Shown: one piece after another, positions 1 to 64,000 of the stretch
Layout of the letters: the number at the start of each line of letters is the position of its first letter
Position numbering within the stretch: the first letter of the stretch is position 1
Source: Streptomyces griseoruber
GTDB lineage: Bacteria; Actinomycetota; Actinomycetes; Streptomycetales; Streptomycetaceae
Assembly (NCBI RefSeq): GCF_001514205.1
Contig: NZ_KQ948770.1
Span: forward strand, 298,057 to 362,056
Length of the DNA: 64,000 nucleotides
Direction of reading: 5' to 3'
The notes under the pieces: generated by a model
What the model saw: the letters and a program-made list of their open reading frames with translations, nothing else
The model's database searches: none
Told to the model about the DNA's origin: nothing
Program-made: the position numbers and the translations under genes

Positions 1-550
1 TCTGCGGTTCCAGGTCCTCCTCCTCGAACACCAGCAGCGTGCGGGTGCTGAGCACCTCGGGGATGGCCTGGAGCCGGGTCAGCACCACCTCGCGCAGCGC
101 CCTGTTGTCGGGCGTGTGCACCAGCAGCAGGACGTCGAAATCGCCCCCGACGAGGGCGATGTGGGAGGCGCCGGGCAGTCGGCGGAGCTGCTCGCGGACG
201 GTCCGCCAGGTGTTCTGCACGATCTTCAGGGTGATGTAGGCGCTCGTCCCCTGGCCCGCGCGCTCATGGTTCACCCGGGCTCCGAACCCCCGGATGACGC
301 CGTCCTCGACGAGCCGGTTGATCCGCGCGTAGGCGTTGGCGCGCGAGACGTGCACGCGTTCGGCGACCGACCGTATCGAGGCCCGGCCGTCCGCCTGGAG
401 CATCTGGAGGATGTCCCGGTCGATGGCGTCGAGCGGCCGGGCCGGGGGCGGTTCCTGCACGTACGCCCCGCTCTCCCCGTTCTCCCCGCTCGCCCCGCTC
501 TCCGGGGGCGCCGCGTTCTTCGGGTGCTCGGCCATTTGTTCAGGTGCCAT
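1..550 (-). CDS. bkdR: Lrp/AsnC-family regulator (BkdR-like), 3' end cut by window edge
   Basis: Reads leftward from ATG 550; the C-terminal residues lie beyond base 1. A 40-residue Pro/Gly/Glu-rich N-terminal extension precedes an AsnC-type helix-turn-helix (about residues 41-90, beginning DAIDRDILQML) and an alpha/beta effector-binding RAM domain. A G-rich Shine-Dalgarno-like run precedes the ATG; an ATG at 535 would trim five residues. It diverges from the branched-chain dehydrogenase operon, the position of BkdR in S. coelicolor, a regulator of branched-chain amino acid catabolism. Family assignment is firm; the specific BkdR role is inferred from context. Confidence 0.85.
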   Translation of the reverse strand, partial: MAPEQMAEHPKNAAPPESGASGENGESGAYVQEPPPARPLDAIDRDILQMLQADGRASIRSVAERVHVSRANAYARINRLVEDGVIRGFGARVNHERAGQGTSAYITLKIVQNTWRTVREQLRRLPGASHIALVGGDFDVLLLVHTPDNRALREVVLTRLQAIPEVLSTRTLLVFEEEDLEPQ

Positions 551-595
551 GTCCCCCCGCCTCTCCGCCATGGACGTCCTGCGTCCATCTCAGGT

Positions 596-617
596 TGTGG
601 AGAACCGTTTGTCCACA
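596..617. promoter_or_regulatory. Two inverted DnaA-box-like 9-mers
   Basis: TTGTCCACA at 609-617 on the plus strand is the preferred Streptomyces DnaA box. TTCTCCACA on the minus strand (596-604) has one mismatch. The pair is inverted, four bases apart, in the divergent bkdR-bkdA1 promoter region. TGTGGA and TCCACA arms ten bases apart could equally form an operator for the neighbouring regulator. Confidence 0.5.
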
Positions 618-726
618 GCCTGAGGGTGCCTGTAGCCAAAATGTGCCGACGACCGAACAATCGGTAGGTGAGGCGGGTCACAAGCCGACCCGTCTCTCCG
701 AGCCGCTCCCACGAGGAGGTGCCGTC

Positions 727-1863
727 ATGACGGTCATGGAGCAGCGGGGCGCGTACCGGCCGACCCCGCCGCCCGCCTGGCAGCCCCGCACCGACCCCGC
801 GCCGCTGCTGCCCGACGCGGAGCCCCACCGCGTCCTCGGCACCGAGCGGGCCGCGAAGGCCGATCCGGAGCTGCTGCGGCGGCTGTACGCCCAACTGGTT
901 CTCGGCCGCCGCTACAACGCGCAGGCCACCGCCCTCACCAAGCAGGGGCGGCTCGCGGTCTATCCCTCCAGCACCGGCCAGGAGGCCTGCGAGGTCGCCG
1001 CCGCGCTGGCCCTGGAGGACCGCGACTGGCTGTTCCCCAGCTACCGCGACACCCTCGCGGTCGTCGCCCGCGGGGTCGACCCGGTCGACGCGCTCACCCT
1101 GCTGCGCGGCGACTGGCACACCGGCTACGACCCGTACGAGCACCGGGTGGCCCCCCTGTGCACCCCGCTCGCCACCCAGCTCCCGCACGCCGTGGGCCTC
1201 GCGCACGCCGCCCGTCTCAAGGGCGACGACGTGGTGGCGCTCGCCATGGTCGGCGACGGCGGCACCAGCGAGGGCGACTTCCACGAGGCGCTGAACTTCG
1301 CCGCCGTCTGGCAGGCCCCGGTCGTCTTCCTCGTCCAGAACAACGGCTTCGCGATCTCCGTACCGCTCGCCAAGCAGACCGCCGCGCCCTCCCTCGCCCA
1401 CAAGGCCGTCGGCTACGGCATGCCGGGCCGCCTGGTCGACGGCAACGACGCCGCCGCCGTGCACGAGGTCCTCGCCGACGCCGTGCGCCGTGCGCGCGAG
1501 GGCGGTGGCCCCACCCTCGTCGAGGCCGTCACCTACCGTATCGACGCCCACACCAACGCCGACGACGCCACCCGCTACCGGGGCGACGCCGAGGTCGAGA
1601 CCTGGCGCGAGCACGACCCGATCCGGCTGCTGGAACACGAGCTCACCGCGCGCGGGCTGCTCGACGACGACGCCCGGCAGACCGCGCGGGACGCCGCCGA
1701 GACGATGGCCGCCGACCTGCGCGCCCGGATGAACCAGGACCCGGCCCTGGACCCGATGGACCTCTTCGCCCACGTGTACGCCGAGGCCACCCCCCAGCTG
1801 CGCGAACAGCGTGCCCTGCTGGAGGCCGAACTCGCGGCGGAGCAGGAAGGCGCCCACCGATGA
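727..1863 (+). CDS. bkdA1: Branched-chain 2-oxoacid dehydrogenase E1 component, alpha subunit
   Basis: Thiamine-diphosphate E1 alpha subunit, 378 aa. It works with the next gene to decarboxylate the 2-oxoacids of Val, Leu and Ile and pass the acyl group to lipoyl-E2, supplying branched starter units for fatty acids. The ThDP motif is visible as GDG at residues 176-178 followed by NN at 205-206. ATG 727 is chosen because GAGGAGGT lies at 713-720. Its TGA overlaps the next ATG (ATGA). A second copy of the operon lies at 15-19 kb. Substrate class is inferred from BCKDH-type similarity and the adjacent Lrp regulator. Confidence 0.92.
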   Translation: MTVMEQRGAYRPTPPPAWQPRTDPAPLLPDAEPHRVLGTERAAKADPELLRRLYAQLVLGRRYNAQATALTKQGRLAVYPSSTGQEACEVAAALALEDRDWLFPSYRDTLAVVARGVDPVDALTLLRGDWHTGYDPYEHRVAPLCTPLATQLPHAVGLAHAARLKGDDVVALAMVGDGGTSEGDFHEALNFAAVWQAPVVFLVQNNGFAISVPLAKQTAAPSLAHKAVGYGMPGRLVDGNDAAAVHEVLADAVRRAREGGGPTLVEAVTYRIDAHTNADDATRYRGDAEVETWREHDPIRLLEHELTARGLLDDDARQTARDAAETMAADLRARMNQDPALDPMDLFAHVYAEATPQLREQRALLEAELAAEQEGAHR

Positions 1864-2864
1864 CCACCGTCGCCCTCAAGCCCGCCACCATGGCGCAGGC
1901 CCTCACGCGCGCGCTGCGCGACGCGATGGCCGCCGACCCCTCCGTGCACGTCCTGGGCGAGGACGTGGGCACCCTCGGCGGTGTCTTCCGGGTCACCGAC
2001 GGGCTCGCGAAGGAGTTCGGCGAGGACCGCTGCACCGACACCCCGCTCGCCGAGGCCGGCATCCTCGGCACCGCCGTCGGCATGGCCATGTACGGCCTGC
2101 GCCCGGTCGTCGAGATGCAGTTCGACGCCTTCGCCTACCCGGCGTTCGAGCAGCTCATCAGCCATGTCGCCCGGATGCGCAACCGCACCCGCGGCCGGAT
2201 GCCGCTGCCGGTCACGATTCGCGTCCCCTACGGCGGCGGCATCGGCGGCGTCGAGCACCACAGCGACTCCTCCGAGGCCTACTACATGGCGACCCCGGGG
2301 CTCCACGTCGTCACGCCCGCCACGGTCGCCGACGCCTACGGCCTGCTGCGCGCCGCCATCGCCTCCGACGACCCGGTCGTCGTCCTCGAACCCAAGCGGC
2401 TCTACTGGTCCAAGGACACCTGGAACCCCGAGGACCCGCAGCCGGTCGACCCGATCGGACGCGCCGTCGTGCGCCGCTCCGGCAGCAGCGCGACCCTGAT
2501 CACCTACGGCCCCTCGGTCCCCGTCTGTCTCGAAGCCGCCGAGGCGGCCCGCGCCGAGGGCTGGGACCTCGAGGTCGTCGACCTGCGCTCCCTGGTGCCC
2601 TTCGACGACGAGACGGTCGCCGCCTCGGTGCGCCGCACCGGGCGCGCGGTCGTCGTCCACGAGTCGGGCTCCTTCGGCGGCCCCGGCGGGGAGATCGCGG
2701 CCCGTGTCACGGAACGCTGCTTCCACCACCTGGAGGCGCCGGTGCTCCGGGTCGCCGGCTTCGACATCCCCTACCCGCCGCCGATGCTGGAGCGTCACCA
2801 CCTGCCCGGCGTCGACCGCATCCTGGACGCCGTGGCACGGCTGCAGTGGGAGGCCGGGAACTGA
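1860..2864 (+). CDS. bkdB1: Branched-chain 2-oxoacid dehydrogenase E1 component, beta subunit
   Basis: Transketolase-like beta subunit of E1, 334 aa, which assembles with the alpha subunit into an alpha2beta2 tetramer and completes the ThDP site. Diagnostic segments include GEDVG (about residue 32), DTPLAE and the PYGGGIGGVEHHSDS loop. It overlaps bkdA1 by four bases and bkdC1 by one, indicating translational coupling. It closely parallels the second copy at 16329-17330. Confidence 0.92.
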   Translation: MTTVALKPATMAQALTRALRDAMAADPSVHVLGEDVGTLGGVFRVTDGLAKEFGEDRCTDTPLAEAGILGTAVGMAMYGLRPVVEMQFDAFAYPAFEQLISHVARMRNRTRGRMPLPVTIRVPYGGGIGGVEHHSDSSEAYYMATPGLHVVTPATVADAYGLLRAAIASDDPVVVLEPKRLYWSKDTWNPEDPQPVDPIGRAVVRRSGSSATLITYGPSVPVCLEAAEAARAEGWDLEVVDLRSLVPFDDETVAASVRRTGRAVVVHESGSFGGPGGEIAARVTERCFHHLEAPVLRVAGFDIPYPPPMLERHHLPGVDRILDAVARLQWEAGN

Positions 2865-4180
2865 TGGCACAGGTGCTGGAGTTCAAGCTGCCCGACCTCG
2901 GTGAGGGACTCACCGAGGCGGAGATCGTGCGCTGGCTCGTCCAGGTCGGCGACGTCGTCGCCGTGGACCAGCCGGTCGTCGAGGTCGAGACGGCCAAGGC
3001 GATGGTCGAGGTGCCCTGCCCCTACGGCGGTGTGGTCACCGCCCGCTTCGGCGAGGAGGGCACCGAACTGCCCGTCGGCGCCCCGCTGATCACGGTCGCG
3101 GTCGGCGCTCCGGCCTCCGGCGGCCCGGCCGAGGGCTCGGGGAACGTGCTGGTGGGATACGGCACCTCGGAGGCACCGGCGCGGCGCAGGCGGGTAAGGC
3201 CGGCGCAGTCCCCGCCCGCCGCGCGGGTGACCGCCGCCGCACCCGCCGCGGCCGCACCCGTCCCGGCCGCACCCGCCGCCTCGGTCACGGCGGGGGGTCC
3301 GGTCCCCGTGATCTCTCCTCTGGTGCGGCGCCTGGCCCGGGAGGGCGGTCTGGATCTGCGGGAGCTGAAGGGCTCCGGGCCCGACGGGCTCATCCTGCGT
3401 GTGGACGTGGAGAACGCCCTGCGGGCGGCGGTGGCCGCTCCCGAGCCCTCGCCCGCCCCTGCCTCCGCTCCCGTCCCCTCCGCCTTCACCGGCGGTCAGC
3501 GCGTCCCCCTCAAGGGCGTCCGGGGCGCCGTCGCCGACAAGCTCTCCCGCAGCCGTCGCGAGATCCCCGACGCGACCTGCTGGGTGGACGCCGACGCGAC
3601 CGAGCTGATGCGCGCCCGCGCCGCGATGAACGCCGCCGGCGGCCCGAAGATCTCCCTCCTCGCGCTGCTGGCCCGTATCTGCACCGCCGCCCTGGCCCGT
3701 TTCCCGGAGCTGAACTCCACCGTCGACCTCCAGGCGCGGGAGATCGTCCGGTTCGACCAGGTGCACCTGGGCTTCGCCGCGCAGACCGAGCGGGGGCTGG
3801 TCGTACCCGTCGTCCGCGACGCCCACGCCCGGGACGCCGAGGGGCTCACCGCGGAGTTCGCCCGGCTCACCGACGTGGCCCGGGACGGCCGGCTCACCCC
3901 CGCCGAACTGACCGGCGGGACCTTCACACTGAACAACTACGGGGTGTTCGGCGTCGACGGCTCCACGCCGATCATCAACCACCCCGAGGCGGCCATGCTC
4001 GGCGTCGGCCGGATCGTGCCCAAGCCGTGGGTGCACGAGGGCGAGCTGGCCGTGCGCCAGGTCGTGCAGCTCTCCCTCACCTTCGACCACCGGGTGTGCG
4101 ACGGCGGCACCGCCGGAGGCTTCCTGCGGTATGTGGCGGACTGTGTGGAACAGCCGGCGGTTCTGCTGCGCACCCTGTGA
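2864..4180 (+). CDS. bkdC1: Branched-chain 2-oxoacid dehydrogenase E2 component (lipoyl acyltransferase)
   Basis: Dihydrolipoyl acyltransferase, 438 aa. Residues 1-78 form a lipoyl domain with the modified Lys in ETAKAMVE (K45). An Ala/Pro linker leads to a peripheral-subunit-binding domain (about 145-182, starting PVISPLVRRLA) and a C-terminal catalytic domain with the HxxxDG motif in FDHRVCDGG. E2 forms the core of the complex and transfers the acyl group to CoA. No E3 gene is in the window, so the complex presumably borrows dihydrolipoamide dehydrogenase from elsewhere. Last gene of the operon. Confidence 0.92.
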   Translation: MAQVLEFKLPDLGEGLTEAEIVRWLVQVGDVVAVDQPVVEVETAKAMVEVPCPYGGVVTARFGEEGTELPVGAPLITVAVGAPASGGPAEGSGNVLVGYGTSEAPARRRRVRPAQSPPAARVTAAAPAAAAPVPAAPAASVTAGGPVPVISPLVRRLAREGGLDLRELKGSGPDGLILRVDVENALRAAVAAPEPSPAPASAPVPSAFTGGQRVPLKGVRGAVADKLSRSRREIPDATCWVDADATELMRARAAMNAAGGPKISLLALLARICTAALARFPELNSTVDLQAREIVRFDQVHLGFAAQTERGLVVPVVRDAHARDAEGLTAEFARLTDVARDGRLTPAELTGGTFTLNNYGVFGVDGSTPIINHPEAAMLGVGRIVPKPWVHEGELAVRQVVQLSLTFDHRVCDGGTAGGFLRYVADCVEQPAVLLRTL

Positions 4181-4232
4181 TCACGCGGCTCCCCGCGTTC
4201 CCTGTGATCGAGGAGGCCCGCATACTCGGGGG

Positions 4233-5186
4233 GTGACCTCGTTCGAACCCCCCGGCACGCCCGCCGGCCGTCCACCGGGGCCGGCCGTCGCCGCGTACGA
4301 CGCCGTCGTGCTCGCGGGCGGCGGCGCCCGGCGTCTCGGCGGCGCCGACAAGCCGGGGGTGCGCGTGGGCGGGCGGGCGCTGCTGGACCGGGTGCTCGCC
4401 GCCTGCGCCGACGCCCGCACCACCATCGTGGTCGCCGATCCCCGGCCCACCGCCCGGCCCGTGCGCTGGGCGCGCGAGGACCCGCCGGGCGGGGGTCCCG
4501 TGGCCGCGCTCGACGCCGGTCTGTGCCGCACCACGGCCGACGACGTCCTCGTCCTCTCCGCCGACCTGCCCTTCCTCGCGGCCGGCACCGTGAGGCGGCT
4601 GCTGGCCGCCCTGCGCGCGGGCACCACGGAGGGCGCCCTGCTCACCGACGCCGAGGGCCGCGACCAGCCGCTCGTCGCCGCGTACCGGACCGCCGCCCTG
4701 CGCCGCGAACTGGCGCCACTCGGCGCCGCCCCCGGCGGCCTCACGGGGCTGCCCCTGCGCCGGCTGACCGCCGGCCTCGACCTCACCCGCGTCCCCGACC
4801 CCGTCGCGTCCTTCGACTGCGACACCTGGGACGACATCGCCACCGCCCGGGCCCGCATCAGGGAGCATGACCACGTGTTGGACGAATGGATTTCCGCAGT
4901 CAAGGACGAGCTGGGCATCGACCTGGAGGTCGACACCGGTCTGCTCCTCGATCTCGCCCGGGACGCCGCCCACGGCGTGGCCCGGCCCGCCGCGCCGCTG
5001 ACCACCTTCCTGGTCGGCTACGCGGCCGCACAGGCCCAGGGAGGCCCCGAGGCCGTCGCCGAGGCCGCCCGCAAGGCCGCAGCCCTGGCGCTGCGCTGGG
5101 CGAAGGAGGCGGAACAGGCGAACGCCGGAGGCCCCGACGGCTCTGCTGCCGCCCGGCCCGGCGGCACGGCACCGGACGCCGGATGA
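4233..5186 (+). CDS. MobA-like nucleotidyltransferase fused to a DUF6457 domain
   Basis: 317 aa. The first ~215 residues form an NTP-transferase fold with the signature AVVLAGGGARRLGGADK, as in MobA, which transfers GMP to molybdopterin. The C-terminal ~90 residues, beginning near DEWISAVKDELG, match the small actinobacterial DUF6457 domain. GTG 4233 is preferred because a G-rich run precedes it; the open frame upstream overlaps bkdC1. Its stop overlaps the moeA start by four bases, supporting a molybdenum-cofactor role. Exact substrate is inferred. Confidence 0.82.
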   Translation: MTSFEPPGTPAGRPPGPAVAAYDAVVLAGGGARRLGGADKPGVRVGGRALLDRVLAACADARTTIVVADPRPTARPVRWAREDPPGGGPVAALDAGLCRTTADDVLVLSADLPFLAAGTVRRLLAALRAGTTEGALLTDAEGRDQPLVAAYRTAALRRELAPLGAAPGGLTGLPLRRLTAGLDLTRVPDPVASFDCDTWDDIATARARIREHDHVLDEWISAVKDELGIDLEVDTGLLLDLARDAAHGVARPAAPLTTFLVGYAAAQAQGGPEAVAEAARKAAALALRWAKEAEQANAGGPDGSAAARPGGTAPDAG

Positions 5187-6616
5187 CCCGCCGCGGCATC
5201 CGTGAGGGCCGGGACACGCAGGCCCCCGATGCCGAGGGCTTCGACGTCGAGGAGGTGCTCGCCCTCGTGAACGACGGCAAGGGCCCCGCCCGCCCGGCCG
5301 GTGACCCCGTGCCCGGGCGGACGGCCGCACGGACCGAAGGCGCCGCCCCCACCCACGGCCCCCGTACCCGGGAGGCCGCAGCCTCTCCGGCCGATCGTCA
5401 CGGCCACCGGCACCACGCCACCCCCTGGCCCGAGGCCCGGACCGTCGCCGCCCGCGCCGCCCGGTCCCAGGCCGCGCGCCGCGCCCCCGTCTCCGTGACC
5501 CTCGGCGACGCCCTCGGGCTGGTCCTGGCCGGCCCGCTGACCGCTCTCACCGACCTGCCCTCCTTCGACACCTCCGCGATGGACGGCTGGGCCGTGGCGG
5601 GCCCCGGCCCCTGGCGGGTCCGGGACGAGGGCGTGCTGGCGGGCAGCACCGCGCCCGAACCCCTCGCCGACGGCGAGGCCGTCCGGATCGCCACCGGCGC
5701 CCGTATCCCCCCGGACACCACGGCGGTCCTGCGCAGCGAGCACGGCCGCACCGACGCCCAGGGACGGCTGCATCCGACCCGGGACATGAGCCACGGCCAG
5801 GACATCCGCCCCCGCGGGCAGGAGTGCCGTAGCGGCGATCAGCTGCTGCCCGCCGGTGCGGTGGTGACCCCGGCGGTCCTCGGCCTCGCCGCGGCCGCCG
5901 GGTACGACACCCTGTCCGCCGTACCGCGGCCCCGGGCCGAGGTGCTCGTCCTGGGCGACGAACTGCTCACCGAGGGCCGCCCGCACGACGGGCTCATCCG
6001 GGACGCGCTCGGCCCCATGCTGCCGCCGTGGCTGCGGGCCCTGGGCGCCGAGGTCGTCGCCGTGCGGCGGATCGGCGACGACGAGAAGGCCCTGCACAAG
6101 GCCGTCAGCAGATCCTCCGCCGACCTGATCCTCACCACCGGCGGCACCGCCTCCGGCCCCGTCGACCACGTCCATCCCGTCCTGCGCCGCGTCGGCGCCG
6201 AACTCCTCGTGGACGGTGTCCAGGCGCGCCCCGGGCACCCCATGCTGCTGGCGCGCACCAAGGACGAGCAGCACCTCGTCGGTCTGCCCGGCAACCCCCT
6301 CGCGGCCGTCTCCGGGCTCCTCACGCTCGCCGAGCCCTTGCTGCGCACCCTGTCCGCCCGGCCCGCCCCGGAGCGCTATGGGATGCCCCTGCGGGACGAG
6401 GTGCACGGGCATCCCCATGACACCCGGCTCGTCCCGGTGGTGCTGCGCGGTGATCATGTCGTCCCGCTGCACTACAACGGCCCGGCGATGCTCCGGGGCG
6501 TCGCCGCGGCCGACGCGCTGGCCGTCGTACCGCCGGGGGGAGCGCGGGCGGGCCAGCGGGCGGAACTCCTCGACCTGCCGTGGGCGACGGCCGGGGTCGC
6601 GGCGTGTTTCACGTGA
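5183..6616 (+). CDS. moeA: Molybdopterin molybdotransferase MoeA
   Basis: 477 aa, longer than usual because of a ~70-residue polar N-terminal extension. MoeA inserts molybdate into adenylated molybdopterin in the last step of cofactor synthesis. Hallmarks are the SFDTSAMDGWAV segment and, in the MoCF-binding domain, TTGGTASGPVDHV. ATG 5183 overlaps the preceding stop. The TGA (6614-6616) lies inside the first of three parS sites. Confidence 0.9.
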   Translation: MTRRGIREGRDTQAPDAEGFDVEEVLALVNDGKGPARPAGDPVPGRTAARTEGAAPTHGPRTREAAASPADRHGHRHHATPWPEARTVAARAARSQAARRAPVSVTLGDALGLVLAGPLTALTDLPSFDTSAMDGWAVAGPGPWRVRDEGVLAGSTAPEPLADGEAVRIATGARIPPDTTAVLRSEHGRTDAQGRLHPTRDMSHGQDIRPRGQECRSGDQLLPAGAVVTPAVLGLAAAAGYDTLSAVPRPRAEVLVLGDELLTEGRPHDGLIRDALGPMLPPWLRALGAEVVAVRRIGDDEKALHKAVSRSSADLILTTGGTASGPVDHVHPVLRRVGAELLVDGVQARPGHPMLLARTKDEQHLVGLPGNPLAAVSGLLTLAEPLLRTLSARPAPERYGMPLRDEVHGHPHDTRLVPVVLRGDHVVPLHYNGPAMLRGVAAADALAVVPPGGARAGQRAELLDLPWATAGVAACFT

Positions 6617-6620
6617 AACA
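6605..6620. other. parS site 1 (ParB binding)
   Basis: Perfect 16-bp palindrome TGTTTCACGTGAAACA, the bacterial parS consensus. It overlaps the moeA stop codon. ParB binds parS and spreads to organise origin segregation, and in Streptomyces parS sites cluster around oriC. Confidence 0.93.
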
Positions 6621-6639
6621 GCCGGCCTTGGGCACGTCC

Positions 6640-6655
6640 TGTTTCACGTGAAACA
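6640..6655. other. parS site 2 (ParB binding)
   Basis: Second perfect TGTTTCACGTGAAACA, 35 bases after the first, in the gap between moeA and the convergent K+ channel gene. Confidence 0.93.
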
Positions 6656-6662
6656 AACCGTC

Positions 6663-6678
6663 TGTTTCACGTGAAACA
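6663..6678. other. parS site 3 (ParB binding)
   Basis: Third perfect TGTTTCACGTGAAACA, 23 bases after the second, just beyond the 3' end of the K+ channel gene. Confidence 0.93.
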
Positions 6679-6695
6679 CCCGCATGGCGGGCCTG

Positions 6696-7814
6696 TCACA
6701 CCTGTTCGGGCGCCGGTACCGCCCGGCGGACCGTGATCACCCGGTCCCCCTGCTGGAGCCGGGTGAGCCGGGGGTCGGTGTAGTCGAGCAGCTGCCGGTC
6801 CCGTACGACGGCCACGACCAGGTCCGCGGAGCTGCGCGGCGACTGCCCTTCCTCGCCCTCGGTGACGGGGCGTTCGAAGAGGGTCAGCCCGCTGCCGAGG
6901 GTCATCAGGTTCTCCAGGGTCTTCGCCACGGTCGGGCTGACCATCGAGACGCCGAGCAGCCGTCCCGCGGACGAGGAGCTGGTGACCACGGTGTTCGCGC
7001 CGGACTGCCGGAGCAGGGGCACGTTCTCGTCCTCGCGGGCCGCCACCACGATCGTGGCGCGCCGGTTGAGCTGCCGGGCCGTCAGCGTGACCAGGGCGGC
7101 CGTGTCGTCGCGTTGCGGGGCGACGATCACGCGGGAGGCATGCGGTACCTCCGCCCGCCGCAGCACCTCGCTGCGGGTGGCGTCCCCGGTGACGGCCACC
7201 AGCCCGTCGTCGCCGGCCGCTTCGGTGGCCTTGCGCTGGGCGTCCACGACCACGATCCGCTCCTTGGCGACACCCTGCCCGACCAGCGTCTGCACCGCGT
7301 GCCGGCCCTTCGTGCCGTATCCGACGACCACGACATGGTCCCGGGTGCGCATCCGCCAGCGGTGGATGCGCACCTGCTGCCGGGTGCGTTCGGTGAGCAC
7401 CTCCAGGGTGGTCCCGACCAGGATGATCAGGAACAGCACGCGCAGCGGGGTGATGACGAGGATGTTGACCAGCCGGGCGGTGTCGCTCACGGGGGTGATG
7501 TCGCCGTAGCCGGTGGTGGAGAGGGTGACCGTGGCGTAGTAGGCGGAGTCGAGGAGGTCCACGGAACCGTCGGAGTTGTCGTTGTAGCCCTCGTGGTCGG
7601 CGTAGACGATCAGGGTGGTCAGGGCCAGCACCAGCAGGCCCATGGCGAGGCGGCGCAGCACCTGCTGGAGCGGGGGCGCGCCGACGCTCACCGGCATGGT
7701 GATGGAGCGCCCCGCCTCGGCGTCGTCGCGTGCCTCCCGGCGGGAGCGGTACCAGAGGGACCTGACGAGAGAGAGCCGCACCGGCCCGGTGGGCTGTCGT
7801 TCCTGGTCCTTCAT
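6696..7814 (-). CDS. Two-TM potassium channel with cytosolic RCK (TrkA-N/C) domain
   Basis: 372 aa. An N-terminal cytosolic segment is followed by TM1 (about 55-72), a pore loop with the K+ filter TGYGD at 101-105, TM2 (about 115-138) and an RCK regulator beginning near residue 155 with the Rossmann motif VVVVGYGTKG. Such channels are gated by nucleotides or ions bound to a ring of RCK domains. ATG 7814 is preceded by an AGGGGG-type site. The gene diverges from an RCK-only paralogue; the parS cluster follows its stop codon. Confidence 0.9.
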   Translation of the reverse strand: MKDQERQPTGPVRLSLVRSLWYRSRREARDDAEAGRSITMPVSVGAPPLQQVLRRLAMGLLVLALTTLIVYADHEGYNDNSDGSVDLLDSAYYATVTLSTTGYGDITPVSDTARLVNILVITPLRVLFLIILVGTTLEVLTERTRQQVRIHRWRMRTRDHVVVVGYGTKGRHAVQTLVGQGVAKERIVVVDAQRKATEAAGDDGLVAVTGDATRSEVLRRAEVPHASRVIVAPQRDDTAALVTLTARQLNRRATIVVAAREDENVPLLRQSGANTVVTSSSSAGRLLGVSMVSPTVAKTLENLMTLGSGLTLFERPVTEGEEGQSPRSSADLVVAVVRDRQLLDYTDPRLTRLQQGDRVITVRRAVPAPEQV

Positions 7815-7932
7815 CGCGTGCCCCCTGTGGCCGTGATCCGATCGATGGGCACCATGGTTCCCGGCGGGTTCCCACCCGCCATGAAGCAACACGGTCCCAG
7901 GGCCCGTGTCCGTTCCCGTACCGGAGGTCCCC

Positions 7933-8565
7933 TTGCGCGACCACATTGTCGTCGTCGGCTTCGGCACGAAGGGGAGGTCCGCGATCCGGACGGCCTGTGC
8001 CTCGGGGCTGCGCAAGGACCAGGTCGTGGTGATCGATCCCAGCTCGAAGGCGATCGACGCGGCGACGGCCGAGGGCTACGGGGGTGTGGTCGGGGACGCC
8101 ACCCGCAGTGATGTGCTGCGGCGGGCGGAGGTGCAGCGGGCCGGACGGATCGTCATCGCCACCCAGCGCGACGACACGGCCGTCCTGGTGGCGCTGACGG
8201 CCCGCCAGCTCAACCCGGCCGCGAAGATCGTGGCCGCGGCGCGCGAGGAGGAGAACGCGCCGCTGCTGAAGCAGTCCGGCGCCGACGAGGTCATCACCAG
8301 CGCCGGGGCGGCCGGACGGCTGCTGGGGCTCAGCGTGCTCAGCCCGTCGGCCGGTCTGGTGATGGAGGACCTGATACAGCAGGGCAGCGGGCTGGACCTC
8401 GTCGAGCGGACCGTGACCAAGGCGGAGGCGGGCCGCGGTCCGCGCGAGACGGACGACCTGGTGGTCAGCGTCGTCCGCGGCCACCGGGTCCTCGCCTACG
8501 ACGATCCCGCCGTCGGCGTGCTGGAGCTGACGGACAGGCTGATCACGATCGTCCGCGTCGACTGA
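7933..8565 (+). CDS. Stand-alone RCK (TrkA-N/TrkA-C) protein, paralogue of the adjacent channel
   Basis: 210 aa, cytosolic, no membrane segment. Starts with the Rossmann motif IVVVGFGTKG and ends with a TrkA-C-type domain. Nearly colinear with the RCK of the divergent channel: shared blocks include GDATRS-VLRRAEV, TARQLN, QSGA and RLLG-S--SP. TTG 7933 is chosen because GGAGG (7923-7927) sits five bases upstream; GTG 7906 is an alternative with no visible ribosome site. It may add to the channel's gating ring or serve another K+ transporter. Function is inferred. Confidence 0.82.
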   Translation: MRDHIVVVGFGTKGRSAIRTACASGLRKDQVVVIDPSSKAIDAATAEGYGGVVGDATRSDVLRRAEVQRAGRIVIATQRDDTAVLVALTARQLNPAAKIVAAAREEENAPLLKQSGADEVITSAGAAGRLLGLSVLSPSAGLVMEDLIQQGSGLDLVERTVTKAEAGRGPRETDDLVVSVVRGHRVLAYDDPAVGVLELTDRLITIVRVD

Positions 8566-8637
8566 GCGGCCGCGCACCGGACAGCCGCTGCCTTCCCGGA
8601 GGGACCCCGCGTCCGGGCGCGGAGTAGCGTCCCCTTC

Positions 8638-9618
8638 ATGCATGCGATCACGATTCCCGAACCTGGTGGTCCCGAGGCGCTGGTGTGGGACGAGGTCCCC
8701 GATCCCGTGCCCGCCGAGGGCGAGGTCCTGGTCGAGGTGGTGGCCGGCGCCGTCAACCGCGCCGACATCCTGCAACGACAGGGCTTCTACGACCCGCCCC
8801 CCGGCGCCTCCCCGTACCCCGGCCTGGAGTGCTCCGGCCGGATCGCCGCGATCGGCCCCGGAGTCTCCGGCTGGACCGTCGGCGACGAGGTGTGCGCGCT
8901 GCTCTCGGGCGGCGGATACGCCGAGAAGGTCGCCGTCCCGGCCGGACAGCTGCTGCCCGTGCCCGAGGGCGTCGATCTCCGGCAGGCCGCCGCGCTCCCC
9001 GAGGTGACCTGCACGGTCTGGTCGAACGTGTTCATGGTCGCCCAGCTGCGCCCCGGCGAGACCCTGCTCGTGCACGGCGGCTCCAGCGGCATCGGCACCA
9101 TGGCGATCCAGCTGGCCAAGGCCGTCGGAGCCAAGGTCGCGGTGACCGCCGGTACCAAGGAGAAGCTGGAGCGCTGCGCCGAGCTGGGCGCGGACATCCT
9201 GATCGACTACCGCGAGCAGGACTTCGTCGCCGAGCTGAAGGCGGCCACCGGTGGCGCGGGCGCCGATGTGATCCTCGACAACATGGGGGCGAAGTACCTG
9301 GACCGCAATGTCCAGAGCCTCGCCGTCAACGGCCGGCTCGCGATCATCGGCATGCAGGGCGGCATCAAGGGCGAGCTGAACATCGCGGCGCTCCTGAACA
9401 AGCGCGCCGCGATCAGCGCGACCTCGCTGCGGGCCCGCCCGCTCGCGGAGAAGACGGCCATCGTCGCCGCCGTACGCGAACACGTCTGGCCCCTCCTCGC
9501 GGCGGGGCATGTCCGTCCCGTCGTCGACCGGGAGATCCCGATGAGCGACGCGGCCGCGGCGCACCGGGTCGTCGAGGAGAGCGGCCACGTGGGCAAGGTG
9601 CTGCTGGTCGTGCCCTAG
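8638..9618 (+). CDS. NAD(P)H-quinone oxidoreductase, zinc-independent MDR family
   Basis: 326 aa. Medium-chain dehydrogenase/reductase of the quinone oxidoreductase (PIG3-like) type. An N-terminal GroES-like domain contains NRADILQRQG, and the Rossmann domain contains the NADPH-binding HGGSSGIGTMAIQLAK (about residues 143-158). The structural and catalytic zinc ligands of alcohol dehydrogenases are absent. Predicted to reduce quinones or similar electrophiles in the cytosol. The true substrate cannot be read from sequence. Confidence 0.85.
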   Translation: MHAITIPEPGGPEALVWDEVPDPVPAEGEVLVEVVAGAVNRADILQRQGFYDPPPGASPYPGLECSGRIAAIGPGVSGWTVGDEVCALLSGGGYAEKVAVPAGQLLPVPEGVDLRQAAALPEVTCTVWSNVFMVAQLRPGETLLVHGGSSGIGTMAIQLAKAVGAKVAVTAGTKEKLERCAELGADILIDYREQDFVAELKAATGGAGADVILDNMGAKYLDRNVQSLAVNGRLAIIGMQGGIKGELNIAALLNKRAAISATSLRARPLAEKTAIVAAVREHVWPLLAAGHVRPVVDREIPMSDAAAAHRVVEESGHVGKVLLVVP

Positions 9619-9627
9619 CGCGCCGGT

Positions 9628-10431
9628 TCAGGAGCGCCGCAGCCGGAGCGCGGCGAGGCCGAGGCCCAGCCCGAGCCCGATGAGGACCAGTCCGCTGCCC
9701 AGCGGCAGGATCCGCAGCACGGGTCCCTCGGCCCGCTCCCCCGGCGCTGCGGCCGGACCTGCCCCGTCCTGCGGCGCGGAGGCCTGCGGCGCGACGGCCG
9801 CCTCCGGCGGCGACTCGGCTCCGGCGTCGGCGTCCGGGTCGCCTTCGGGCCGGTCCAGCGGGTCACCGGAGCCTTCGGAGTCGCCCGAGCCGCTGTCGCC
9901 GGAGCCCTCGGTGGCACCGGTGCCGTCCGTTCCGTCCACGCCGGCACCGGCCTCCTGGCCCGTGTCGTCCTCGTCCTGCGCCGCGCCCTGCTCCTCGTCC
10001 GGCCGCCCGGGCCGCGCCCGCCCCTCACCGGCCCGGCTCCCGGCCCGGTCGGGGTCGGGGGAGGAGGAAGCGGAGGGGGAGGCGACCGCCACCGGGCCCC
10101 TGCGGTGCGCCGAGCCCCTGTCGTCCGTCGCACCCTCGCCGTGCCCGCCGCCGCGCCGGTCGTGCGTCGGGACACCGCCGTACGACGCTCCGCTCTTGTA
10201 CGTCGATACGGTCCCGTACGACGCGCCGCTCTTGTACGTCGATACGGTCCCGTACGACGAGACGGCCCCGTACGTCGACACGGTCCCGTACGACGAGACG
10301 GCCCCGTACGTCGACACGGCCCCGTACGACGAGACGGCACCGTACGGCAGCACCAGCACCCCCACCGCGCACAACCCCCGCCGCAATCGAGTCACGTCCC
10401 TCAGACTCACACTCCCGCCAAAGCCCCGCAT
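9628..10431 (-). CDS. Repeat-rich secreted or membrane-anchored protein
   Basis: 267 aa, no recognised family. After a short Arg-containing N-terminus and a hydrophobic stretch (LCAVGVLVL) come about five 12-residue repeats of the type YGAVSSYGTVST, then a long acidic Gly/Asp/Glu/Ser/Pro-rich region, then a C-terminal hydrophobic helix (about 235-262) and an Arg-rich tail. This layout suits a surface protein held by a C-terminal anchor. No LPXTG or LAXTG motif is visible. Start uncertain: ATG 10431 has no clear ribosome site and GTG codons at 10410 and 10395 are alternatives. Convergent with the oxidoreductase gene. Confidence 0.6.
   Translation of the reverse strand: MRGFGGSVSLRDVTRLRRGLCAVGVLVLPYGAVSSYGAVSTYGAVSSYGTVSTYGAVSSYGTVSTYKSGASYGTVSTYKSGASYGGVPTHDRRGGGHGEGATDDRGSAHRRGPVAVASPSASSSPDPDRAGSRAGEGRARPGRPDEEQGAAQDEDDTGQEAGAGVDGTDGTGATEGSGDSGSGDSEGSGDPLDRPEGDPDADAGAESPPEAAVAPQASAPQDGAGPAAAPGERAEGPVLRILPLGSGLVLIGLGLGLGLAALRLRRS
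10180..10344. repeat. 36-bp tandem repeats encoding Ser/Tyr/Val motif
   Basis: Four 36-base units at 10180-10215, 10216-10251, 10252-10287 and 10288-10323, plus a partial fifth. Each starts GTACGACG and contains a second GTACGTCG. The period is twelve codons, so the reading frame of the surface-protein gene is kept. Copy number may vary between strains. Confidence 0.85.
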
Positions 10432-10529
10432 ACCGGACTACACCGAACGCGTGCCGTGCGGAAACGGTGGATCTTCCTTCATGGGGGGCACCACGGTGAT
10501 GAGGTGGAGGGGTGCGAGAGAATGGCGGC

Positions 10530-11078
10530 ATGGAGATGCCGAGGAACGAAAGGTCGCCGGAGACCGCCCAGAAGATCCTGGTCGTGGGCCAGGACGGTAT
10601 GGCACTCGGTGGCGTCGACGCCGATGAGGACTCCCGTGAGATCCCGGTGACGGAGCAGGTCGAGCAGCCGGCGAAGGTCATGCGGATCGGCAGCATGATC
10701 AAGCAGTTGCTGGAGGAGGTACGCGCGGCTCCCCTGGACGAGGCGAGCCGGGCCCGGCTGAAGGAGATCCACTCCAGTTCGGTGAAGGAACTCGAGGACG
10801 GCCTGGCGCCGGAGCTCGTCGAGGAGTTGGAGCGGCTGTCCCTGCCGTTCAACGAGGACTCCACCCCCAGCGACGCGGAACTGCGGATCGCGCAGGCCCA
10901 GTTGGTGGGCTGGCTGGAGGGCCTCTTCCACGGCATCCAGACGACCCTGTTCGCCCAGCAGATGGCCGCACGCGCGCAGTTGGAGCAGATGCGCCGGGCG
11001 CTGCCGCCGGGGGTGGGCGGTCACGAGGGGGTCGACGACCCCCGCGCGGGCGGCCGCGCGGGCGGCCCGTACCTCTGA
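10530..11078 (+). CDS. bpa: Bacterial proteasome activator Bpa/PafE
   Basis: 182 aa. ATP-independent activator that forms a ring on the 20S proteasome and opens its gate for unfolded or misfolded proteins. The core EQPAKVMRIG...EEVRAAPLDEASR...LRIAQAQLVGWLEGLFHGIQT is highly characteristic of the family (former DUF2587). The C-terminus GGPYL corresponds to the mycobacterial GQYL docking tail that inserts into proteasome pockets. Start uncertain: ATG 10530 is chosen, with ATG 10536 and GTG 10512 possible. A strong terminator follows. Confidence 0.9.
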   Translation: MEMPRNERSPETAQKILVVGQDGMALGGVDADEDSREIPVTEQVEQPAKVMRIGSMIKQLLEEVRAAPLDEASRARLKEIHSSSVKELEDGLAPELVEELERLSLPFNEDSTPSDAELRIAQAQLVGWLEGLFHGIQTTLFAQQMAARAQLEQMRRALPPGVGGHEGVDDPRAGGRAGGPYL

Positions 11079-11110
11079 GCACAGCGTTTTGCACCGTCGT
11101 AGACGACAAC

Positions 11111-11140
11111 AGGGCCCGGCGTGGAAGCCGGGCCCTTTCT
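11111..11140. terminator. Rho-independent-type terminator after bpa
   Basis: Perfect 10-bp stem AGGGCCCGGC / GCCGGGCCCT (11111-11120 and 11127-11136) with a 6-base loop, followed by a T-rich run on the plus strand. It separates bpa from the convergent kinase gene and may work in both directions. Confidence 0.88.
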
Positions 11141-11162
11141 TCTGCCTTTGCCGCCGGGCGGG

Positions 11163-12800
11163 TCAGGACGCCGGATTGCCCGTCGACACGCTCAGCTCGA
11201 TCTCCGGCACGTCCGACGGGTCGACGTCCGTCCCGGCGGACGGGAACTGGTCCATCACCGCGCCGTCGCCGTAGGTGTTCTCGTCCACGTACTTGATCTT
11301 CATCTTCCAGCCGGCCGCCTGGAAGCAGGCCTTGACCGACTGGATGTACTTGAACTTGAAGTCCGGCACCCGGACCTTGTCGGGGTCGTTGTACGACTCC
11401 TCCGGCTCGGAGCACTCGGTCGACTCGATCGTCTTGGCGGTGTCGGGGCCGCGGTAGCCCGCCGCCTTCGTCGCCGAGGGGGAGGCGCTGGAGCCGCCGC
11501 TGCCGCCCTCGTCGTCGCCGCTGCCGTTGACGGCGAGGCTCATCAGGAACGCGCCCACCGCCACCACGACGACCAGGGCCGAACCGATCACCACCGGCTT
11601 GTTGCCCTTGCCGCCGCCCGGGGGCATCGGGGCCGGGGGCTGCGGCGAGAGGTTGTACGCCGGTGGCGTGGGCGGCCCCTGCTGGTGGCCGTAGGCCGGG
11701 GCGGGCGTCTGGTAGCCGGGCTGCTGCGGGTAGCCGTAGGAGGCGGACGGCGGGGTCGGGGCGCCGTAGGGGTTCGGGGTCGGCGCCGGCTGGTACGGCG
11801 TCTGCACGCTGCCCAGGGGCGGCTGCGGCGTGTTCTGGCCGACCGGCGGGAACACCGCGGAGCCCACACCCGAGCCGCTCTGCACCGGGGTGCCCGGGAC
11901 GATGCTCGGCGGGGCCGGCTGGAGGGAGGCGGCGATGCGCAGGCACTCGTCGCGCATGGCGACGGCGCTCGGGAAGCGGTCGTTCGGGTTCTTCTTCAGC
12001 GCGCGGGCGACCAGCGCGTCCACGGCCGGCGGCAGCGCCCGGTTGATCGAGGAGGGCGCCACCGGCTCCTCCTGCACATGCGCGTACGCGATCGCCAGCG
12101 GCGAGTCCGCGTCGAACGGCAGCCGCCCGGTGACCAGTTGGAACAGCATGATGCCGACCGAGTACAGGTCGGAACGGGCGTCCACGCCCCGGCCCAGGGC
12201 CTGCTCCGGCGAGAGGTACTGCGGGGTGCCGACGACCATGCCGGTCTGCGTCATCGACGTCACACCGGACTGCATCGCGCGCGCGATGCCGAAGTCCATC
12301 ACCTTGACGACGCCGCGCTTGGTCATCATCACGTTGCCCGGCTTGATGTCGCGGTGGACCAGCCCCATCTCGTGGCTGATCTCCAGCGCCGCCAGCACAT
12401 CCGCGGTGATCTTCAGCGCCTTGTCGGCGGGCATCGCGCCCTGCCGCCGTACGTCCTCGTCGAGCACGGAGCCGAGCGGGCGGCCCTCGACGTACTCCAT
12501 GACGATGTACGGCGTCGTCAGGCCGCCCATCTGGTCCTCGCCGGTGTCGAACACCGAGACGATGTTGGTGTGCGTGAGCTTGGCCACTGCCTGGGCCTCA
12601 CGGCGGAAACGCTCGCGGAAGGCCTGTTCACGGCCGAGTTCGGTGTGCAGCGTCTTGACCGCGACCTGACGGTCGAGGACCGAGTCGTAGGCGAGGTGCA
12701 CCGAGGCCATGCCGCCCTGGCCGAGCAGATCGCGCAGCTGATACCGGCCATTGGCCAGCGCCCGCCCCGCGTGCGCGCCCTGGGCGCCGTCCTGGCTCAT
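11163..12800 (-). CDS. Membrane Ser/Thr protein kinase with one extracellular PASTA domain
   Basis: 545 aa Hanks-type kinase. The glycine loop GQGGMASV is at 27-34, catalytic Lys is K49, and HRDIKPGN and DFG follow, with an activation loop rich in Thr/Ser (SGVTSMTQTGMVVGTP). A Pro/Tyr/Gln-rich juxtamembrane region leads to a single TM helix (KPVVIGSALVVVVAVGAF) and one C-terminal PASTA-like module (VRVPDFKFKYIQSVKACFQAAG). PASTA domains usually sense peptidoglycan or lipid II; most PknB homologues have four, so this is a short form. ATG 12800 follows a GGGGGA site. Diverges from a second kinase. Confidence 0.9.
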   Translation of the reverse strand: MSQDGAQGAHAGRALANGRYQLRDLLGQGGMASVHLAYDSVLDRQVAVKTLHTELGREQAFRERFRREAQAVAKLTHTNIVSVFDTGEDQMGGLTTPYIVMEYVEGRPLGSVLDEDVRRQGAMPADKALKITADVLAALEISHEMGLVHRDIKPGNVMMTKRGVVKVMDFGIARAMQSGVTSMTQTGMVVGTPQYLSPEQALGRGVDARSDLYSVGIMLFQLVTGRLPFDADSPLAIAYAHVQEEPVAPSSINRALPPAVDALVARALKKNPNDRFPSAVAMRDECLRIAASLQPAPPSIVPGTPVQSGSGVGSAVFPPVGQNTPQPPLGSVQTPYQPAPTPNPYGAPTPPSASYGYPQQPGYQTPAPAYGHQQGPPTPPAYNLSPQPPAPMPPGGGKGNKPVVIGSALVVVVAVGAFLMSLAVNGSGDDEGGSGGSSASPSATKAAGYRGPDTAKTIESTECSEPEESYNDPDKVRVPDFKFKYIQSVKACFQAAGWKMKIKYVDENTYGDGAVMDQFPSAGTDVDPSDVPEIELSVSTGNPAS

Positions 12801-13174
12801 GTTCCGCGTCCCCCGTAGGCCCTCGAGGCGCCGTCGTCCACCGCCGGGCGTCTCTCTGCCGTTGACTGCCATTGATCGAAAGTGCTATTCCCGGCCAAGT
12901 CTGCCGCAGGGCACTGACACGTCAAGCTCGGTGCCCGTTCCGTGACCCTACGAGAAAGAAGCGTCGCGGAAGCGTTACAGGTGGCTTGCGGCCGGTACAC
13001 AGAATTTGCACGCCGGCAGGTGGTACGGGTTTGATGACCGGTCCGTCTCGGACCGGCGGCGGAGCCCGGCAGGGGCTCATCCAGGACCGGAGGCTTGCGC
13101 GAAGGCTGTAGCGTGACCGACGGAGACCGTAACAACACCGCGCGCACCGCGGGCAGAAACGACGGCGAGGACTG
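12801..13174. other. Intergenic region between two divergent kinase genes
   Basis: 374 bases presumed to hold the promoters of both kinase genes. There is less GC here than in the flanking coding DNA and a short inverted repeat (CCGGTCCGTCTCGGACCGG near 13040). I see no convincing paired -35/-10 elements and no small gene. Confidence 0.5.
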
Positions 13175-14773
<1,599 letters not shown>

Positions 14774-14792
14774 CCGATCGCTTTTTTCAGCC

Positions 14793-14832
14793 ACGCGCGC
14801 GTGACGCCCTTTCCTGGGCATCACGCGCGCGT
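14793..14832. terminator. Hairpin downstream of the kinase gene
   Basis: 12-bp inverted repeat ACGCGCGCGTGA / TCACGCGCGCGT (14793-14804 and 14821-14832) with a 16-base loop that can pair further (GCCC/GGGC). The T-run lies before, not after, the hairpin, so it is not a textbook intrinsic terminator, but it is likely to stop transcription. Confidence 0.6.
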
Positions 14833-15148
14833 AGTGCATTCGGGGGACTCTTCCCGTGACCTGGGTCACCGGGATAACGTGCCCTTGTTCCGGCCCCCTG
14901 CAAGGCTGTGACCAGGAAGAGTTCCCGATTTTGCGAATTTACTTGGAAATCCAAGCAAAAACGCAGGTCAGGAGGGGTTTCACAGAAATGTGGACTACTG
15001 GGTAACGTGCCTGTTGCAGGGCGCTCGCCGGGGCACCTGTCACATCTGTGCCCGTTTTGCCGCACCCACCCTGTGCGGATGCGAAGGCGCAGGTGAGCCG
15101 CACTGGCACCCGGCGAACCCGGGTAGCCGGACCGACGGAGGAGCACAC
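14833..15148 (+). promoter_or_regulatory. Leader region of the second bkd operon with palindrome
   Basis: 316 bases with no gene. An A/T-rich patch (14925-14960), unusual here, contains the palindrome CTTGGA-AA-TCCAAG at 14942-14955. This is a plausible operator or promoter area for bkdA2B2C2, though no protein can be assigned to it. Confidence 0.4.
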
Positions 15149-16327
15149 GTGACCGTGGAGAGCACTGCCGCGCGCAAACCGCGACGCAGCGCCGGAACCA
15201 AGAGCACGGCCGGCAAGCGCACGACCGCAAGGAACGCGCCAGGCACCGACCCCGAGCTCGTACAGTTGCTGACGCCCGAGGGCCAGCGCGTCAAGAACGC
15301 CGAGTACGACAAGTACGTCGCCGGCGTCACCCCCGAAGAGCTCCGTGGCCTGTACCGCGACATGGTGCTCACCCGCCGCTTCGACGCCGAGGCCACCTCC
15401 CTCCAGCGCCAGGGTGAGCTGGGCCTGTGGGCCTCGCTGCTCGGCCAGGAGGCCGCCCAGATCGGCTCCGGCCGGGCGCTGCGCGACGACGACTACGTCT
15501 TCCCGACCTACCGCGAGCACGGCGTCGCCTGGTGCCGCGGGGTCGACCCGACCAACCTGCTCGGCATGTTCCGCGGGGTGAACAACGGCGGCTGGGACCC
15601 CAACGGCAACAACTTCCACCTCTACACGATCGTCATCGGCTCCCAGACGCTGCACGCGACCGGGTACGCGATGGGCATCGCCAAGGACGGCGCGGACAGC
15701 GCGGTGATCGCCTACTTCGGCGACGGCGCGTCCAGCCAGGGCGACGTCGCCGAGTCCTTCACCTTCTCCGCGGTCTACAACGCGCCGGTGGTGTTCTTCT
15801 GCCAGAACAACCAGTGGGCGATCTCCGAGCCGACCGAGAGGCAGACCCGCGTCCCGCTCTACCAGCGCGCCCAGGGCTTCGGCTTCCCCGGCGTCCGCGT
15901 CGACGGCAACGACGTGCTGGCCTGCCTCGCGGTCACCCGCTGGGCCCTGGAGCGGGCCCGCAACGGCGAGGGCCCCACCCTCGTCGAGGCGTACACCTAC
16001 CGCATGGGCGCCCACACCACCTCCGACGACCCGACCAAGTACCGCGCGGACGAGGAGCGCGAGGCCTGGGAGGCGAAGGACCCGATCCTGCGTCTGCGCC
16101 GGCACCTGGAGACCTCAAACCACACGGACGACGGATTCTTCGCGGAACTCGAGGACGAGAGCGAGGCGTTGGGCAGGCGAGTGCGCGAAGCGGTCCGCGC
16201 CATGCCGGACCCGGACCACTTCGCCATCTTCGAGAACGTGTACGCGGACGGGCACGCGCTCGTCGACGAGGAGCGGGCCCAGTTCGCCGCCTACCAGGCG
16301 TCGTTCGCGGACGAGGGGGGTAACTGA
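15149..16327 (+). CDS. bkdA2: Branched-chain 2-oxoacid dehydrogenase E1 alpha, second copy
   Basis: 392 aa, paralogue of the gene at 727-1863 with a longer basic/Ala/Thr-rich N-terminus. ThDP motif: GDGASSQGD followed by QNNQWAIS. Active-site loop residues (TYRMGAHTTSDDPTKYR) are conserved. GTG 15149 is chosen for the GGAGGAG at 15137-15143. First gene of a three-gene operon with the same order as the copy at 0.7-4.2 kb. Two such complexes are known in S. coelicolor and S. avermitilis. Confidence 0.92.
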   Translation: MTVESTAARKPRRSAGTKSTAGKRTTARNAPGTDPELVQLLTPEGQRVKNAEYDKYVAGVTPEELRGLYRDMVLTRRFDAEATSLQRQGELGLWASLLGQEAAQIGSGRALRDDDYVFPTYREHGVAWCRGVDPTNLLGMFRGVNNGGWDPNGNNFHLYTIVIGSQTLHATGYAMGIAKDGADSAVIAYFGDGASSQGDVAESFTFSAVYNAPVVFFCQNNQWAISEPTERQTRVPLYQRAQGFGFPGVRVDGNDVLACLAVTRWALERARNGEGPTLVEAYTYRMGAHTTSDDPTKYRADEEREAWEAKDPILRLRRHLETSNHTDDGFFAELEDESEALGRRVREAVRAMPDPDHFAIFENVYADGHALVDEERAQFAAYQASFADEGGN

Positions 16328-16328
16328 G

Positions 16329-17330
16329 ATGGCTGAGACCTTCAAGGCCGAGACTTCCACAAGCATGGCACTGGCCAAGGCGATCAACGAATCGCTGCGG
16401 CGCGCCCTGGAGACCGACCCGAAGGTCCTCGTCATGGGCGAGGACGTCGGCAAGCTCGGCGGTGTCTTCCGGGTGACGGACGGCCTGCAGAAGGACTTCG
16501 GCGAGAGCCGGGTCATCGACACCCCGCTCGCCGAGTCCGGCATCGTCGGCACGGCCATCGGCCTCGCCCTGCGCGGCTACCGCCCCGTGGTGGAGATCCA
16601 GTTCGACGGCTTCGTCTTCCCCGCCTACGACCAGATCGTCACCCAGCTCGCCAAGATGCACGCCCGCTCGCTGGGCAAGGTCAAGATGCCGGTCGTCGTC
16701 CGCATCCCCTACGGCGGCGGCATCGGCGCGGTCGAGCACCACTCCGAGTCCCCGGAGTCGCTGTTCGCGCACGTCGCCGGATTGAAGGTGGTCTCCCCCT
16801 CCAACGCCTCCGACGCCTACTGGATGATGCAGCAGGCCATCCAGAGCGACGACCCGGTGATCTTCTTCGAGCCCAAGCGGCGCTACTGGGACAAGGGCGA
16901 GGTCAACACCGAGGCCATCCCCGGCGAGCTGCACAAGGCCCAGGTGGCCCGGGAGGGCACCGACCTGACCCTGGCCGCCTACGGCCCGATGGTGAAGCTC
17001 TGCCTGGAGGCCGCGAACGCCGCCGCCGAGGAGGGCAAGAGCCTCGAGGTCCTCGACCTGCGCTCGGTCTCCCCCCTCGACTTCGACTCCATCCAGGCCT
17101 CCGTCGAGAAGACCCGCCGTCTGGTCGTCGTCCACGAGGCCCCGGTGTTCTTCGGCTCGGGCGCGGAGATCGCCGCGCGCATCACCGAGCGCTGCTTCTA
17201 CCACCTGGAGGCCCCGGTGCTCCGGGTCGGCGGCTACCACGCCCCGTACCCGCCGGCCCGCCTGGAGGAGGAGTACCTGCCGGGCCTGGACCGGGTGCTC
17301 GACGCCGTCGACCGTGCCCTGGCGTACTGA
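16329..17330 (+). CDS. bkdB2: Branched-chain 2-oxoacid dehydrogenase E1 beta, second copy
   Basis: 333 aa E1 beta subunit. Shares GEDVGKLGGVFRVTDGL, DTPLAESGIVGTA and PYGGGIGAVEHHSES with the first copy. ATG 16329 lies one base after the bkdA2 stop, behind an AGGGGGG site, so the genes are coupled. Confidence 0.92.
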   Translation: MAETFKAETSTSMALAKAINESLRRALETDPKVLVMGEDVGKLGGVFRVTDGLQKDFGESRVIDTPLAESGIVGTAIGLALRGYRPVVEIQFDGFVFPAYDQIVTQLAKMHARSLGKVKMPVVVRIPYGGGIGAVEHHSESPESLFAHVAGLKVVSPSNASDAYWMMQQAIQSDDPVIFFEPKRRYWDKGEVNTEAIPGELHKAQVAREGTDLTLAAYGPMVKLCLEAANAAAEEGKSLEVLDLRSVSPLDFDSIQASVEKTRRLVVVHEAPVFFGSGAEIAARITERCFYHLEAPVLRVGGYHAPYPPARLEEEYLPGLDRVLDAVDRALAY

Positions 17331-17340
17331 GGAGAGGGTC

Positions 17341-18798
17341 GTGACGACGATGACGGAAGCGTCCGTACGCGAGTTCAAGATGCCGGACGTGGGCGAGGGC
17401 CTCACCGAGGCCGAGATCCTCAAGTGGTACGTCCAGCCCGGTGACACGGTCACCGACGGCCAGGTGGTGTGCGAGGTCGAGACGGCCAAGGCCGCCGTCG
17501 AACTGCCCATCCCCTACGACGGTGTGGTCCGCGCGCTCCACTTCCCCGAGGGCACCACGGTGGACGTGGGCATGTCGATCATCGCGGTGGACGTGTCGGG
17601 CGGCGCGGCCCCGGCTCCCGCCGAGGCACCGGCGCAGGCTCCCGCTCCCGCCCCCGAGGAGAAGAAGCCGGAGGGCTCCGGCCGCCAGCCGGTGCTCGTC
17701 GGGTACGGCGTGGCCGCCTCCTCCACCAAGCGCCGCCCCCGCAGGAGCACCGCGATCCCGGCCCAGGAGCCCGCCGCGGCGGCCGTCCAGTCCGAGCTGA
17801 ACGGCCACGGCACCGCCCCGGCCTCGAAGGAGCGCCCGCTGGCCAAGCCGCCGGTGCGCAAGCTCGCCAAGGACCTGGGCGTGGATCTCACCGCGGTGGT
17901 TCCGACCGGCCCGGACGGCGTCATCACGCGCGAGGACGTGCACGCGGCGGCGGCCCCGCAGACCACGGCTCCGGCAGCCCCGGCCCAGGCGCCCACGCCC
18001 GAACCGGTCAGCCCGGTCAGCCCGGTCAGCCCGGCCGGCCAGGCCCCGGCACCGGTCACCACGCCCGCGCCGGCGCCCGTCGCGTCGTACGACCCGGCCC
18101 GCGAGACCCGTGTCCCGGTCAAGGGTGTCCGCAAGGCGACCGCGGCGGCGATGGTCGGCTCGGCGTTCACCGCGCCGCATGTCACCGAGTTCATCACGGT
18201 CGACGTGACGCGCACGCTGAAGCTGGTCGAGGAGCTGAAGCAGGACAGGGAGATGGAGGGGCTGCGGGTCAACCCGCTGCTGCTGATCGCCAAGGCCCTG
18301 CTGGTCGCGATCCGGCGCCACCCGGAGATCAACGCCTCCTGGGACGAGGCGGCACAGGAGATCGTGGTCAAGCACTACGTCAACCTGGGCATCGCGGCGG
18401 CCACCCCGCGCGGTCTGCTCGTCCCGAACATCAAGGACGCGCACGCCAAGACGCTGCCGCAGCTGGCCGAGTCCCTGAGCGAGCTGGTCTCCACGGCCCG
18501 CGACGGCAGGACGTCCCCCGCCGCCATGCAGGGCGGCACGGTGACGATCACCAATGTCGGCGTCTTCGGCGTCGACACCGGCACCCCGATCCTCAACCCC
18601 GGGGAGTCGGCGATCCTCGCCGTCGGCGCGATCAAGCTCCAGCCGTGGGTCCACAAGGGCAAGGTGAAGCCCCGCCAGGTCACCACCCTGGCGCTGTCCT
18701 TCGACCACCGTCTGGTCGACGGGGAGCTGGGCTCGAAGGTGCTGGCCGACGTGGCGGCGATCCTGGAACAGCCGAAGCGGCTGATCACCTGGGCGTGA
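17341..18798 (+). CDS. bkdC2: Branched-chain 2-oxoacid dehydrogenase E2, second copy
   Basis: 485 aa. Lipoyl domain with modified Lys50 in ETAKAAVE, a long Ala/Pro linker including a PVSPVSPVSP-like repeat, a peripheral-subunit-binding domain starting near PLAKPPVRKLAKDLG, and a catalytic domain with DHRLVDG. GTG 17341 follows GGAGAGGG at 17331-17338; ATG 17350 is a possible alternative. The linker is longer than in the first copy. A strong terminator follows. Confidence 0.92.
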   Translation: MTTMTEASVREFKMPDVGEGLTEAEILKWYVQPGDTVTDGQVVCEVETAKAAVELPIPYDGVVRALHFPEGTTVDVGMSIIAVDVSGGAAPAPAEAPAQAPAPAPEEKKPEGSGRQPVLVGYGVAASSTKRRPRRSTAIPAQEPAAAAVQSELNGHGTAPASKERPLAKPPVRKLAKDLGVDLTAVVPTGPDGVITREDVHAAAAPQTTAPAAPAQAPTPEPVSPVSPVSPAGQAPAPVTTPAPAPVASYDPARETRVPVKGVRKATAAAMVGSAFTAPHVTEFITVDVTRTLKLVEELKQDREMEGLRVNPLLLIAKALLVAIRRHPEINASWDEAAQEIVVKHYVNLGIAAATPRGLLVPNIKDAHAKTLPQLAESLSELVSTARDGRTSPAAMQGGTVTITNVGVFGVDTGTPILNPGESAILAVGAIKLQPWVHKGKVKPRQVTTLALSFDHRLVDGELGSKVLADVAAILEQPKRLITWA

Positions 18799-18805
18799 GA
18801 CGGAT

Positions 18806-18833
18806 ACGGCCCCCGCTCGGCGGCGGGGGCCGT
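18806..18833. terminator. Bidirectional terminator
   Basis: Perfect 11-bp stem ACGGCCCCCGC / GCGGGGGCCGT (18806-18816 and 18823-18833) with a 6-base loop between the convergent bkdC2 and MFS genes. No T-tract. Confidence 0.8.
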
Positions 18834-18838
18834 GACCG

Positions 18839-20152
18839 CTAGGCCGGTACGTGCACCGTCTCCACCCGGCTCGCCACCAGCCGCTCCCGTTCCCGGCGGG
18901 CCGCCCGCTTGCGCAGCCGCAGGATCTGGCTGACGCCGAGGGCCTGGAGGACGAACACCGAGGAGAAGGCGATCGTGTAGTCGTCGCCGGTCGCGTCCAG
19001 CAGCACGCCGACGGCGAACAGGGTCGTCATGGAGGCCGTGAAACCACCCATGTTGGTGATGCCGGAGGCGGTGCCCTGACGCTCGGGCGGGTTCGCGGGG
19101 CGGGCGAAGTCGAAGCCCAGCATCGAGGCGGGGCCGCAGGCGCCGAGGACCGCGCAGAGGACGACGAGCAGCCACATCGGCGCGTGGTCGCCGGGGTAGA
19201 CCAGGGTCACCGCCCAGGCGAGGGCGGTCGCGCCCACCGTGCCCAGCGCCAGCGGGAGCCGGGCGCCGTGGTGCCGGGCGACGATCTGGCCGTAGACCAG
19301 ACCCACGACCATGTTGGACAGGACGACCAGCGTCAGCAGTTCGCCCGCTGTCGCCCGGGACAGGCCCTGGGCCTGGACGAGGAACGGCAGGCCCCACAGC
19401 AGCAGGAACACCATCGCCGGGAACTGGGTCGTGAAGTGCACCCACAGACCGAGCCGGGTCCCCGGCTCCCGCCAGGACGCGGCGATCTGCCGGCGGACGT
19501 ACGCGGCGCCGTGGTGCGGGAAGGGTTCGGGCGCGTGGCCCTCGGGATGGTCCTTGAGGAAGAGGACGAGCAGGACCAGCACGACCACGCCCGCGAGGGC
19601 GCTGCCCGCGAAGGCCGGCGTCCAGCCGATCCCGTGCAGCAGCCGGGCCAGCAGCAGCGTGGAGACCAGGTTGCCCGCCATGCCGGCGAGGCCGGCGAAC
19701 TGGGCCACCAGGGGGCCGCGCCGGGCCGGGAACCAGCGGGTGCCGAGCCGCAGCACGCTGATGAAGGTCATCGCGTCCCCGCAGCCGAGCAGCGCGCGTG
19801 AGGCGAGCGCCATGCCGTACGACGAGGAGAAGGCGAAGCCGAGCTGGCCCGCGGTGAACAGCACGACGCCGATCGTCAGCACCCGCTTGGTGCCGAGCCG
19901 GTCCACCAGCAGGCCGACGGGTATCTGCATGCCGGCGTAGACGAGGAGCTGGAGGATCGAGAAGGTCGACAGGGCCGAGGCGTTCACCTGGAAGCGGTCG
20001 GCCGCGTCGAGGCCGGCGACCCCCAGTGACGTACGGAAGATGACGGCGACGAAGTAGACCGAGACGCCGATCCCCCAGACGGCCATCGCGCGCCGTCCGC
20101 CGGGGGGATCACCCGGAAGGGTGGAGTGGGATCCACCGCGGGTGACGCTCAT
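18839..20152 (-). CDS. Major facilitator superfamily transporter
   Basis: 437 aa with about twelve hydrophobic helices. The loop between TM2 and TM3 carries the MFS signature GLLVDRLGTKR, and the central loop is hydrophilic (KDHPEGHAPEPFPHHG). A nitrate- or organic-anion-porter-like layout is possible, but the substrate cannot be determined. Its start overlaps the stop of the GntR gene by four bases (ATGA), so the regulator probably controls it or shares its inducer. Confidence 0.85.
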   Translation of the reverse strand: MSVTRGGSHSTLPGDPPGGRRAMAVWGIGVSVYFVAVIFRTSLGVAGLDAADRFQVNASALSTFSILQLLVYAGMQIPVGLLVDRLGTKRVLTIGVVLFTAGQLGFAFSSSYGMALASRALLGCGDAMTFISVLRLGTRWFPARRGPLVAQFAGLAGMAGNLVSTLLLARLLHGIGWTPAFAGSALAGVVVLVLLVLFLKDHPEGHAPEPFPHHGAAYVRRQIAASWREPGTRLGLWVHFTTQFPAMVFLLLWGLPFLVQAQGLSRATAGELLTLVVLSNMVVGLVYGQIVARHHGARLPLALGTVGATALAWAVTLVYPGDHAPMWLLVVLCAVLGACGPASMLGFDFARPANPPERQGTASGITNMGGFTASMTTLFAVGVLLDATGDDYTIAFSSVFVLQALGVSQILRLRKRAARRERERLVASRVETVHVPA

Positions 20153-20844
20153 CGGACCTCACCCCGGGCCAGGTGGGAGAACCAGCCGACGTGCCGGTGG
20201 ACGATGTCCACGGCCGCGTCGGCGTCGCCCGCGCGCAGTGCCTGGAGGATCTCCTCGTGCTCCGTCAGCGTCTTCGCGATGCGGTCGGGGTGGGAGTGCA
20301 GGACGGCGACGCCCATCCGCAGCTGGCGGTCGCGGAGCTGGTCGTAGAGGCGGGAGAGGATCTCGTTGCCCCCGCTGCGGACGATCTCCGCGTGGAAGCA
20401 GCGGTCCGTGACCGCGGTCGCCGCGAGGTCGCCCGCCGCGGCCTGTGCCTTCTGCTGCGCGAGCAGCTCCTCCAGGCGGTCGAGGAGGCCGGGCGGTGCG
20501 GGGACCGCCTTGCGCGCCGCGTGCTCCTCGACCAGCAGCCGGGTCTCCACGACGTCGGCGATCTCCTGTGCGGAGACCGGCAGGACCAGGGCGCCCTTCT
20601 TCGGGTACAGCTTGATCAGGCCCTCGACCTCCAGGCGGAGCAGCGCCTCGCGCACGGGGGTCCGGGAGACCCCGACGGCTTCGGCCAGCTCGCCCTCGGT
20701 GAGGAGGGTGCCGCCCTCGTAACGGCGGTCCAGCACACCCTGCTTGACGTGGGCGTAGACCCGTTCGGCGGCGGGCGGCTGCTTCAGGGAGACGGACGGG
20801 GAGACGGGGGCGGTGGCGGGACGGGGCGGAGCGGACGACGGCAT
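20149..20844 (-). CDS. GntR-family transcriptional regulator, FadR/FCD subfamily
   Basis: 231 aa. Winged helix-turn-helix (about residues 25-95, with LAEAVGVSRTPVREALLRLEVEGLI) followed by a helical FCD effector domain whose ligand-type residues include the His in FHAEIV and GVAVLHSHPDRIAKTLTEHEEIL. First gene of a two-gene operon with the MFS transporter. ATG 20844 is adopted; GTG 20850 is possible. No strong ribosome site is visible, so a leaderless transcript cannot be excluded. Confidence 0.85.
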   Translation of the reverse strand: MPSSAPPRPATAPVSPSVSLKQPPAAERVYAHVKQGVLDRRYEGGTLLTEGELAEAVGVSRTPVREALLRLEVEGLIKLYPKKGALVLPVSAQEIADVVETRLLVEEHAARKAVPAPPGLLDRLEELLAQQKAQAAAGDLAATAVTDRCFHAEIVRSGGNEILSRLYDQLRDRQLRMGVAVLHSHPDRIAKTLTEHEEILQALRAGDADAAVDIVHRHVGWFSHLARGEVR

Positions 20845-21067
20845 GCCCACAGGATAGATACAACATGGGCGCAAAGGGGGGAGCGTCCAGTATCCGAAAC
20901 CCGGGTCGCCCCCAGGGGTGTTCGCGCTCGGGGTAATCAGAAATTCGTCCCAGCGGGCGCACAACCTTCTGTGCTACCTGTGTGTCACACACGTGCGGCC
21001 CCACCAACTTTCCCCATGCCAACTCGGCCGCACTTCAGGGGCATTCAACATAATCGGGGTATTTCAG

Positions 21068-21967
21068 TTGATAACCGCCACCAAGGGCATCCGAGTTCGA
21101 GCCGCCGCCGTCGTCGCCACGGCCAGCGCAGTGCTCGCCGGAGGAGTCCTCACCGCGGCTCCCGCGCAGGCTGTCACGACGCCCACCATCACGGCCAAGG
21201 GCGCGTACCTGATGAACAGCGCGACGGGCAAGACGCTCTTCACCAAGGCCGCTGACACGAAGAGGCTCACCGCCTCCACCACGAAGGTCATGACCGCGAA
21301 GGTCGTGCTCTCCCAGGCGAACCTGAACCTGGACACCAAGGTCACCATCAAGCAGGCGGTCAGCGACTACATGGTCGCCGAGGGCTACCCGTCGTCGGCC
21401 CGGCTGATCGTCGGCGACAAGGTCACCGTCCGCCAGCTGCTGTACGGGATGATGCTGCCGTCCGGCTGCGACGCGGCGATGGCCCTCGCCGACAAGTTCG
21501 GTTCCGGCACGACCGTCGCGGCCCGCACCAAGAACTTCATCGCCAAGATGAACACCATGGCCAGGAGCCTGGGCATGACGAACACGAAGTTCGACTCGTT
21601 CGACGGCCTCAGCAACGGCGCCAACGCCTCGACGCCGCGCGACCTCACGCTGCTCGCCCGCAGCGTGATGAAGAACTCCACGTTCAAGACCGTCGTCAAG
21701 TCCAAGTCGTACACGGCGAAGACCATCACCAAGACCGGCGCCACCCGCACCATGGATGCCTGGGTCAACACCAACACGCTGCTCGGCTGGAACGGCACGC
21801 TCGGTGTGAAGACCGGTTCCGGCACCGAGGCCAAGTACTGCCTGATCTTCGCCGCCACGCTCAACGGCGAGTCGGTCATGGGCACCGTGCTCACCGCGCC
21901 CGACGCGGCGAGCCGCACGGCCGACGTCAAGAAGCTCATCAACTACGGCTACGCCAAGATCAGCTGA
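21068..21967 (+). CDS. Penicillin-binding serine DD-transpeptidase/carboxypeptidase, Streptomyces K15 type
   Basis: 299 aa secreted enzyme acting on peptidoglycan D-Ala-D-Ala. A Sec signal peptide (residues 1-35, ending APAQA) precedes the S11-type fold with STTK (S70-K73), SGC (132-134) and KTGSG. SGC in place of the usual SxN is the known feature of the K15 enzyme, which favours transpeptidation. TTG 21068 is the best start since no ATG/GTG gives a proper signal peptide; a weak CGGGG run lies upstream. Monocistronic: divergent from gntR, followed by a strong hairpin. Confidence 0.88.
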   Translation: MITATKGIRVRAAAVVATASAVLAGGVLTAAPAQAVTTPTITAKGAYLMNSATGKTLFTKAADTKRLTASTTKVMTAKVVLSQANLNLDTKVTIKQAVSDYMVAEGYPSSARLIVGDKVTVRQLLYGMMLPSGCDAAMALADKFGSGTTVAARTKNFIAKMNTMARSLGMTNTKFDSFDGLSNGANASTPRDLTLLARSVMKNSTFKTVVKSKSYTAKTITKTGATRTMDAWVNTNTLLGWNGTLGVKTGSGTEAKYCLIFAATLNGESVMGTVLTAPDAASRTADVKKLINYGYAKIS

Positions 21968-21983
21968 CGCTCGCCGGTACGTA

Positions 21984-22024
21984 CGGAACGGGCCCGCCGT
22001 GATCCCCACGGCGGGCCCGTTCCG
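21984..22024. terminator. Very strong bidirectional terminator
   Basis: Perfect 18-bp stem (21984-22001 and 22007-22024) with a 5-base loop, key arm GGAACGGGCCCGCCGTG. Lies between the convergent DD-transpeptidase and DUF3224 genes. Confidence 0.9.
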
Positions 22025-22060
22025 CTGTTCGCTTCCCGCTGTTCGCCTCGTGCTGTCCGC

Positions 22061-22468
22061 TCACCCGATCTCGTACTCGAACCACACCCGGTGCGTCCCG
22101 TCGGCCTCCACGGTCAGGCCCCCGGTGCCGGTGATCCCGGTCAGCGCGCCGGTGCCGCTGGACGGGACGACGGTGAAGAACTCCGCGCTGCGGTCGCTGC
22201 CGGAGGTGGTCGCCGAGTGCACGAAGTTGAACGCGCCCTCCCGGCCGTGCAGCGCGCCCTCGAAGGACTCCATGGCCACATAGGTGCCGACACCGGTGGC
22301 CTGGTCGAACGCGGCCGTGAACAGGGTCGCCGAACGTCCGGTGACCTCCCCCTCGTACCGCTTCTCCATGGTCGCGACGCCGACCGGCAGAGCCGTGGCC
22401 ACCGCCGGCTCGGGCTTCAGCCCGGTCGGGACGAACGCGTGCACACTGAAGGTTCCGCTGGCTCTCAT
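22061..22468 (-). CDS. DUF3224 family protein
   Basis: 135 aa beta-barrel-like protein with the family pattern ASGTFSVHAF...KRYEGEVTGRSATLFTAAFDQ...YVAMESFEGALHGREGAFNFVHS...TVVPSSGTGALTGITG. Related to allene-oxide-cyclase-like barrels; function unknown. ATG 22468 begins MRASGTF, the usual family start. Follows the isomerase gene after 57 bases in the same direction, so possibly co-transcribed. Confidence 0.8.
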   Translation of the reverse strand: MRASGTFSVHAFVPTGLKPEPAVATALPVGVATMEKRYEGEVTGRSATLFTAAFDQATGVGTYVAMESFEGALHGREGAFNFVHSATTSGSDRSAEFFTVVPSSGTGALTGITGTGGLTVEADGTHRVWFEYEIG

Positions 22469-22525
22469 ACGTCGACCGTACCGAGCGCCACTGACAGCGG
22501 CGGGCACGACCGGCGGGCCGGTGGG

Positions 22526-23350
22526 CTACCTGGTCACCGCGAAGTTCCGCAGGATCGCCGCCGTCAGCCGGGGCTCCCCCTCCGCCTTCACCCGGTCCGC
22601 GACCGCCTCCGCCGTCACCCGGCCGCAGGCCAGCCGGACGTATGTCTCCCAGTCGAGCGAGAAGGAGGCGGCGGGGCCCAGCGCCGGGGCGGTCTCCAGG
22701 GTGCCGCGGCCCTGGATGTCGACCCGGATCGTGCGCAGGAACTCGATCGGCCCGTGCACGTCGAAGACGACCGCGGAGCTGCGCGGGGCGTCGGCGCGGT
22801 CGGCCACGACGGCCGGCAGCTCACCGAGGAGCACGTCCCGGGCGATGTGGGCGCCGGGGGAGTCCAGGTTGCCGGGGCGGCCGAGAGCGGCGCGCAGGTC
22901 CTGCTCGTGCACCCACACGTTGAACGCGTGGCCGCGCATGGACTCCTCCAGCGTCAGCTCCGCGCCGAGGGGTCCGCGCACGACCGTGCCCGGCTGGCGC
23001 GACTCGTTGCGCAGCTGGCGGTTGCGCCGGATGATCATCAGCTCCAGCTCGGAGGTCATCTCGGGCGCCGTGTGGTGCCGGCGGACGTCGACCTGCATCT
23101 CCATGTACCGCTGGAGATCGGTGGTGACGTGGAAAAGGTCCCGGGGCAGTGAGTGGATCGGGCGGGGATCGCCGTACATCTCACTGTCCAGGCCGATCAC
23201 GTGCGAGACCACATCGCGGACCGACCAGCCGGGGCACGGGGTCCGCCAGTTCCACTCGCCCTCGACGAGCGGCTGCACCAACTCGGATATCGCTTCGATG
23301 GAGTGGGTCCAGGCGTCGGCGTAGGGCTGGAGGGTGGGATGCAGACTCAC
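22526..23350 (-). CDS. Maleylpyruvate isomerase family, mycothiol-dependent (DinB-like) protein
   Basis: 274 aa. The N-terminal four-helix DinB-like domain carries metal-ligand histidines in VVSHVIGLD and in the later HAFNVWVHEQDLRAAL segment, as in mycothiol-dependent maleylpyruvate isomerase. The C-terminal part is an SCP2-like/MDMPI domain. Probably a mycothiol S-transferase or metabolic isomerase; substrate unknown. GTG 23350 starts SLHPTLQPYADAW behind a GAGGGG run. Confidence 0.82.
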   Translation of the reverse strand: MSLHPTLQPYADAWTHSIEAISELVQPLVEGEWNWRTPCPGWSVRDVVSHVIGLDSEMYGDPRPIHSLPRDLFHVTTDLQRYMEMQVDVRRHHTAPEMTSELELMIIRRNRQLRNESRQPGTVVRGPLGAELTLEESMRGHAFNVWVHEQDLRAALGRPGNLDSPGAHIARDVLLGELPAVVADRADAPRSSAVVFDVHGPIEFLRTIRVDIQGRGTLETAPALGPAASFSLDWETYVRLACGRVTAEAVADRVKAEGEPRLTAAILRNFAVTR

Positions 23351-23552
23351 GGAACGGGACCCCTCGGCGGTCGGTGCACGGGCAGATGGTGGCGGCGGGT
23401 GGCGGCGTTGCCAGCGGGAGGCGGAGACGGTCGGCGGCTGTCGGCGGGTGTCGTGAAACGCTAAGTTACGCTGCTGTGAGGCACCCCGGCAGTGCTTTCG
23501 TGTGACGATCGTAGGCCCGTGTGGACTACTCGAATGCCAGGACGGTGGTACT

Positions 23553-24338
23553 GTGCGCGCCTCTCTGATCCAGATCGCCGTAGAAGAGGGCGAATCGGTC
23601 GAATCGCGGCGGGGGCGGGTCGCCTCCCTCGTACGGGAGCAGGCCGGCGCCGCGGACCTCGTGGTGCTGCCGGAGCTGTGGACGACCGGCGCCTTCGCCT
23701 ACGAGGCGTTCACCGACCAGGCCGAGCCGCTCGAGGGGCCGACCTACGAGGCGATGGCCAAGGCCGCGAGCGACGCGGGCGTGTGGCTGCACGCGGGCTC
23801 GATCCCCGAGCGGGACCCTGACGGCTCCCTGTACAACACGTCTCTCGTCTTCTCCCCCTCCGGTGAGCTGAAGGCCGCCTACCGCAAGATCCACCGCTTC
23901 GGCTTCGACAAGGGCGAGGCCGTGCTGATGGGCGCGGGCCGGGACCTGGTGACGGTCCGTCTCCCGGAGACGACCGTCGGTCTGGCCACCTGCTACGACC
24001 TCCGGTTCCCCGAACTCTTCCGCGGTCTCGTCGACGCCGGCGCCGAGACCCTCGTCGTCTCGGCGGGCTGGCCGGAGCGCCGCCGGGCGCACTGGACGCT
24101 GCTGGCCCAGGCGCGGGCGGTCGAGAACCAGGCGTTCGTGCTCGCGTGTGGAACGGCCGGGACGCACGCCGGAGTTCCCCAGGCGGGTCACTCGATCGTG
24201 GTGGATCCGTGGGGCGAGGTGCTGGGCCAGGCCGGTCCCGGCGAGGAGATCCTCACCGTCGGCCTCGACCCGGCGAAGGTCGCCACGACCCGGGAACAGT
24301 TCCCGGCCTTGAAGGACCGCGTGCTCGGCCGGCGGTGA
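23553..24338 (+). CDS. Carbon-nitrogen hydrolase (nitrilase superfamily)
   Basis: 261 aa. Glu-Lys-Cys triad: LPELW (Glu), YRKIHRFG (Lys) and ATCYDLRFPE (Cys). Nearest in pattern to omega-amidase/Nit2-type enzymes that hydrolyse 2-oxoglutaramate or similar amides. GTG 23553 begins RASLIQIAVEEGE; the open frame upstream lacks family similarity. Diverges from the isomerase gene across about 200 bases. Confidence 0.87.
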   Translation: MRASLIQIAVEEGESVESRRGRVASLVREQAGAADLVVLPELWTTGAFAYEAFTDQAEPLEGPTYEAMAKAASDAGVWLHAGSIPERDPDGSLYNTSLVFSPSGELKAAYRKIHRFGFDKGEAVLMGAGRDLVTVRLPETTVGLATCYDLRFPELFRGLVDAGAETLVVSAGWPERRRAHWTLLAQARAVENQAFVLACGTAGTHAGVPQAGHSIVVDPWGEVLGQAGPGEEILTVGLDPAKVATTREQFPALKDRVLGRR

Positions 24339-24516
24339 AGGGCGGTTCCGGGACCCCACGGCGGTCCCGGCCGGCTCGGTGTGCCGCTCGTCCGGTGGTC
24401 CGGACGAGCGACGTCCCTCCTCCGGTACCGGGGCCTGTCCTCGGCTCCGTGACCGGATCCGACCGCGGAGGCCGGCGCGGTATCCGTCTCGCCGGCTGCC
24501 GTGTCGGACCCTCGGC

Positions 24517-25305
24517 TCAGCCGATGCCCTGGGTGCGGACCCTGTCCGGTTCGAAGTCGTACACCGTCTGGTTGATGCGCAGGCCGTCGACGGCCCCGAT
24601 CCACATGTAGTCGCGGCCCTTGCCCACGGCGGCGGTGTAGACGGTCGGCTCCGCACCTCCGTCGCTGAGGGCCGTCCTGAGCTGCTGGAAGGTGCAGGTC
24701 GTGGTCAGGTTGCAGCCGGTCACGGTTCCCGCGTTGCCGGTGAGGAACCACTTGCCGGTCGTGGTGGCGTCCAGGTAAGGGCTCCAGCTGTTGACCGTGG
24801 GGGAGGGGTCCGGGACCCACACCATCGAGGAGTAGGTCGTGGCGGGGGCCGCGGTGAGGCTCGGATTGATCTCGAACGTGATGTTCGGCATGTTTCCGGG
24901 GCCGCCGTAGGTGATGTTCTCGCCGGTCTGGAAGACGTGGAAGCCGACGTTGTCGATACCCAGCACCGGGTCGCCGTAGAAGTCGACCTCGTTGCCGAAA
25001 CTGGCTTTCTCGCTGGGCGGCGTGAGGCTGGTGGAGCGGTCCGCCACCTCGATCCCGAGGCTGCCCTGTCCGTAGGGCGGTCGCGCCGAGGGGCCGGGTA
25101 CGCCGAACGAGCCGAACGGGCCCTTCCGCAGAGCGGCGACGGGGGAGCCGATGGTGTTCCGGGCGATGACACCCCAGTGGTCCTGGACCGGAGGGGTCCC
25201 GTAGGGGTCGGCGGATGCCGATGCCGGAGCAGCGGTCGCGGCGATCACGGTCAGTGCCGTGATCCCCAGCGTCAGTCTTCGCCGGGTGCTGGAGCGATCG
25301 TTCAC
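24517..25305 (-). CDS. Secreted protein of unknown function
   Basis: 262 aa. Basic N-terminus (NDRSSTRRR), hydrophobic core and cleavage region ASASA-DP predict export. The mature part is rich in Gly, Thr, Pro and aromatic residues, with two Cys (in GCNLTTTC) that could form a disulphide. No family recognised. GTG 25305 is supported by AAGGAG six bases upstream. The 178 bases between its stop and the C-N hydrolase gene hold nothing evident. Confidence 0.75.
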   Translation of the reverse strand: MNDRSSTRRRLTLGITALTVIAATAAPASASADPYGTPPVQDHWGVIARNTIGSPVAALRKGPFGSFGVPGPSARPPYGQGSLGIEVADRSTSLTPPSEKASFGNEVDFYGDPVLGIDNVGFHVFQTGENITYGGPGNMPNITFEINPSLTAAPATTYSSMVWVPDPSPTVNSWSPYLDATTTGKWFLTGNAGTVTGCNLTTTCTFQQLRTALSDGGAEPTVYTAAVGKGRDYMWIGAVDGLRINQTVYDFEPDRVRTQGIG

Positions 25306-25502
25306 AGTTACTCCTTTTCGCTGGTCGGATGAGGTGTGGGACCCACACTGCCGGGGCTTGCCGCACCCCCTCGATCACGCACGGTAACGGCCCCGAGAGC
25401 CCGACCAGCCGCGACGCACCTGCGTCGTATCATCATTTGATCCTCATGGCGGAAGCCCGGACGGAGCCACCCCGCTCCCGTTCGGTCGTCCGCTCCTCCT
25501 CC

Positions 25503-26000
25503 TCAGTCCTCCTCCCTCCCCTTCTCGGAGAGGTGGATCACGCACACCGTCACCGCGATCAGCAGCGCCGGGTCCGCGTCCTCCCGTACGACGTCCACGC
25601 CGTACGTCTCCCGCACGTGCAGCCACCGGCGGGAGACGACGGCGAGCAGCTCACCGTCGTACTCGATGGCGAACTCCCGGTCGAGGATCTTCCCGCTGAC
25701 GTCGAGCACGGTCCGCCCGTCCGCCAGCGTCACCCGGTAGTGGTTGCGCAGCAGCGACAGCCTTTTGCGCCGCACCGTGGCCAGCGGCTCGCCGTCCCGC
25801 TCGATCACCATCGTGTCCCGCAGGGCGAACATCTTCTGGTGGATGTCGATCAGGACCCGCCCCTGCGTGTCCTTCAGCTCGAAGGTGTCCCGCAGCCGGA
25901 TCGCCTTGCCGTCGACGAGGTACGCCTTCTCGCCCCGGTCGTCCTCGATCCAGTAGTCGTCACCGAGGGCCAGGAGCCGGTCGCGCACGAGGAATCTCAT
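25503..26000 (-). CDS. LURP-one-related (Tubby-like) family protein
   Basis: 165 aa. Twelve-strand Tubby/scramblase-like barrel pattern with paired motifs: RFLVRDRLLALGDDYWIEDD, GKAIRLRDTFELKD and RVLIDIHQKMFALRDTMVIERDG. Family members may bind lipids; bacterial roles are unknown. ATG 26000. About 258 bases lie between its start and the end of the AraC-type gene; nothing was identified there. Confidence 0.82.
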   Translation of the reverse strand: MRFLVRDRLLALGDDYWIEDDRGEKAYLVDGKAIRLRDTFELKDTQGRVLIDIHQKMFALRDTMVIERDGEPLATVRRKRLSLLRNHYRVTLADGRTVLDVSGKILDREFAIEYDGELLAVVSRRWLHVRETYGVDVVREDADPALLIAVTVCVIHLSEKGREED

Positions 26001-26258
26001 GTCGGTACTGCTTCCCCCGGCGGGGACGATCCCTCCCGGAGGGGGCGGGAAATGATCGGACGGACGAACCGGCTGCGGGTGTCGGCCGCGGTGGGGGCGC
26101 CGCTCACGGGCCCGTCGGCCTCGGGCTGCCGGACGACGTCGACCCCGGCACCGCCCCGGTCCGCTTCCGTGTCACCGGCGAGGACGGCCCGCGGAAGGCC
26201 TCCCGAAGACGGTGCGGAGGGCTTGGCCGGAGCAGTCGGGGTGACCGGCCCGCGAGCC

Positions 26259-27266
26259 CTACGCCCCCGTCACCCCACCCGTCCCCCCGCCCGCCGGGCC
26301 GAAGCGCCGCCGGTACGCCGACGGGCTGAGGCCGGTTTCACGGCGTACCCGCGCGCGGAGGTTCGCCGCGGTCCCCAGCCCGCTCCTCGACGCGACCACC
26401 TCGAGCCGTTCCTCGCCCCGCTCGATGAGCCGGCAGGCGAGGGCCACCCGTTCGCCGGTCAGCCAGGTGAGGGGGGTGGTGCCGAGCTGGGAACGGAACC
26501 GGCGGTGCAGGGTGGCGGGCGAGACGGCCGCGCGGGCCGCGAGGCCGGCCACCGTCAGCGGCTCGCCCAGCCGTGCCCGCGCCCACGCCAGCAGCGGCGC
26601 CAGCGACTCGTCGGGCACGTCCGGCAGCGGGCGCTCCACGAACTGGCGCTGTCCGCCGTCCCGGTGCGCGGCGAACACCAGCCGCCGGGACACCGCGTTG
26701 GCGACTTCGGCGCCGTGGTCGCGCCGTACGACGTACAGCCCGAGGTCGAGGGCGGCGGCGCTGCCCGCGGCGGTCAGGACGTCCCCCTCGTCGACGAACA
26801 GGACGTCGGGCTCCAGCCGTACGCGCGGATGCAGCTCGCGGAAGGCCTCCGCCCACATCCAGTGCGTGGTCGCCCGGCGGCCGTCCAGCAGCCCGGCCTC
26901 GGCGAGCGCGAAGCTGCCGGTGCACAGGCTCAGGACACGGGCCCCGCGCGCGTGGGCACGACGGATGGCGTCGAGGACGTCCTCCCCGCGCGGTACGACG
27001 TTGTCGGGCCGCCCCGGTACGACGAGGGTGTCCGCGTCATCGGCGGCCTCCAGCCCCGGCACGCCGGTCAGCCGGAAGAACCCGTGGTTCATCCGCACCT
27101 CACGCGCGGGTGTGCACAGCGTCACCTCGTACAGCGGCCCCGGCAGCCCCAGTTCGGGCCGTGGCAGCCCGAACAGCTCGGTGGCGACCCCGACTTCGAA
27201 GGGATTGGTCCCCTCGTCGACGATCACCACGACCCGGTGCGGCCGGTGCGAGGATCCTTGCGGCAT
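26259..27266 (-). CDS. AraC-type regulator with DJ-1/PfpI-like (GATase1) domain
   Basis: 335 aa. The N-terminal ~190 residues resemble a DJ-1/PfpI glutamine-amidotransferase-like sensor with the nucleophile-elbow LSLCTGSFALAEAGLL. The C-terminal ~100 residues form an AraC double HTH (LAARAAVSPATLHRRFRSQ...GLGTAANLRARVRRETG). FtrA-like architecture, usually sensing small molecules. Its start is 44 bases from the divergent cupin gene, the likely target. Confidence 0.86.
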   Translation of the reverse strand: MPQGSSHRPHRVVVIVDEGTNPFEVGVATELFGLPRPELGLPGPLYEVTLCTPAREVRMNHGFFRLTGVPGLEAADDADTLVVPGRPDNVVPRGEDVLDAIRRAHARGARVLSLCTGSFALAEAGLLDGRRATTHWMWAEAFRELHPRVRLEPDVLFVDEGDVLTAAGSAAALDLGLYVVRRDHGAEVANAVSRRLVFAAHRDGGQRQFVERPLPDVPDESLAPLLAWARARLGEPLTVAGLAARAAVSPATLHRRFRSQLGTTPLTWLTGERVALACRLIERGEERLEVVASRSGLGTAANLRARVRRETGLSPSAYRRRFGPAGGGTGGVTGA

Positions 27267-27310
27267 GTGCGATTCCTAGCACTCGTCCATGGCCGGCGCC
27301 AGGGACGACG

Positions 27311-27715
27311 ATGACCGGCATGACCACCGAACCCGTCAGCCTGGCCACCGCCCTCGCGTCCTTCTCCGAGCGCTGGAGCCCCCGCATCGTCACGACCGTC
27401 AACGACTACGACGTCCGCGTGGCCAAGGTCGAGGGCGAGCACCTCTGGCACGTCCACGACCACACCGACGAGCTCTTCCTGGTCCTGTCGGGCGAGCTCC
27501 ACATCGGTCTGCGCGAGGCGGCCGGCGAACGGACGGTCGTCCTCCCGAAGGGCTCCGTCTTCACGGTCCCGCGCGCCACCGAGCACAAGCCGTACGCCCC
27601 CGTCCCCACCGAGATCCTCGTCCTCGAACCCACCGGCACCTCCACCGTCGGCGACCGCCACGACGAGATCCCGTCCCATGTGGACGCGACGACGGGCCAC
27701 CCGCTGACGACGTGA
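27311..27715 (+). CDS. Small cupin-domain protein
   Basis: 134 aa single cupin barrel. Metal-type motif HVHDHTDELFLVLSGELHIG (His, His, Glu), with a second motif around PRATEHKPYAP. Could be a small dioxygenase, isomerase or sugar-binding protein; the catalysed reaction is unclear. ATG 27311 has AGGGA five bases upstream; ATG 27320 is possible. Divergent from the AraC-type regulator. Confidence 0.8.
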   Translation: MTGMTTEPVSLATALASFSERWSPRIVTTVNDYDVRVAKVEGEHLWHVHDHTDELFLVLSGELHIGLREAAGERTVVLPKGSVFTVPRATEHKPYAPVPTEILVLEPTGTSTVGDRHDEIPSHVDATTGHPLTT

Positions 27716-27718
27716 CCG

Positions 27719-28462
27719 TCAGTGGCGGACCTGGATCTCCACCCGGTGCCGGATGTACGCGTCCGGGTGGGACCGGGCCAGCGCCACCGCCCGGTCCACC
27801 AGGTCGTGCAGCTCGGCCGGGTACGCCGACGGGTCGAGCGGCAGAATCGGCAGGACGCAGCGCCGCACGTGCACGTCCTCGTCGCTCACGAAGGTGCGCA
27901 GTGCGGCCTCGTTCCACTCGGCCACCAGGGCCGAGCGGCCGCCGGGCTCGGGCGCACCGCCGGGCTCGGGCGCACCGGCGGGCTCGGGCGCACCGCCGGT
28001 GCCGGGGTTCTCCGCCCGTACGAGAGGCATCCGCAGGGGCAGCGCCGTCCAGTACCAGGCCCGGGCGGCGCCCGCCCGCTCCTGGGCCGTGCCCGTCCGC
28101 AGGTATCCGAGCAGCGCGCCCCGCACGCGCGCGTACCCGAAGGCGTTGAGGGCCGGCTCCACGAACTGGCGGTTGAAGCTCGGGTCGGGATCGTGGACGG
28201 CCGCCCTGAGCAGCGGGCCGAAGGACTCCTCGGACACGGTCATGCCCCGTCGGCAGGCCTCGCGCAACGCCGCCCGGGCGTGATGCGCCCAGGTCCAGTG
28301 CGCGCGGTCCTCCGATGCGGGGGCGATCCGGAGTCCGAGGCTCCGCACCACGTCCGCGAGGCATGCCTCCAGCGTCGCCCTACGGTCCCGCGGGCTCCCC
28401 GGCAGTGCCACGAACACCCGTTCCTTCGGCGCCGTCCCGCTCTCGCTCTCGTCCCCGGACAA
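27719..28462 (-). CDS. Helical (HEAT/ARM-like) protein with Gly-Ala-Pro-Glu repeats
   Basis: 247 aa, family not recognised. Mostly helical with repeated units of HEAT/armadillo character (PLLRAAVHDPDPSFNRQFVEPALNAFG; VHVRRCVLPILPLDPSAYP), interrupted by a GGAPEPAGAPEPGG-type low-complexity insert of about 20 residues. TTG 28462 is chosen because a GGAGGGGAG ribosome site lies just upstream; an ATG further up overlaps the divergent gene. Possibly a scaffold. Convergent with the cupin gene, three bases apart. Confidence 0.62.
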   Translation of the reverse strand: MSGDESESGTAPKERVFVALPGSPRDRRATLEACLADVVRSLGLRIAPASEDRAHWTWAHHARAALREACRRGMTVSEESFGPLLRAAVHDPDPSFNRQFVEPALNAFGYARVRGALLGYLRTGTAQERAGAARAWYWTALPLRMPLVRAENPGTGGAPEPAGAPEPGGAPEPGGRSALVAEWNEAALRTFVSDEDVHVRRCVLPILPLDPSAYPAELHDLVDRAVALARSHPDAYIRHRVEIQVRH

Positions 28463-28535
28463 CCGTCGCTCCCCTCCCGTGGCCGCCCGATCCGGCCTGC
28501 GTACCCGGATGTACCCGGATGGCAAGCTTGACAGC

Positions 28536-30392
28536 ATGAACGATTCCGCCCCGGCGCCCACCCCCGCGCCCGCGCCCCGCCGTGTTCGTGTCCGCGCTCC
28601 CGAGCTGATCGGCAAGGGCGGCTGGCTGAACACGGGCGGGGAGCAGTACACCCTGGCCGACCTGCGAGGACGTATCGTCATCCTCGATTTCTGGACCTTT
28701 TGCTGCATCAACTGCCTGCACGTCCTCGACGAGCTGCGCGAGCTGGAGGAGAAGCACCGGGACACGGTCGTCGTGATCGGGGTGCACTCGCCGAAGTTCG
28801 TGCACGAGGCCGAGCACCGGGCCGTGGTGGACGCCGTGGAGCGGTACGGGGTCGGGCATCCCGTGCTGGACGACCCCGAGCTGGCCACCTGGAAGCAGTA
28901 CGCGGTGCGGGCGTGGCCGACGCTGGTCGTGATCGACCCGGAAGGGTACGTCGTCGCGCAGCATGCCGGGGAGGGGCATGTGCACGCGATCGAGCGGCTG
29001 GTGACGGAGCTGGAGGCCGAGCACGGGGCGAAGGGGACGCTGCGGCGCGGCGACGGGCCGTACGTGGCGCCGGAGCCGGAGCCGACGGCCCTGCGTTTCC
29101 CCGGGAAGGCGGTAGTCCTGCCCGACGGGAACTTCCTCGTCAGTGACACCACCCGGCATCAGCTCGTGGAGCTGGCCGCCGATGGGGAGAGCGTCGTACG
29201 GCGGATCGGGTCCGGTGTGCGCGGGTTCGCCGACGGGACCGCAGGGGTGGCTGCCTTCAACGAGCCGCAGGGGCTCGCCCTCCTCGACGGCTCCTCCGTG
29301 GTCGTCGCCGACACCGTCAACCACGCCCTGCGCCGGCTCGATCTCGCGACGGGGGAGGTGACCACCCTCGCGGGGACCGGGAAACAGTGGTGGCAGGGGT
29401 CGCCCACCTCGGGGCCCGCCCGCGAGATCGATCTGTCCTCGCCGTGGGACGTGGCCGTCTTCGACGGGCGGGTGTGGATCGCCATGGCCGGTGTCCACCA
29501 GCTGTGGGCCTACGACCCGGCCGGGCGGACGGTGGCCGTGGCCGCCGGCACCACCAACGAGGGGCTCGTCGACGGGCCGGTCGCCGAGGCCTGGTTCGCG
29601 CAGCCCTCCGGGCTGGCGGTGTCCGGCGACGGGGAGCGGCTGTGGCTCGCCGACGCCGAGACGTCCGCGCTGCGGTGGGTGGACCGGCAGGGGGTCGTGC
29701 ACACCGCCGTCGGCACCGGGCTGTTCGACTTCGGGCACCGGGACGGGTCGGCCGGGCAGGCCCTGCTCCAGCATCCGCTGGGGGTCACGGTGCTGCCCGA
29801 CGGGTCCGTCGCCGTCAGCGACACCTACAACCACGCCCTGCGGCGGTACGACCCGGCGACCGGCGAGGTCAGCACGCTGGCCACCGACCTGCGGGAGCCC
29901 AGCGACGCCGTGCTCGTCGGGGACGACATCGTGCTCGTGGAGTCCGCCCGGCACCGGCTGACCCGGCTGCGGCTGCCGGAGGAGGCGGTACGGGTGGCGT
30001 CCGTGGCGCACCGCACCCGGCGCGCCGCCACCGAGGTCGCGCCGGGCACGCTGCGGCTGGACGTGATCTTCCAGGCGCCGGCCGGGCAGAAGCTCGACAC
30101 CCGGTACGGTCCTTCGACCCGGCTGCTGGTCTCCGCCACCCCGCCCGGGCTGCTCCTGAAGGGCGAGGGCGCGGGCACGGACCTCTCCCGGACGCTGGAG
30201 CTCGACCCCGAGTTCGAGGAGGGTGTCCTGCACGTGTCGGCCATGGCCGCCTCCTGCGACGACGACCCGGCGAACGCATACCCCGCCTGCCATGTGCACC
30301 AGCAGGACTGGGGTGTTCCGGTCCGCCTCACCGAAGGCGCGGCGGACCGGCTGCCGTTGGTCCTGGCCGGGATGGACGACTCAGCCGTCTGA
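28536..30392 (+). CDS. Thioredoxin-like/NHL-repeat fusion protein (NHLRC2-like)
   Basis: 618 aa. An N-terminal thioredoxin fold (about residues 30-180) has a modified active site FWTFCCINCLHV (CCxxC). About six NHL repeats form a beta-propeller (about 190-490; e.g. FNEPQGLALLDG, LQHPLGVTVLPDG). A C-terminal beta domain ends with CDDDPANAYPACHVHQQDWGVPV. No signal peptide, so probably cytosolic. Human NHLRC2 has the same architecture. ATG 28536 is adopted; ATG 28509 would add nine residues. Confidence 0.85.
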   Translation: MNDSAPAPTPAPAPRRVRVRAPELIGKGGWLNTGGEQYTLADLRGRIVILDFWTFCCINCLHVLDELRELEEKHRDTVVVIGVHSPKFVHEAEHRAVVDAVERYGVGHPVLDDPELATWKQYAVRAWPTLVVIDPEGYVVAQHAGEGHVHAIERLVTELEAEHGAKGTLRRGDGPYVAPEPEPTALRFPGKAVVLPDGNFLVSDTTRHQLVELAADGESVVRRIGSGVRGFADGTAGVAAFNEPQGLALLDGSSVVVADTVNHALRRLDLATGEVTTLAGTGKQWWQGSPTSGPAREIDLSSPWDVAVFDGRVWIAMAGVHQLWAYDPAGRTVAVAAGTTNEGLVDGPVAEAWFAQPSGLAVSGDGERLWLADAETSALRWVDRQGVVHTAVGTGLFDFGHRDGSAGQALLQHPLGVTVLPDGSVAVSDTYNHALRRYDPATGEVSTLATDLREPSDAVLVGDDIVLVESARHRLTRLRLPEEAVRVASVAHRTRRAATEVAPGTLRLDVIFQAPAGQKLDTRYGPSTRLLVSATPPGLLLKGEGAGTDLSRTLELDPEFEEGVLHVSAMAASCDDDPANAYPACHVHQQDWGVPVRLTEGAADRLPLVLAGMDDSAV

Positions 30393-30398
30393 CCGGTC

Positions 30399-30563
30399 TC
30401 AGCCGCGGCGCGAGCGCGGGGCCAGCTTGAACAGGGCGACGCCCGCGGCGACCAGGGTGGTGGCGGCGACGACCAGCGCCATGCTGTTCATCCACAGGCC
30501 GGTGGCGGCCAGGGTGGCGCCGCCGGCGCCCGTGGTTCCGGCGCCGATCACTCTTCCGTACAT
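30399..30563 (-). CDS. 54-residue membrane peptide with LAATG sortase-like motif
   Basis: ATG 30563 follows AGGAG; the protein begins MYGRVIGAGTTG and continues GAGGATLAATG, then a hydrophobic helix (MALVVAATTLVAAGVALF) and a basic tail LAPRSRRG. LAATG followed by a hydrophobic span and positive residues is the order of a class E sortase substrate (LAXTG), but there is no signal peptide. Lies 70 bases after the GT2 gene in the same direction, so probably in the same transcript. Confidence 0.7.
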   Translation of the reverse strand: MYGRVIGAGTTGAGGATLAATGLWMNSMALVVAATTLVAAGVALFKLAPRSRRG

Positions 30564-30633
30564 CGTGCTTCTCCTAGCGGGGGTGAGTGCAATGGGGGTG
30601 AGGGGGGTGGGTTCAGGAGGCAGGCCCCGGGGC

Positions 30634-31782
30634 CTACGTCGCCACCCACTTCTCCTCGCTGCGGCGCACCAGCCCCCACAGCGAGGTGAAGTAGACGGCG
30701 TGCTGGAAGAGGTCGTAGAGCATCTCCGGAACCATCAGCGCGGCGACCAGGACGGCCTTCGGGCCCGCGCGGCGTACGGAGACGGTCTTCTCGACCACGA
30801 AGATCAGGCCGATCGCCGTCCAGAACGGTGAGAGGCCGGGCCAGCCGTACAGCGAGGTGAAGGTGGCCATGTAGGTGAGGTAGATCAGGAAGGACAGCGC
30901 GCCGAAGCCCATCAGGAACTGCTGCATGAAGTAGCGGGCGGTGACCTTGGTCCAGCCGTAGTCGCGCAGGTTCTCCAGGGCGCCGCGCTGCCAGCGCAGC
31001 CGCTGGTGCCAGAGCTTGCCGAGGCTGGGCATGACCTCGGTGACGACCGCGCAGCCGGCCGGGGACATGGCCCGGTAGCCGAGGGTCTTGACCGCCTTGG
31101 TCATCTCGTCGTCCTCGGTGAGCGAGGCGAGGCTGTAGTAGCTGGTGCCGCCGCCGATGACCCCGGCGCGGCGGGCGGTGCGCACCTCGCGCAGGACGCG
31201 GGCGCGGAACATGGTGCCGGTGCCGGTGAGGACCTGGGCCTTGCCGCCGGTGCGCTCCAGTTCCCAGGCGTAGCGGTGGAACTCCATGCGCTGGAGCAGT
31301 CCGAGGAGGCCGCCGCCCTCCTCGCCGTAGAAGACTCCGCCGACGGCGCCGACCTTGCGGTTGAAGGTGCCGAGCGCGGTCTCGGCGAACCAGGGGTCGA
31401 GGACGGTGTCGGCGTCCTGGACGAGGAGCAGGTCGCGGTCGTCGAGGTGGGGCAGCATCCAGGCGATGGCCTGGTTGAGCGCGCCGGCCTTCTTGTGGGT
31501 GTTGCCCTGGGTGTGGAAGACCTGGGCGCCGTGGGCGACGGCGATCTCGGCGGTGTCGTCGGTGCAGTTGTCGCAGACCACGACGACGAGGTCGGGCCGC
31601 CGGGTCTGGTCGCGCAGGCCGTCGATGGCGGCGCCGATGCGGTCCGCCTCGTTGTGCGCCGGTATCAGGACGGCGAGCCGGGGGCGCTCGGCCGGTTCCT
31701 CGGGGGCCGCGTGCGCGCGGCGTGACGCGTGGCGTCGCGCGTCCCGCGCTCGCGGACCGCTCGGTGGCGCGAGGTCGAGCAC
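30634..31782 (-). CDS. Membrane family-2 glycosyltransferase
   Basis: 382 aa. GT2/GT-A catalytic domain: IPAHNEADRIGAAID at the donor site, VQDADTVLDPWF (DxD) and the QRLRWQRGALENL (QxxRW) motif typical of processive synthases such as hyaluronan, chitin and cellulose synthases. Three or four C-terminal helices (FGALSFLIYLTYMATF...FWTAIGLIFVVEKTV) anchor it in the membrane. GTG 31782 lies behind a GGGGGT run. Likely makes an extracellular polysaccharide; product unknown. Followed by the 54-residue LAATG peptide gene. Confidence 0.86.
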   Translation of the reverse strand: MLDLAPPSGPRARDARRHASRRAHAAPEEPAERPRLAVLIPAHNEADRIGAAIDGLRDQTRRPDLVVVVCDNCTDDTAEIAVAHGAQVFHTQGNTHKKAGALNQAIAWMLPHLDDRDLLLVQDADTVLDPWFAETALGTFNRKVGAVGGVFYGEEGGGLLGLLQRMEFHRYAWELERTGGKAQVLTGTGTMFRARVLREVRTARRAGVIGGGTSYYSLASLTEDDEMTKAVKTLGYRAMSPAGCAVVTEVMPSLGKLWHQRLRWQRGALENLRDYGWTKVTARYFMQQFLMGFGALSFLIYLTYMATFTSLYGWPGLSPFWTAIGLIFVVEKTVSVRRAGPKAVLVAALMVPEMLYDLFQHAVYFTSLWGLVRRSEEKWVAT

Positions 31783-31971
31783 GCCGGGACCCCCAGGTGT
31801 GAAGGTGTGGGGCCCGCACCCCTCGGGTCCCTTTGTCCCCAGAAGTCTTCACGAAACTACGACAACCCGACAAGTTGTCCCGAGTAACGGACTGCTCACG
31901 GTTGTCTGAATTTTTCCTGTGCATCCCGTTCATGATGAGCTGTCAGGAAAGGGGGTGTCGGCAAAGGGGTG

Positions 31972-32196
31972 TCAGAAAGGGGGTTCCCTGCGCCGGTCGT
32001 CCTCGACCACGGTGGTGGGCGGCACCACCATGCGCCGGCGCCGGGCGATGCTGCTGAACGTGGTCAGGCCGATCAGCCCGACGATCATCAGGATGACGCC
32101 GACCAGGTCGAGGTCGACCCCCTGCATGTCCCAGTCGGTCGCGAAGGTCAGGATCGCTCCCACGGCGATGAGGATGATGCATCCGCCGAGGCCCAT
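31972..32196 (-). CDS. DUF6458 small membrane protein
   Basis: 74 aa with two hydrophobic helices: GLGGCIILIAVGAILTFAT and VDLDLVGVILMIVGLIGLTTF. A basic RRRRM stretch and polar C-terminus follow. Typical of the short DUF6458 family common in actinomycetes; role unknown. ATG 32196 has GGAGG eight bases upstream. The 189 bases toward the GT2 start hold no evident gene. Confidence 0.8.
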   Translation of the reverse strand: MGLGGCIILIAVGAILTFATDWDMQGVDLDLVGVILMIVGLIGLTTFSSIARRRRMVVPPTTVVEDDRRREPPF

Positions 32197-32264
32197 GAGT
32201 CTCGCCTCCAGTCCGGTCCGATGTCTTTCGGCTCCGCACCGGCGGGTACCCCGCTTTCCTCCAA

Positions 32265-33563
32265 CTACCCTTCCAGGAACGCCACCAGCGCGTTCGCCAG
32301 CAGATGCGGGTCGGCGTCGCCGCACAGTTCGCGGGCGCTGTGCATGGACAGGATCGCCACGCCGATGTCGACGGTGCGGATCCCGTGCCGGGCGGCGGTG
32401 ATGGGGCCGATGGTCGTGCCGCAGGGCATGGAGTTGTTGGAGACGAACGACTGGAACGGCACGCCCGCCTTCTCGCAGGCGGCGGCGAACACGGCACGGC
32501 CGGTGCCGTCGGTGGCGTAGCGGTTGTTGACGTTGACCTTGAGGATGGGGCCGCCGTTGACCCGCGGGTGGTGTGTCGGGTCGTGCCGCTCCGCGTAGTT
32601 GGGGTGGACCGCGTGGCCGGTGTCGGAGGAGAGGCACACCGTGCCCGCGAAGGCCCTCGCCCGGTCCTCGTACGATCCGCCGCGCGCCAGCACGGAACGT
32701 TCCAGCACGGTGCCCAGCAGCGGTCCGTCGGCGCCGGTGTCGGACTGCGAGCCGTTCTCCTCGTGGTCGAAGGCGGCGAGCACCGGGATGTACGGCAGGT
32801 CGTGGTCGCCCGCCGCTACGGCCGTCAGGGCCGCCGTAGCGGCGTGCACGGACAGCAGGTTGTCCATGCGCGGGCCGGCCACCAGTTCCTGGTCGCGGCC
32901 CAGGTAGGCGGGCGGCTCCACGGAGTGGGTCATCAGGTCCCAGCCGGTGACCTCGCCCGCGGGGATCCCCGACTCCTCCTCCAGGAAGGCGATCAGATCG
33001 CCGTCGCGGACGTCGTGGCCGAGGCCCCAGACGGGCTGGAGGTGACGCTGCTTGTCGAGCTTGAGGCCGTCGCTGTTGACCGCGCGGTCGAGGTGGATGG
33101 CGAGCTGGGGGACTCGCAGCAGGGGGCGGCCGACGTTCACCAGGCGGGTCGAGCCGTCGCGCAGGGTGAGCCGGCCCGCGATGCCGAGGTCGCGGTCGAG
33201 CCAGGAGTTGAGCAGCGGCCCGCCGTAGATCTCCACGGCGATCTGCCGCCAGCCGTGCGCGCCCGTGTCGGGCAGCGGCTTGACGCGCAGGTTGGGCGAG
33301 TCGGTGTGGGCGCCGACGATCCGGAACGGGGTGTGCGGCGCGGCGCCCTCGGGGACGTACCAGGCCACGATCGCGCCACCGCGCAGCACGTACTTGCCGC
33401 CGCTCGTCCCGTCCCAGGCGTCCGTCTCGACGACCTGGCGGAAGCCTGCCTTCTCCAGCCGCGCCGCCGCGTTCGCGACGGCGTGGTACGGCGACGGGCT
33501 CACCGTGAGGAAGGACATGAGGTCGTCGGTGTGGCCGCGGTCGAAGCGGGGGGGTTCGCTCAT
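32265..33563 (-). CDS. M18 family aminopeptidase
   Basis: 432 aa dinuclear-zinc aminopeptidase of the aspartyl/lysyl type. Metal and catalytic residues appear in GAHTDSPNLR (His-Asp), LVAGPRMDNLLS (Asp), FDHEENGSQSDTGADGP (Glu-Glu), CLSSDTGHAVHPNY (Asp) and ILSMHSARE (His). Degrades peptides in the cytosol. ATG 33563 has AAGGTGA five bases upstream. An unusually strong hairpin sits only 21 bases before the start codon. Confidence 0.9.
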   Translation of the reverse strand: MSEPPRFDRGHTDDLMSFLTVSPSPYHAVANAAARLEKAGFRQVVETDAWDGTSGGKYVLRGGAIVAWYVPEGAAPHTPFRIVGAHTDSPNLRVKPLPDTGAHGWRQIAVEIYGGPLLNSWLDRDLGIAGRLTLRDGSTRLVNVGRPLLRVPQLAIHLDRAVNSDGLKLDKQRHLQPVWGLGHDVRDGDLIAFLEEESGIPAGEVTGWDLMTHSVEPPAYLGRDQELVAGPRMDNLLSVHAATAALTAVAAGDHDLPYIPVLAAFDHEENGSQSDTGADGPLLGTVLERSVLARGGSYEDRARAFAGTVCLSSDTGHAVHPNYAERHDPTHHPRVNGGPILKVNVNNRYATDGTGRAVFAAACEKAGVPFQSFVSNNSMPCGTTIGPITAARHGIRTVDIGVAILSMHSARELCGDADPHLLANALVAFLEG

Positions 33564-33584
33564 GGGGTTCACCTTAACGACGTA

Positions 33585-33620
33585 CGAGGGCCCGTTCCCG
33601 GTCGTGGGAACGGGCCCTCG
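33585..33620. terminator. Strong hairpin just upstream of the M18 aminopeptidase start
   Basis: Perfect 15-bp stem CGAGGGCCCGTTCCC / GGGAACGGGCCCTCG (33585-33599 and 33606-33620) with a 6-base loop. It could terminate leftward transcription from the acyl-CoA dehydrogenase and repeat array, or attenuate the aminopeptidase gene. Confidence 0.75.
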
Positions 33621-33719
33621 TGAGGACGGTGTGGAGGGCGGCCCCGCCCGGCGGCTCCCGTCGGGGAGTGGGGACCGGGTGGGGGACCGGGGCCGCATTT
33701 CTAGCATGCCGCGCCGGTC

Positions 33720-34312
33720 CCCGGGCCGGGGAGGGCCGAACCCTCCGGGCTGGGGTGGGCCGGATCCTCCGGGGCTGGGGTGGGCCGGATCCTCCGGGCT
33801 GGGGTGGGCCGGATCCTCCGGGGCGGGGTGGGCCGGATTCTCCGGGCCGGGATCGGCCGGTCCCCGTGGCTGGGGTGGGCCGAACCCTCCGGGCCGGGTG
33901 GGTCGGATTCTCCGGGCTGGGATCGGCCGGTCCCTGGGCTGGGGTGGGCCGAACCCTCCGGGCTGGGGTGGGCCGGATTCTCCGGGCCGGGATCGGCCGG
34001 TCCCCGGGCTGGGGTGGGCCGAACCCTCCGGGCTGGGGTGGGCCGGATTCTCCGGGCCGGGTGGGTCGGATTCGCCGGGCTGGGATCGGCCGGTCCCGTG
34101 GCTGGGGTGGGCCGAACCCTCCGGGCCGGGGTAGGCCAGATCCCTCGGGCCGGGGTAGGCCAGATCCCTCGGGCCGGGGTAGGCCAGATCCCTCGGGCCG
34201 GGATCGGCCGAACCCTCCGGCCCGGGATCGGCCGAACCCTCCTGGCCGGGATCGGCCGAACCCTCCTGGCCGGGATCGGCCGGCCCCCCGGGCCCGGGAT
34301 CGGTCCGGAACG
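33720..34312. repeat. Degenerate ~24-bp tandem repeat array
   Basis: About 590 bases built from variants of a ~24-base unit such as GGGCTGGGGTGGGCCGAACC followed by CTCC. Sub-families run GGTGGGCCGGAT, GGGATCGGCC and GGGGTAGGCCAGATCCCTC, the last in three nearly identical copies (34125-34197). It fills the gap between the acyl-CoA dehydrogenase stop and the hairpin before the aminopeptidase. All three plus-strand frames stay open, which reflects composition rather than coding. No conserved spacers, so not CRISPR. Confidence 0.85.
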
Positions 34313-36139
34313 TCAGAAAGCCGCCTCGTCCAGGTCCATCAGGTCCAGCTCGACGCCCTCGGCGATCTTGCGGGCCAGGGTGACCCCGGGCAGGACGTTG
34401 GCCGCGAAGAACTTCGCCGCGGCGATCTTGCCGGTGTAGAAGGACTTGTCCTTCGCCGAGGCCGTCTCCAGCTTCTCGGCGGCGATCGCGGCGCCCTTGA
34501 GCAGCAGGTAGCCGACGACCACGTCACCGGAGGCGAGCAGCAGGCGGGTGGTGTTCAGGCCCACCTTGTAGATGTTCTTGACGTCCTGCTCGGTGGCCGC
34601 GAGGTCGGTCAGCATCAGGCCGACGATGGCCTCCAGCTCGACGGCGGCCTTGGCGAGGTGCTCACGGGCACCGGCCAGCTCCTCGCCGCCCGTGCCGAGC
34701 GCCAGGAACTTCTTGATGTCCTCGGCGAGCGAGTTCAGCGCGGCGCCCTGGTTGCGGACGATCTTCCGGAAGAAGTAGTCCTGGCCCTGGATCGCGGTGG
34801 TGCCCTCGTACAGGGTGTCGATCTTGGCGTCGCGGATGTACTGCTCGATCGGGTACTCCTGGAGGAAGCCGGAGCCGCCGAACGTCTGGAGCGACTGGGC
34901 GAGCTGCTCGTAGCCCTTCTCGGAGCCGTAGCCCTTGACGATGGGCAGGAGCAGGTCGTTCAGCGCGTGCTCGGTCCTGGCGTCCTCGCCCGCGGCCTCC
35001 TTGACGGCGATCGCGTCCTGGACGGAGGCGGTGTACAGCACCAGCGCCCGCATGCCCTCCGCGTACGCCTTCTGCGTGATCAGCGAGCGGCGCACGTCGG
35101 GGTGGTGGGTGATGGTGACCTTGGGCGCGCTCTTGTCCATGAAGTTCGCGAGGTCGGGACCCTGGACGCGCTCCTTGGCGTACTCCAGCGCGTTGAGGTA
35201 GCCGGTCGACAGGGTCGAGATGGCCTTCGTGCCGACCATCATCCGGGCGAACTCGATGATCCGGAACATCTGGCGGATGCCGTCGTGCTTGTCGCCGATC
35301 AGCCAGCCCTTGGCGGGGTGCCGGTCGCCGAAGGTCATCTCGCAGGTGTTGGAGGCCTTCAGGCCCATCTTGTGCTCGACGTTGGTGGCGTAGACGCCGT
35401 TGCGCTCGCCCAGCTCGCCGGTCTCGAAGTCGAAGAGGTACTTCGGGACGAGGAAGAGGGAGAGCCCCTTGGTGCCGGCTCCGGCGCCCTCGGGGCGCGC
35501 CAGCACGTAGTGGAGGATGTTCTCCTCCATGTCGTGCTCACCGGAGGTGATGAACCGCTTCACGCCCTCGATGTGCCAGGAGCCGTCCTCCTGCTGCACG
35601 GCCTTGGTGCGCCCGGCGCCCACGTCCGACCCCGCGTCGGGCTCGGTGAGCACCATGGTGGAGCCCCAGGTGCGCTCCACGGCGATCTTGGCGATCTTCT
35701 TCTGCTCGTCGTTGCCCTCGTCGTGGAGGATGCCGGCGAACGCCGGGCCGGAGGAGTACATCCACACGGCCGGGTTCGAGCCGAGGATCAGCTCCGCGTA
35801 CGACCAGATCAGCGACGGCGGGGCGGTGGTGCCGCCGATCGCCTCGGGCAGGCCCAGACGCCAGTACTCCGACTCCATGAAGGCCTTGTACGACTTCTTG
35901 AAGGACGGCGTGACCGGCGCGGTGTTGGTCTCCGGGTCGAAGACCGGGGGGTTGCGGTCGGCGTCGGCGAAGGACTCGGCCAGCTCGTTCTCGGCGAGGC
36001 GGGTGAGCTCCTCGAGGATGCTCTTCGCGGTCTCGGTGTCCATCTCCTCGAACGGGCCGGTGCCGTACAGCTTGTCGCGTCCCAGTACTTCGAAGAGGTT
36101 GAACTCGATGTCGCGGAGATTCGACTTGTAGTGCCCCAT
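34313..36139 (-). CDS. Acyl-CoA dehydrogenase, long form
   Basis: 608 aa, longer than the usual ~380. FAD-dependent alpha,beta-dehydrogenation of an acyl-CoA. An N-terminal extension ([18 protein letters not shown]) is typical of this actinobacterial subgroup. The middle domain has [13 protein letters not shown], the helical domain has [22 protein letters not shown], and [14 protein letters not shown] carries the probable catalytic Glu. A C-terminal helical domain of about 150 residues follows. ATG 36139. Substrate not predictable. Ends directly against the repeat array. Confidence 0.9.
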
Positions 36140-36358
36140 GGCGACGGCTCCGTAGAGAGATCGGCGAGGCACTTGATCCTCGCGCCAGTTCACTTACCAA
36201 CTAGTAGCACCGATGATGCTACCCGCCGGTAATAAGCCGCAACCCCGATCCGGTCATCTGTGACGGTTCCCACCGAGGGCGCACGCCGCGCCCGGCGCAC
36301 CCGGACCGCCCCACCCGGACCGCCCCACCGGCCGGGCCGTCTCGGTACGCTTGCGCCC

Positions 36359-36823
36359 ATGTACGGCTACGAGCAGAACATGGGCGCCCAGCAGCAGTAC
36401 GCCCCACCGCAGCAGCCGATGGCCGGCGGCTACGGGCAGCAGCCGCCCCTGTACCCCGAGCCGTCCCCGCCCTCCCTCGCGGACGCGGTCCGTGCCTTCA
36501 CCACGGGGCAGATGGCGGCGGAGGACTTCCAGCAGGTCTTCGCGACCTCCAAGGTCTACTGCCCGCGCGGCGACAACCCCGGCTTCCTCGCCCTGCACAA
36601 CACCCAGCAGCCGGTGATCCCGATGTTCACCTCGCTGAAGGAGCTGCGCCGGTACGCGGGCAAGGAGTCCAAGTACTTCGTCATCACCGGCGCCGAGGTC
36701 ATCGACCTCCTCCCCACCGGCTACGGCTTCGTCGTCGACATGGAGGGCGAGCACCGGATGGTGTTCGACGCGAAGGCGGTCGAGCAGATGGTGGAGTTCG
36801 CGATGCGCAGGATGTACGGCTAG
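36359..36823 (+). CDS. SseB-domain protein
   Basis: 154 aa. A Tyr/Gln/Pro-rich, disordered first ~50 residues is followed by an SseB-like domain (LADAVRAFTTGQMAAEDFQQVF...KVYCPRGDNPGFLALHN...VIPMFTSLKELRRYAG). Similar domains occur in type VII secretion-associated and regulatory proteins; exact role unknown. ATG 36359 begins MYGYEQNMG. Confidence 0.78.
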   Translation: MYGYEQNMGAQQQYAPPQQPMAGGYGQQPPLYPEPSPPSLADAVRAFTTGQMAAEDFQQVFATSKVYCPRGDNPGFLALHNTQQPVIPMFTSLKELRRYAGKESKYFVITGAEVIDLLPTGYGFVVDMEGEHRMVFDAKAVEQMVEFAMRRMYG

Positions 36824-36976
36824 GAAAACCCGCTCCCCGTTTGTCACAGCCATGCCATAAGGTGCCCTCAGGCAGCCGCGCCCCGCGCGCAACCGCTCTT
36901 CCGCGGTCGCGTCCGGGTGCCGCGCGGCGCTCTCATCTACCCGGCGAACCCGGGTTTCCACTGGGGGTTCATCACT

Positions 36977-38938
36977 GTGCGCATGCGCAGCACTTCGGCC
37001 GCGACGGCACTCGCGGTCCTCTTCAGCTCGGCGGCGCTGAGCGTCATGGCGGCGGGGACCGCCTCGGCCGCCGCCACCACCGTCACCAACACCGGCGGTC
37101 TGGTCGTGGACGGCGCCCTCCAGCGGGTGTTCGTCGGCGACGCGGCGAACGGCCGGATCCTCGCCTCCGACTACAACGGCACCCTCGTCGACGTGAACGC
37201 CGGCTTCGGCAGCGTCAGCGACCTGGCCCTCTCGGACGACGGCTCCACCCTGTACGCGGCCCTGCCCAACACGCACCAGATCCTCGCGCTCGACCCGGCC
37301 ACCCTGGACGTCAAGCAGACGTACACGATCCCCACCGACACCGGCCCGCGCCACCTGGCCTTCGCCGGCGGCAAGGCGTGGTTCTCGTACGGCGACCAGT
37401 GGGACGGCGACATCGGCTCCGTCGACCCGGCGGTGGACCCGGCGAGCGGCACCGACCCGGTGGCGATGGCGCAGTTCCCGACCGAGGGCACCTCGATCGG
37501 CATCTGGGGCCAGGCGCTGCTGGACACCGACCCGAACCGGCCGGGCCTGCTGGCCGTCGGCGAGACCGGCATCTCCACCGACTCCATGGCCGTCGTCGAC
37601 GTCTCGGGCGCCACCACCAAGGCCACCGCCTGGTACGACGGCGACTACACCCTGAACAGCGGCATCGGGGACATCGACCTGGTCCCCGGCTCCGACGAGG
37701 TGCTGGTCAACGGCACCGACCGGGACGCGTGGGCGGACGGCAAGTTCACCAAGGCCGGCGCCTACCCCGGCGCGTGGGGCGCCGACGTCGCGCCGAACGG
37801 GCTGGTCGCCCAGGTCGCCGCCGGCAAGGTCGCGGTCTACCGGCCGAACGCCACGCAGCCGCTGCGCACCTACACCGTCGGCTCGTCCTCCGACTACAAC
37901 GTCGGCACGGTGCGCTGGGCGCCGGACTCCTCGCGGATCTTCGCGCTCGTCCCGGGCAGCGGCACCTACACGCTCAGGGCCCTCACCCAGCCGACGCTGA
38001 ACGTGCCGACGCTCACGGTCAACGCCCCCAGCTCGGCGACCCGCGCCAAGAAGCTCACCGTCACCGGCAGGATCTCGGCGACGGTCCCGCTGCCCGCGGG
38101 CGTCAAGCTCTCCGTCACCCGCACCGACCTCGACAGCCCCAGCGGCAAGGCGCTCGCCGCCGTCACGGTCAAGGCGGACGGCACGTACTCCTTCACGGAC
38201 ACCCCGCCGGCCGGCGGCACGGTCACCTACAAGGTCACCTACGCGGGCGACGCCGAGCACATCGCGGTCTCCGCCTCCGACAAGGTCGCGGTGTCCCGCG
38301 CCGCGACGAGCCTGAGCCTGAACAACAACGGCAAGCTGTACAACTACGGCGCCGATGTGAAGTTCACCGCGCACCTCGGCTCGACGTACAAGAACCGCAC
38401 GGTCGAGATCTGGGCGGACCCCTTCGGCAGCGACAAGCCGAAGAAGCTGATCAAGAAGGGGAAGGTCAACTCCAGCGGCAACATCGCCGCCTGGGTGGAC
38501 ATGACCCGGGACACCACCGTCACCGCGGTCTTCACGGGCGACTCCCGCTACCAGCCGAAGACCGTGAAGGCCACGGCCTACGCGCGGGTCAAGGTCTCCA
38601 CCGCCGTCTCGAAGCACTACAGGACGGCGAAGATCGGCTCGACGTCCTACTACTGGTTCCACAAGAACACCGACCCGCTGCTCACCACGACGATGACCTA
38701 CTACCCGGGCCGTCAGCAGCGCTTCGACCTCCAGGTCTACTACCAGGGTTCGTGGTACTCGACGGACTCGGAGTGGTTCCCCGTCGGTGCGAACGGGAAG
38801 TCGGCCGTCAGCCTCGGGGCGCCCGGTGAGTCGGGCATCCGGGCCCGGATGCGCTCGGTGTACGTCAACGGCTCGTCCGGCGACAGCGTGAACTCCACGA
38901 CGTACGGCGCCTGGAAGTACCTGTACTTCAGCAACTGA
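36977..38938 (+). CDS. Secreted beta-propeller plus Ig-like domain protein
   Basis: 653 aa. Sec signal peptide (MRSTSAATALAVLFSSAALS... ending TASA). Residues ~35-350 resemble a YVTN/WD-like propeller (VVDGALQRVFVGDAANGRILASD; TIPTDTGPRHLAFAGGKAWFSYG). Two Ig-like or CnaB-like repeats follow (LTVTGRISATVPLP; KVTYAGDAEHIAV), then a Tyr/Lys-rich C-terminal domain. Probably extracellular, role unknown. GTG 36977 is chosen to begin the signal peptide. Confidence 0.78.
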   Translation: MRMRSTSAATALAVLFSSAALSVMAAGTASAAATTVTNTGGLVVDGALQRVFVGDAANGRILASDYNGTLVDVNAGFGSVSDLALSDDGSTLYAALPNTHQILALDPATLDVKQTYTIPTDTGPRHLAFAGGKAWFSYGDQWDGDIGSVDPAVDPASGTDPVAMAQFPTEGTSIGIWGQALLDTDPNRPGLLAVGETGISTDSMAVVDVSGATTKATAWYDGDYTLNSGIGDIDLVPGSDEVLVNGTDRDAWADGKFTKAGAYPGAWGADVAPNGLVAQVAAGKVAVYRPNATQPLRTYTVGSSSDYNVGTVRWAPDSSRIFALVPGSGTYTLRALTQPTLNVPTLTVNAPSSATRAKKLTVTGRISATVPLPAGVKLSVTRTDLDSPSGKALAAVTVKADGTYSFTDTPPAGGTVTYKVTYAGDAEHIAVSASDKVAVSRAATSLSLNNNGKLYNYGADVKFTAHLGSTYKNRTVEIWADPFGSDKPKKLIKKGKVNSSGNIAAWVDMTRDTTVTAVFTGDSRYQPKTVKATAYARVKVSTAVSKHYRTAKIGSTSYYWFHKNTDPLLTTTMTYYPGRQQRFDLQVYYQGSWYSTDSEWFPVGANGKSAVSLGAPGESGIRARMRSVYVNGSSGDSVNSTTYGAWKYLYFSN

Positions 38939-38961
38939 TCCCTCGTCCGAGGGATGACATG

Positions 38962-38988
38962 GCCCGGAGGGAATGTCCTCCGGGCTTT
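38962..38988 (+). terminator. Intrinsic terminator
   Basis: 9-bp stem GCCCGGAGG / CCTCCGGGC (38962-38970 and 38977-38985), 6-base loop, then TTT. A smaller hairpin ATCCCTCG-TC-CGAGGGAT (38938-38955) precedes it. Confidence 0.82.
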
Positions 38989-39008
38989 CGTCGTTAGGGC
39001 TGGCAGAA

Positions 39009-39024
39009 AGTTCAATGCTCAACT
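39009..39024 (+). promoter_or_regulatory. Putative operator/promoter element before pirin
   Basis: AGTTCAATGCTCAACT is an imperfect inverted repeat followed by TAAACT, a possible -10. It is A/T-rich for this genome and lies 37 bases before the pirin start codon. Recognising protein unknown. Confidence 0.35.
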
Positions 39025-39060
39025 AAACTGGGACGCACGTCGCCCAAGGAGGTAGGGACC

Positions 39061-40032
39061 ATGCCTGCAGTGACCGTCGAGAACCCGCTGACGCTGCCGC
39101 GTGTCGCCGCGTCGGCCGAGGCCGTGGCGCGTCCCGTGCTGGGTGTCACGACCGCGCCGAGCGGTTTCGAAGGTGAGGGTTTCCCCGTTCGCCGGGCGTT
39201 CGCGGGGATCCACTACCGCCATCTGGATCCGTTCATCATGATGGATCAGATGGGTGAGGTGGAGTATCAGCCTGGGGAGCCGAAAGGGACCCCGTGGCAC
39301 CCGCACCGCGGCTTCGAGACCGTCACCTACATCATCGACGGGATCTTCGACCACCAGGACAGCCAGGGCGGCGGCGGCACCATCACCAACGGCGACACCC
39401 AGTGGATGACGGCCGGCTCGGGTCTGCTCCACATCGAGGCGCCGCCGGAGTCGCTGGTCATGTCCGGCGGTCTCTTCCACGGCCTGCAGCTGTGGGTGAA
39501 CCTGCCGGCCAAGGACAAGATGATGGCGCCGCGCTACCAGGACATCCGCGGCGGGCACGTACAGCTCCTCACCACCCCCGACGGCGGTGCGCTGCTGCGG
39601 GTCATCGCCGGCGAGCTGGACGGGCACGCGGGGCCGGGCATCACCCACACCCCGATCACCATGGTTCACGCGACCCTCGCGCCCGGCGCGGAGCTCACTC
39701 TTCCGTGGCGGGAGGACTTCAACGGCCTGGCGTACGTCCTCGCGGGCAAGGGCGCGGTGGGCGCGGAGCGCCGTCCGATCCACCTGGGTCAGACCGCGGT
39801 CTTCGGCGCGGGCTCCTCGCTGACGGTCCGCGCGGACGAGAAGCAGGATGCAAACACGCCGGACCTGGAGGTCGTGCTGCTGGGCGGACAGCCGATCCGT
39901 GAGCCGATGGCGCACTACGGCCCGTTCGTCATGAACACCAAGGACGAGCTGCAGCAGGCGTTCGAGGACTTCCAGAAGGGGCGGCTGGGAACGATCCCGG
40001 CAGTGCACGGCATGTCTGAGGGCGGACTGTAG
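39061..40032 (+). CDS. Pirin family protein, full-length copy spanning the element's left junction
   Basis: 323 aa bicupin pirin, with metal-type His in HLDPFIMMDQMG, WHPHRGFETVTYIIDG and HIEAPP and a C-terminal cupin. AAGGAGGT precedes ATG 39061. The first 222 bases (74 codons) are the host 5' part. From codon 75 (AAA 39283) the sequence is a second allele of the segment found again at 53766-54524. Third-position T codons are frequent before the junction and rare after it, so the gene appears mosaic. The locus corresponds to the S. coelicolor pirin gene that holds the phiC31 attB. Confidence 0.9.
   Translation: MPAVTVENPLTLPRVAASAEAVARPVLGVTTAPSGFEGEGFPVRRAFAGIHYRHLDPFIMMDQMGEVEYQPGEPKGTPWHPHRGFETVTYIIDGIFDHQDSQGGGGTITNGDTQWMTAGSGLLHIEAPPESLVMSGGLFHGLQLWVNLPAKDKMMAPRYQDIRGGHVQLLTTPDGGALLRVIAGELDGHAGPGITHTPITMVHATLAPGAELTLPWREDFNGLAYVLAGKGAVGAERRPIHLGQTAVFGAGSSLTVRADEKQDANTPDLEVVLLGGQPIREPMAHYGPFVMNTKDELQQAFEDFQKGRLGTIPAVHGMSEGGL
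39262..39305. other. Left junction of the element (attB-like)
   Basis: Around the probable AA crossover (39283-39284), the left arm CCTGGGGAGCCG and right arm AGGGACCCCGTGGCACCCGC both resemble the two halves of the phiC31 attB read in reverse. No phage-like P arm is visible here, unlike at the right end. Confidence 0.6.
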
Positions 40033-40119
40033 GGCTCACTACGGCCGCATGTGGACGAGTCCACCCGGAAAGGGGTGAGGCTCGTCCGCGCTCGCAGCCG
40101 CCTTCTTGGTCTCCTAGTG

Positions 40120-40170
40120 GGCCAGATCGGTGCCCTGCGGGGATCTTCCCCGCAGGGCACCGATCTGGCC
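40120..40170. terminator. Perfect 23-bp stem terminator
   Basis: Arms 40120-40142 and 40148-40170 (key arm GGCCAGATCGGTGCCCTGCG) with a 5-base loop, between the pirin gene and the convergent gene at 40256. Strong and bidirectional. Confidence 0.88.
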
Positions 40171-40255
40171 GTTTCCTGATGACTGGCGTGGGGTGTGACG
40201 GTCGTAATCGAGTGTCCTGCAGACTGAGTGCGGACTGCCGAGCGCTACTCGTGGC

Positions 40256-41158
40256 TCAGAAGAGTGGGATGCCGAGGTTTGCCGAAACCAACTGGGCAAC
40301 CCCTGTCCAGCCAAGGGCGGGCAGGTTGGCCCTGGCGCTCTGAAGCACCCTCTCCGCGAGCTGGCGAACCCGACCGGACTCAGGTGCGGCTATGGCGAGC
40401 TCCGTCTGCAGAGCCTCCACGTCGGCGACGACCATGGCTCGGACCTCCTCTGGCACGTCCGCTGACTGCGCGGCGGCCAGAACCTCGCGCGCGAACTGCG
40501 TGAGCTGCTGGGGGTCGTAGCCGAAGGTGTTGTTCTGGGTGTTGTCCTGTCCCATCTGGGGCGCGCCCCCGTTAACGGTGATGTTCCACTCGTTGTGGAT
40601 CCTGGGCTGTCGCTGATCGTTCAAGAAGTTCCTCACAGAGATGGGATCTTTGAACCCGCACTCGATGCCGAGGGTGGTCAGGGTGACGGCACGAACCGTT
40701 TGAGGCGACCGGGAATCAACCGTCACGATCCCGTTCGCCTCTAGGTATTCGACGGCCCGGAAGACTTCGGCAACCTCCAGAATTTCGTCCAGAACGGCCG
40801 TGCGCATGGAGCACAGGAAGTCGATCAACTCCAGTCGGGTCGTCGGGTAGGTCTCCATGGCGGCTGCTACAAGCCCGTTGATGGCATGGTCGAGCCTTAT
40901 GCGGGGGTTATCCCGGTCTGCAATGAGCCGCTCAGCTTCAGCTACTCCGTGTGCGGTGAGCGAGCAGGCCGTTCCAGAGGCACAGAGCTCGGTGTTGTGC
41001 ACCATGCCCGCGCCCCTGAGGTAGTCGATGAGGGCGACCAAGCCGTCATCGCCGGGCGGATACCAGAAAGGCTCCGCGTCCACCAAGGCTTGGGTGTCGC
41101 CGTTGGACTCCCCGCGCAGCCAGACCAGGAGCAGGTCCGCCTCTCTCTCGATCGTCAC
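40256..41158 (-). CDS. Unknown protein with winged-helix-like modules and an Asn/Gln-rich amyloid-like segment
   Basis: 300 aa, no named family recognised. Residues 1-190 look like two helical/winged-helix units (VALIDYLRGAGMVHN; AVEYLEANGIVTVDSRS). A short segment near 195-215, ITVNGGAPQMGQDNTQNNTF, is reminiscent of RHIM/BASS amyloid-signalling motifs (Q-hydrophobic-G, repeated Asn/Gln). The last ~85 residues form charged helices ending GWTGVAQLVSANLGIPLF. GTG 41158 lacks a good ribosome site, so the start is uncertain. Last gene of a leftward cargo group on the element. Confidence 0.6.
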   Translation of the reverse strand: MTIEREADLLLVWLRGESNGDTQALVDAEPFWYPPGDDGLVALIDYLRGAGMVHNTELCASGTACSLTAHGVAEAERLIADRDNPRIRLDHAINGLVAAAMETYPTTRLELIDFLCSMRTAVLDEILEVAEVFRAVEYLEANGIVTVDSRSPQTVRAVTLTTLGIECGFKDPISVRNFLNDQRQPRIHNEWNITVNGGAPQMGQDNTQNNTFGYDPQQLTQFAREVLAAAQSADVPEEVRAMVVADVEALQTELAIAAPESGRVRQLAERVLQSARANLPALGWTGVAQLVSANLGIPLF

Positions 41159-41267
41159 GGAAGGATGCTAGTACGAGGGTTGACGTTTCGGACCGTCGAT
41201 GATCACGCGGTCGACTCGGTTGCCGAGCGCGGATGGCGAAGGGCCCACTCAAACCGTATTTGTCGCT

Positions 41268-41768
41268 CTAACTCCAGCCGTCGAGTGAGACCTGCGGGCC
41301 TCCTGCGAGGTACTGATGGAGGGCACTGGCTGTGGTGTCCACGAATTCGTCGGGGATGGCGTCGGCGTCGACCCAGCGGACCTGGGCGTGTTTGCGTGGC
41401 TCGCGGTTTTCGGGTTCGCCGGTCCATTCGTGGGCAGCGAAGACGACGGTGAGGAAGCCGTTGGGGGCCTCCACACCCCAAGCGCCATGGATGATGTGGG
41501 CGACCTGCAGGGACTCTGGCTTCACGGTCAGGCCGGTCTCCTCGTACAGCTCCCGCACGGCCGTTTCCGTGATCGGCTCGCCGGGTTCGCTCTTGCCGAC
41601 AGGGAGGTCCCACATGCCCTGGGCGAACTTGGCGTTCTGGCTGCGCTGGAGGAGGACGACGCGGTTGGTGGCCTTGTCGTGGACGATGACGGCGGCGACC
41701 AGGAGGGTCATGGATTCGAGGGCGGGCGGGAGGGCTTTGGGCTGGTCGTCGGTTGTCCGCTGAGCCAC
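41268..41768 (-). CDS. NUDIX hydrolase
   Basis: 166 aa. NUDIX box, GX5EX7REUXEEXGU pattern: begins GKSEPGEPITETAV and continues RELYEETGL. Hydrolyses a nucleoside diphosphate linked to another moiety; substrate unknown. GTG 41768 sits behind AAGGGA, 36 bases after the XRE/TPR gene, so the two are probably co-transcribed. Confidence 0.86.
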   Translation of the reverse strand: MAQRTTDDQPKALPPALESMTLLVAAVIVHDKATNRVVLLQRSQNAKFAQGMWDLPVGKSEPGEPITETAVRELYEETGLTVKPESLQVAHIIHGAWGVEAPNGFLTVVFAAHEWTGEPENREPRKHAQVRWVDADAIPDEFVDTTASALHQYLAGGPQVSLDGWS

Positions 41769-41804
41769 GGCTGGTGTCCCTTCGTCGGCCGGTTGGTGGG
41801 CAGC

Positions 41805-43160
41805 TTAGGCCAGCGCTTCGCGTGCGCGGCGGGCGAGTTCGGCGGCTCCGGGCACTCTGCGGCGCTGGTAGATGGAGAGTGTGGAGCGGAGCGAGGTGAT
41901 CGCTTTGCGGGTGCGGCCGGAGGTCATGCCTTCCATGAGGGTCAGGGCCTGGGACCAGGCTGCTACGGCCTCGTCGGCCCGGGCCTGGGTGGCGAGGCTG
42001 TCGCCGAGGTCGGCGTAGGTGAGGGCGTGGACGCGCTTGTACTTCTCGGGGTCCCACCGGACCAGGGCGTCGCGGTGCTGCTGTTCGGTGCCGATGTAGT
42101 CGGCGAGGTCGGTGAGAGTGCGGGCGGTGTGGCTGGCGACGGTGCCGGAGGCGGGGCCGCTGACGCGGGAGTAGCTGGGCTGGGGACCGTCGTCGCGCAG
42201 TAGGGCGTCTTCGGCGGCGAGCAGGGCGCGGGCCGCTGCAGGTTTCTCGCCTGTGGCGGCGTAGGCGCGGGCGTGGGTGATGTGGAGGAGGGCCTCGGTC
42301 TGGCCGTCGACGTGGCCGAAGCTGCGGGCGAGGGATCCTTCGACGAGGTCCACGCAGTGGCGGGGCTGCTTGAGGCTGAGGGCCTGGTGGGCGAGGGCGC
42401 GCATCATCCAGGCGGCGTGTCCGTGGGGATCGGCTTCGCAGGCGAGTTGGTAGCCGACCTGGTAGTAGCGCTGGGCGGCACCTTCCTGGCCGAGGTCGTG
42501 GTGCTTCCAGCCTGCCAGGTAAGCGAGTTCGGCCACGGCGCCGAACGCGGCCTGTCGTAAGACTTCGTTCGGGTAGCGGCCTCGGAGCATGGGGGCGGCG
42601 GTGTCGGCGAGGTAAGCGGTGACCGTGGTCAGGCCGTGGCCGCCGCCGAGCCGTTCGTCGGCCGCACTGAAGGCTGCGGTGATTTGGCGTACGACGTCCA
42701 CGTCCTCTGTCCCGACCACGGACGTTCCGGTGCGAGCGCGGAGCATGCGGGCGGTGGCCTCGTGGTCGTGGGTGAGCGGCATGGCGACGCCGGCGGTGGT
42801 GAAGGCGGCCACCGCGAGGAAGCGGCGGCGCTCGACATCGGCACGGCCGAGGTCGGTTGCGGCCAGGACGGGATCCCGCTCGTCCGCAATCTCGGCGTCT
42901 GGTGCGCGCAGGCCGATCTCGGTCCGGCTGACGGTCCGGCCTGCCCGGCGTGACAGAGCTTCGGCGAGGTACTGGCCCGTCCGGCCGGTGGGCTGGCGGG
43001 TGCCGTTCACCCAGTGGGAGACGGCCGACTTGTTGGTCTGGAGGAGCTCGCCGTTCTCGGCCGCGATGCGTCGGATGTCCTTGGCCAGGGCCTCGTACGT
43101 GCAGCCGGTCGCGTCGATGATGTCGCGCAGGCGGGAGTTGGGTTCTCTCTGCGCTGCCAC
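41805..43160 (-). CDS. XRE-type HTH regulator with TPR-like domain
   Basis: 451 aa. N-terminal HTH (RLRDIIDATGCTYEALAKDIRRIAAE...TNKSAVSHWVNGTRQP) binds DNA, followed by a hydrophobic/Arg-rich linker (RRRFLAVAAFTTAGVAMP) and about 280 residues of TPR-like helices (LRQAAFGAVAELAYLAGWKHHDLG; ALTYADLGDSLATQARADEAVAAW). This architecture is common in Streptomyces regulators on mobile elements and near NUDIX and phosphotransferase genes. GTG 43160 has GGAGG six bases upstream. Divergent from the 43386 gene, so it may control both directions. Confidence 0.84.
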   Translation of the reverse strand: MAAQREPNSRLRDIIDATGCTYEALAKDIRRIAAENGELLQTNKSAVSHWVNGTRQPTGRTGQYLAEALSRRAGRTVSRTEIGLRAPDAEIADERDPVLAATDLGRADVERRRFLAVAAFTTAGVAMPLTHDHEATARMLRARTGTSVVGTEDVDVVRQITAAFSAADERLGGGHGLTTVTAYLADTAAPMLRGRYPNEVLRQAAFGAVAELAYLAGWKHHDLGQEGAAQRYYQVGYQLACEADPHGHAAWMMRALAHQALSLKQPRHCVDLVEGSLARSFGHVDGQTEALLHITHARAYAATGEKPAAARALLAAEDALLRDDGPQPSYSRVSGPASGTVASHTARTLTDLADYIGTEQQHRDALVRWDPEKYKRVHALTYADLGDSLATQARADEAVAAWSQALTLMEGMTSGRTRKAITSLRSTLSIYQRRRVPGAAELARRAREALA

Positions 43161-43332
43161 GATCGCCTCCCGTCCGGAGCTGTAAACCGCGTATACCGCT
43201 TCAACTGCCTCTCACCGTACCCACTGTGCGTGACGGAGGGTTCACTAATCATCAGCCGCCCGGCCCCGGTCCGACACCGTGACCAGGCTCCCCCCTTCGG
43301 CCGGGCGGCACCCGAAGTTCCGTACGCCTACA

Positions 43333-43364
43333 CCGGGTTCGGGCATTCCTGTGCCCGAACCCGG
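43333..43364 (+). terminator. Leader hairpin before the rightward cargo operon
   Basis: Perfect 13-bp stem CCGGGTTCGGGCA / TGCCCGAACCCGG (43333-43345 and 43352-43364) with a 6-base loop, ending 21 bases before GTG 43386. Candidate attenuator or terminator in the divergent promoter region (43161-43385). Confidence 0.65.
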
Positions 43365-43385
43365 CCGATCAGAGACGGAGACACG

Positions 43386-44135
43386 GTGACCACCATCGAC
43401 ACCACGGCCATCACGGTCCTACTGCCCGACGCGTTCGACGAGCGCTGGAGCCGCCTGCCCGGCATCCACGTCGACGGCCGGCGCATCACCATCGACCCGG
43501 CCGAGTACTTCTTCCGCTTCGAGTCCAGCTCCTGGCTCGTCGCCAACTGGGAGCTGGTCAAGTCCCATCTCTTGGACGTGGAGGAGACCACCGAGAGCGC
43601 GGTCGAGCAGCTCGCGCTGGACTTCATCAAGGCCCACGCCACCTCCACCTCGGACGCCGCCAAGGTGCTCTCCACCGCCTACGAGGTGTACGCCTACCTC
43701 TTCCGCGAGGAGCACCTCGCCGGCCTCGGCCTGCCGCAGATCACCGCCGAACACCTGCGGATGCTGCGCGAGGCGGCCACGCTGATGGCGCTGAACAAGG
43801 TGGAGCTGGACGGGCACATCTCCAACGTCGGCCCCTGCTGGTTCTTCCCCGCCGCCACGTCCGTCGTCTTCGACCTGGACGACGAGATGGGCGGCATGCT
43901 CGACGAGGTCTACCACGGCGGCTGGTTCAACGAGCACCGCCGCATCGAGTCCATCAAGGCCCACGCCGCCCTCGGCGGACGGCTCGTGCACGGCTGTCAG
44001 TCCGTGCCGGACCAGTCCGGCGGTGTCGTGGCGCCCTACGGTGCCTCGATGGCCACCTTCCGCAACGACCTCGCCGCTTTCAAGGCCGGCTGGATCGAGC
44101 AGGTCTACGCCCACCGCGTGAGCCCTGCCGCGTAG
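43386..44135 (+). CDS. Unknown cytosolic protein, first gene of rightward cargo group
   Basis: 249 aa, not recognised. No signal peptide or membrane segment. Contains Trp/Phe-rich helices (ESSSWLVANWELVKSHLLDVEE), a central helical region (LRMLREAATLMALNKVELDG) and a Gly/His-rich C-terminal part (VYHGGWFNEHRRIES; LVHGCQSVPDQSGGVVAPYG). GTG 43386 has GGAG upstream; reading further up would pass through the leader hairpin. Followed by the APH-like, methyltransferase and HAD genes. Confidence 0.7.
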   Translation: MTTIDTTAITVLLPDAFDERWSRLPGIHVDGRRITIDPAEYFFRFESSSWLVANWELVKSHLLDVEETTESAVEQLALDFIKAHATSTSDAAKVLSTAYEVYAYLFREEHLAGLGLPQITAEHLRMLREAATLMALNKVELDGHISNVGPCWFFPAATSVVFDLDDEMGGMLDEVYHGGWFNEHRRIESIKAHAALGGRLVHGCQSVPDQSGGVVAPYGASMATFRNDLAAFKAGWIEQVYAHRVSPAA

Positions 44136-44151
44136 CACCACAGTCCTGGCT

Positions 44152-44183
44152 CCGGGGCGGGCCAGCACTCTCGCCCGCCCCGG
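44152..44183 (+). terminator. Hairpin between the 43386 and 44230 genes
   Basis: 11-bp stem CCGGGGCGGGC / GCCCGCCCCGG (44152-44162 and 44173-44183) with a 10-base loop. Partial terminator or mRNA processing site. Confidence 0.55.
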
Positions 44184-44219
44184 ACGCCGCCAACAGCACT
44201 GGACGCCGCCAACAGCACT
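44182..44219. repeat. Perfect 19-bp tandem duplication
   Basis: GGACGCCGCCAACAGCACT occurs twice back to back (44182-44200, 44201-44219), right before the ribosome site of the APH-like gene. Looks like a recent slippage duplication. Confidence 0.9.
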
Positions 44220-44229
44220 GGAGCCCCTG

Positions 44230-45141
44230 ATGGAAACGAGCCTCAACGCCGATCTCCTGGACAACCTGCTGACCATCGCAGGCCGGTCCACCGCTGCGCG
44301 CGAGGAGGTGCGGGTGTGGTCGATGTCCGGCGTCGAGCGTCTGACCTTCACCGACGGCACCACCGCCATCTTCAAGTACGCCAAGAAGCCGTTCGACAGC
44401 GAGGATCAGGCACTCCGGCTGGCCCGCACCCTCGGTGTCCCGGTGCCTGCCGTTCACGCCTCAGCGGTCGTGGACGGCTGGCTCGGGATGCTGCTGGAGG
44501 ACCTCGGCGCTCCCGCCCGCGAGGCCGACGACCTCGACGGTGCCACTGCCGCCGTCGTTCTGCACCGCACCCGCACGGCTGCAGCCCTGCCGGTCCTCGA
44601 CCGGGAAGGGCTGCGCAGGCTTCCGAGCCGGGCTCTGGAGCACCTCGGCCAGCTGCGCAAGGCCGAGCGGTGGCAGGACGCCGACGATGTCGAGGACGCT
44701 CTCGTCCGGATCGCACATGGCGCCGAGGCCCGCTCGGTGGGTACTGCAACGGCGCCCTTCGGCTGGGTGCACTCCGAGTTCCACCCCACCAGCCTCCACA
44801 TCGGCCGACACGGCTGGAGGCTCCTGGACTTCGCCCGCGCCTTCACCGGCCCCGGCCTGCTCGACCTCGCCAGCTGGCATGGCACCCTCGACACCCCCGA
44901 CCCCGTACGCCTGCGCGTCTTCCTGGAGACCTACGTCACCGAGGGCGGCACCCCCGACGCCCTCACTCCGCGCGGTGGGCTCACCGCCGAGAACTGGGCG
45001 CTGGGTTGGCACCGCATGTGGGCCGTCGAGTGGTTCATGGAGCAGTCCATCCGCTGGATCAACGACCCGGCCACCGACCCCGCCTACATCAAGGCCGTAC
45101 GCCGCCACCTCACCGATGTCCTCCACCTCCTGGAGGTCTGA
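44230..45141 (+). CDS. APH-fold phosphotransferase-like protein with altered catalytic loop
   Basis: 303 aa. The layout is that of aminoglycoside/choline kinase-like enzymes: a Lys in TAIFKYAKKPF, a Brenner-type loop WVHSEFHPTSLHI and a downstream LLDFARAFTGPGLLDLA. The usual HGDxHxxN is HSEFHPTS, so the catalytic Asp is Glu and the metal-binding Asn is Ser; activity may be altered or lost. ATG 44230 has GGAG seven bases upstream. Probably modifies a small molecule made or met by the element; substrate unknown. Confidence 0.72.
   Translation: METSLNADLLDNLLTIAGRSTAAREEVRVWSMSGVERLTFTDGTTAIFKYAKKPFDSEDQALRLARTLGVPVPAVHASAVVDGWLGMLLEDLGAPAREADDLDGATAAVVLHRTRTAAALPVLDREGLRRLPSRALEHLGQLRKAERWQDADDVEDALVRIAHGAEARSVGTATAPFGWVHSEFHPTSLHIGRHGWRLLDFARAFTGPGLLDLASWHGTLDTPDPVRLRVFLETYVTEGGTPDALTPRGGLTAENWALGWHRMWAVEWFMEQSIRWINDPATDPAYIKAVRRHLTDVLHLLEV
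45131..45136 (+). promoter_or_regulatory. Ribosome binding site that sets the methyltransferase start
   Basis: GGAGGT six bases before GTG 45143. It shows that translation was designed to begin upstream of the in-frame TAG at 45206, whereas the downstream GTG 45218 has no such site. Confidence 0.75.
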
Positions 45142-45142
45142 C

Positions 45143-45838
45143 GTGCTCGCCCAGGCGTCCCCCTGGTACGTCCACGCTCTTCAGCGCACCACGGCCAGTC
45201 CCGCCTAGCCGCTGTCCGTGCCCGCGCGGATGGAATGGACCACGCGGCCCGGCAGCGGGCCCGGCGCCGACATCCTCGGCCAGGATCTGCGCCGCAAGCG
45301 GCTGCTGGAACTCGGCTGCGGTCCCGGCCACAACGCTGCCCACGTTGCCACCCGCTACGGTGCCCAGGTCACCGGCGTCGACCTCGTCGGCCTGCAGGTC
45401 CGTCGAGCCCGCTCGCACTACGGCCGGCTGAACAGCCTCACCTTCGTGGCGGGCCATGCCCTGTACTACCTGCAAGCCTCGGACGAGCAGTTCGACGCGG
45501 TTTACTCCGTCTTCGGCGCTATCGGGCTCGTCGCCCCCGAACTCCTGCTCCCGGCCATCGCCCAGCACCTCAAGCCCGGCCGCACTCTCGCCTTCTCCGT
45601 ACCTCACCCGCAGCGCGGCGGCCTCCGCCCGGCCACCGACGACCGGCCGCGCCGCGACTACGTCACCCTCCCCGACCGCACCCGACTGCCCATCGCTCGC
45701 TGGGACTTCGACGCCGACCGCTGGGAGAAACACCTCGACCGCGCCGGCCTCTGGCTCACCTCGGCCCAGGAGTTCCACGACGCCCGCCACGGAGGCCGTT
45801 GGCCCACCACCCTGCTGATCACCGCGCGCAAGCTCTGA
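45143..45838 (+). pseudogene. SAM-dependent methyltransferase interrupted by in-frame TAG
   Basis: Frame from GTG 45143 reads VLAQASPWYVHALQRT, hits TAG at codon 22 (45206-45208), then continues in the same frame as SVPARMEWTTRPG and a class I methyltransferase with motif I LLELGCGPGHNAAH and post-I GVDLVGLQ. A good Shine-Dalgarno fits only the upstream GTG. A shorter 206-residue product could start at GTG 45218 by reinitiation, with the fold core intact. Two bases separate the preceding stop from the start. Substrate unknown. Confidence 0.72.
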
Positions 45839-45868
45839 CCCTCACCCCGGCTCCCTTGGGAGAATCCG

Positions 45869-46447
45869 ATGCGCCCGCCCTACCTGCTCCTCGACATCGA
45901 CGGCGTCCTCATACCTTTCCCCGACGCGGAGGGCTCGACCCCAGCCACTCACGCCCGCCACGACGTCGTCCCCACCGGCCGCAGCGCCGACGACCCGGTC
46001 ACCATCTGGCTCAACCCCGCCCATGGGCCCATGGTCATGGAAGTGATCCGTAACGGCATGGTCACGCCAGTCTGGTGCACCAGTTGGCGCCAGGACGCCG
46101 CCACTCTGATCGGACCGCTCCTCGGTCTCCCACCCCTGCCGCACGTCGATCTTCCCCGCCCCAAGATCACAACAAGCCACCCCAATGGTTACCTGTGGAA
46201 GCGCGACTACGTTGATGTGTGGCTGGCTGACGCCCCCGCTGTGTGGATCGACGACGACTTCACTGACCTCGACCACTCCTGGGCCGCGGAGCGCACCGCC
46301 CGTGGCGCGGCGACCCTGCTGGTACAACCTGATCCCCGTGCCGGGCTGCAGGCTGAACACCTGGCCGAAGCCCGAGCGTGGGCCGGGCGGCTGCTCGCCG
46401 TGCGGCCCGGTGCACCCGCTGCCCCGAGCGGAACCGAAGCAGCCTGA
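45869..46447 (+). CDS. HAD-like phosphatase-family protein
   Basis: 192 aa. HAD motif I is LLDIDGVLIPF (DxDGV), and the later acidic motif is AVWIDDDFTDLDHSW. Resembles the short HAD-domain proteins found beside NUDIX and kinase genes on Streptomyces mobile elements. Likely a small-molecule phosphatase; substrate unknown. ATG 45869 follows GGGAGA. Last gene of the rightward cargo group. Confidence 0.78.
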   Translation: MRPPYLLLDIDGVLIPFPDAEGSTPATHARHDVVPTGRSADDPVTIWLNPAHGPMVMEVIRNGMVTPVWCTSWRQDAATLIGPLLGLPPLPHVDLPRPKITTSHPNGYLWKRDYVDVWLADAPAVWIDDDFTDLDHSWAAERTARGAATLLVQPDPRAGLQAEHLAEARAWAGRLLAVRPGAPAAPSGTEAA

Positions 46448-46512
46448 CGCGAAGCTGTGGCAGAACAGTCGATGCCCCCGCCGCGCCGTATAGCGAGGGC
46501 ATCCGACCGGGT

Positions 46513-48207
46513 TCAGCGGTGTCGACCACGTTCTTCGGGCGTCATGTTCGCTGGTGTGGCCGGAGGATGTGGAGCGGCGGACGTGGACGTCGTGCCGCTG
46601 ATGGTGCTTTGCCTACGTCCTGCGTGAGCGCGCCTGTTCGGTTGAGCAGTGATGCGCCAGTTGAGGACTTCGGCGGGATGCTCAGCACTATCGAGTTCCC
46701 GCCGGGCGCCGACCTCGGACAGGAGGCGCCGGGGGTTGTGGCCGGCGGTCTCGGCGCGGGCGAGGGTGGTGGTCAGGGCCGGCCAGGCGGGATCGGAGAG
46801 GACGCGGTCGGCGTGGTCGGGGAAGGCTGCGCGCAGGTCCTGCTCGAAGCGGCTGGCGGTTGTGGCGCGCGGTGCGCGACGGGCGAGATCCGCGAAGACT
46901 GGCTGGGCGGCCTGCTGGTAACCGGCCTGCAGGTGGCGGAAGGCTTTTTCGGCCGCTGCGGCCTGCTGCTCGTGACCGCGCTGCTCATGCCACTTGGCGG
47001 CGGCGCGCGCCACGTGGAGCGCGGCGAAGATCAGGGCAACGGCGAGTCCGCCCGGATCGTGTGTGGCGTAGGCGAGTTCCTTGGCTGCTTCCCGCAGGGC
47101 GGTGGCTGCCTGGTGGTCGACCCGGATCGCCGAGCGGCGGGCGCGGTTGAACGCCCTTGCTGCTGCTTGCAGTTCGGCCCGGTGCCCACCGTTGATGGCG
47201 AGGGACAGGTTGTGGAGAGCCTCGCCGAAGGCATCCAAATGCCCCTGGGCCACGGTGTCGTCGCCCGAGTCGAGGACGGCGTGGGCGTCGCGGATGGCGA
47301 TTTCGGCGCGGTGCCACGGTTCGGCCGGGTCCGCCAACTGCTGGGGGCGGTCGGCCAGGGGCTGGGTGGGGAGTCGTTCACACAGGCGGTTGTAGGCCAG
47401 GTCGGGGGCGAGGCTTGAGCCGCCGAACCAGATGGGCTCGCCGTGCGTGGTGTCGCCGGGTGCGGCCAGGCTGTAGCCGGTCACCTCGCCGGTCTCGGGG
47501 CCGATGCGCGGTTTGACCTGGATGCCGAGGGAGCGCAGCACGGTGAAGTACTCGTCGATGCTGCGTACGGCGGCGGCGACCGCGTACGCTTGCTCGCGCA
47601 GCCACTCCCGCGCGGCCTTGTCCTGGCCTTGGCGCTCGGCCTTCGCGCGCTCGGCGCCGGTCGGGGTGCGCGGGGCGGTGAGGTCGCCGGACTTCAGACG
47701 GCGCAGCCCGAACTCGGCCTCGATCTTGCGGCATTCGAGCTGTGCCCGCCAGCCGTCCCGGTTCGTGCGAGGGCGGCGGCCGTCGGCGCGGACGGTGGTG
47801 GCCATGATGTGGATGTGGTCGTCGGCGTGCCGGACCGCGATCCATCGGCACGCCTTCTCGTCACCCTCGGGGGCGATGCCCGTGGCGGCGACGACGCGGC
47901 GGGCGACCTTGGCCCATTCGGCGTCGGTGAGGTAGCGGTCGCTGGGCGCGGTGCGTACGGGGCAGTGCCATACGTGTTGTGGCGGCTTCTTGCCGCCCAG
48001 CTCACGGGTGCGCAGGTCGACGTGGTGGTCCAGGCGCCGGGCGAGCTGGGTGTAGGTGGCAGCGGGGTTGCGGCCGGGATCGGGGGCACCGGCCATGTCC
48101 CAGGCGGCCACGATGTGGGGGTCCTTGTGCTCGTCGCGCCGCCCCTTGCCGAAGAGGTAGTTGACCAGGCCGAGCGTGCTGGAGCCGGTGGAGACGTCAG
48201 GCACCAT
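46513..48207 (-). CDS. HUH relaxase/mobilization nuclease
   Basis: 564 aa. The HUH metal motif in AVRHADDHIHIMATTVR lies about residue 125-142, and the rest is long charged helices. The early segment STLGLVNYLFGKGRRDEH suits the catalytic domain of actinobacterial MobA/VirD2-like relaxases that nick oriT and stay covalently attached to the strand transferred. The catalytic Tyr is not certain; Y17 (NYLFG) is a candidate. Overlaps the MobC-like gene by 11 bases. Confidence 0.85.
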   Translation of the reverse strand: MVPDVSTGSSTLGLVNYLFGKGRRDEHKDPHIVAAWDMAGAPDPGRNPAATYTQLARRLDHHVDLRTRELGGKKPPQHVWHCPVRTAPSDRYLTDAEWAKVARRVVAATGIAPEGDEKACRWIAVRHADDHIHIMATTVRADGRRPRTNRDGWRAQLECRKIEAEFGLRRLKSGDLTAPRTPTGAERAKAERQGQDKAAREWLREQAYAVAAAVRSIDEYFTVLRSLGIQVKPRIGPETGEVTGYSLAAPGDTTHGEPIWFGGSSLAPDLAYNRLCERLPTQPLADRPQQLADPAEPWHRAEIAIRDAHAVLDSGDDTVAQGHLDAFGEALHNLSLAINGGHRAELQAAARAFNRARRSAIRVDHQAATALREAAKELAYATHDPGGLAVALIFAALHVARAAAKWHEQRGHEQQAAAAEKAFRHLQAGYQQAAQPVFADLARRAPRATTASRFEQDLRAAFPDHADRVLSDPAWPALTTTLARAETAGHNPRRLLSEVGARRELDSAEHPAEVLNWRITAQPNRRAHAGRRQSTISGTTSTSAAPHPPATPANMTPEERGRHR

Positions 48208-48940
48208 GGCCGGCCCCTTCCGCCAGGAGCTGGTCCAGCAGTGCGTAACTGGCCTGGGCGGCCTGCTCGATACGGTCGAGGACGGCCTCGGCGCGCTCGG
48301 GTATCGCGCCGGAGTGGATGGCTGCCGTGATCTGGTTGAGGTTGGTGCCGATCCGGTTCAGAGCCTTGGTGTGCGCTTCGATGGCCTCCACCAGTGGGCG
48401 GATGGGGTCGTCCTCCGGACTGCCGACCATGCCCGCCTTGCCGAGCGCGACGGCGAGGGCGGCGTCGCCGACGAAGCCGGCGAACTTCTGGCGGCGCCGC
48501 TTGGCCTCGGCGTCGATGAGGCGGACCGCGGTCGGCGTGAAGCGGATCTTCTTCTCCTGGTCGCGCTTCTCGGTCGTGCGCTTGCGGTTCATCCGCGCGG
48601 GCAGCGCGGGGGCGTCGGGCTCGCGCCATGAGGGCTGCTCGAGGGCGGCGGGCGGTTGGGGATTGGCAGACGGCTCGGCGTCTGAGGTGATGGAGTCGGC
48701 GACGGGCTGCTGGGGGCTGTCGGCGGCAGACGTGCTGCGGGGCTCGTCCACCCCCTCCTCAGGCTCGGACGCCCGCTGGCGCCCGGCCCTCTCTTCCTCC
48801 GCCACCCCAGAGGCGGGGGCAAGCGCGGACGAAGCCCCGTTAGGGGCTCGTTCGCTCCAGCTTGCTGCTGTTCGTCGGTCCCGGCTGAACCAACCCCAGC
48901 GGCGAGAAGAAGAGGGGTCCGTGTCGTTCTTGGTGTGCAT
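48197..48940 (-). CDS. MobC-like relaxosome accessory protein
   Basis: 247 aa. A disordered Ser/Pro/Glu-rich N-terminal half is followed by a basic domain (RKRTTEKRDQEKKIRFTPTAVRLIDAEAKRRR) and the MobC signature NRIGTNLNQITAAIHSG. Accessory proteins of this kind bend oriT for the relaxase. ATG 48940 is adopted; the frame remains open upstream (TTG 49012). Directly upstream of the relaxase gene and translationally coupled. Confidence 0.82.
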   Translation of the reverse strand: MHTKNDTDPSSSRRWGWFSRDRRTAASWSERAPNGASSALAPASGVAEEERAGRQRASEPEEGVDEPRSTSAADSPQQPVADSITSDAEPSANPQPPAALEQPSWREPDAPALPARMNRKRTTEKRDQEKKIRFTPTAVRLIDAEAKRRRQKFAGFVGDAALAVALGKAGMVGSPEDDPIRPLVEAIEAHTKALNRIGTNLNQITAAIHSGAIPERAEAVLDRIEQAAQASYALLDQLLAEGAGHGA

Positions 48941-49123
48941 GGTGGTGCTCCGCAGGAGAGGGGGATGGGGCCGTGTCACGTCCGTCGCATCCGTCGCATG
49001 CCTGGTCAGCACAGGTACGGATACGCGGCCAGGTACGGAGAAGTCCGTCCCGGCGAGAGAGTCCGTCCCCGCGCTGACCTGCGCGGGGACGGATGTGACG
49101 CAGTGATACGGACCCCGGCGGGA
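48941..49123. other. Candidate oriT region
   Basis: 183 bases upstream of the MobC-relaxase operon, the usual place for oriT. Holds a 9-bp tandem repeat TCCGTCGCA (48981-48989, 48990-48998), a perfect 13-bp stem TCCGTCCCCGCGC / GCGCGGGGACGGA (49062-49074, 49081-49093) and several GTACGGA/TCCGTAC-like short repeats. The nick site cannot be identified. Confidence 0.45.
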
Positions 49124-50908
49124 TCAGAGAGTGCGCTTGAGTCCGGCGGGGCCACCGGGCGGGCCGACAGGCAGCACCCCCGCCGGGGCGGCGGGCGGCC
49201 TGCCCTGGGCCATGCGGGCAGGGGCAGCGCCGCGTTCGGGCTCGGGTGCCGCCTCGACGAGGTCGGGGCAGTTGCGGGCCCAGGCGTCCAGGAATCGGTT
49301 GCGTATGTATGCCTTGGCCTGCCTGCCCTTGTCGAAGCGGTAGTTGGCCGGGCTGATGTTGAAGTCCCGCAGCAGGTTGCTCAGGTGGTAGGCGTTCAGC
49401 CCTTTGGAGCCGTGCTCCGCCCACGGGGCCTCGGCGTCCTGGAGCAGCGCGGCGACCAGATCCTGGGTGGACAGGGCCTTGGGGTTCTCCGCCTGCGCGA
49501 AGATGCGATGGATGTCGCGCAGCAGCCGCGTCTTCAGGCTGCTCTGCTCGTCCTGGACCGCTTCGTGGCGGGTCATGGCCAGGCAGGCGGCACGAGCCTG
49601 GGCGGGCCAGTGGCCGCCGGCCAGGTCGGCGATGATGACGAGCGGCTCCCAGGTGTCCGCCGCCCGGTCCTCCACCGGCATCTGCGGCACCATGCGGGCA
49701 GCCTGCCCGCGCAGCGGGCCCAGCCAGGCGGCCAGCTGATCACGCAGCGCGTTGAGTTCGGGCACCGAGTACCGGGAGCGGAAGGGGACGACCCTTTCGC
49801 CCGGCTTGCGCTTCTGCATCCGCAGAACGACCGCCCGGTCCATGATCGTGTCCGGCAGGTCGCCGATCCCCGCGATGGCGGCCATGGCGAAGGTGGGGAA
49901 CGGGGTCGGTTTGTGGTCCGGACCGGAGATCCGCCAGGCGGGCCGGTTGCGCTGGTGCCCGGCATTCAGTAGGCCGCGCAGGATCTCACTGTCGCCGCTC
50001 GCCTTGGGGCCGAAGATGGTGTCCGCCTCGTCCACCAGCAGGGTGGGCGGGTTCTTGCCGATGATGCGGAAGATGACCGCCGGGGACGTGTTCACCGTCA
50101 TCATCGGCTGGTGCACGGTCTCGTGGAGCACGTCCAGAACCCGGGACTTGCCGCATCCCTTCGTCGGGCTGACCACTGCCAGACGGGGCGCGTGCTGCAG
50201 AGCCGTCTGGATGTGCGTGGCCGCCACCCATAGGGTGGCCGCGGTCAACGCCTCCTCGCTGGGCAGCACCACGTACCGGCTGATCGCCGTTCGTAGTTCG
50301 TCCAGCAGCACGGCTCCCTCGACGGCCACCTGGCCGCCTGCATCAGCACGGTCACCGGTCCCCGACCCGTTGTCGGGGACCGTGGTCCCCGAAGTGCCCT
50401 GGGGGCCGTCCCCACGGCGATCCCCTTTCGTGGTCTGAGCGACCGGAACTCGGGGACCGGATCCGGGGGTCGGCTGACCGGAAGTCCCCACCAGGTCCCC
50501 GGCTTCCGGTCCGTCTGTGCCAGCATGGCCTGCACTGCCGGGTCCGGTCCGCAGGGCGTTGACCTGCGGATCCTCTGCCAGGGCAGGGGTGATCGTCGAG
50601 CGTGCGGTCCCTATCTGTTCCGGGGACCGGTCCCCGGCGTCCATTGCTTTGATGCCATGCGTGGTCCCCAGGCCCGATAGGGGATCACCGTTACTCGCTG
50701 AGCCAGGCAGCGGATCGACTGCGGTGGCCCGCTCCCCGGGGCCGGAGCCGTGGGGACCGACCGGCTCAGCAATGCGGTCCCCGCCCTGAGGAAAGGCGGG
50801 GTCTCCGTCTGGATTTGATCCGAGCGACAGCATCGTCTGGCCGGGAATGGCGACCGGCGGCCAGATGGCCTTCGTGGTGTTCTGCGGCTTGGGGAAGGTG
50901 GCTTCCAT
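49124..50908 (-). CDS. DUF3631-domain ATPase (possible replication/helicase-like protein)
   Basis: 594 aa. The first ~200 residues are low-complexity (Gly/Pro/Ser/Asp). Walker A is SPTKGCGKSR and Walker B is TLLVDEADTIF, followed by the DUF3631 region (HQRNRPAWRISGPDHKPTPFPTFAMAAIAGIGDLPDTIMDRAVVLRM...). Such proteins occur on actinobacterial plasmids and phages, where they are thought to aid replication. The C-terminus is a winged-helix-like segment (LSNLLRDFNISPANYRF) then a Pro/Gly tail. Whether it initiates replication of an excised circle is inference. Confidence 0.78.
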   Translation of the reverse strand: MEATFPKPQNTTKAIWPPVAIPGQTMLSLGSNPDGDPAFPQGGDRIAEPVGPHGSGPGERATAVDPLPGSASNGDPLSGLGTTHGIKAMDAGDRSPEQIGTARSTITPALAEDPQVNALRTGPGSAGHAGTDGPEAGDLVGTSGQPTPGSGPRVPVAQTTKGDRRGDGPQGTSGTTVPDNGSGTGDRADAGGQVAVEGAVLLDELRTAISRYVVLPSEEALTAATLWVAATHIQTALQHAPRLAVVSPTKGCGKSRVLDVLHETVHQPMMTVNTSPAVIFRIIGKNPPTLLVDEADTIFGPKASGDSEILRGLLNAGHQRNRPAWRISGPDHKPTPFPTFAMAAIAGIGDLPDTIMDRAVVLRMQKRKPGERVVPFRSRYSVPELNALRDQLAAWLGPLRGQAARMVPQMPVEDRAADTWEPLVIIADLAGGHWPAQARAACLAMTRHEAVQDEQSSLKTRLLRDIHRIFAQAENPKALSTQDLVAALLQDAEAPWAEHGSKGLNAYHLSNLLRDFNISPANYRFDKGRQAKAYIRNRFLDAWARNCPDLVEAAPEPERGAAPARMAQGRPPAAPAGVLPVGPPGGPAGLKRTL

Positions 50909-50973
50909 AGTGCTCCTGGGGTGCGCGCAGGCAGGGGCCCGCTACGCGGGGTGGATTCGTACGGAAACGCCAC

Positions 50974-51864
50974 TCAGGCGGCAAGGCTCAGCGCAGCGCT
51001 GGACGCCCAGGGGCCGAGCACTTTCACAACGGGCTTGTGGTAGCAGACCCGGCGGCCATTTTGGGTCGGGAACTCGACCGTTTGGATCGCGAGTTCGCAA
51101 AGCGCAGCGTCACCCACCGTGGCCAGTTGAGTGCGTATCCGTTGTACCCCCTCGGCGAAGCGCCAGGAGGAGGACCTGAAGCGGAACGAGCCGACGTTAG
51201 GGCATCCAGCCAGGTGGAACAGAAGTGTCGTGATCGGCTGCGGCCCTTGGCCGGCCCTGGCCCGCGCCCTGCGCTCGGCCATGGTCGGCGGGCATCCGCA
51301 AGGGTGACCTGCATCAGCTTCCGGGGACAGGAACGCACGCCCGTCGCAGTGGTGCGCCAGGCCACGGGAGTCCCACAGCTTCATCTGCCCTGTCAGCCTG
51401 TCAGCATTTTCGATGACGACTCGGAGATTGGCCTTCTCGGCTACGACTTCGAACTGCTCCAAGCCGTTGGCCAATCGCCGCTGCGGCTCGGCTCCGAGCG
51501 CGCTCGCGATGCTCTCCGCCACATGGGGCGACACCGTGAGCAGGCGCCAGACCGGGCGGGTGAGCAGCTTGCCGTCGACGACGCGGCCGAAGTCGCAGTC
51601 ACCGGCGACTGGTTCGGATGCCCTGGACAGAGAGCAAGTGTGAGGGGTGCCGAGTCGCTGACGGTGAGTGGTGCGCGGTCGGGTGCAGCCATGCGTCGCG
51701 GCGTTGCGATGCCGTCGGCGATGGCCAGAACAGTCGCCGTCGGTCGGCGAAGCGGCGGCCGGGCTGGGCGCGGGGTTGTGCAAGAGACGGCTCCTGACGG
51801 TTGGGAGACGCAGGGGCGCCAGAGCAGCGACGCGGCTGCCTGGAGCCCCCGAGGACACCGTCAA
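50974..51864 (-). CDS. gp3-like recombination directionality factor (start uncertain)
   Basis: The frame covers 296 codons. The conserved part begins near codon 90 (GRVVDGKLLTRPVWRLLTVSP) and has motifs of phage/actinobacterial RDFs: MKLWDSRGLAHHCDG, GCPPTMAERRARARAG, FHLAGCPNVGSFRFRSSSWRF and a C-terminal RRVCYHKPVVKVLG. Such proteins bind a serine integrase and switch it to excision. The first ~85 codons show no similarity I recognise; TTG 51864 is only the frame limit and a later start is likely. Lies downstream of the integrase gene in the same direction. Confidence 0.72.
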   Translation of the reverse strand: MTVSSGAPGSRVAALAPLRLPTVRSRLLHNPAPSPAAASPTDGDCSGHRRRHRNAATHGCTRPRTTHRQRLGTPHTCSLSRASEPVAGDCDFGRVVDGKLLTRPVWRLLTVSPHVAESIASALGAEPQRRLANGLEQFEVVAEKANLRVVIENADRLTGQMKLWDSRGLAHHCDGRAFLSPEADAGHPCGCPPTMAERRARARAGQGPQPITTLLFHLAGCPNVGSFRFRSSSWRFAEGVQRIRTQLATVGDAALCELAIQTVEFPTQNGRRVCYHKPVVKVLGPWASSAALSLAA

Positions 51865-51875
51865 TGCTCCGGAGA

Positions 51876-51900
51876 ATCGCCGGTTTCGCTAACCGGCGAT
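51876..51900. terminator. Hairpin between integrase and directionality-factor genes
   Basis: Perfect 10-bp stem ATCGCCGGTT / AACCGGCGAT (51876-51885, 51891-51900) with a 5-base loop, downstream of the integrase stop on the minus strand. Probably limits read-through from the integrase gene into the RDF gene. Confidence 0.75.
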
Positions 51901-51941
51901 GTCGGTGTACTCTCCCTCGCTCGTCTCGGTTCAGCGGCACG

Positions 51942-53720
51942 TCAGACCGCTTCTGCAAGCACCTCCGGCTGCCTCGATTCGCCAGTCTCTGCGTCATCGC
52001 CCTCGGCCTGTTCCGGTCGTACGAACTCGACCGCCGCCCGCTTCTCGACGGGCGTCGACCTTCCCGCGCCGGTCGCCTTGGTAACCGTGACCCGGCGCAC
52101 GAACAACTTGACGAAGTCCCGGCGCTCCTGGGTCGTAGCGGCCTCCCACCACGAACCCTCGCCTACCGGATCGACGTCCCCCGCGCCCAGGGGCAGCCAC
52201 AGGTGGATCGGGAGCGTTGGCGTCGCCGCCTCTTCCAACTCGGTGAGACGGGCCTCCGCCCGCTCCATACGGCCGAGGAGCCGTTCCCTGCGCTCCCTGA
52301 ACCGGCGCCGTCCGACGGGGTCGTCGTAGTCGCCGGCCTCTTCCCTGTCGTAGAGCTCTTCCAATGCGTGCTTGGCATCGGCCCGTTCGGTGACGAGGCT
52401 TCGGCGTTCGCCCACGATTTCCGGCTGTTCCGTCTGTGCCGCGTACCGACGGGCGGCCTCGGCGAGGAAGACCGCCGTTTCGGGGTCGTCCTCGGCCGTC
52501 TGGATGAGGGCGAAGACCCGCCGGGCAACGTACAGGTCCAGGGTCTGCATGCTGATGGTGCACTCGCCCTCGTGCTGGCCCGGCAGCGCTTTCCGACGGC
52601 GGCAGCGGTACGCGGCCTTGTTGGGAGTGGTGGCCCGGTGCGACGTCATCACCGCACCGCAGTCGCAGAACAGGACGTCCATGGCGGAGAGGACGGCGTG
52701 TCCGCGCGACAGGCCCTTGCCCTGGCCCCTGCCGTCGAGCCACTTCTGCAGTTCGTGCCAGTCGTCCGGCGGGATGATCGGCGGGCACGCCTGGACCGGC
52801 TTCATGGTCTCGGGGTCGCGCTCGATGCGGTAGCTCTCGATGGTGCTGGTCAGCTTGCCGTCCTCCCGGCGCTTGTACACCGGGGTCGCCGCGTAGCCCG
52901 CGATGCGCGGGTCGCGGAGGATGCGCATGGCCGTCTTCGGATCCCAGATACTGTCCTTCGTCTTCTTGCCGACCCGCTGCCCCTTCGTCGGCACGCCGTC
53001 GGCGGTCATCTGAGCGCAGATGCCCGTGAGGGAGCCCGGATGCCGGCGTCCTCCTCCGGGCCGGTACGGCATGTCCTTGTGCTCCTTGATCCGCGCCCAC
53101 ATGTCCTGAATCACCGGCACCTCGTCGGGATCGTGCTCCAGGACATGGATCACGACGGGCCTGCCGTCGGTCGTCGTGCGCGTCGCGGGGACCATGCGAA
53201 AGCCGTACGGCGGCTTGCCGCCCACGTAGCCACCGAGTTCACGGGCCGTCTTCTTCGCGCCCCGCACCGCGTCGCTCTTGTTCTTGCTCTCGCTGTGAGC
53301 CGCGTCGAGCCGCAGGATCAGATGGATCAGGTCCATCAGATTGCCCTTGCGGAACTCGCCCTCGGTGAGGCTCACGATCGTCACGCCGAGGTTGAGCAGC
53401 TCCGTGACGATCGGGATGGCGTCGAGCGGGTCCATCCGCGACAGGCGGCTGATGTAGTAGACGATGATCAGGTTGATCCGGCCGTCGTGGCAGTCTTTCA
53501 GAAGCCGGTCGAAGTCCGGGCGGCCGTCGCCCGTGAACGCGGATATGCCGAGGTCCTCGTACTCGGTGATGCTGACGGCCCCGCGCCGCTTCGCCTCGGC
53601 CACGCCCGCAGCGCGCTGTGTGACCGTGCTGACCTCGGACTTGTTGGCGCGCCCCACGGACTGACGCCCATAGACACCTGCATGGATGTCCATGCCGGTC
53701 ACCACCCCTGGTCTGATCAT
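51942..53720 (-). CDS. int: phiC31-family large serine integrase
   Basis: 592 aa. The N-terminal resolvase domain has the catalytic Ser21 in GVYGRQS and the YYISRLSR motif. The recombinase domain contains GGYVGGKPPYGFRM and RILRDPRIAGYAATPVYK, and the zinc ribbon CDCGAVMTSH...YRCRRRK...HEGEC is followed by a coiled coil (about 425-510). It matches phiC31 Int along its length, including the start (PGVVTGMD / QGVVTGVD). Inserts DNA at attB through a 2-base crossover. ATG 53720 lies 45 bases from the right junction. Confidence 0.93.
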   Translation of the reverse strand: MIRPGVVTGMDIHAGVYGRQSVGRANKSEVSTVTQRAAGVAEAKRRGAVSITEYEDLGISAFTGDGRPDFDRLLKDCHDGRINLIIVYYISRLSRMDPLDAIPIVTELLNLGVTIVSLTEGEFRKGNLMDLIHLILRLDAAHSESKNKSDAVRGAKKTARELGGYVGGKPPYGFRMVPATRTTTDGRPVVIHVLEHDPDEVPVIQDMWARIKEHKDMPYRPGGGRRHPGSLTGICAQMTADGVPTKGQRVGKKTKDSIWDPKTAMRILRDPRIAGYAATPVYKRREDGKLTSTIESYRIERDPETMKPVQACPPIIPPDDWHELQKWLDGRGQGKGLSRGHAVLSAMDVLFCDCGAVMTSHRATTPNKAAYRCRRRKALPGQHEGECTISMQTLDLYVARRVFALIQTAEDDPETAVFLAEAARRYAAQTEQPEIVGERRSLVTERADAKHALEELYDREEAGDYDDPVGRRRFRERRERLLGRMERAEARLTELEEAATPTLPIHLWLPLGAGDVDPVGEGSWWEAATTQERRDFVKLFVRRVTVTKATGAGRSTPVEKRAAVEFVRPEQAEGDDAETGESRQPEVLAEAV

Positions 53721-53740
53721 GGGGGGACTCTAGCTGATTT

Positions 53741-53790
53741 TTTGACCCCCCAACTGGTTTCACCCAAGGGCACCCCCTGGCACCCGAACC
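53741..53790. other. Right junction of the element (attR-type hybrid)
   Basis: Element side: GACCCCCCAACTGGTTTCAC (53744-53763), similar to the CCCCAACTGG arm of phiC31 attP. Host side from 53766: AAGGGCACCCCCTGGCACCC, the reverse complement of the phiC31 attB half GGGTGCCAGGGCGTGCCCTT apart from one base. Crossover is presumed at AA 53766-53767. Confidence 0.8.
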
Positions 53791-54524
53791 GCGGCTTCGA
53801 GACCGTCACCTACATCATCGACGGCATCTTCGACCACCATGACAGCCAGGGTGGCGGCGGCACCATCACCAACGGCGACACCCAGTGGATGACGGCCGGC
53901 TCGGGCCTCCTCCACATCGAGGCGCCGCCGGAGCACCTCGTCATGTCCGGCGGCCTCTTCCACGGCCTCCAGCTGTGGGTGAACCTCCCCGCCAAGGACA
54001 AGATGATGGCGCCGCGCTACCAGGACATCCGCGGCGGCAACGTCCAGCTCCTGACCACCCCCGACGGCGGCGCGCTGCTGCGGGTCATCGCCGGCGAGCT
54101 GGACGGCCACGCGGGCCCCGGCATCACCCACACCCCCATCACGATGATCCACGCGACGCTCGCGCCCGGCGCGGAGCTGACCCTCCCCTGGCGGGAGGAC
54201 TTCAACGGCCTGGCGTACGTCCTGGCGGGCAAGGGCACGGTCGGCGCCGAACGCCGTCCGATCCACCTCGGCCAGACCGCCGTCTTCGGCGCGGGCTCCT
54301 CGCTGACCGTCCGCGCGGACGAGAAGCAGGACTCCCACACCCCGGACATGGAGGTCGTCCTCCTCGGCGGACAGCCGATCCGTGAGCCGATGGCCCACTA
54401 CGGTCCGTTCGTCATGAACACCAAGGACGAACTGATGCAGGCCTTCGAGGACTTCCAGAAGGGCCGCCTGGGCACCATCCCGGCGGTGCACGGGATGACG
54501 GAGGCGGGGCCGGAGGCGTCGTAA
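53766..54524 (+). pseudogene. Displaced 3' part of the host pirin gene
   Basis: 252 codons plus stop without a start codon, beginning KGTPWHPNRGFETVTYII and ending GMTEAGPEAS. Corresponds to codons 75 onward of pirin and continues the frame of 39061-39282. About nine-tenths identical by eye to the copy at 39283-40032. Presumably silent where it is. The host-typical C-rich third positions and final residues (PEAS) differ from the left allele. Confidence 0.88.
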
Positions 54525-54563
54525 CGGTCACGCACAGGGGCCCCGACAGGGGGCGGACGCTGT

Positions 54564-54580
54564 TGGTCAACTGTTGACCA
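54564..54580. promoter_or_regulatory. 17-bp palindrome, candidate operator
   Basis: TGGTCAACTGTTGACCA: 7-bp arms around CTG, 88 bases upstream of the secreted-protein start at 54669 and 39 bases after the pirin remnant. The binding protein is unknown. Confidence 0.45.
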
Positions 54581-54668
54581 GCAGCAGCAGGGAAGCGTAC
54601 GGAGCGCGTGCCATGATCGTGCACCTGTTCGCTTCCGTGTCTCCCGCCCGATTTCCTCTGGAGCCCCT

Positions 54669-56294
54669 GTGCGCCGGCATCTCATCGCCCCGCTCTCGCT
54701 CGTCGCCGGCCTGGTGACCGTCGCGACGGCCGGCCCCGCGCTCGCCGACACCACGGACCTCGTGCTGCCCGTCGTATCCGCGCTCGGCGGCGACCCGGAC
54801 GACGCCGGCTACCTGGAGTTCCACGCCACGTCCGACACCGCGATCGACCCCGACTCCCTCACCGCGCAGCTCACCCTGCGCGTCTCCGGCGACCGGCCGG
54901 TGACGACCGTCACCGGATTCACCCTCGTCTCCGGCACTGCGGAGGACGGCACCTGGCGCAGCTCCGACCGGATGGCTCTGGGCACCCACGGTGTCTACGA
55001 CACGACCCTCGACCTCGCCGACGCCGACGGCGACCACCCCGCCCACCTCGGCCAGGGCGTCGTCCGCTACGAAGATCTGCCCGTTTTCAGTGACACCGCC
55101 CTGGACCGGACCACGGTGGACTTCGAGCACCGGACGGTGACCGCCACCGGGAAGGTGTCGACGTTCGACCCGGCCACCGGAGCCACCACCGCCGGCTGGA
55201 CCGAGAGCGAGGTCTACCTCACGGGGACCCGGGGATCGGGAACCTACGAGGTCGGGGCCGAGGTCCAGGCCGACGGAAGCTACCGGGTCACCGCCCCTGT
55301 CCGCAGCTACGTGTATGTGTACGCGGTGCAGCAGGACGATCAGACGGTCAACACCGACCCCGTACTGGTGACCAGGACGATCAGCCCCACCCGGGTCGTC
55401 TTCGACAAGGCGGCCGGCACCGCCGTGTACGGCAGCTCCTACACGGTCGGCGGCACCGCGCAGTACCTGAGCCCCACGACGAACACCTGGACACCGCTGA
55501 CGGCCGGGGACCCGGACACCGAAGTGCTGCTGACGGGCCCGAACGGCAACCACGCCTACGAGCTCGGCTCCGGAGGCAGGTTCAGCGAGACGCTCGGCAC
55601 GGTGACCGGTGACACCAGCTGGACGGCGGTCGTCGGAGGCTTCGGTTTCCTCCAGCAGGGCAGCGCGCAGGCAAGCCTCCACGCCCTCTCACGGTCCGTC
55701 CTCACCTGGACCGACCACACCTTCACCGGCGCCGGGGCCATCAGGGTCAAGGGCCGCCTCGGTGCCTCGGCAGGCTCGCTCCCCAGCGGGCGCGTCCAGC
55801 TCCAGCAGTCGACCGACGGCCGCACCGGCTGGAAGACCGTGGCGACGGTGACCCCTGACGCCACGGGCGCCTTCGACGCCTGGCACCCGCTGCGCCCGGC
55901 CACCGGCTACCTGCGCCTGTACTACCCCGGCAGCGCGAACGCCACCTCGACCACGACCGGCGTCCTGCACCTGACCCGGGCGGTCACCCGCATCACCGGC
56001 TTCAACGCCTCACCCGAGCCGGTGCGCAAGGGCCGGACCCTGACCGTGACGGGCATCCTGCAACGCCAGAACGGCTCCACGTGGACGGGGGTGTCCGGCC
56101 AGCACGTGACCATCCGGTTCCGCGCCGCCGGAGCCGCGACCGGCACCCGCATGGCGACCGTGACAACCGGCAAGGGCGGCAGGTTCACCGTCACGTTCAC
56201 CGCCAAGCAGGACGGCACCTGGAGCGCCGCGTACACGGCGACCGGCTCGTACCTCGACACCACGTCCGTCGGCGACTACGTCGACGTCCGCTGA
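54669..56294 (+). CDS. Secreted protein with Ig-like beta repeats
   Basis: 541 aa. Signal peptide (RRHLIAPLSLVAGLVTVATAGPALA) followed by several beta-rich repeats with the pattern TFTGAGAIRVKGRLGASAGSLP...VQLQQSTDGRTGWKTVATVTPDATGAF and TLTVTGILQRQNGSTWTGVSG. These resemble Ig-like/CnaB-type domains of streptomycete exoproteins. No catalytic motif or wall anchor seen. GTG 54669 is preceded by TGGAG at six bases. Confidence 0.75.
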   Translation: MRRHLIAPLSLVAGLVTVATAGPALADTTDLVLPVVSALGGDPDDAGYLEFHATSDTAIDPDSLTAQLTLRVSGDRPVTTVTGFTLVSGTAEDGTWRSSDRMALGTHGVYDTTLDLADADGDHPAHLGQGVVRYEDLPVFSDTALDRTTVDFEHRTVTATGKVSTFDPATGATTAGWTESEVYLTGTRGSGTYEVGAEVQADGSYRVTAPVRSYVYVYAVQQDDQTVNTDPVLVTRTISPTRVVFDKAAGTAVYGSSYTVGGTAQYLSPTTNTWTPLTAGDPDTEVLLTGPNGNHAYELGSGGRFSETLGTVTGDTSWTAVVGGFGFLQQGSAQASLHALSRSVLTWTDHTFTGAGAIRVKGRLGASAGSLPSGRVQLQQSTDGRTGWKTVATVTPDATGAFDAWHPLRPATGYLRLYYPGSANATSTTTGVLHLTRAVTRITGFNASPEPVRKGRTLTVTGILQRQNGSTWTGVSGQHVTIRFRAAGAATGTRMATVTTGKGGRFTVTFTAKQDGTWSAAYTATGSYLDTTSVGDYVDVR

Positions 56295-56377
56295 CCACAG
56301 GGGAAAGGCCCCGCACAGCGCGGTGACGGTGTGCCGAAGGCGCACGAAGATGCTCTGCGGACGGGGGGATCGATGCG

Positions 56378-57310
56378 ATGAGCGCCACGAGACTGGGCCT
56401 GATGACCAGGAGCCTGGAGGGACTGGTCCTGGGGGACGCCTTCGGCGACGGCTGGTTCCTGCGCTCGGCGCAGGACGCGGAGGGGCTGTGGGCGGCGCGG
56501 GAACTGCGCCCCGCCCCCTGGCTGTGGACGGACGACTCGGCGATGTCCTTCGTCCTGTGCGCGCACCTGTCGGAGCACGGGGAGGTCCGGGAGGACGACC
56601 TGGCGCAGGAATTCGCCGCCGCGTACGAGCGCGACCCGGACCGCGGATACGGCCCGTCGATGCACGGGGTGCTGCGTCGCATCCGGGAGGGCGAGCACTG
56701 GCGCGAGGTGACGACGGGCGCCTTCGGCGGGCAGGGCTCGCACGGGAACGGCGCGGCGATGCGGGTGGCTCCGCTGGGGGCGTGGTTCTACGACAGGCCT
56801 GCGCTCGCTGCGGCACAGGCGTGGTTGTCGGCGCTGACGACACACGCCCACCGGGAGGCGGTGGCCGGAGCGGTGGCGGTGGCGGTCGCGGCGTCACTGG
56901 CGGCGGGCGGCGCGGAGGAGGAGGCTCCGCCTCGCGCCGACTTTCTGCGGCAGGTCATGCGGTACGTCCCGGAGAGCGAGGTCCGCTCCAGGCTGCGGGT
57001 CGCCGCGGACTTCCCCTCGCGCACGTCGGTACGACACGCGGCGTCGGTCCTGGGCACGGGAACCCTGCTGTCGGCCCAGGACACGGTCCCGTTCGCTCTG
57101 TGGTCGGCGGCCGGTCACCTGGACGACCTGACGGAGGCGCTGTGGCAGACGGTCGGGGGGTGGGGGGACCGGGACACGACCTGCGCGATAGCGGGCGGTG
57201 TCGTCGCCGCCCGCACGGGGACGGGGGCTGTCCCTGGGGCTTGGCGGGAGGCTTGCGAGGAGATTCCGCCGTGGGGCGACGTCAGGGGCGGTCGGCGTGG
57301 AGATGGGTGA
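56378..57310 (+). CDS. ADP-ribosylglycohydrolase family protein
   Basis: 310 aa, all-helical ARH fold. Metal-binding motifs: LGDAFGDGWF with WTDDSAMS at the first site and GGWGDRDTTCAIAGGVVAARTG at the second. Removes ADP-ribose from a modified target. ATG 56378 is adopted, with ATG 56373 in another frame. Its 3' end overlaps the convergent DUF397 gene by 29 bases. Confidence 0.84.
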   Translation: MSATRLGLMTRSLEGLVLGDAFGDGWFLRSAQDAEGLWAARELRPAPWLWTDDSAMSFVLCAHLSEHGEVREDDLAQEFAAAYERDPDRGYGPSMHGVLRRIREGEHWREVTTGAFGGQGSHGNGAAMRVAPLGAWFYDRPALAAAQAWLSALTTHAHREAVAGAVAVAVAASLAAGGAEEEAPPRADFLRQVMRYVPESEVRSRLRVAADFPSRTSVRHAASVLGTGTLLSAQDTVPFALWSAAGHLDDLTEALWQTVGGWGDRDTTCAIAGGVVAARTGTGAVPGAWREACEEIPPWGDVRGGRRGDG

Positions 57311-57461
57311 GGAGGGCGGCGAGGTTGGTGGGGGTGAGGGGGAGTATTCGGGTGGGGTCGTCGCTCTCGCGGAGGAGGAGGTCGGTTTCGGTGGCGGCGA
57401 GTTCGAGGCAGTCGTTGCCGTCGGCACCGCCGGAGTACGTGGATTTCTGCCACTGAGTCAC
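57282..57461 (-). CDS. DUF397 protein, copy 2
   Basis: 59 aa, too short for many gene finders. Starts at GTG 57461 with TQWQKSTYSGGADGNDCLEL and continues LLLRESDDPTRILPLTPTNLAALL, the full DUF397 pattern. Its start overlaps the stop of copy 1 by four bases (GTGA), so the two are coupled. DUF397 proteins usually accompany an XRE regulator; none is adjacent here. Confidence 0.82.
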   Translation of the reverse strand: MTQWQKSTYSGGADGNDCLELAATETDLLLRESDDPTRILPLTPTNLAALLTHLHADRP

Positions 57462-57652
57462 GGCTGCCCCGTACCCTCCGCGCGGAGGCGCTGGAGAAGC
57501 GCAGCGAGGCTGCTGGGAGCGATGGGGAGTATTCGCGTCGGTTCGTCGCTCTCACGAAGGAGCAACGAGCGGTGGTCGTGAGCGAGCTCGACGCACGAGG
57601 CCCCGTCCGAGCCGCTTGAGAAGGACGATTTCTGCCACTGGATCACGCCCAT
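57458..57652 (-). CDS. DUF397 protein, copy 1
   Basis: 64 aa: MGVIQWQKSSFSSGSDGASC, then a LLLRESDEPTRILPIAP segment, the DUF397 signature. ATG 57652 follows GAAGGAGCT. Likely small regulatory partners of HTH proteins in differentiation; close tandem paralogue of copy 2. Confidence 0.85.
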   Translation of the reverse strand: MGVIQWQKSSFSSGSDGASCVELAHDHRSLLLRESDEPTRILPIAPSSLAALLQRLRAEGTGQP

Positions 57653-57735
57653 AGCTCCTTCATCCGACTGTGGATGAAGTCCCGCGATCGCGCGGGCCCA
57701 AGCGATGCCGACTCCACTTTACGTGGAAAGCACTG

Positions 57736-58008
57736 ATGAAGAGCCTCGTCACCCACTACCCGGGCCACAGGACGATGTTCGAGGAGACGTATCTGGAAGG
57801 GGAGGCGAAGGGCAAGGTCGAAGATCGCGCGTCGCTCGTTCTCCGCCTGCTGGAGAAGCGTGGCATCGACGTACCCGAAGACGTTCGCGAGCGCATCACC
57901 TCCTGCGACGACCTCGACACCCTCACCCTCTGGTTCGACCGTTCCCTGACGGCCACCGCAGCAGAGGACCTGTTCGTCGAGTCCTCCGAGGACGAGACGA
58001 ATCCATGA
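57736..58008 (+). pseudogene. C-terminal remnant of an Rpn-like (PD-(D/E)XK transposase-type) gene
   Basis: 90 codons: a segment with FEETYLEGEAKGKVEDRA, then LLEKRGIDVPEDVRERITSCDDLDTL and TATAAEDLF. This is the usual tail of the actinobacterial Rpn/YhgA-like proteins, but the N-terminal nuclease domain is missing. The frame opens at 57670. Assignment rests on my recollection of the family C-terminus. Probably not functional. Confidence 0.55.
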
Positions 58009-58045
58009 ACGCGGACCCGGATTCGGACGTCTCGGTCCAAAGGAG

Positions 58046-58447
58046 ATGACCCGACTGCTTGCCGAGGTCTGGAGGTGGAGCGACGATCACGCCGACGGCT
58101 GGGCCAAGGGATACGCGGAAGGGTGGACCGCTGCGATCCTTCGCGTGCTGGAAGAACGTGACGTGTTCGTGCCGGACGAGGGGCACTGGTACATCACCAC
58201 CCGCACCGACCTGAAGACCCTCGCCCCATGGCTGGACATGGCGCTCTTCGTCAACGACTGGAGGGACCTGATCAGGGCCGGACGGGCGGGCATGGCCTCA
58301 TCCGGCTCAAGTGCCGAGGCAGGCGACGTTCGCCCCGTCGCGACGCCCGGCACGCACTCTCGCCGCACCGGCCGAAAGCCCAAGTACGTCCAGTACGAGG
58401 ACTTCCGGCCGGCACGCCGAGAGCACGCACCGGACGCCGCTCCTTGA
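58046..58447 (+). CDS. Short hypothetical protein, possible second Rpn-like tail
   Basis: 133 aa. The segment DGWAKGYAEGWTAAILRVLEERDVFVPDE resembles the tail of the preceding remnant (repeated EG, RVLEERG-V-VPD), followed by an unrelated polar C-terminus with HSRRTGRKPKYVQYEDF. AAAGGAG abuts the ATG directly, too close for efficient initiation. May be a degenerated duplicate; expression uncertain. Confidence 0.45.
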   Translation: MTRLLAEVWRWSDDHADGWAKGYAEGWTAAILRVLEERDVFVPDEGHWYITTRTDLKTLAPWLDMALFVNDWRDLIRAGRAGMASSGSSAEAGDVRPVATPGTHSRRTGRKPKYVQYEDFRPARREHAPDAAP

Positions 58448-58472
58448 CGGGCAGACGTTGCCTGCCGCGGCA

Positions 58473-58868
58473 CTAGCGAGACGTAGTCGCGAAGGCAGGC
58501 GCAGGGGAAGGGGCCGTGTCGAGGCCCAAGCCCGCGCGGGCCACCCGGAGGTGATCCAGGCCCTCCCCCGCCAGGCGTGTCACCTCCGCGTACTCCGCCG
58601 CCGTACGGGCCGTGGCCAGAAGGGACCGGGCCTCGCGCCGGCATTCCGCCGCCCGGGTCAGGGCGTGGTCCGTGTCGGCGTTCGCGGTGGACCAGGCGCG
58701 GGTGTTCGGCGGGACCAGGCCGCTCGTCAGACGGACGAGGGCGTGGTTGGCCTCCGCCTCCGCGTCGAGGTCGGACGGGGGGCGGGTCCGCCGGGCCCGG
58801 TGCTGGGCGACCACTCCCACCACCGCGCCGGTGATCAGCAGTACCGACAGCGTGATCGCGAAAACCAT
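58473..58868 (-). CDS. Single-pass membrane-anchored hypothetical protein
   Basis: 131 aa. N-terminal hydrophobic helix (VFAITLSVLLITGAVVGVVA) and then a helical cytosolic or external region rich in Ala, Arg and Glu. A repeat-poor coiled-coil tendency (CRREARSLLATARTAAEYAEVTRLAGEGL). No family recognised. ATG 58868 follows GGGAGGAA. Confidence 0.68.
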   Translation of the reverse strand: MVFAITLSVLLITGAVVGVVAQHRARRTRPPSDLDAEAEANHALVRLTSGLVPPNTRAWSTANADTDHALTRAAECRREARSLLATARTAAEYAEVTRLAGEGLDHLRVARAGLGLDTAPSPAPAFATTSR

Positions 58869-59031
58869 GGCCCGTTCCTCCCTTGTCCGCCGACCTCGTC
58901 GGCTCCCTCCTCCGCTATGAGAAGACAGGGCGCTGTGATCACCCCCCGGGATTCCTGTGTGACGCCGGTGAGGTTTCCAAGGGGGTGGACAAGAGGGGCG
59001 GACAGAGAGGAAGGGCAGGCCCGGTGGGGTG

Positions 59032-59976
59032 TCAGGTCGCCGACGGGGACGCCGAGGTGCTCGGCTGGGGCGGGGTGCCCTGGCCGTCGTTGGTGGTGGC
59101 GGGGTCGATGCCCACGGTCAGCGTCGCTCGTACGCCCCTGGAGATGTCCCTCTTGTCGTAGCGGAGCTTGAGCAGGCCGCCCGTCGCGCCGCTCTGGTCG
59201 TAGATCGTGTCCTCGGTCAGCAGGGTGCGCTCCGCTGTGTTCGAGGCGTACGGCTCCACGCTCTCCGTGGCCACGACCGACTCCTCGTCGAAGAAGAACT
59301 GGCCGGTGTGGCAGGTGTGGCCGCCCTCGTAGCCGGTGTCGGTCCACTCGCCGTCCACATGGACCTTGGTGTGGATGTGGACGCAGCGGCCCCGGTACCA
59401 GCCCGGGAAGACCGTCTTGAAGGAGACCTGGCCGTGGCGGTCCGTGCGCCAGGTGCCGCGGAGGTAGCGGGTGTCGTCGGTCGGCTCCTGGTGGCCGCCA
59501 CCTCCGCCACCGGGAGGCGGGCCGGTCGGCGCGTCGGTCGGGGGCTCGCCCGTGGGGGCCGGGCCGCCTCCGCCGCCGTTGCCCATGTCCTCGTAGCCCG
59601 AGTAGACGCCCGCCGCGTCGCAGTGCCAGATGTCGACGGCCGCGTTGCGGATGGGGCGGCAGGTGTCGGAGTCGATCACCTTGAGGCTGAGGAGGAGGGG
59701 GATGCCCTCGCGGTCCTCCGTGACGTCCCGGCGGATCTTGTCGGCGTCGATGTAGTAGGGGCCCTCGACCGTCTCCGAGGTGAGGACGTAGCAGTCCTCG
59801 GGCCGCTCGTGGGGGCCGGGTGTCCGCTCGCCGGCCGCCGCGTCGACCGCCAGGGCGCCGCCGCCGAGCCCCGCCACGGCGAGCGCTCCGGCGCCCACGG
59901 CGACGACCCGACGTCGCGTCAGATCTGTTGTCGCTTCGGGTAGTTGGGGTTCCTGTGAGAATCCCGTCATGGGCAT
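59032..59976 (-). CDS. Secreted intradiol ring-cleavage dioxygenase-like protein, copy A
   Basis: 314 aa. Twin-arginine signal (LTRRRVVAVGAGALAVAGLGGG), an intradiol dioxygenase beta-sandwich with candidate non-haem iron ligands (YYID, YSGY, YLRG...W, HIHTKVH), a Gly/Pro-rich insert (GGGGGPAPTGEPPTDAPTGP) and a Ser/Pro tail. Homologous enzymes open catechol-type rings; acting outside the cell suggests aromatics from lignin or humic matter. ATG 59976 is used; ATG 59970 is equally possible and neither has a clear ribosome site. Confidence 0.82.
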   Translation of the reverse strand: MPMTGFSQEPQLPEATTDLTRRRVVAVGAGALAVAGLGGGALAVDAAAGERTPGPHERPEDCYVLTSETVEGPYYIDADKIRRDVTEDREGIPLLLSLKVIDSDTCRPIRNAAVDIWHCDAAGVYSGYEDMGNGGGGGPAPTGEPPTDAPTGPPPGGGGGGHQEPTDDTRYLRGTWRTDRHGQVSFKTVFPGWYRGRCVHIHTKVHVDGEWTDTGYEGGHTCHTGQFFFDEESVVATESVEPYASNTAERTLLTEDTIYDQSGATGGLLKLRYDKRDISRGVRATLTVGIDPATTNDGQGTPPQPSTSASPSAT

Positions 59977-60075
59977 GCAAAGTAGGGAGGAACCCTGTCA
60001 ACGAGCTGAGAAAACGGCCCCCTTTCGCATGCTGCGCGAAAGGGGGCCGGAAATCGACCTACGGACGATCAGCGG

Positions 60076-61029
60076 TCAGCTCGTGCCGTCGTTGGTCTCG
60101 TCGGGAGCGACGCCCATCGTGATGGACGCGGTCACGCCCTTGGCGATGTTGTTCTTGTTGTACTTCAGCTTGAGCAGGCCGCCCGTGGTGCCGCTCTGGT
60201 CGTAGATGGTGTCCTCGGTGAGCAGGGTGCGGGTGGTGGTGCTCGTCGAGTACGGGTCGACCTCCTCCGTGAGGAGTACGGCCTCCTCCTCGAAGAAGAA
60301 CTGGCCGGTGTGGCAGGTGTGCCCGCCCTCGTAGCCGGCGTCGGTCCACTCGCCGTCCACGTGCACCTTGGTGTGGATGTGGACGCAGCGGCCCTGGTAC
60401 CAGCCGGGGAAGATCGTCGTGAAGGTGACACAGCCCTTCTTGTCGGTCTTCCAGGTGCCGCGCAGATAGCGGGTGTCGCTGGTGGGCTCCTCGTGGCCGC
60501 CACCGCCGCCGGTGCCGCCGGACGGGGGCTCGCCGGTGGGCTCACCGGACGGGGGCTCGCCGGTGGGCGCGTCCGTGGGGGCCGTGCCGCCGCCCTGGGA
60601 GAAGGACTCGTAGCCGGAGTAGAGGCCGAGCGCGTCGCAGTGCCAGACGTCCACGGCGGCGTTGGCGACCGGCTTGCAGGTCTCGGAGTCGATCACCTTC
60701 AGCTTGAGGGTCAGCGGGATGCCCTCCTTGTCCTCGGTGATGTCCTGGCGGAGCTTGTCCGCGTCGATGTAGTACGGCCCCTCGGTGGTCTCCGAGGTGA
60801 GCTTGTAACAGACCTCCGCCGTGCTCGACGCGGACGCGGAGGCGGTGTCCGTCGCGTCCGAGGCCTCGTCGGCGGAGGCGGTCATGGCGAGCGCGCCGGC
60901 CGCGCCGACGCCGACCACGGCCGCGCCGCCCGCGACGACGACCTTACGGCGCGTCATGTTCCGCTTGTGCGCGGGACCTTCGGGCTTGTTCTCGTTCTCG
61001 GGCAGGTTCTCTTCGGTGTTTCCCGTCAT
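60076..61029 (-). CDS. Secreted intradiol ring-cleavage dioxygenase-like protein, copy B
   Basis: 317 aa paralogue of copy A, next to it and in the same direction. Tat-type signal (MTRRKVVVAGGAAVVGVGAAG), the shared core TSETTEGPYYIDADKLRQDITEDKEGIP, iron-ligand region YLRGTWKTD and HIHTKVHVDGEWTD, and a (GEPPSGEPT)-type linker. ATG 61029. The copies differ most in linker and tail, as expected of an old tandem duplication. Confidence 0.84.
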   Translation of the reverse strand: MTGNTEENLPENENKPEGPAHKRNMTRRKVVVAGGAAVVGVGAAGALAMTASADEASDATDTASASASSTAEVCYKLTSETTEGPYYIDADKLRQDITEDKEGIPLTLKLKVIDSETCKPVANAAVDVWHCDALGLYSGYESFSQGGGTAPTDAPTGEPPSGEPTGEPPSGGTGGGGGHEEPTSDTRYLRGTWKTDKKGCVTFTTIFPGWYQGRCVHIHTKVHVDGEWTDAGYEGGHTCHTGQFFFEEEAVLLTEEVDPYSTSTTTRTLLTEDTIYDQSGTTGGLLKLKYNKNNIAKGVTASITMGVAPDETNDGTS

Positions 61030-61143
61030 GCCCCGGACGGTAGGTAAGAAGGCTGTTCTTACCCTCGGTGGCGACTGTGGGTTCCTGAGAAACCTGAAGT
61101 CTTCGGCCACCGACCGGTCCCCGACCGGCCCCGAAACGGAAAA

Positions 61144-61174
61144 AGGGCGGGAAACCGATCCCGGTTCCCGCCCT
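61144..61174 (-). terminator. Terminator of aspS
   Basis: Read on the minus strand: AGGGCGGGAACC, a short loop and GGTTTCCCGCCCT with one bulged base, followed by a T-run. Lies 13 bases after the aspS stop. Confidence 0.85.
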
Positions 61175-61186
61175 GTTCCAGCCAGG

Positions 61187-62950
61187 CTACTTCGGCTGCG
61201 GCTTGCGCACCGTCAGGTGCAGCTCCTTCAGCCGGGCCTCCTCCAGCTCCGTCGGCGCGCCCATCATCAGGTCCTGGGCGTTGCCGTTGAGCGGGAACGC
61301 GATCGTCTCGCGGATGTTCGGCTCGTCCGCGAGGAGCATGACGATCCGGTCCACGCCGGGCGCGATGCCGCCGTGCGGCGGGGCGCCGAAGCGGAACGCG
61401 CGCAGCATGCCCGCGAACTTCTCCTCCACGGTCTCCCGGTCGTAGCCGGCGATCTCGAACGCCTTCAGCATGATCTCCGGCTCGTGGTTCCGGATCGCGC
61501 CGGAGGACAGCTCGACGCCGTTGCAGACGATGTCGTACTGCCAGCCCAGGATGTCCAGCGGGTCCTGGGTCTCCAGGGCCTCCAGGCCGCCCTGCGGCAT
61601 GGAGAACGGGTTGTGCGAGAAGTCGATCGCGCCGGTGTCCTCGTCCTTCTCGTACATCGGGAAGTCGACGATCCAGCAGAAACGGAAGACGCCCTCCTCG
61701 AAGTGACCGGCCCGCTTGGCGGCCTCGACGCGCACCGCGCCCATGATCTTCGAGACCTCGTCGAACTCGCCCGCGCCGAAGAAGATCGCGTGGCCGGGGG
61801 CCAGCGAGAGACGCTTCGTCAGCTCGGCCACGTTCTCCTCGGTGAGGAACTTGGCGATCGGGCCGGACAGCGTGCCGTCCTCGGCCACCCGCACCCACGC
61901 CAGGCCCTTCGCGCCCAGGGTGACGGCGAAGTCGCCGAGCTGGTCGAAGAACTTCCGGGGCTGGGCGGAGACGTCCGGCACGGGCAGGGCGCGCACGTGC
62001 TTGCCCGCGAAGGCCTTGAACTCCGAGCCCTCGAAGACGTCGGTGATGTCCACCAGCTCCAGCTGGGCCCGCAGGTCCGGCTTGTCGGAGCCGTACTTCA
62101 GCATCGCCTCGCGGAACGGGATGCGCGGGAAGGGCGAGGTGACATGGCGGCCGCCGCCGAACTCCTCGAACAGCTCCGTCATGAGCTGCTCGATCGGCTG
62201 GAAGACGTCCTCCTGCTCGACGAAGCTCATCTCGACGTCGAGCTGGTAGAACTCGCCGGGCGAGCGGTCCGCACGCGCGTCCTCGTCACGGAAGCAGGGC
62301 GCGATCTGGAAGTAGCGGTCGAAGCCGGAGATCATCAGCAGCTGCTTGAACTGCTGCGGCGCCTGCGGGAGCGCGTAGAACTTGCCCGGGTTCAGCCGGG
62401 AGGGGACCACGAAGTCACGGGCGCCCTCGGGGGAGGTCGCCGACAGGATCGGGGTCGCCATCTCGTTGAAGCCCAGCGCCGTCATCTTGTGCCGGATCGC
62501 CGAGATGACCGCCGTACGCAGCATGATGTTGCGGTGCATGCGCTCGCGGCGCAGGTCCAGGAAGCGGTACTCCAGACGCCGCTCCTCGTTGACCCCGTCC
62601 TCGGTGTTGATCGTGAAGGGCAGCGGCTGGGCGGCGCCGAGCAGCTCGACCTCGCCGACCTCGACCTCGATCTCACCCGTGGGCAGGTCCGGGTTCACGT
62701 TCTCGGTGCCGCGTGAGACGACCTTGCCGTCGACGCGGACCGTCGACTCCTTGCTGACCTTGTCCAGGGCCTCGTACGCGGGCGTGCCCGGCCGGGCCAC
62801 GAGCTGCGTGATGCCGTAGTGGTCGCGCAGATCGATGAAGAGGATGCCGCCCAGGTCGCGCCGATTGTGCAGCCAGCCACTCAGCCGGACGTCGGTGCCG
62901 ACGTCAGAGGAGCGGAGCTCGCCGCAGGTGTGGGACCTGTACCGATGCAT
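61187..62950 (-). CDS. aspS: Aspartyl-tRNA synthetase
   Basis: 587 aa class II synthetase that charges tRNA with Asp. OB-fold anticodon domain (residues 1-110, [15 protein letters not shown]), motif 2 [10 protein letters not shown], a bacterial GAD insertion (about 290-420) and motif 3 [13 protein letters not shown]. No GatCAB indicator is visible, so a discriminating or non-discriminating role cannot be assigned. ATG 62950; the fourth parS lies 34 bases upstream. Confidence 0.97.
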
Positions 62951-62983
62951 CGTCGTTCATCCAGCCTTCGTGGATAGGGGGCA

Positions 62984-62999
62984 CGTTTCACGTGAAACA
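62984..62999. other. parS site 4 (ParB binding)
   Basis: CGTTTCACGTGAAACA matches the 16-bp consensus except at its first base; the inner 14-mer GTTTCACGTGAAAC is perfect. Upstream of aspS. Confidence 0.88.
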
Positions 63000-63132
63000 A
63001 ACCCCAGGGTACCGGGCAGCCCAGGATCGCCTCCCCTCAATAGCGCCGGTGATGATCAGCCCCGGGTGCGATCCGCTCATCAATGGCACTCATCAGTGGC
63101 ACCTTTCGACGCCGTCTTCTTAGAGTGGGGCA

Positions 63133-64000
63133 ATGCGCGCTGGCGAACCTCTGCCCGCCGTGGGAGAGGTCCTCGCCTCCCTCGCGACCGGCCTGTGGCA
63201 CTGGAGCACGGCCACCGGGCAGGTCACGGTCGACGCCGAGGCCGCCCGGCTGCTCGGCCTGCCCGCCGAGGGGACGGTCCTCAGCGAGGCCCAGACCCGG
63301 GCCCGGCTGCACCCCGTCGACTGGAACGAGATCACCGGGGTGATCCAGCTCGCCGTCGCCGAGGGCACCCTCGCCGAGGTGCGGATCCGGATCATGGACG
63401 AGCAGGGACGGATCATCCGGGTGGTCCGCAGCCGTTCCAAACCCTCCTACGACCCCGAGAAGCGGGCGTACGAGCTGATCGGCACCCTCCAGGAGGTCAC
63501 CGAGCCCCGCCCCGGCACCCCCGCCGGGCGCACCGCCGTCACCGGTGACTGGCGGCGCTCACGGGAGGCGTTCCTGCTGGACGCGGGCCGGGCGCTGGCG
63601 GAGGCGCGGTCCACGGAGGAGGTGCTGCGGGTGGCGGCGGGCCTGGCGATGCCGGGGTTCTCGCCGGACGGGCTCGCCGTCTTCGGGGTCGACGGGGACC
63701 GGCTGACGATCATCGGCCACCACGGCCAGCAGCCCGGCGACGAGGAACCCTTCACCCATATGCCCGTGGAGACGGACTACCCGGCCGCCGAGGTCGTCCG
63801 CACCGGCCGGGCCGTGTACCTCTCCTCACCCGGGCAGTACAAGGAGCGCTACCCCCTCACCTGGCCGATGGCCGCGCACTTCGGCCGGGAGTCCTGGGCG
63901 TTCGTGCCGCTGACGGTGGCCGGGCGGACGATGGGCGCCTGGATGGCCGCCTTCACCCACCCGGTGGCCTTCACCCCGGACGAGCGGTCCGTCCTCACCA
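63133..64000 (+). CDS. PAS/GAF signalling protein, 3' end beyond window (likely PP2C/SpoIIE-type phosphatase)
   Basis: 289 codons visible, no stop. ATG 63133 starts MRAGEPLPAVGEVLASLATG. A PAS-like domain (LWHWSTATGQVTVDAEAARLLGL...IRVVRSRSKPSYDPEKRAYELIGTLQEVTEP, about residues 18-130) is followed by a GAF-like region (REAFLLDAGRALAEARSTEEVLRVAAGL, from about 145). In Streptomyces this layout usually ends in a SpoIIE-type PP2C phosphatase domain; that domain is not in view, so the type is inferred. Probable cytosolic sensor. Confidence 0.7.
   Translation, partial: MRAGEPLPAVGEVLASLATGLWHWSTATGQVTVDAEAARLLGLPAEGTVLSEAQTRARLHPVDWNEITGVIQLAVAEGTLAEVRIRIMDEQGRIIRVVRSRSKPSYDPEKRAYELIGTLQEVTEPRPGTPAGRTAVTGDWRRSREAFLLDAGRALAEARSTEEVLRVAAGLAMPGFSPDGLAVFGVDGDRLTIIGHHGQQPGDEEPFTHMPVETDYPAAEVVRTGRAVYLSSPGQYKERYPLTWPMAAHFGRESWAFVPLTVAGRTMGAWMAAFTHPVAFTPDERSVLT

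Follow-up and report, generated by a model that had tools for sequence, protein, structure and literature searches.

Why should a mobile element that cuts a host gene lie beside an uncut copy of the same gene? The question is raised by a locus of the soil bacterium Streptomyces griseoruber, analysed here in a stretch of 64,000 nucleotides (the window). It holds a mobilizable, non-phage element of ~14.5 kb that codes for a phiC31-type integrase and has a gp3-family RDF ORF. The element occupies the position of the phiC31 attB within the pirin gene; its left end holds a pirin of full length, its right end a 3' fragment of the native gene (Table 1). It is likely, in our judgement, that a phiC31-type element entered the pirin attB carrying a rewritten rescue pirin, that the arrangement was degraded by homologous recombination, and that the window copy is probably locked.

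Anatomy of the element and its insertion site

Table 1. Features of the element and of its borders, with positions in the window
Feature	Position	Strand	Details
Full-length pirin	39061..40032	+	323 aa; ORF list
Rewritten attB in full pirin	39265..39302	+	central AA 39283-39284; differs from common native at -17, -16, -15, -11, -8, +2, +5, +11
Inverted repeat after full pirin, terminator-like	40120..40170	.	24-bp perfect arms, 3-nt loop
Cargo ORF	40256..41158	-	no Pfam or NCBIfam match
NUDIX protein, cargo	41268..41768	-	PF00293
NsdA-family regulatory protein, cargo	41805..43160	-	NF053720, 358.8 bits (cut-off 75)
Cargo ORF (3' part of listed ORF 43014-44135)	43419..44135	+	no Pfam or NCBIfam match; homologues in G235 and G311 elements
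Cargo ORF	44230..45141	+	no Pfam or NCBIfam match; homologue in G235 element
Methyltransferase, cargo	45218..45838	+	PF13649
HAD-domain protein, cargo	45869..46447	+	PF18143
Relaxase, MobA/VirD2-like	46513..48207	-	PF03432, E 9.2e-8
MobC-like mobilisation protein	48197..49012	-	PF05713, 23.9 bits (cut-off 23.2)
DUF3631 protein	49124..50908	-	PF12307, E 2.8e-69
gp3-family RDF ORF	50974..51864	-	296 aa; family matches span about 51000-51609
Hairpin between integrase and RDF genes	51876..51900	-	perfect 10-bp stem
phiC31-type large serine integrase	51942..53720	-	592 aa; Pfam, PHROGs, comparison with phiC31 Int
attR	53747..53784	.	P arm 53747-53765 (CCCCCAACTG, as in phiC31 attP), central AA 53766-53767, native pirin B' arm
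Remnant 3' fragment of native pirin after integration	53766..54524	+	91% identity with the full copy in its 3' part

The integrase has the domains PF00239 (E 9.7e-19) and PF07508 (E 6.1e-8), both above cut-off, and matches the PHROGs integrase family phrog_95 (E 4e-80). Its alignment with phiC31 Int covers 95% of the query at 52.9% identity and the catalytic serine S12 is kept. At 53747 the attR arm agrees with that of phiC31 attP in the phage record, and the pirin 3' fragment comes next. The pirin gene is unbroken in genomes G013, G007 and G020, which have the same left neighbours as the window. To the right of the element the window shows a rearrangement: a segment with aspS, whose identity was confirmed by Pfam, is inverted relative to G013 and G007.

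The gene content is that of an integrative mobilizable element, defined by an integrase and a relaxase without an own transfer apparatus. The relaxase and mobilisation families PF03432 and PF05713 are present, and none of the 12 element ORFs run against Pfam has a transfer-apparatus domain, FtsK/SpoIIIE type included. As for the features that define AICEs, the window element has the replication protein and, among these 12 ORFs, lacks the FtsK/SpoIIIE-type transfer protein; PF12307 corresponds to RepAM, the replication-initiator domain in elements of actinomycetes (PMC3218068).

The full-length pirin is composite. A 40-nt scan against 42 native and four carried 5' ends finds it native-like to about 39200-39240 and carried-copy-like beyond, and in comparison to G013 its 3' part is 96% and its 5' part 86% identical. 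Its 5' UTR is of native type and the element leader is absent. From these sequence patterns the gene is read as a fusion of the native 5' end with the rescue copy of the element. No N-terminal pirin fragment was found elsewhere in the window when the pirin region was run through blastn. A scan of the window with the P' arm of the G311 element, allowing up to 7 mismatches, turned up nothing below 7 mismatches in 21, and the attL x attR substrate is therefore missing. Since the 5' pirin copies are merged and attL is lost, Int and RDF should no longer excise the window copy; the element is probably locked in place by the merger that has occurred.

Carried pirins in related elements and their probable decay

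Junctions between phiC31-like attP arms and the pirin attB are found as attR in the window and as both attL and attR in G311, G312 and G084, the only three elements with both att sites on the fetched DNA. These three look complete. In each, attB is where the host pirin is interrupted, and a second, whole pirin with its own leader lies directly inside attL. The native 5' fragment is followed by the P' arm, the leader and the full pirin, and further on by the integrase, attR and the native 3' fragment. The att sites of these three elements thus enclose a complete target gene, and we infer that the window element held one too before attL was lost. The G084 element also codes for RepSA, FtsK-like and GntR proteins. 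G335 is a remnant with the left half of the arrangement, attL included.

Other genomes present intermediate states. The 5' pirin copies are merged in the window (G000), G235, G313 and G314; in G335 and G310 the element is gone yet the 5' fragment is kept. No internal stop is found in any of the 21 rewritten pirins among 63 pirins compared, in the G335 pirin, or in the carried pirins of G311-G314, three of which were compared over a sequence cut before the stop codon. In G169 the native pirin fragments are eroded and the full pirin is open. The absence of internal stops from full pirins, together with the erosion of the G169 fragments, is counted as selection on the full copy.

These states suggest a sequence of events. 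An integrative mobilizable element would insert, through its phiC31-type serine integrase, at the phiC31 attB in the host pirin. Once the native gene is cut, the anatomy of the relatives would let the native promoter read into the carried pirin via its leader and so express it. The rewritten attB may keep the integrase off the element's own pirin in the circular form and may also shield the occupied locus. By homology, the gp3-like RDF would enable excision of the element by Int, restoring the native pirin. Homologous recombination among the three pirin copies would then break the arrangement down: the element would be locked once the 5' fragment and attL are lost (window, G235, G313, G314), recombination between the 3' copies would remove it (G335, G310), and both losses combined would leave a single pirin with a rewritten site, a scar. 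The carried pirin is probably an integrase-resistant rescue copy of the target, and its rewriting apparently keeps the host gene working and bars the element from re-entering its own copy.

At other loci, related integrases with 40-61% identity have neither a pirin nor a duplicated target nearby. No direct repeat of at least 80 nt was found beside the integrase in four genome loci (L140-L143) or in 7 of 10 viral contigs, and no pirin is present within the fetched DNA of any of these four loci or ten contigs. A rule by which rescue copies would accompany related integrases in general was dropped on this basis. Locus L150 has one 93-bp repeat about 2.5 kb from its integrase. Within the genus, 17 genomes have an integrase at E <= 1e-100: five beside pirin and 12 without a pirin in the 1.5-kb flanks. 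At E <= 1e-200 a wider search returned 3 of 392 genomes, none of them new, and a plasmid collection gave 112 records with an integrase match, all below 60% identity. The leader pattern, with up to 2 mismatches, was found in 23 of 392 genomes; a pirin is adjacent in only three of the 20 loci returned (G310, G335 and G084). It was rejected as an element finder; a reversed control pattern also matched a number of genomes, so that the remaining leader matches look like chance.

Rewriting of attB in the carried pirin

Positions +-15, +-16 and +-2 are reported to be critical in the phiC31 attB (PMC5937489, citing Gupta 2007). Position -15 is C in all four native left arms adjoining attL and differs from C in all nine integrase-linked copies, while position +2 is altered in eight of the nine integrase-linked carried copies. 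The attB changes of carried copies are mostly synonymous. G138 and G169 have different rewritings, yet the same positions are changed, -15 and also +2. In the left arm changes exceed those in the rest of the 5' fragment (16/51 vs 91/615, p 0.0045, three genomes). A natural form of cleave-and-rescue is conceivable from these sequences, in which elements would break a gene, carry a recoded, integrase-immune copy of it and, through homologous recombination, leave immune alleles protecting lineages from phages and elements of the phiC31 group. We see this wider proposal as evenly balanced.

The pirin copy could also rescue the target with attB differences that are passive, stemming from the other pirin alleles and codon use of source lineages, plus drift. 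Right-arm changes are without within-genome enrichment (23/112 vs 787/4989, p 0.19, seven genomes), which agrees with such an origin, as do the native centre CCCAAGGGG retained in the G312 carried copy and the native alleles themselves: 4 of 42 are without C at -15, three of the 42 having A there, and CAG alleles occur in G142 and G281. The left-arm excess, the contrast at -15 between integrase-linked copies and native arms adjoining attL, and the separate rewritings of G138 and G169 at shared positions argue against it, and so does the recurrence of a short conserved tract across the tree. Passive change is consequently judged unlikely. In G313 even the native 3' fragment shows a right arm of the rewritten type, with A at +2; together with the native centre in G312 this indicates that integration into a partly rewritten site, or gene conversion with one, seems to occur.

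A further possibility is that the rewritten site came first, as a host allele resisting phiC31-group phages or elements that was spread by recombination and acquired later by the elements. The rewritten-site signature is found in 19 of 295 genomes. In 16 of these 19, scattered over the tree, the integrase is absent from the fetched stretch beside pirin, as a host allele would predict; two of the 16, G205 and G271, have a 50-53% identical integrase elsewhere in the genome. However, G310 and G335 retain the element leader and the 5' fragment by a rewritten pirin without integrase, as expected of scars. Pirin searches in 13 others of the 16, checked with aspS, found no leader or 5'-fragment remnant, and these genomes thus do not decide between scar and host allele. 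The aspS tree requires at least 12 changes of pirin state and a single pirin clade is rejected. Between the 19 rewritten and 42 native pirins differences peak at attB, a peak that is circular as the 19 genomes were chosen by the signature; aspS and the remaining pirin fail to separate the two groups. An origin as a host allele appears somewhat less probable than passive change, and the element-borne rescue pirin remains our preferred reading.

The integrase-RDF pair and known systems

The earlier note had pointed to a phiC31-type integrase and its own gp3-like RDF on a mobilizable element outside a phage genome, in tandem and separated by a hairpin. This description holds. Both ORFs and the hairpin are in place in the ORF list and the sequence, and the HMM search that it proposed matches the RDF ORF product to PF18897 (Gp3-like) with 39.7 bits against a cut-off of 23.6. 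The product also matches phrog_9220 (E 1.3e-49, residues 86-288), a family given without function. Of the gp3 residues reported as needed for Int binding (G27, M105, C117, G119, P154, P168 and L170; PMC5814800), six of seven are identical in the window RDF and L170 is replaced by V. Related elements have the same pair: G311 and G312, with a relaxase, G314, and G084, with RepSA and FtsK-like genes. In the window the pair is followed by the relaxase, MobC and DUF3631 genes, none of which matched PHROGs; for the ORFs scanned, the setting is therefore not that of a phage genome.

The same note went on to propose a functioning switch, with the hairpin setting excision control apart from integration. 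The hairpin is genuine (-19.1 kcal/mol, z -3.0, 2 of 200 shuffles equally good), has a counterpart in G235 and a slightly shorter one in G311, and the key gp3 residues are conserved. However, a consensus scan gives no terminator at 51876-51900 and the hairpin was rejected as such. The RDF start is uncertain as well: family matches begin at residue 86, the open frame upstream is long, and the codon matching the likely start of G311 is no usual start codon in the window. With the P' arm of attL also absent, a working switch that governs excision of the window copy, split by the hairpin, is improbable.

That the full pirin is a plain native gene and the 3' fragment derives from an unrelated duplication or a second element would fit the native-type promoter region of the left pirin and the rearranged right flank, but is contradicted by the native 5' fragment, attL and carried full copy of G311, G312, G084 and G335, and by the differing identity patterns to relatives of the left copy's 3' part and the right fragment, and it is very improbable.

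The phiC31 int/gp3/attP system has in common with these elements an integrase at 53% identity, a gp3-family RDF, the pirin target and the attP arm motif. Unlike phiC31, whose insertion inactivates the pirin SCO3798 (PMC5937489), the elements bring a second pirin, its attB rewritten, along with relaxase or rep/tra genes. AICEs with serine recombinases are also similar. Serine integrases are reported on 19 of 144 AICEs, one such AICE being said to have no identifiable RDF (PMC3218068). The likeness lies in the DUF3631/RepAM gene of the window and in RepSA, FtsK-like and GntR on the G084 element. In contrast, genes for a relaxase and MobC are present on the window element, an FtsK-like gene is absent among the ORFs scanned, and the available text of PMC3218068 mentions neither a gp3-like RDF nor a carried target gene. 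With a gp3-family RDF on mobilizable and AICE-like elements, the range of the phiC31 switch is no longer confined to phages.

Streptomyces genetics uses the phiC31 attB in pirin as a standard integration site. Should the rewritten allele prove refractory, it could account for strains that are poor at taking phiC31 vectors and would allow the importance of individual attB bases to be tested directly.

SXT at prfC, phage 21 and e14 at icd, SCCmec at rlmH and tRNA-targeting elements swap one gene end at the att junction, the replacement sequence keeping the target functional. The elements described here differ in that they enclose an entire gene, leader included, whose att site is rewritten. Our literature search, whose coverage leaves out most subscription papers, found no title or abstract on a target-gene copy with a rewritten att site. 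If the proposal is true, a natural mobile element makes up for its insertion by supplying the broken gene in recoded form, and element scars act as resistance alleles. A further parallel is synthetic. In Cleave-and-Rescue gene drives, built with engineered nucleases in eukaryotes, a host gene is broken and a recoded copy resists the breaking enzyme. The elements likewise break a host gene and carry a recoded copy, its resistance being predicted from sequence; unlike the drives, they are natural serine-integrase elements of bacteria.

Integrase, RDF and the hairpin between them

The earlier note had proposed a phiC31-type integrase and a gp3-like RDF encoded in tandem, and both genes are present as it described (table below). 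The integrase is 52.9% identical to that of phiC31 across 95% of its length. It conserves the catalytic serine and W526, while I420 and I582 are replaced by valine (residues per the available text of PMC5814800). The HMM search suggested for the RDF product places it above the family cut-off. Most of its nearest phage relatives listed are annotated as recombination directionality factors, with a best identity of 44% among them; phiC31 gp3 is 34% identical, with 83% of the trimmed query covered. Seven gp3 residues are reported as necessary for integrase binding in the available text of PMC5814800, of which six are identical in the window RDF and the seventh is a leucine replaced by valine. The integrase and RDF are members of known families. 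A second large serine recombinase, 36% identical, is encoded elsewhere in the same genome (G000:C3:591917-593530).

The hairpin separating the two genes, previously taken as a sign of separate control, holds as a structure: its fold beats 198 of 200 shuffles and it is also found in two relatives, whereas a terminator scan found none.

Features of the window around the element
Feature	Position	Strand	Remark
phiC31-type integrase	51942-53720	minus	resolvase and recombinase domains
gp3-family RDF ORF	50974-51864	minus	above Pfam cut-off for Gp3-like; phrog_9220 at 1.3e-49
Full-length pirin	39061-40032		left end, where a 5' pirin fragment would be expected
NsdA-family regulator	41805-43160		cargo
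Secreted-looking protein and ADP-ribosylglycohydrolase	54669-57310		right of the pirin 3' fragment
aspS segment	58531-66348		at least 7.8 kb, past the window end at 64000; inverted relative to G013 and G007
24-bp tandem repeats	34007-34315		array
tRNA-Pro	34139-34230		sole ARAGORN tRNA call; inside the 24-bp array, probably spurious
Two repeat families (86 and 66 nt)	57292-57647		two copies of each at a distance of 185 bp, which suggests a small duplication in tandem

Insertion in pirin and states of the element

Read from its junctions, the element inserts at the pirin attB. Right of the integrase, a phiC31-like attP half site is fused to the 3' part of pirin, and the phiC31 record has an identical CCCCCAACTG arm equally far from the central AA. 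The 3' parts of the two window pirins are 91% identical. Pirin is single and uncut in three other genomes (G013, G007 and G020), with left neighbours as in the window. The DNA that adjoins the pirin 3' fragment on its right is unmatched in three relatives. The inverted aspS segment starts just downstream of this fragment, with unmatched DNA at either end, and colinearity with G013 resumes near 72.9 kb; the pirin-aspS order is usual in other elements and native genomes, and the segment looks like a separate local inversion. NsdA relatives influence antibiotic production in Streptomyces and, by analogy, the element might affect host metabolism through this cargo.

Related elements were located through integrase searches, independently of the pirin signature. 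The whole arrangement is present in G311 (Streptomyces sp. SPB162; integrase 93% and RDF 75% identical to those of the window), G312 and G084. Its order is native promoter and 5' pirin fragment up to attB, P' arm, leader with a sequence resembling, by eye, a ribosome-binding site, complete pirin, cargo, RDF, integrase, attR and native 3' fragment. A carried full pirin adjoins attL in these three complete-looking elements. G084 is AICE-like, coding for RepSA, an FtsK-like protein, a GntR regulator and the Gp3-like RDF.

Comparison of loci also shows loss states. G235 (integrase 97%), G313 and G314, the last with element ends on separate contigs, resemble the window: a full pirin lies below native-type upstream sequence, the 3' fragment is kept and no 5' fragment was found. 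G335 and G310 retain the 5' fragment and element leader, with no integrase within about 20 kb and aspS about 2.5 and 4.3 kb downstream, respectively; G335 still has an intact P' arm, G310 does not. In G169 the 5' fragment is shortened to 46 residues, the full pirin is open, the integrase is 41% identical and the 3' remnant is barely recognisable by eye. The G138 integrase adjoins a pirin bearing a different rewriting.

The window left pirin has a native-type 5' UTR and is native-like to about nt 140-180 and carried-copy-like beyond. The switch in G235 is placed further along, near nt 200; the window and G235 may therefore have merged their copies independently. No P' arm remains in the window and, since excision requires attL, this copy is probably locked; the working excision switch envisaged by the earlier note is not supported for it.

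The RDF gene is open in G311, G312, G084 and G314, truncated in G235 and interrupted in G313. By eye, the insertion of ~1.2 kb in the latter (locus L137, about 12425-13689) has transposase-like frames, and a small ORF upstream ends at a stop that overlaps the likely RDF start of G311 (locus L162, near 14750), an arrangement resembling translational coupling. The window frame is open, but its codon at the likely G311 start is not a usual start, and comparison with G311 shows a weak codon-position bias in codons 91-180. It is plausible, on small numbers, that RDF decays once attL is lost; G314, where the 5' fragment was not found, nevertheless has an open RDF.

The rewritten attB and its spread

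Alignments show that attB is altered in carried copies. None of nine integrase-linked pirin copies has C at -15, while +2 is changed in eight and -16 in six; native left arms adjoining attL (G084, G311, G312 and G335) have C at -15 in 4/4. According to the available text of PMC5937489, which cites Gupta 2007, recognition of phiC31 attB depends crucially on positions -/+15 and -/+16 and recombination on -/+2. Within genomes, the native 5' fragment and the carried copy differ at 16/51 positions of the left arm versus 91/615 elsewhere in the fragment (p 0.0045, 3 genomes). The right arm has no enrichment within genomes (23/112 versus 787/4989, p 0.19, n=7), the G312 carried copy retains the native core, and the G313 native 3' fragment has a right arm of the rewritten type (A at +2 in 1/7 native right arms). 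These observations weaken a simple immunity claim. The main rival readings are that the carried copy diverged passively and that a resistance allele came first.

The rewritten signature (at most 2 mismatches) occurs in 19/295 genus genomes; the general pirin-site pattern matched 270/295, part of its matched sites being listed. The integrase is in place in three of the 19. None was found on the stretches fetched around pirin in the other 16, two of which (G205 and G271) encode an integrase of 50-53% identity at another genomic location. The pirin-aspS distance is 3.4-5.7 kb in the 13 of these 16 that have aspS on fetched DNA, against 3.5-3.8 kb in three native genomes.

Full pirins were compared from 63 genomes, 21 rewritten (the 19, G138 and G169) and 42 native, 38 of the latter picked from listed pattern sites, a few for odd sequences. 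Pirin nt 207-234 contain all nine sites at which the 19 differ most strongly from the 42. Mean rewritten-rewritten and rewritten-native identities are 92.3 and 81.6 around attB, 85.8 and 86.0 in the pirin 5' part, 86.9 and 86.2 in the 3' part, and 89.4 and 89.5 in aspS (15 rewritten, 39 native). Selection of the 19 genomes by signature makes their difference at attB circular, which does not apply to the tree scatter. A minimum of 12 changes of site state is needed on an aspS tree covering 56 genomes (17 rewritten; seven without aspS left out) and a minimum of 15 on a pirin tree with the site removed, and a quick tree rejects a single clade of the 19 (p about 1e-57). No internal stop occurs in the 21 rewritten pirins; two of the 42 native ones (G288 and G158) have a stop in the translated stretch.

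Proposed mechanism and known systems

In the proposed replacement of the cut gene by a carried copy, the native promoter would drive expression of the carried pirin, whose rewritten site would resist the integrase. RDF would drive excision of the element, and scars, rewritten pirins left without an integrase alongside, would arise through homologous recombination. Among the titles and abstracts listed by literature searches, none dealt with a complete, attB-rewritten target-gene copy carried by an integrase element. Other elements are known whose integration supplies a replacement end of the target gene. AICEs with a serine integrase are already known (PMC3218068, available text).
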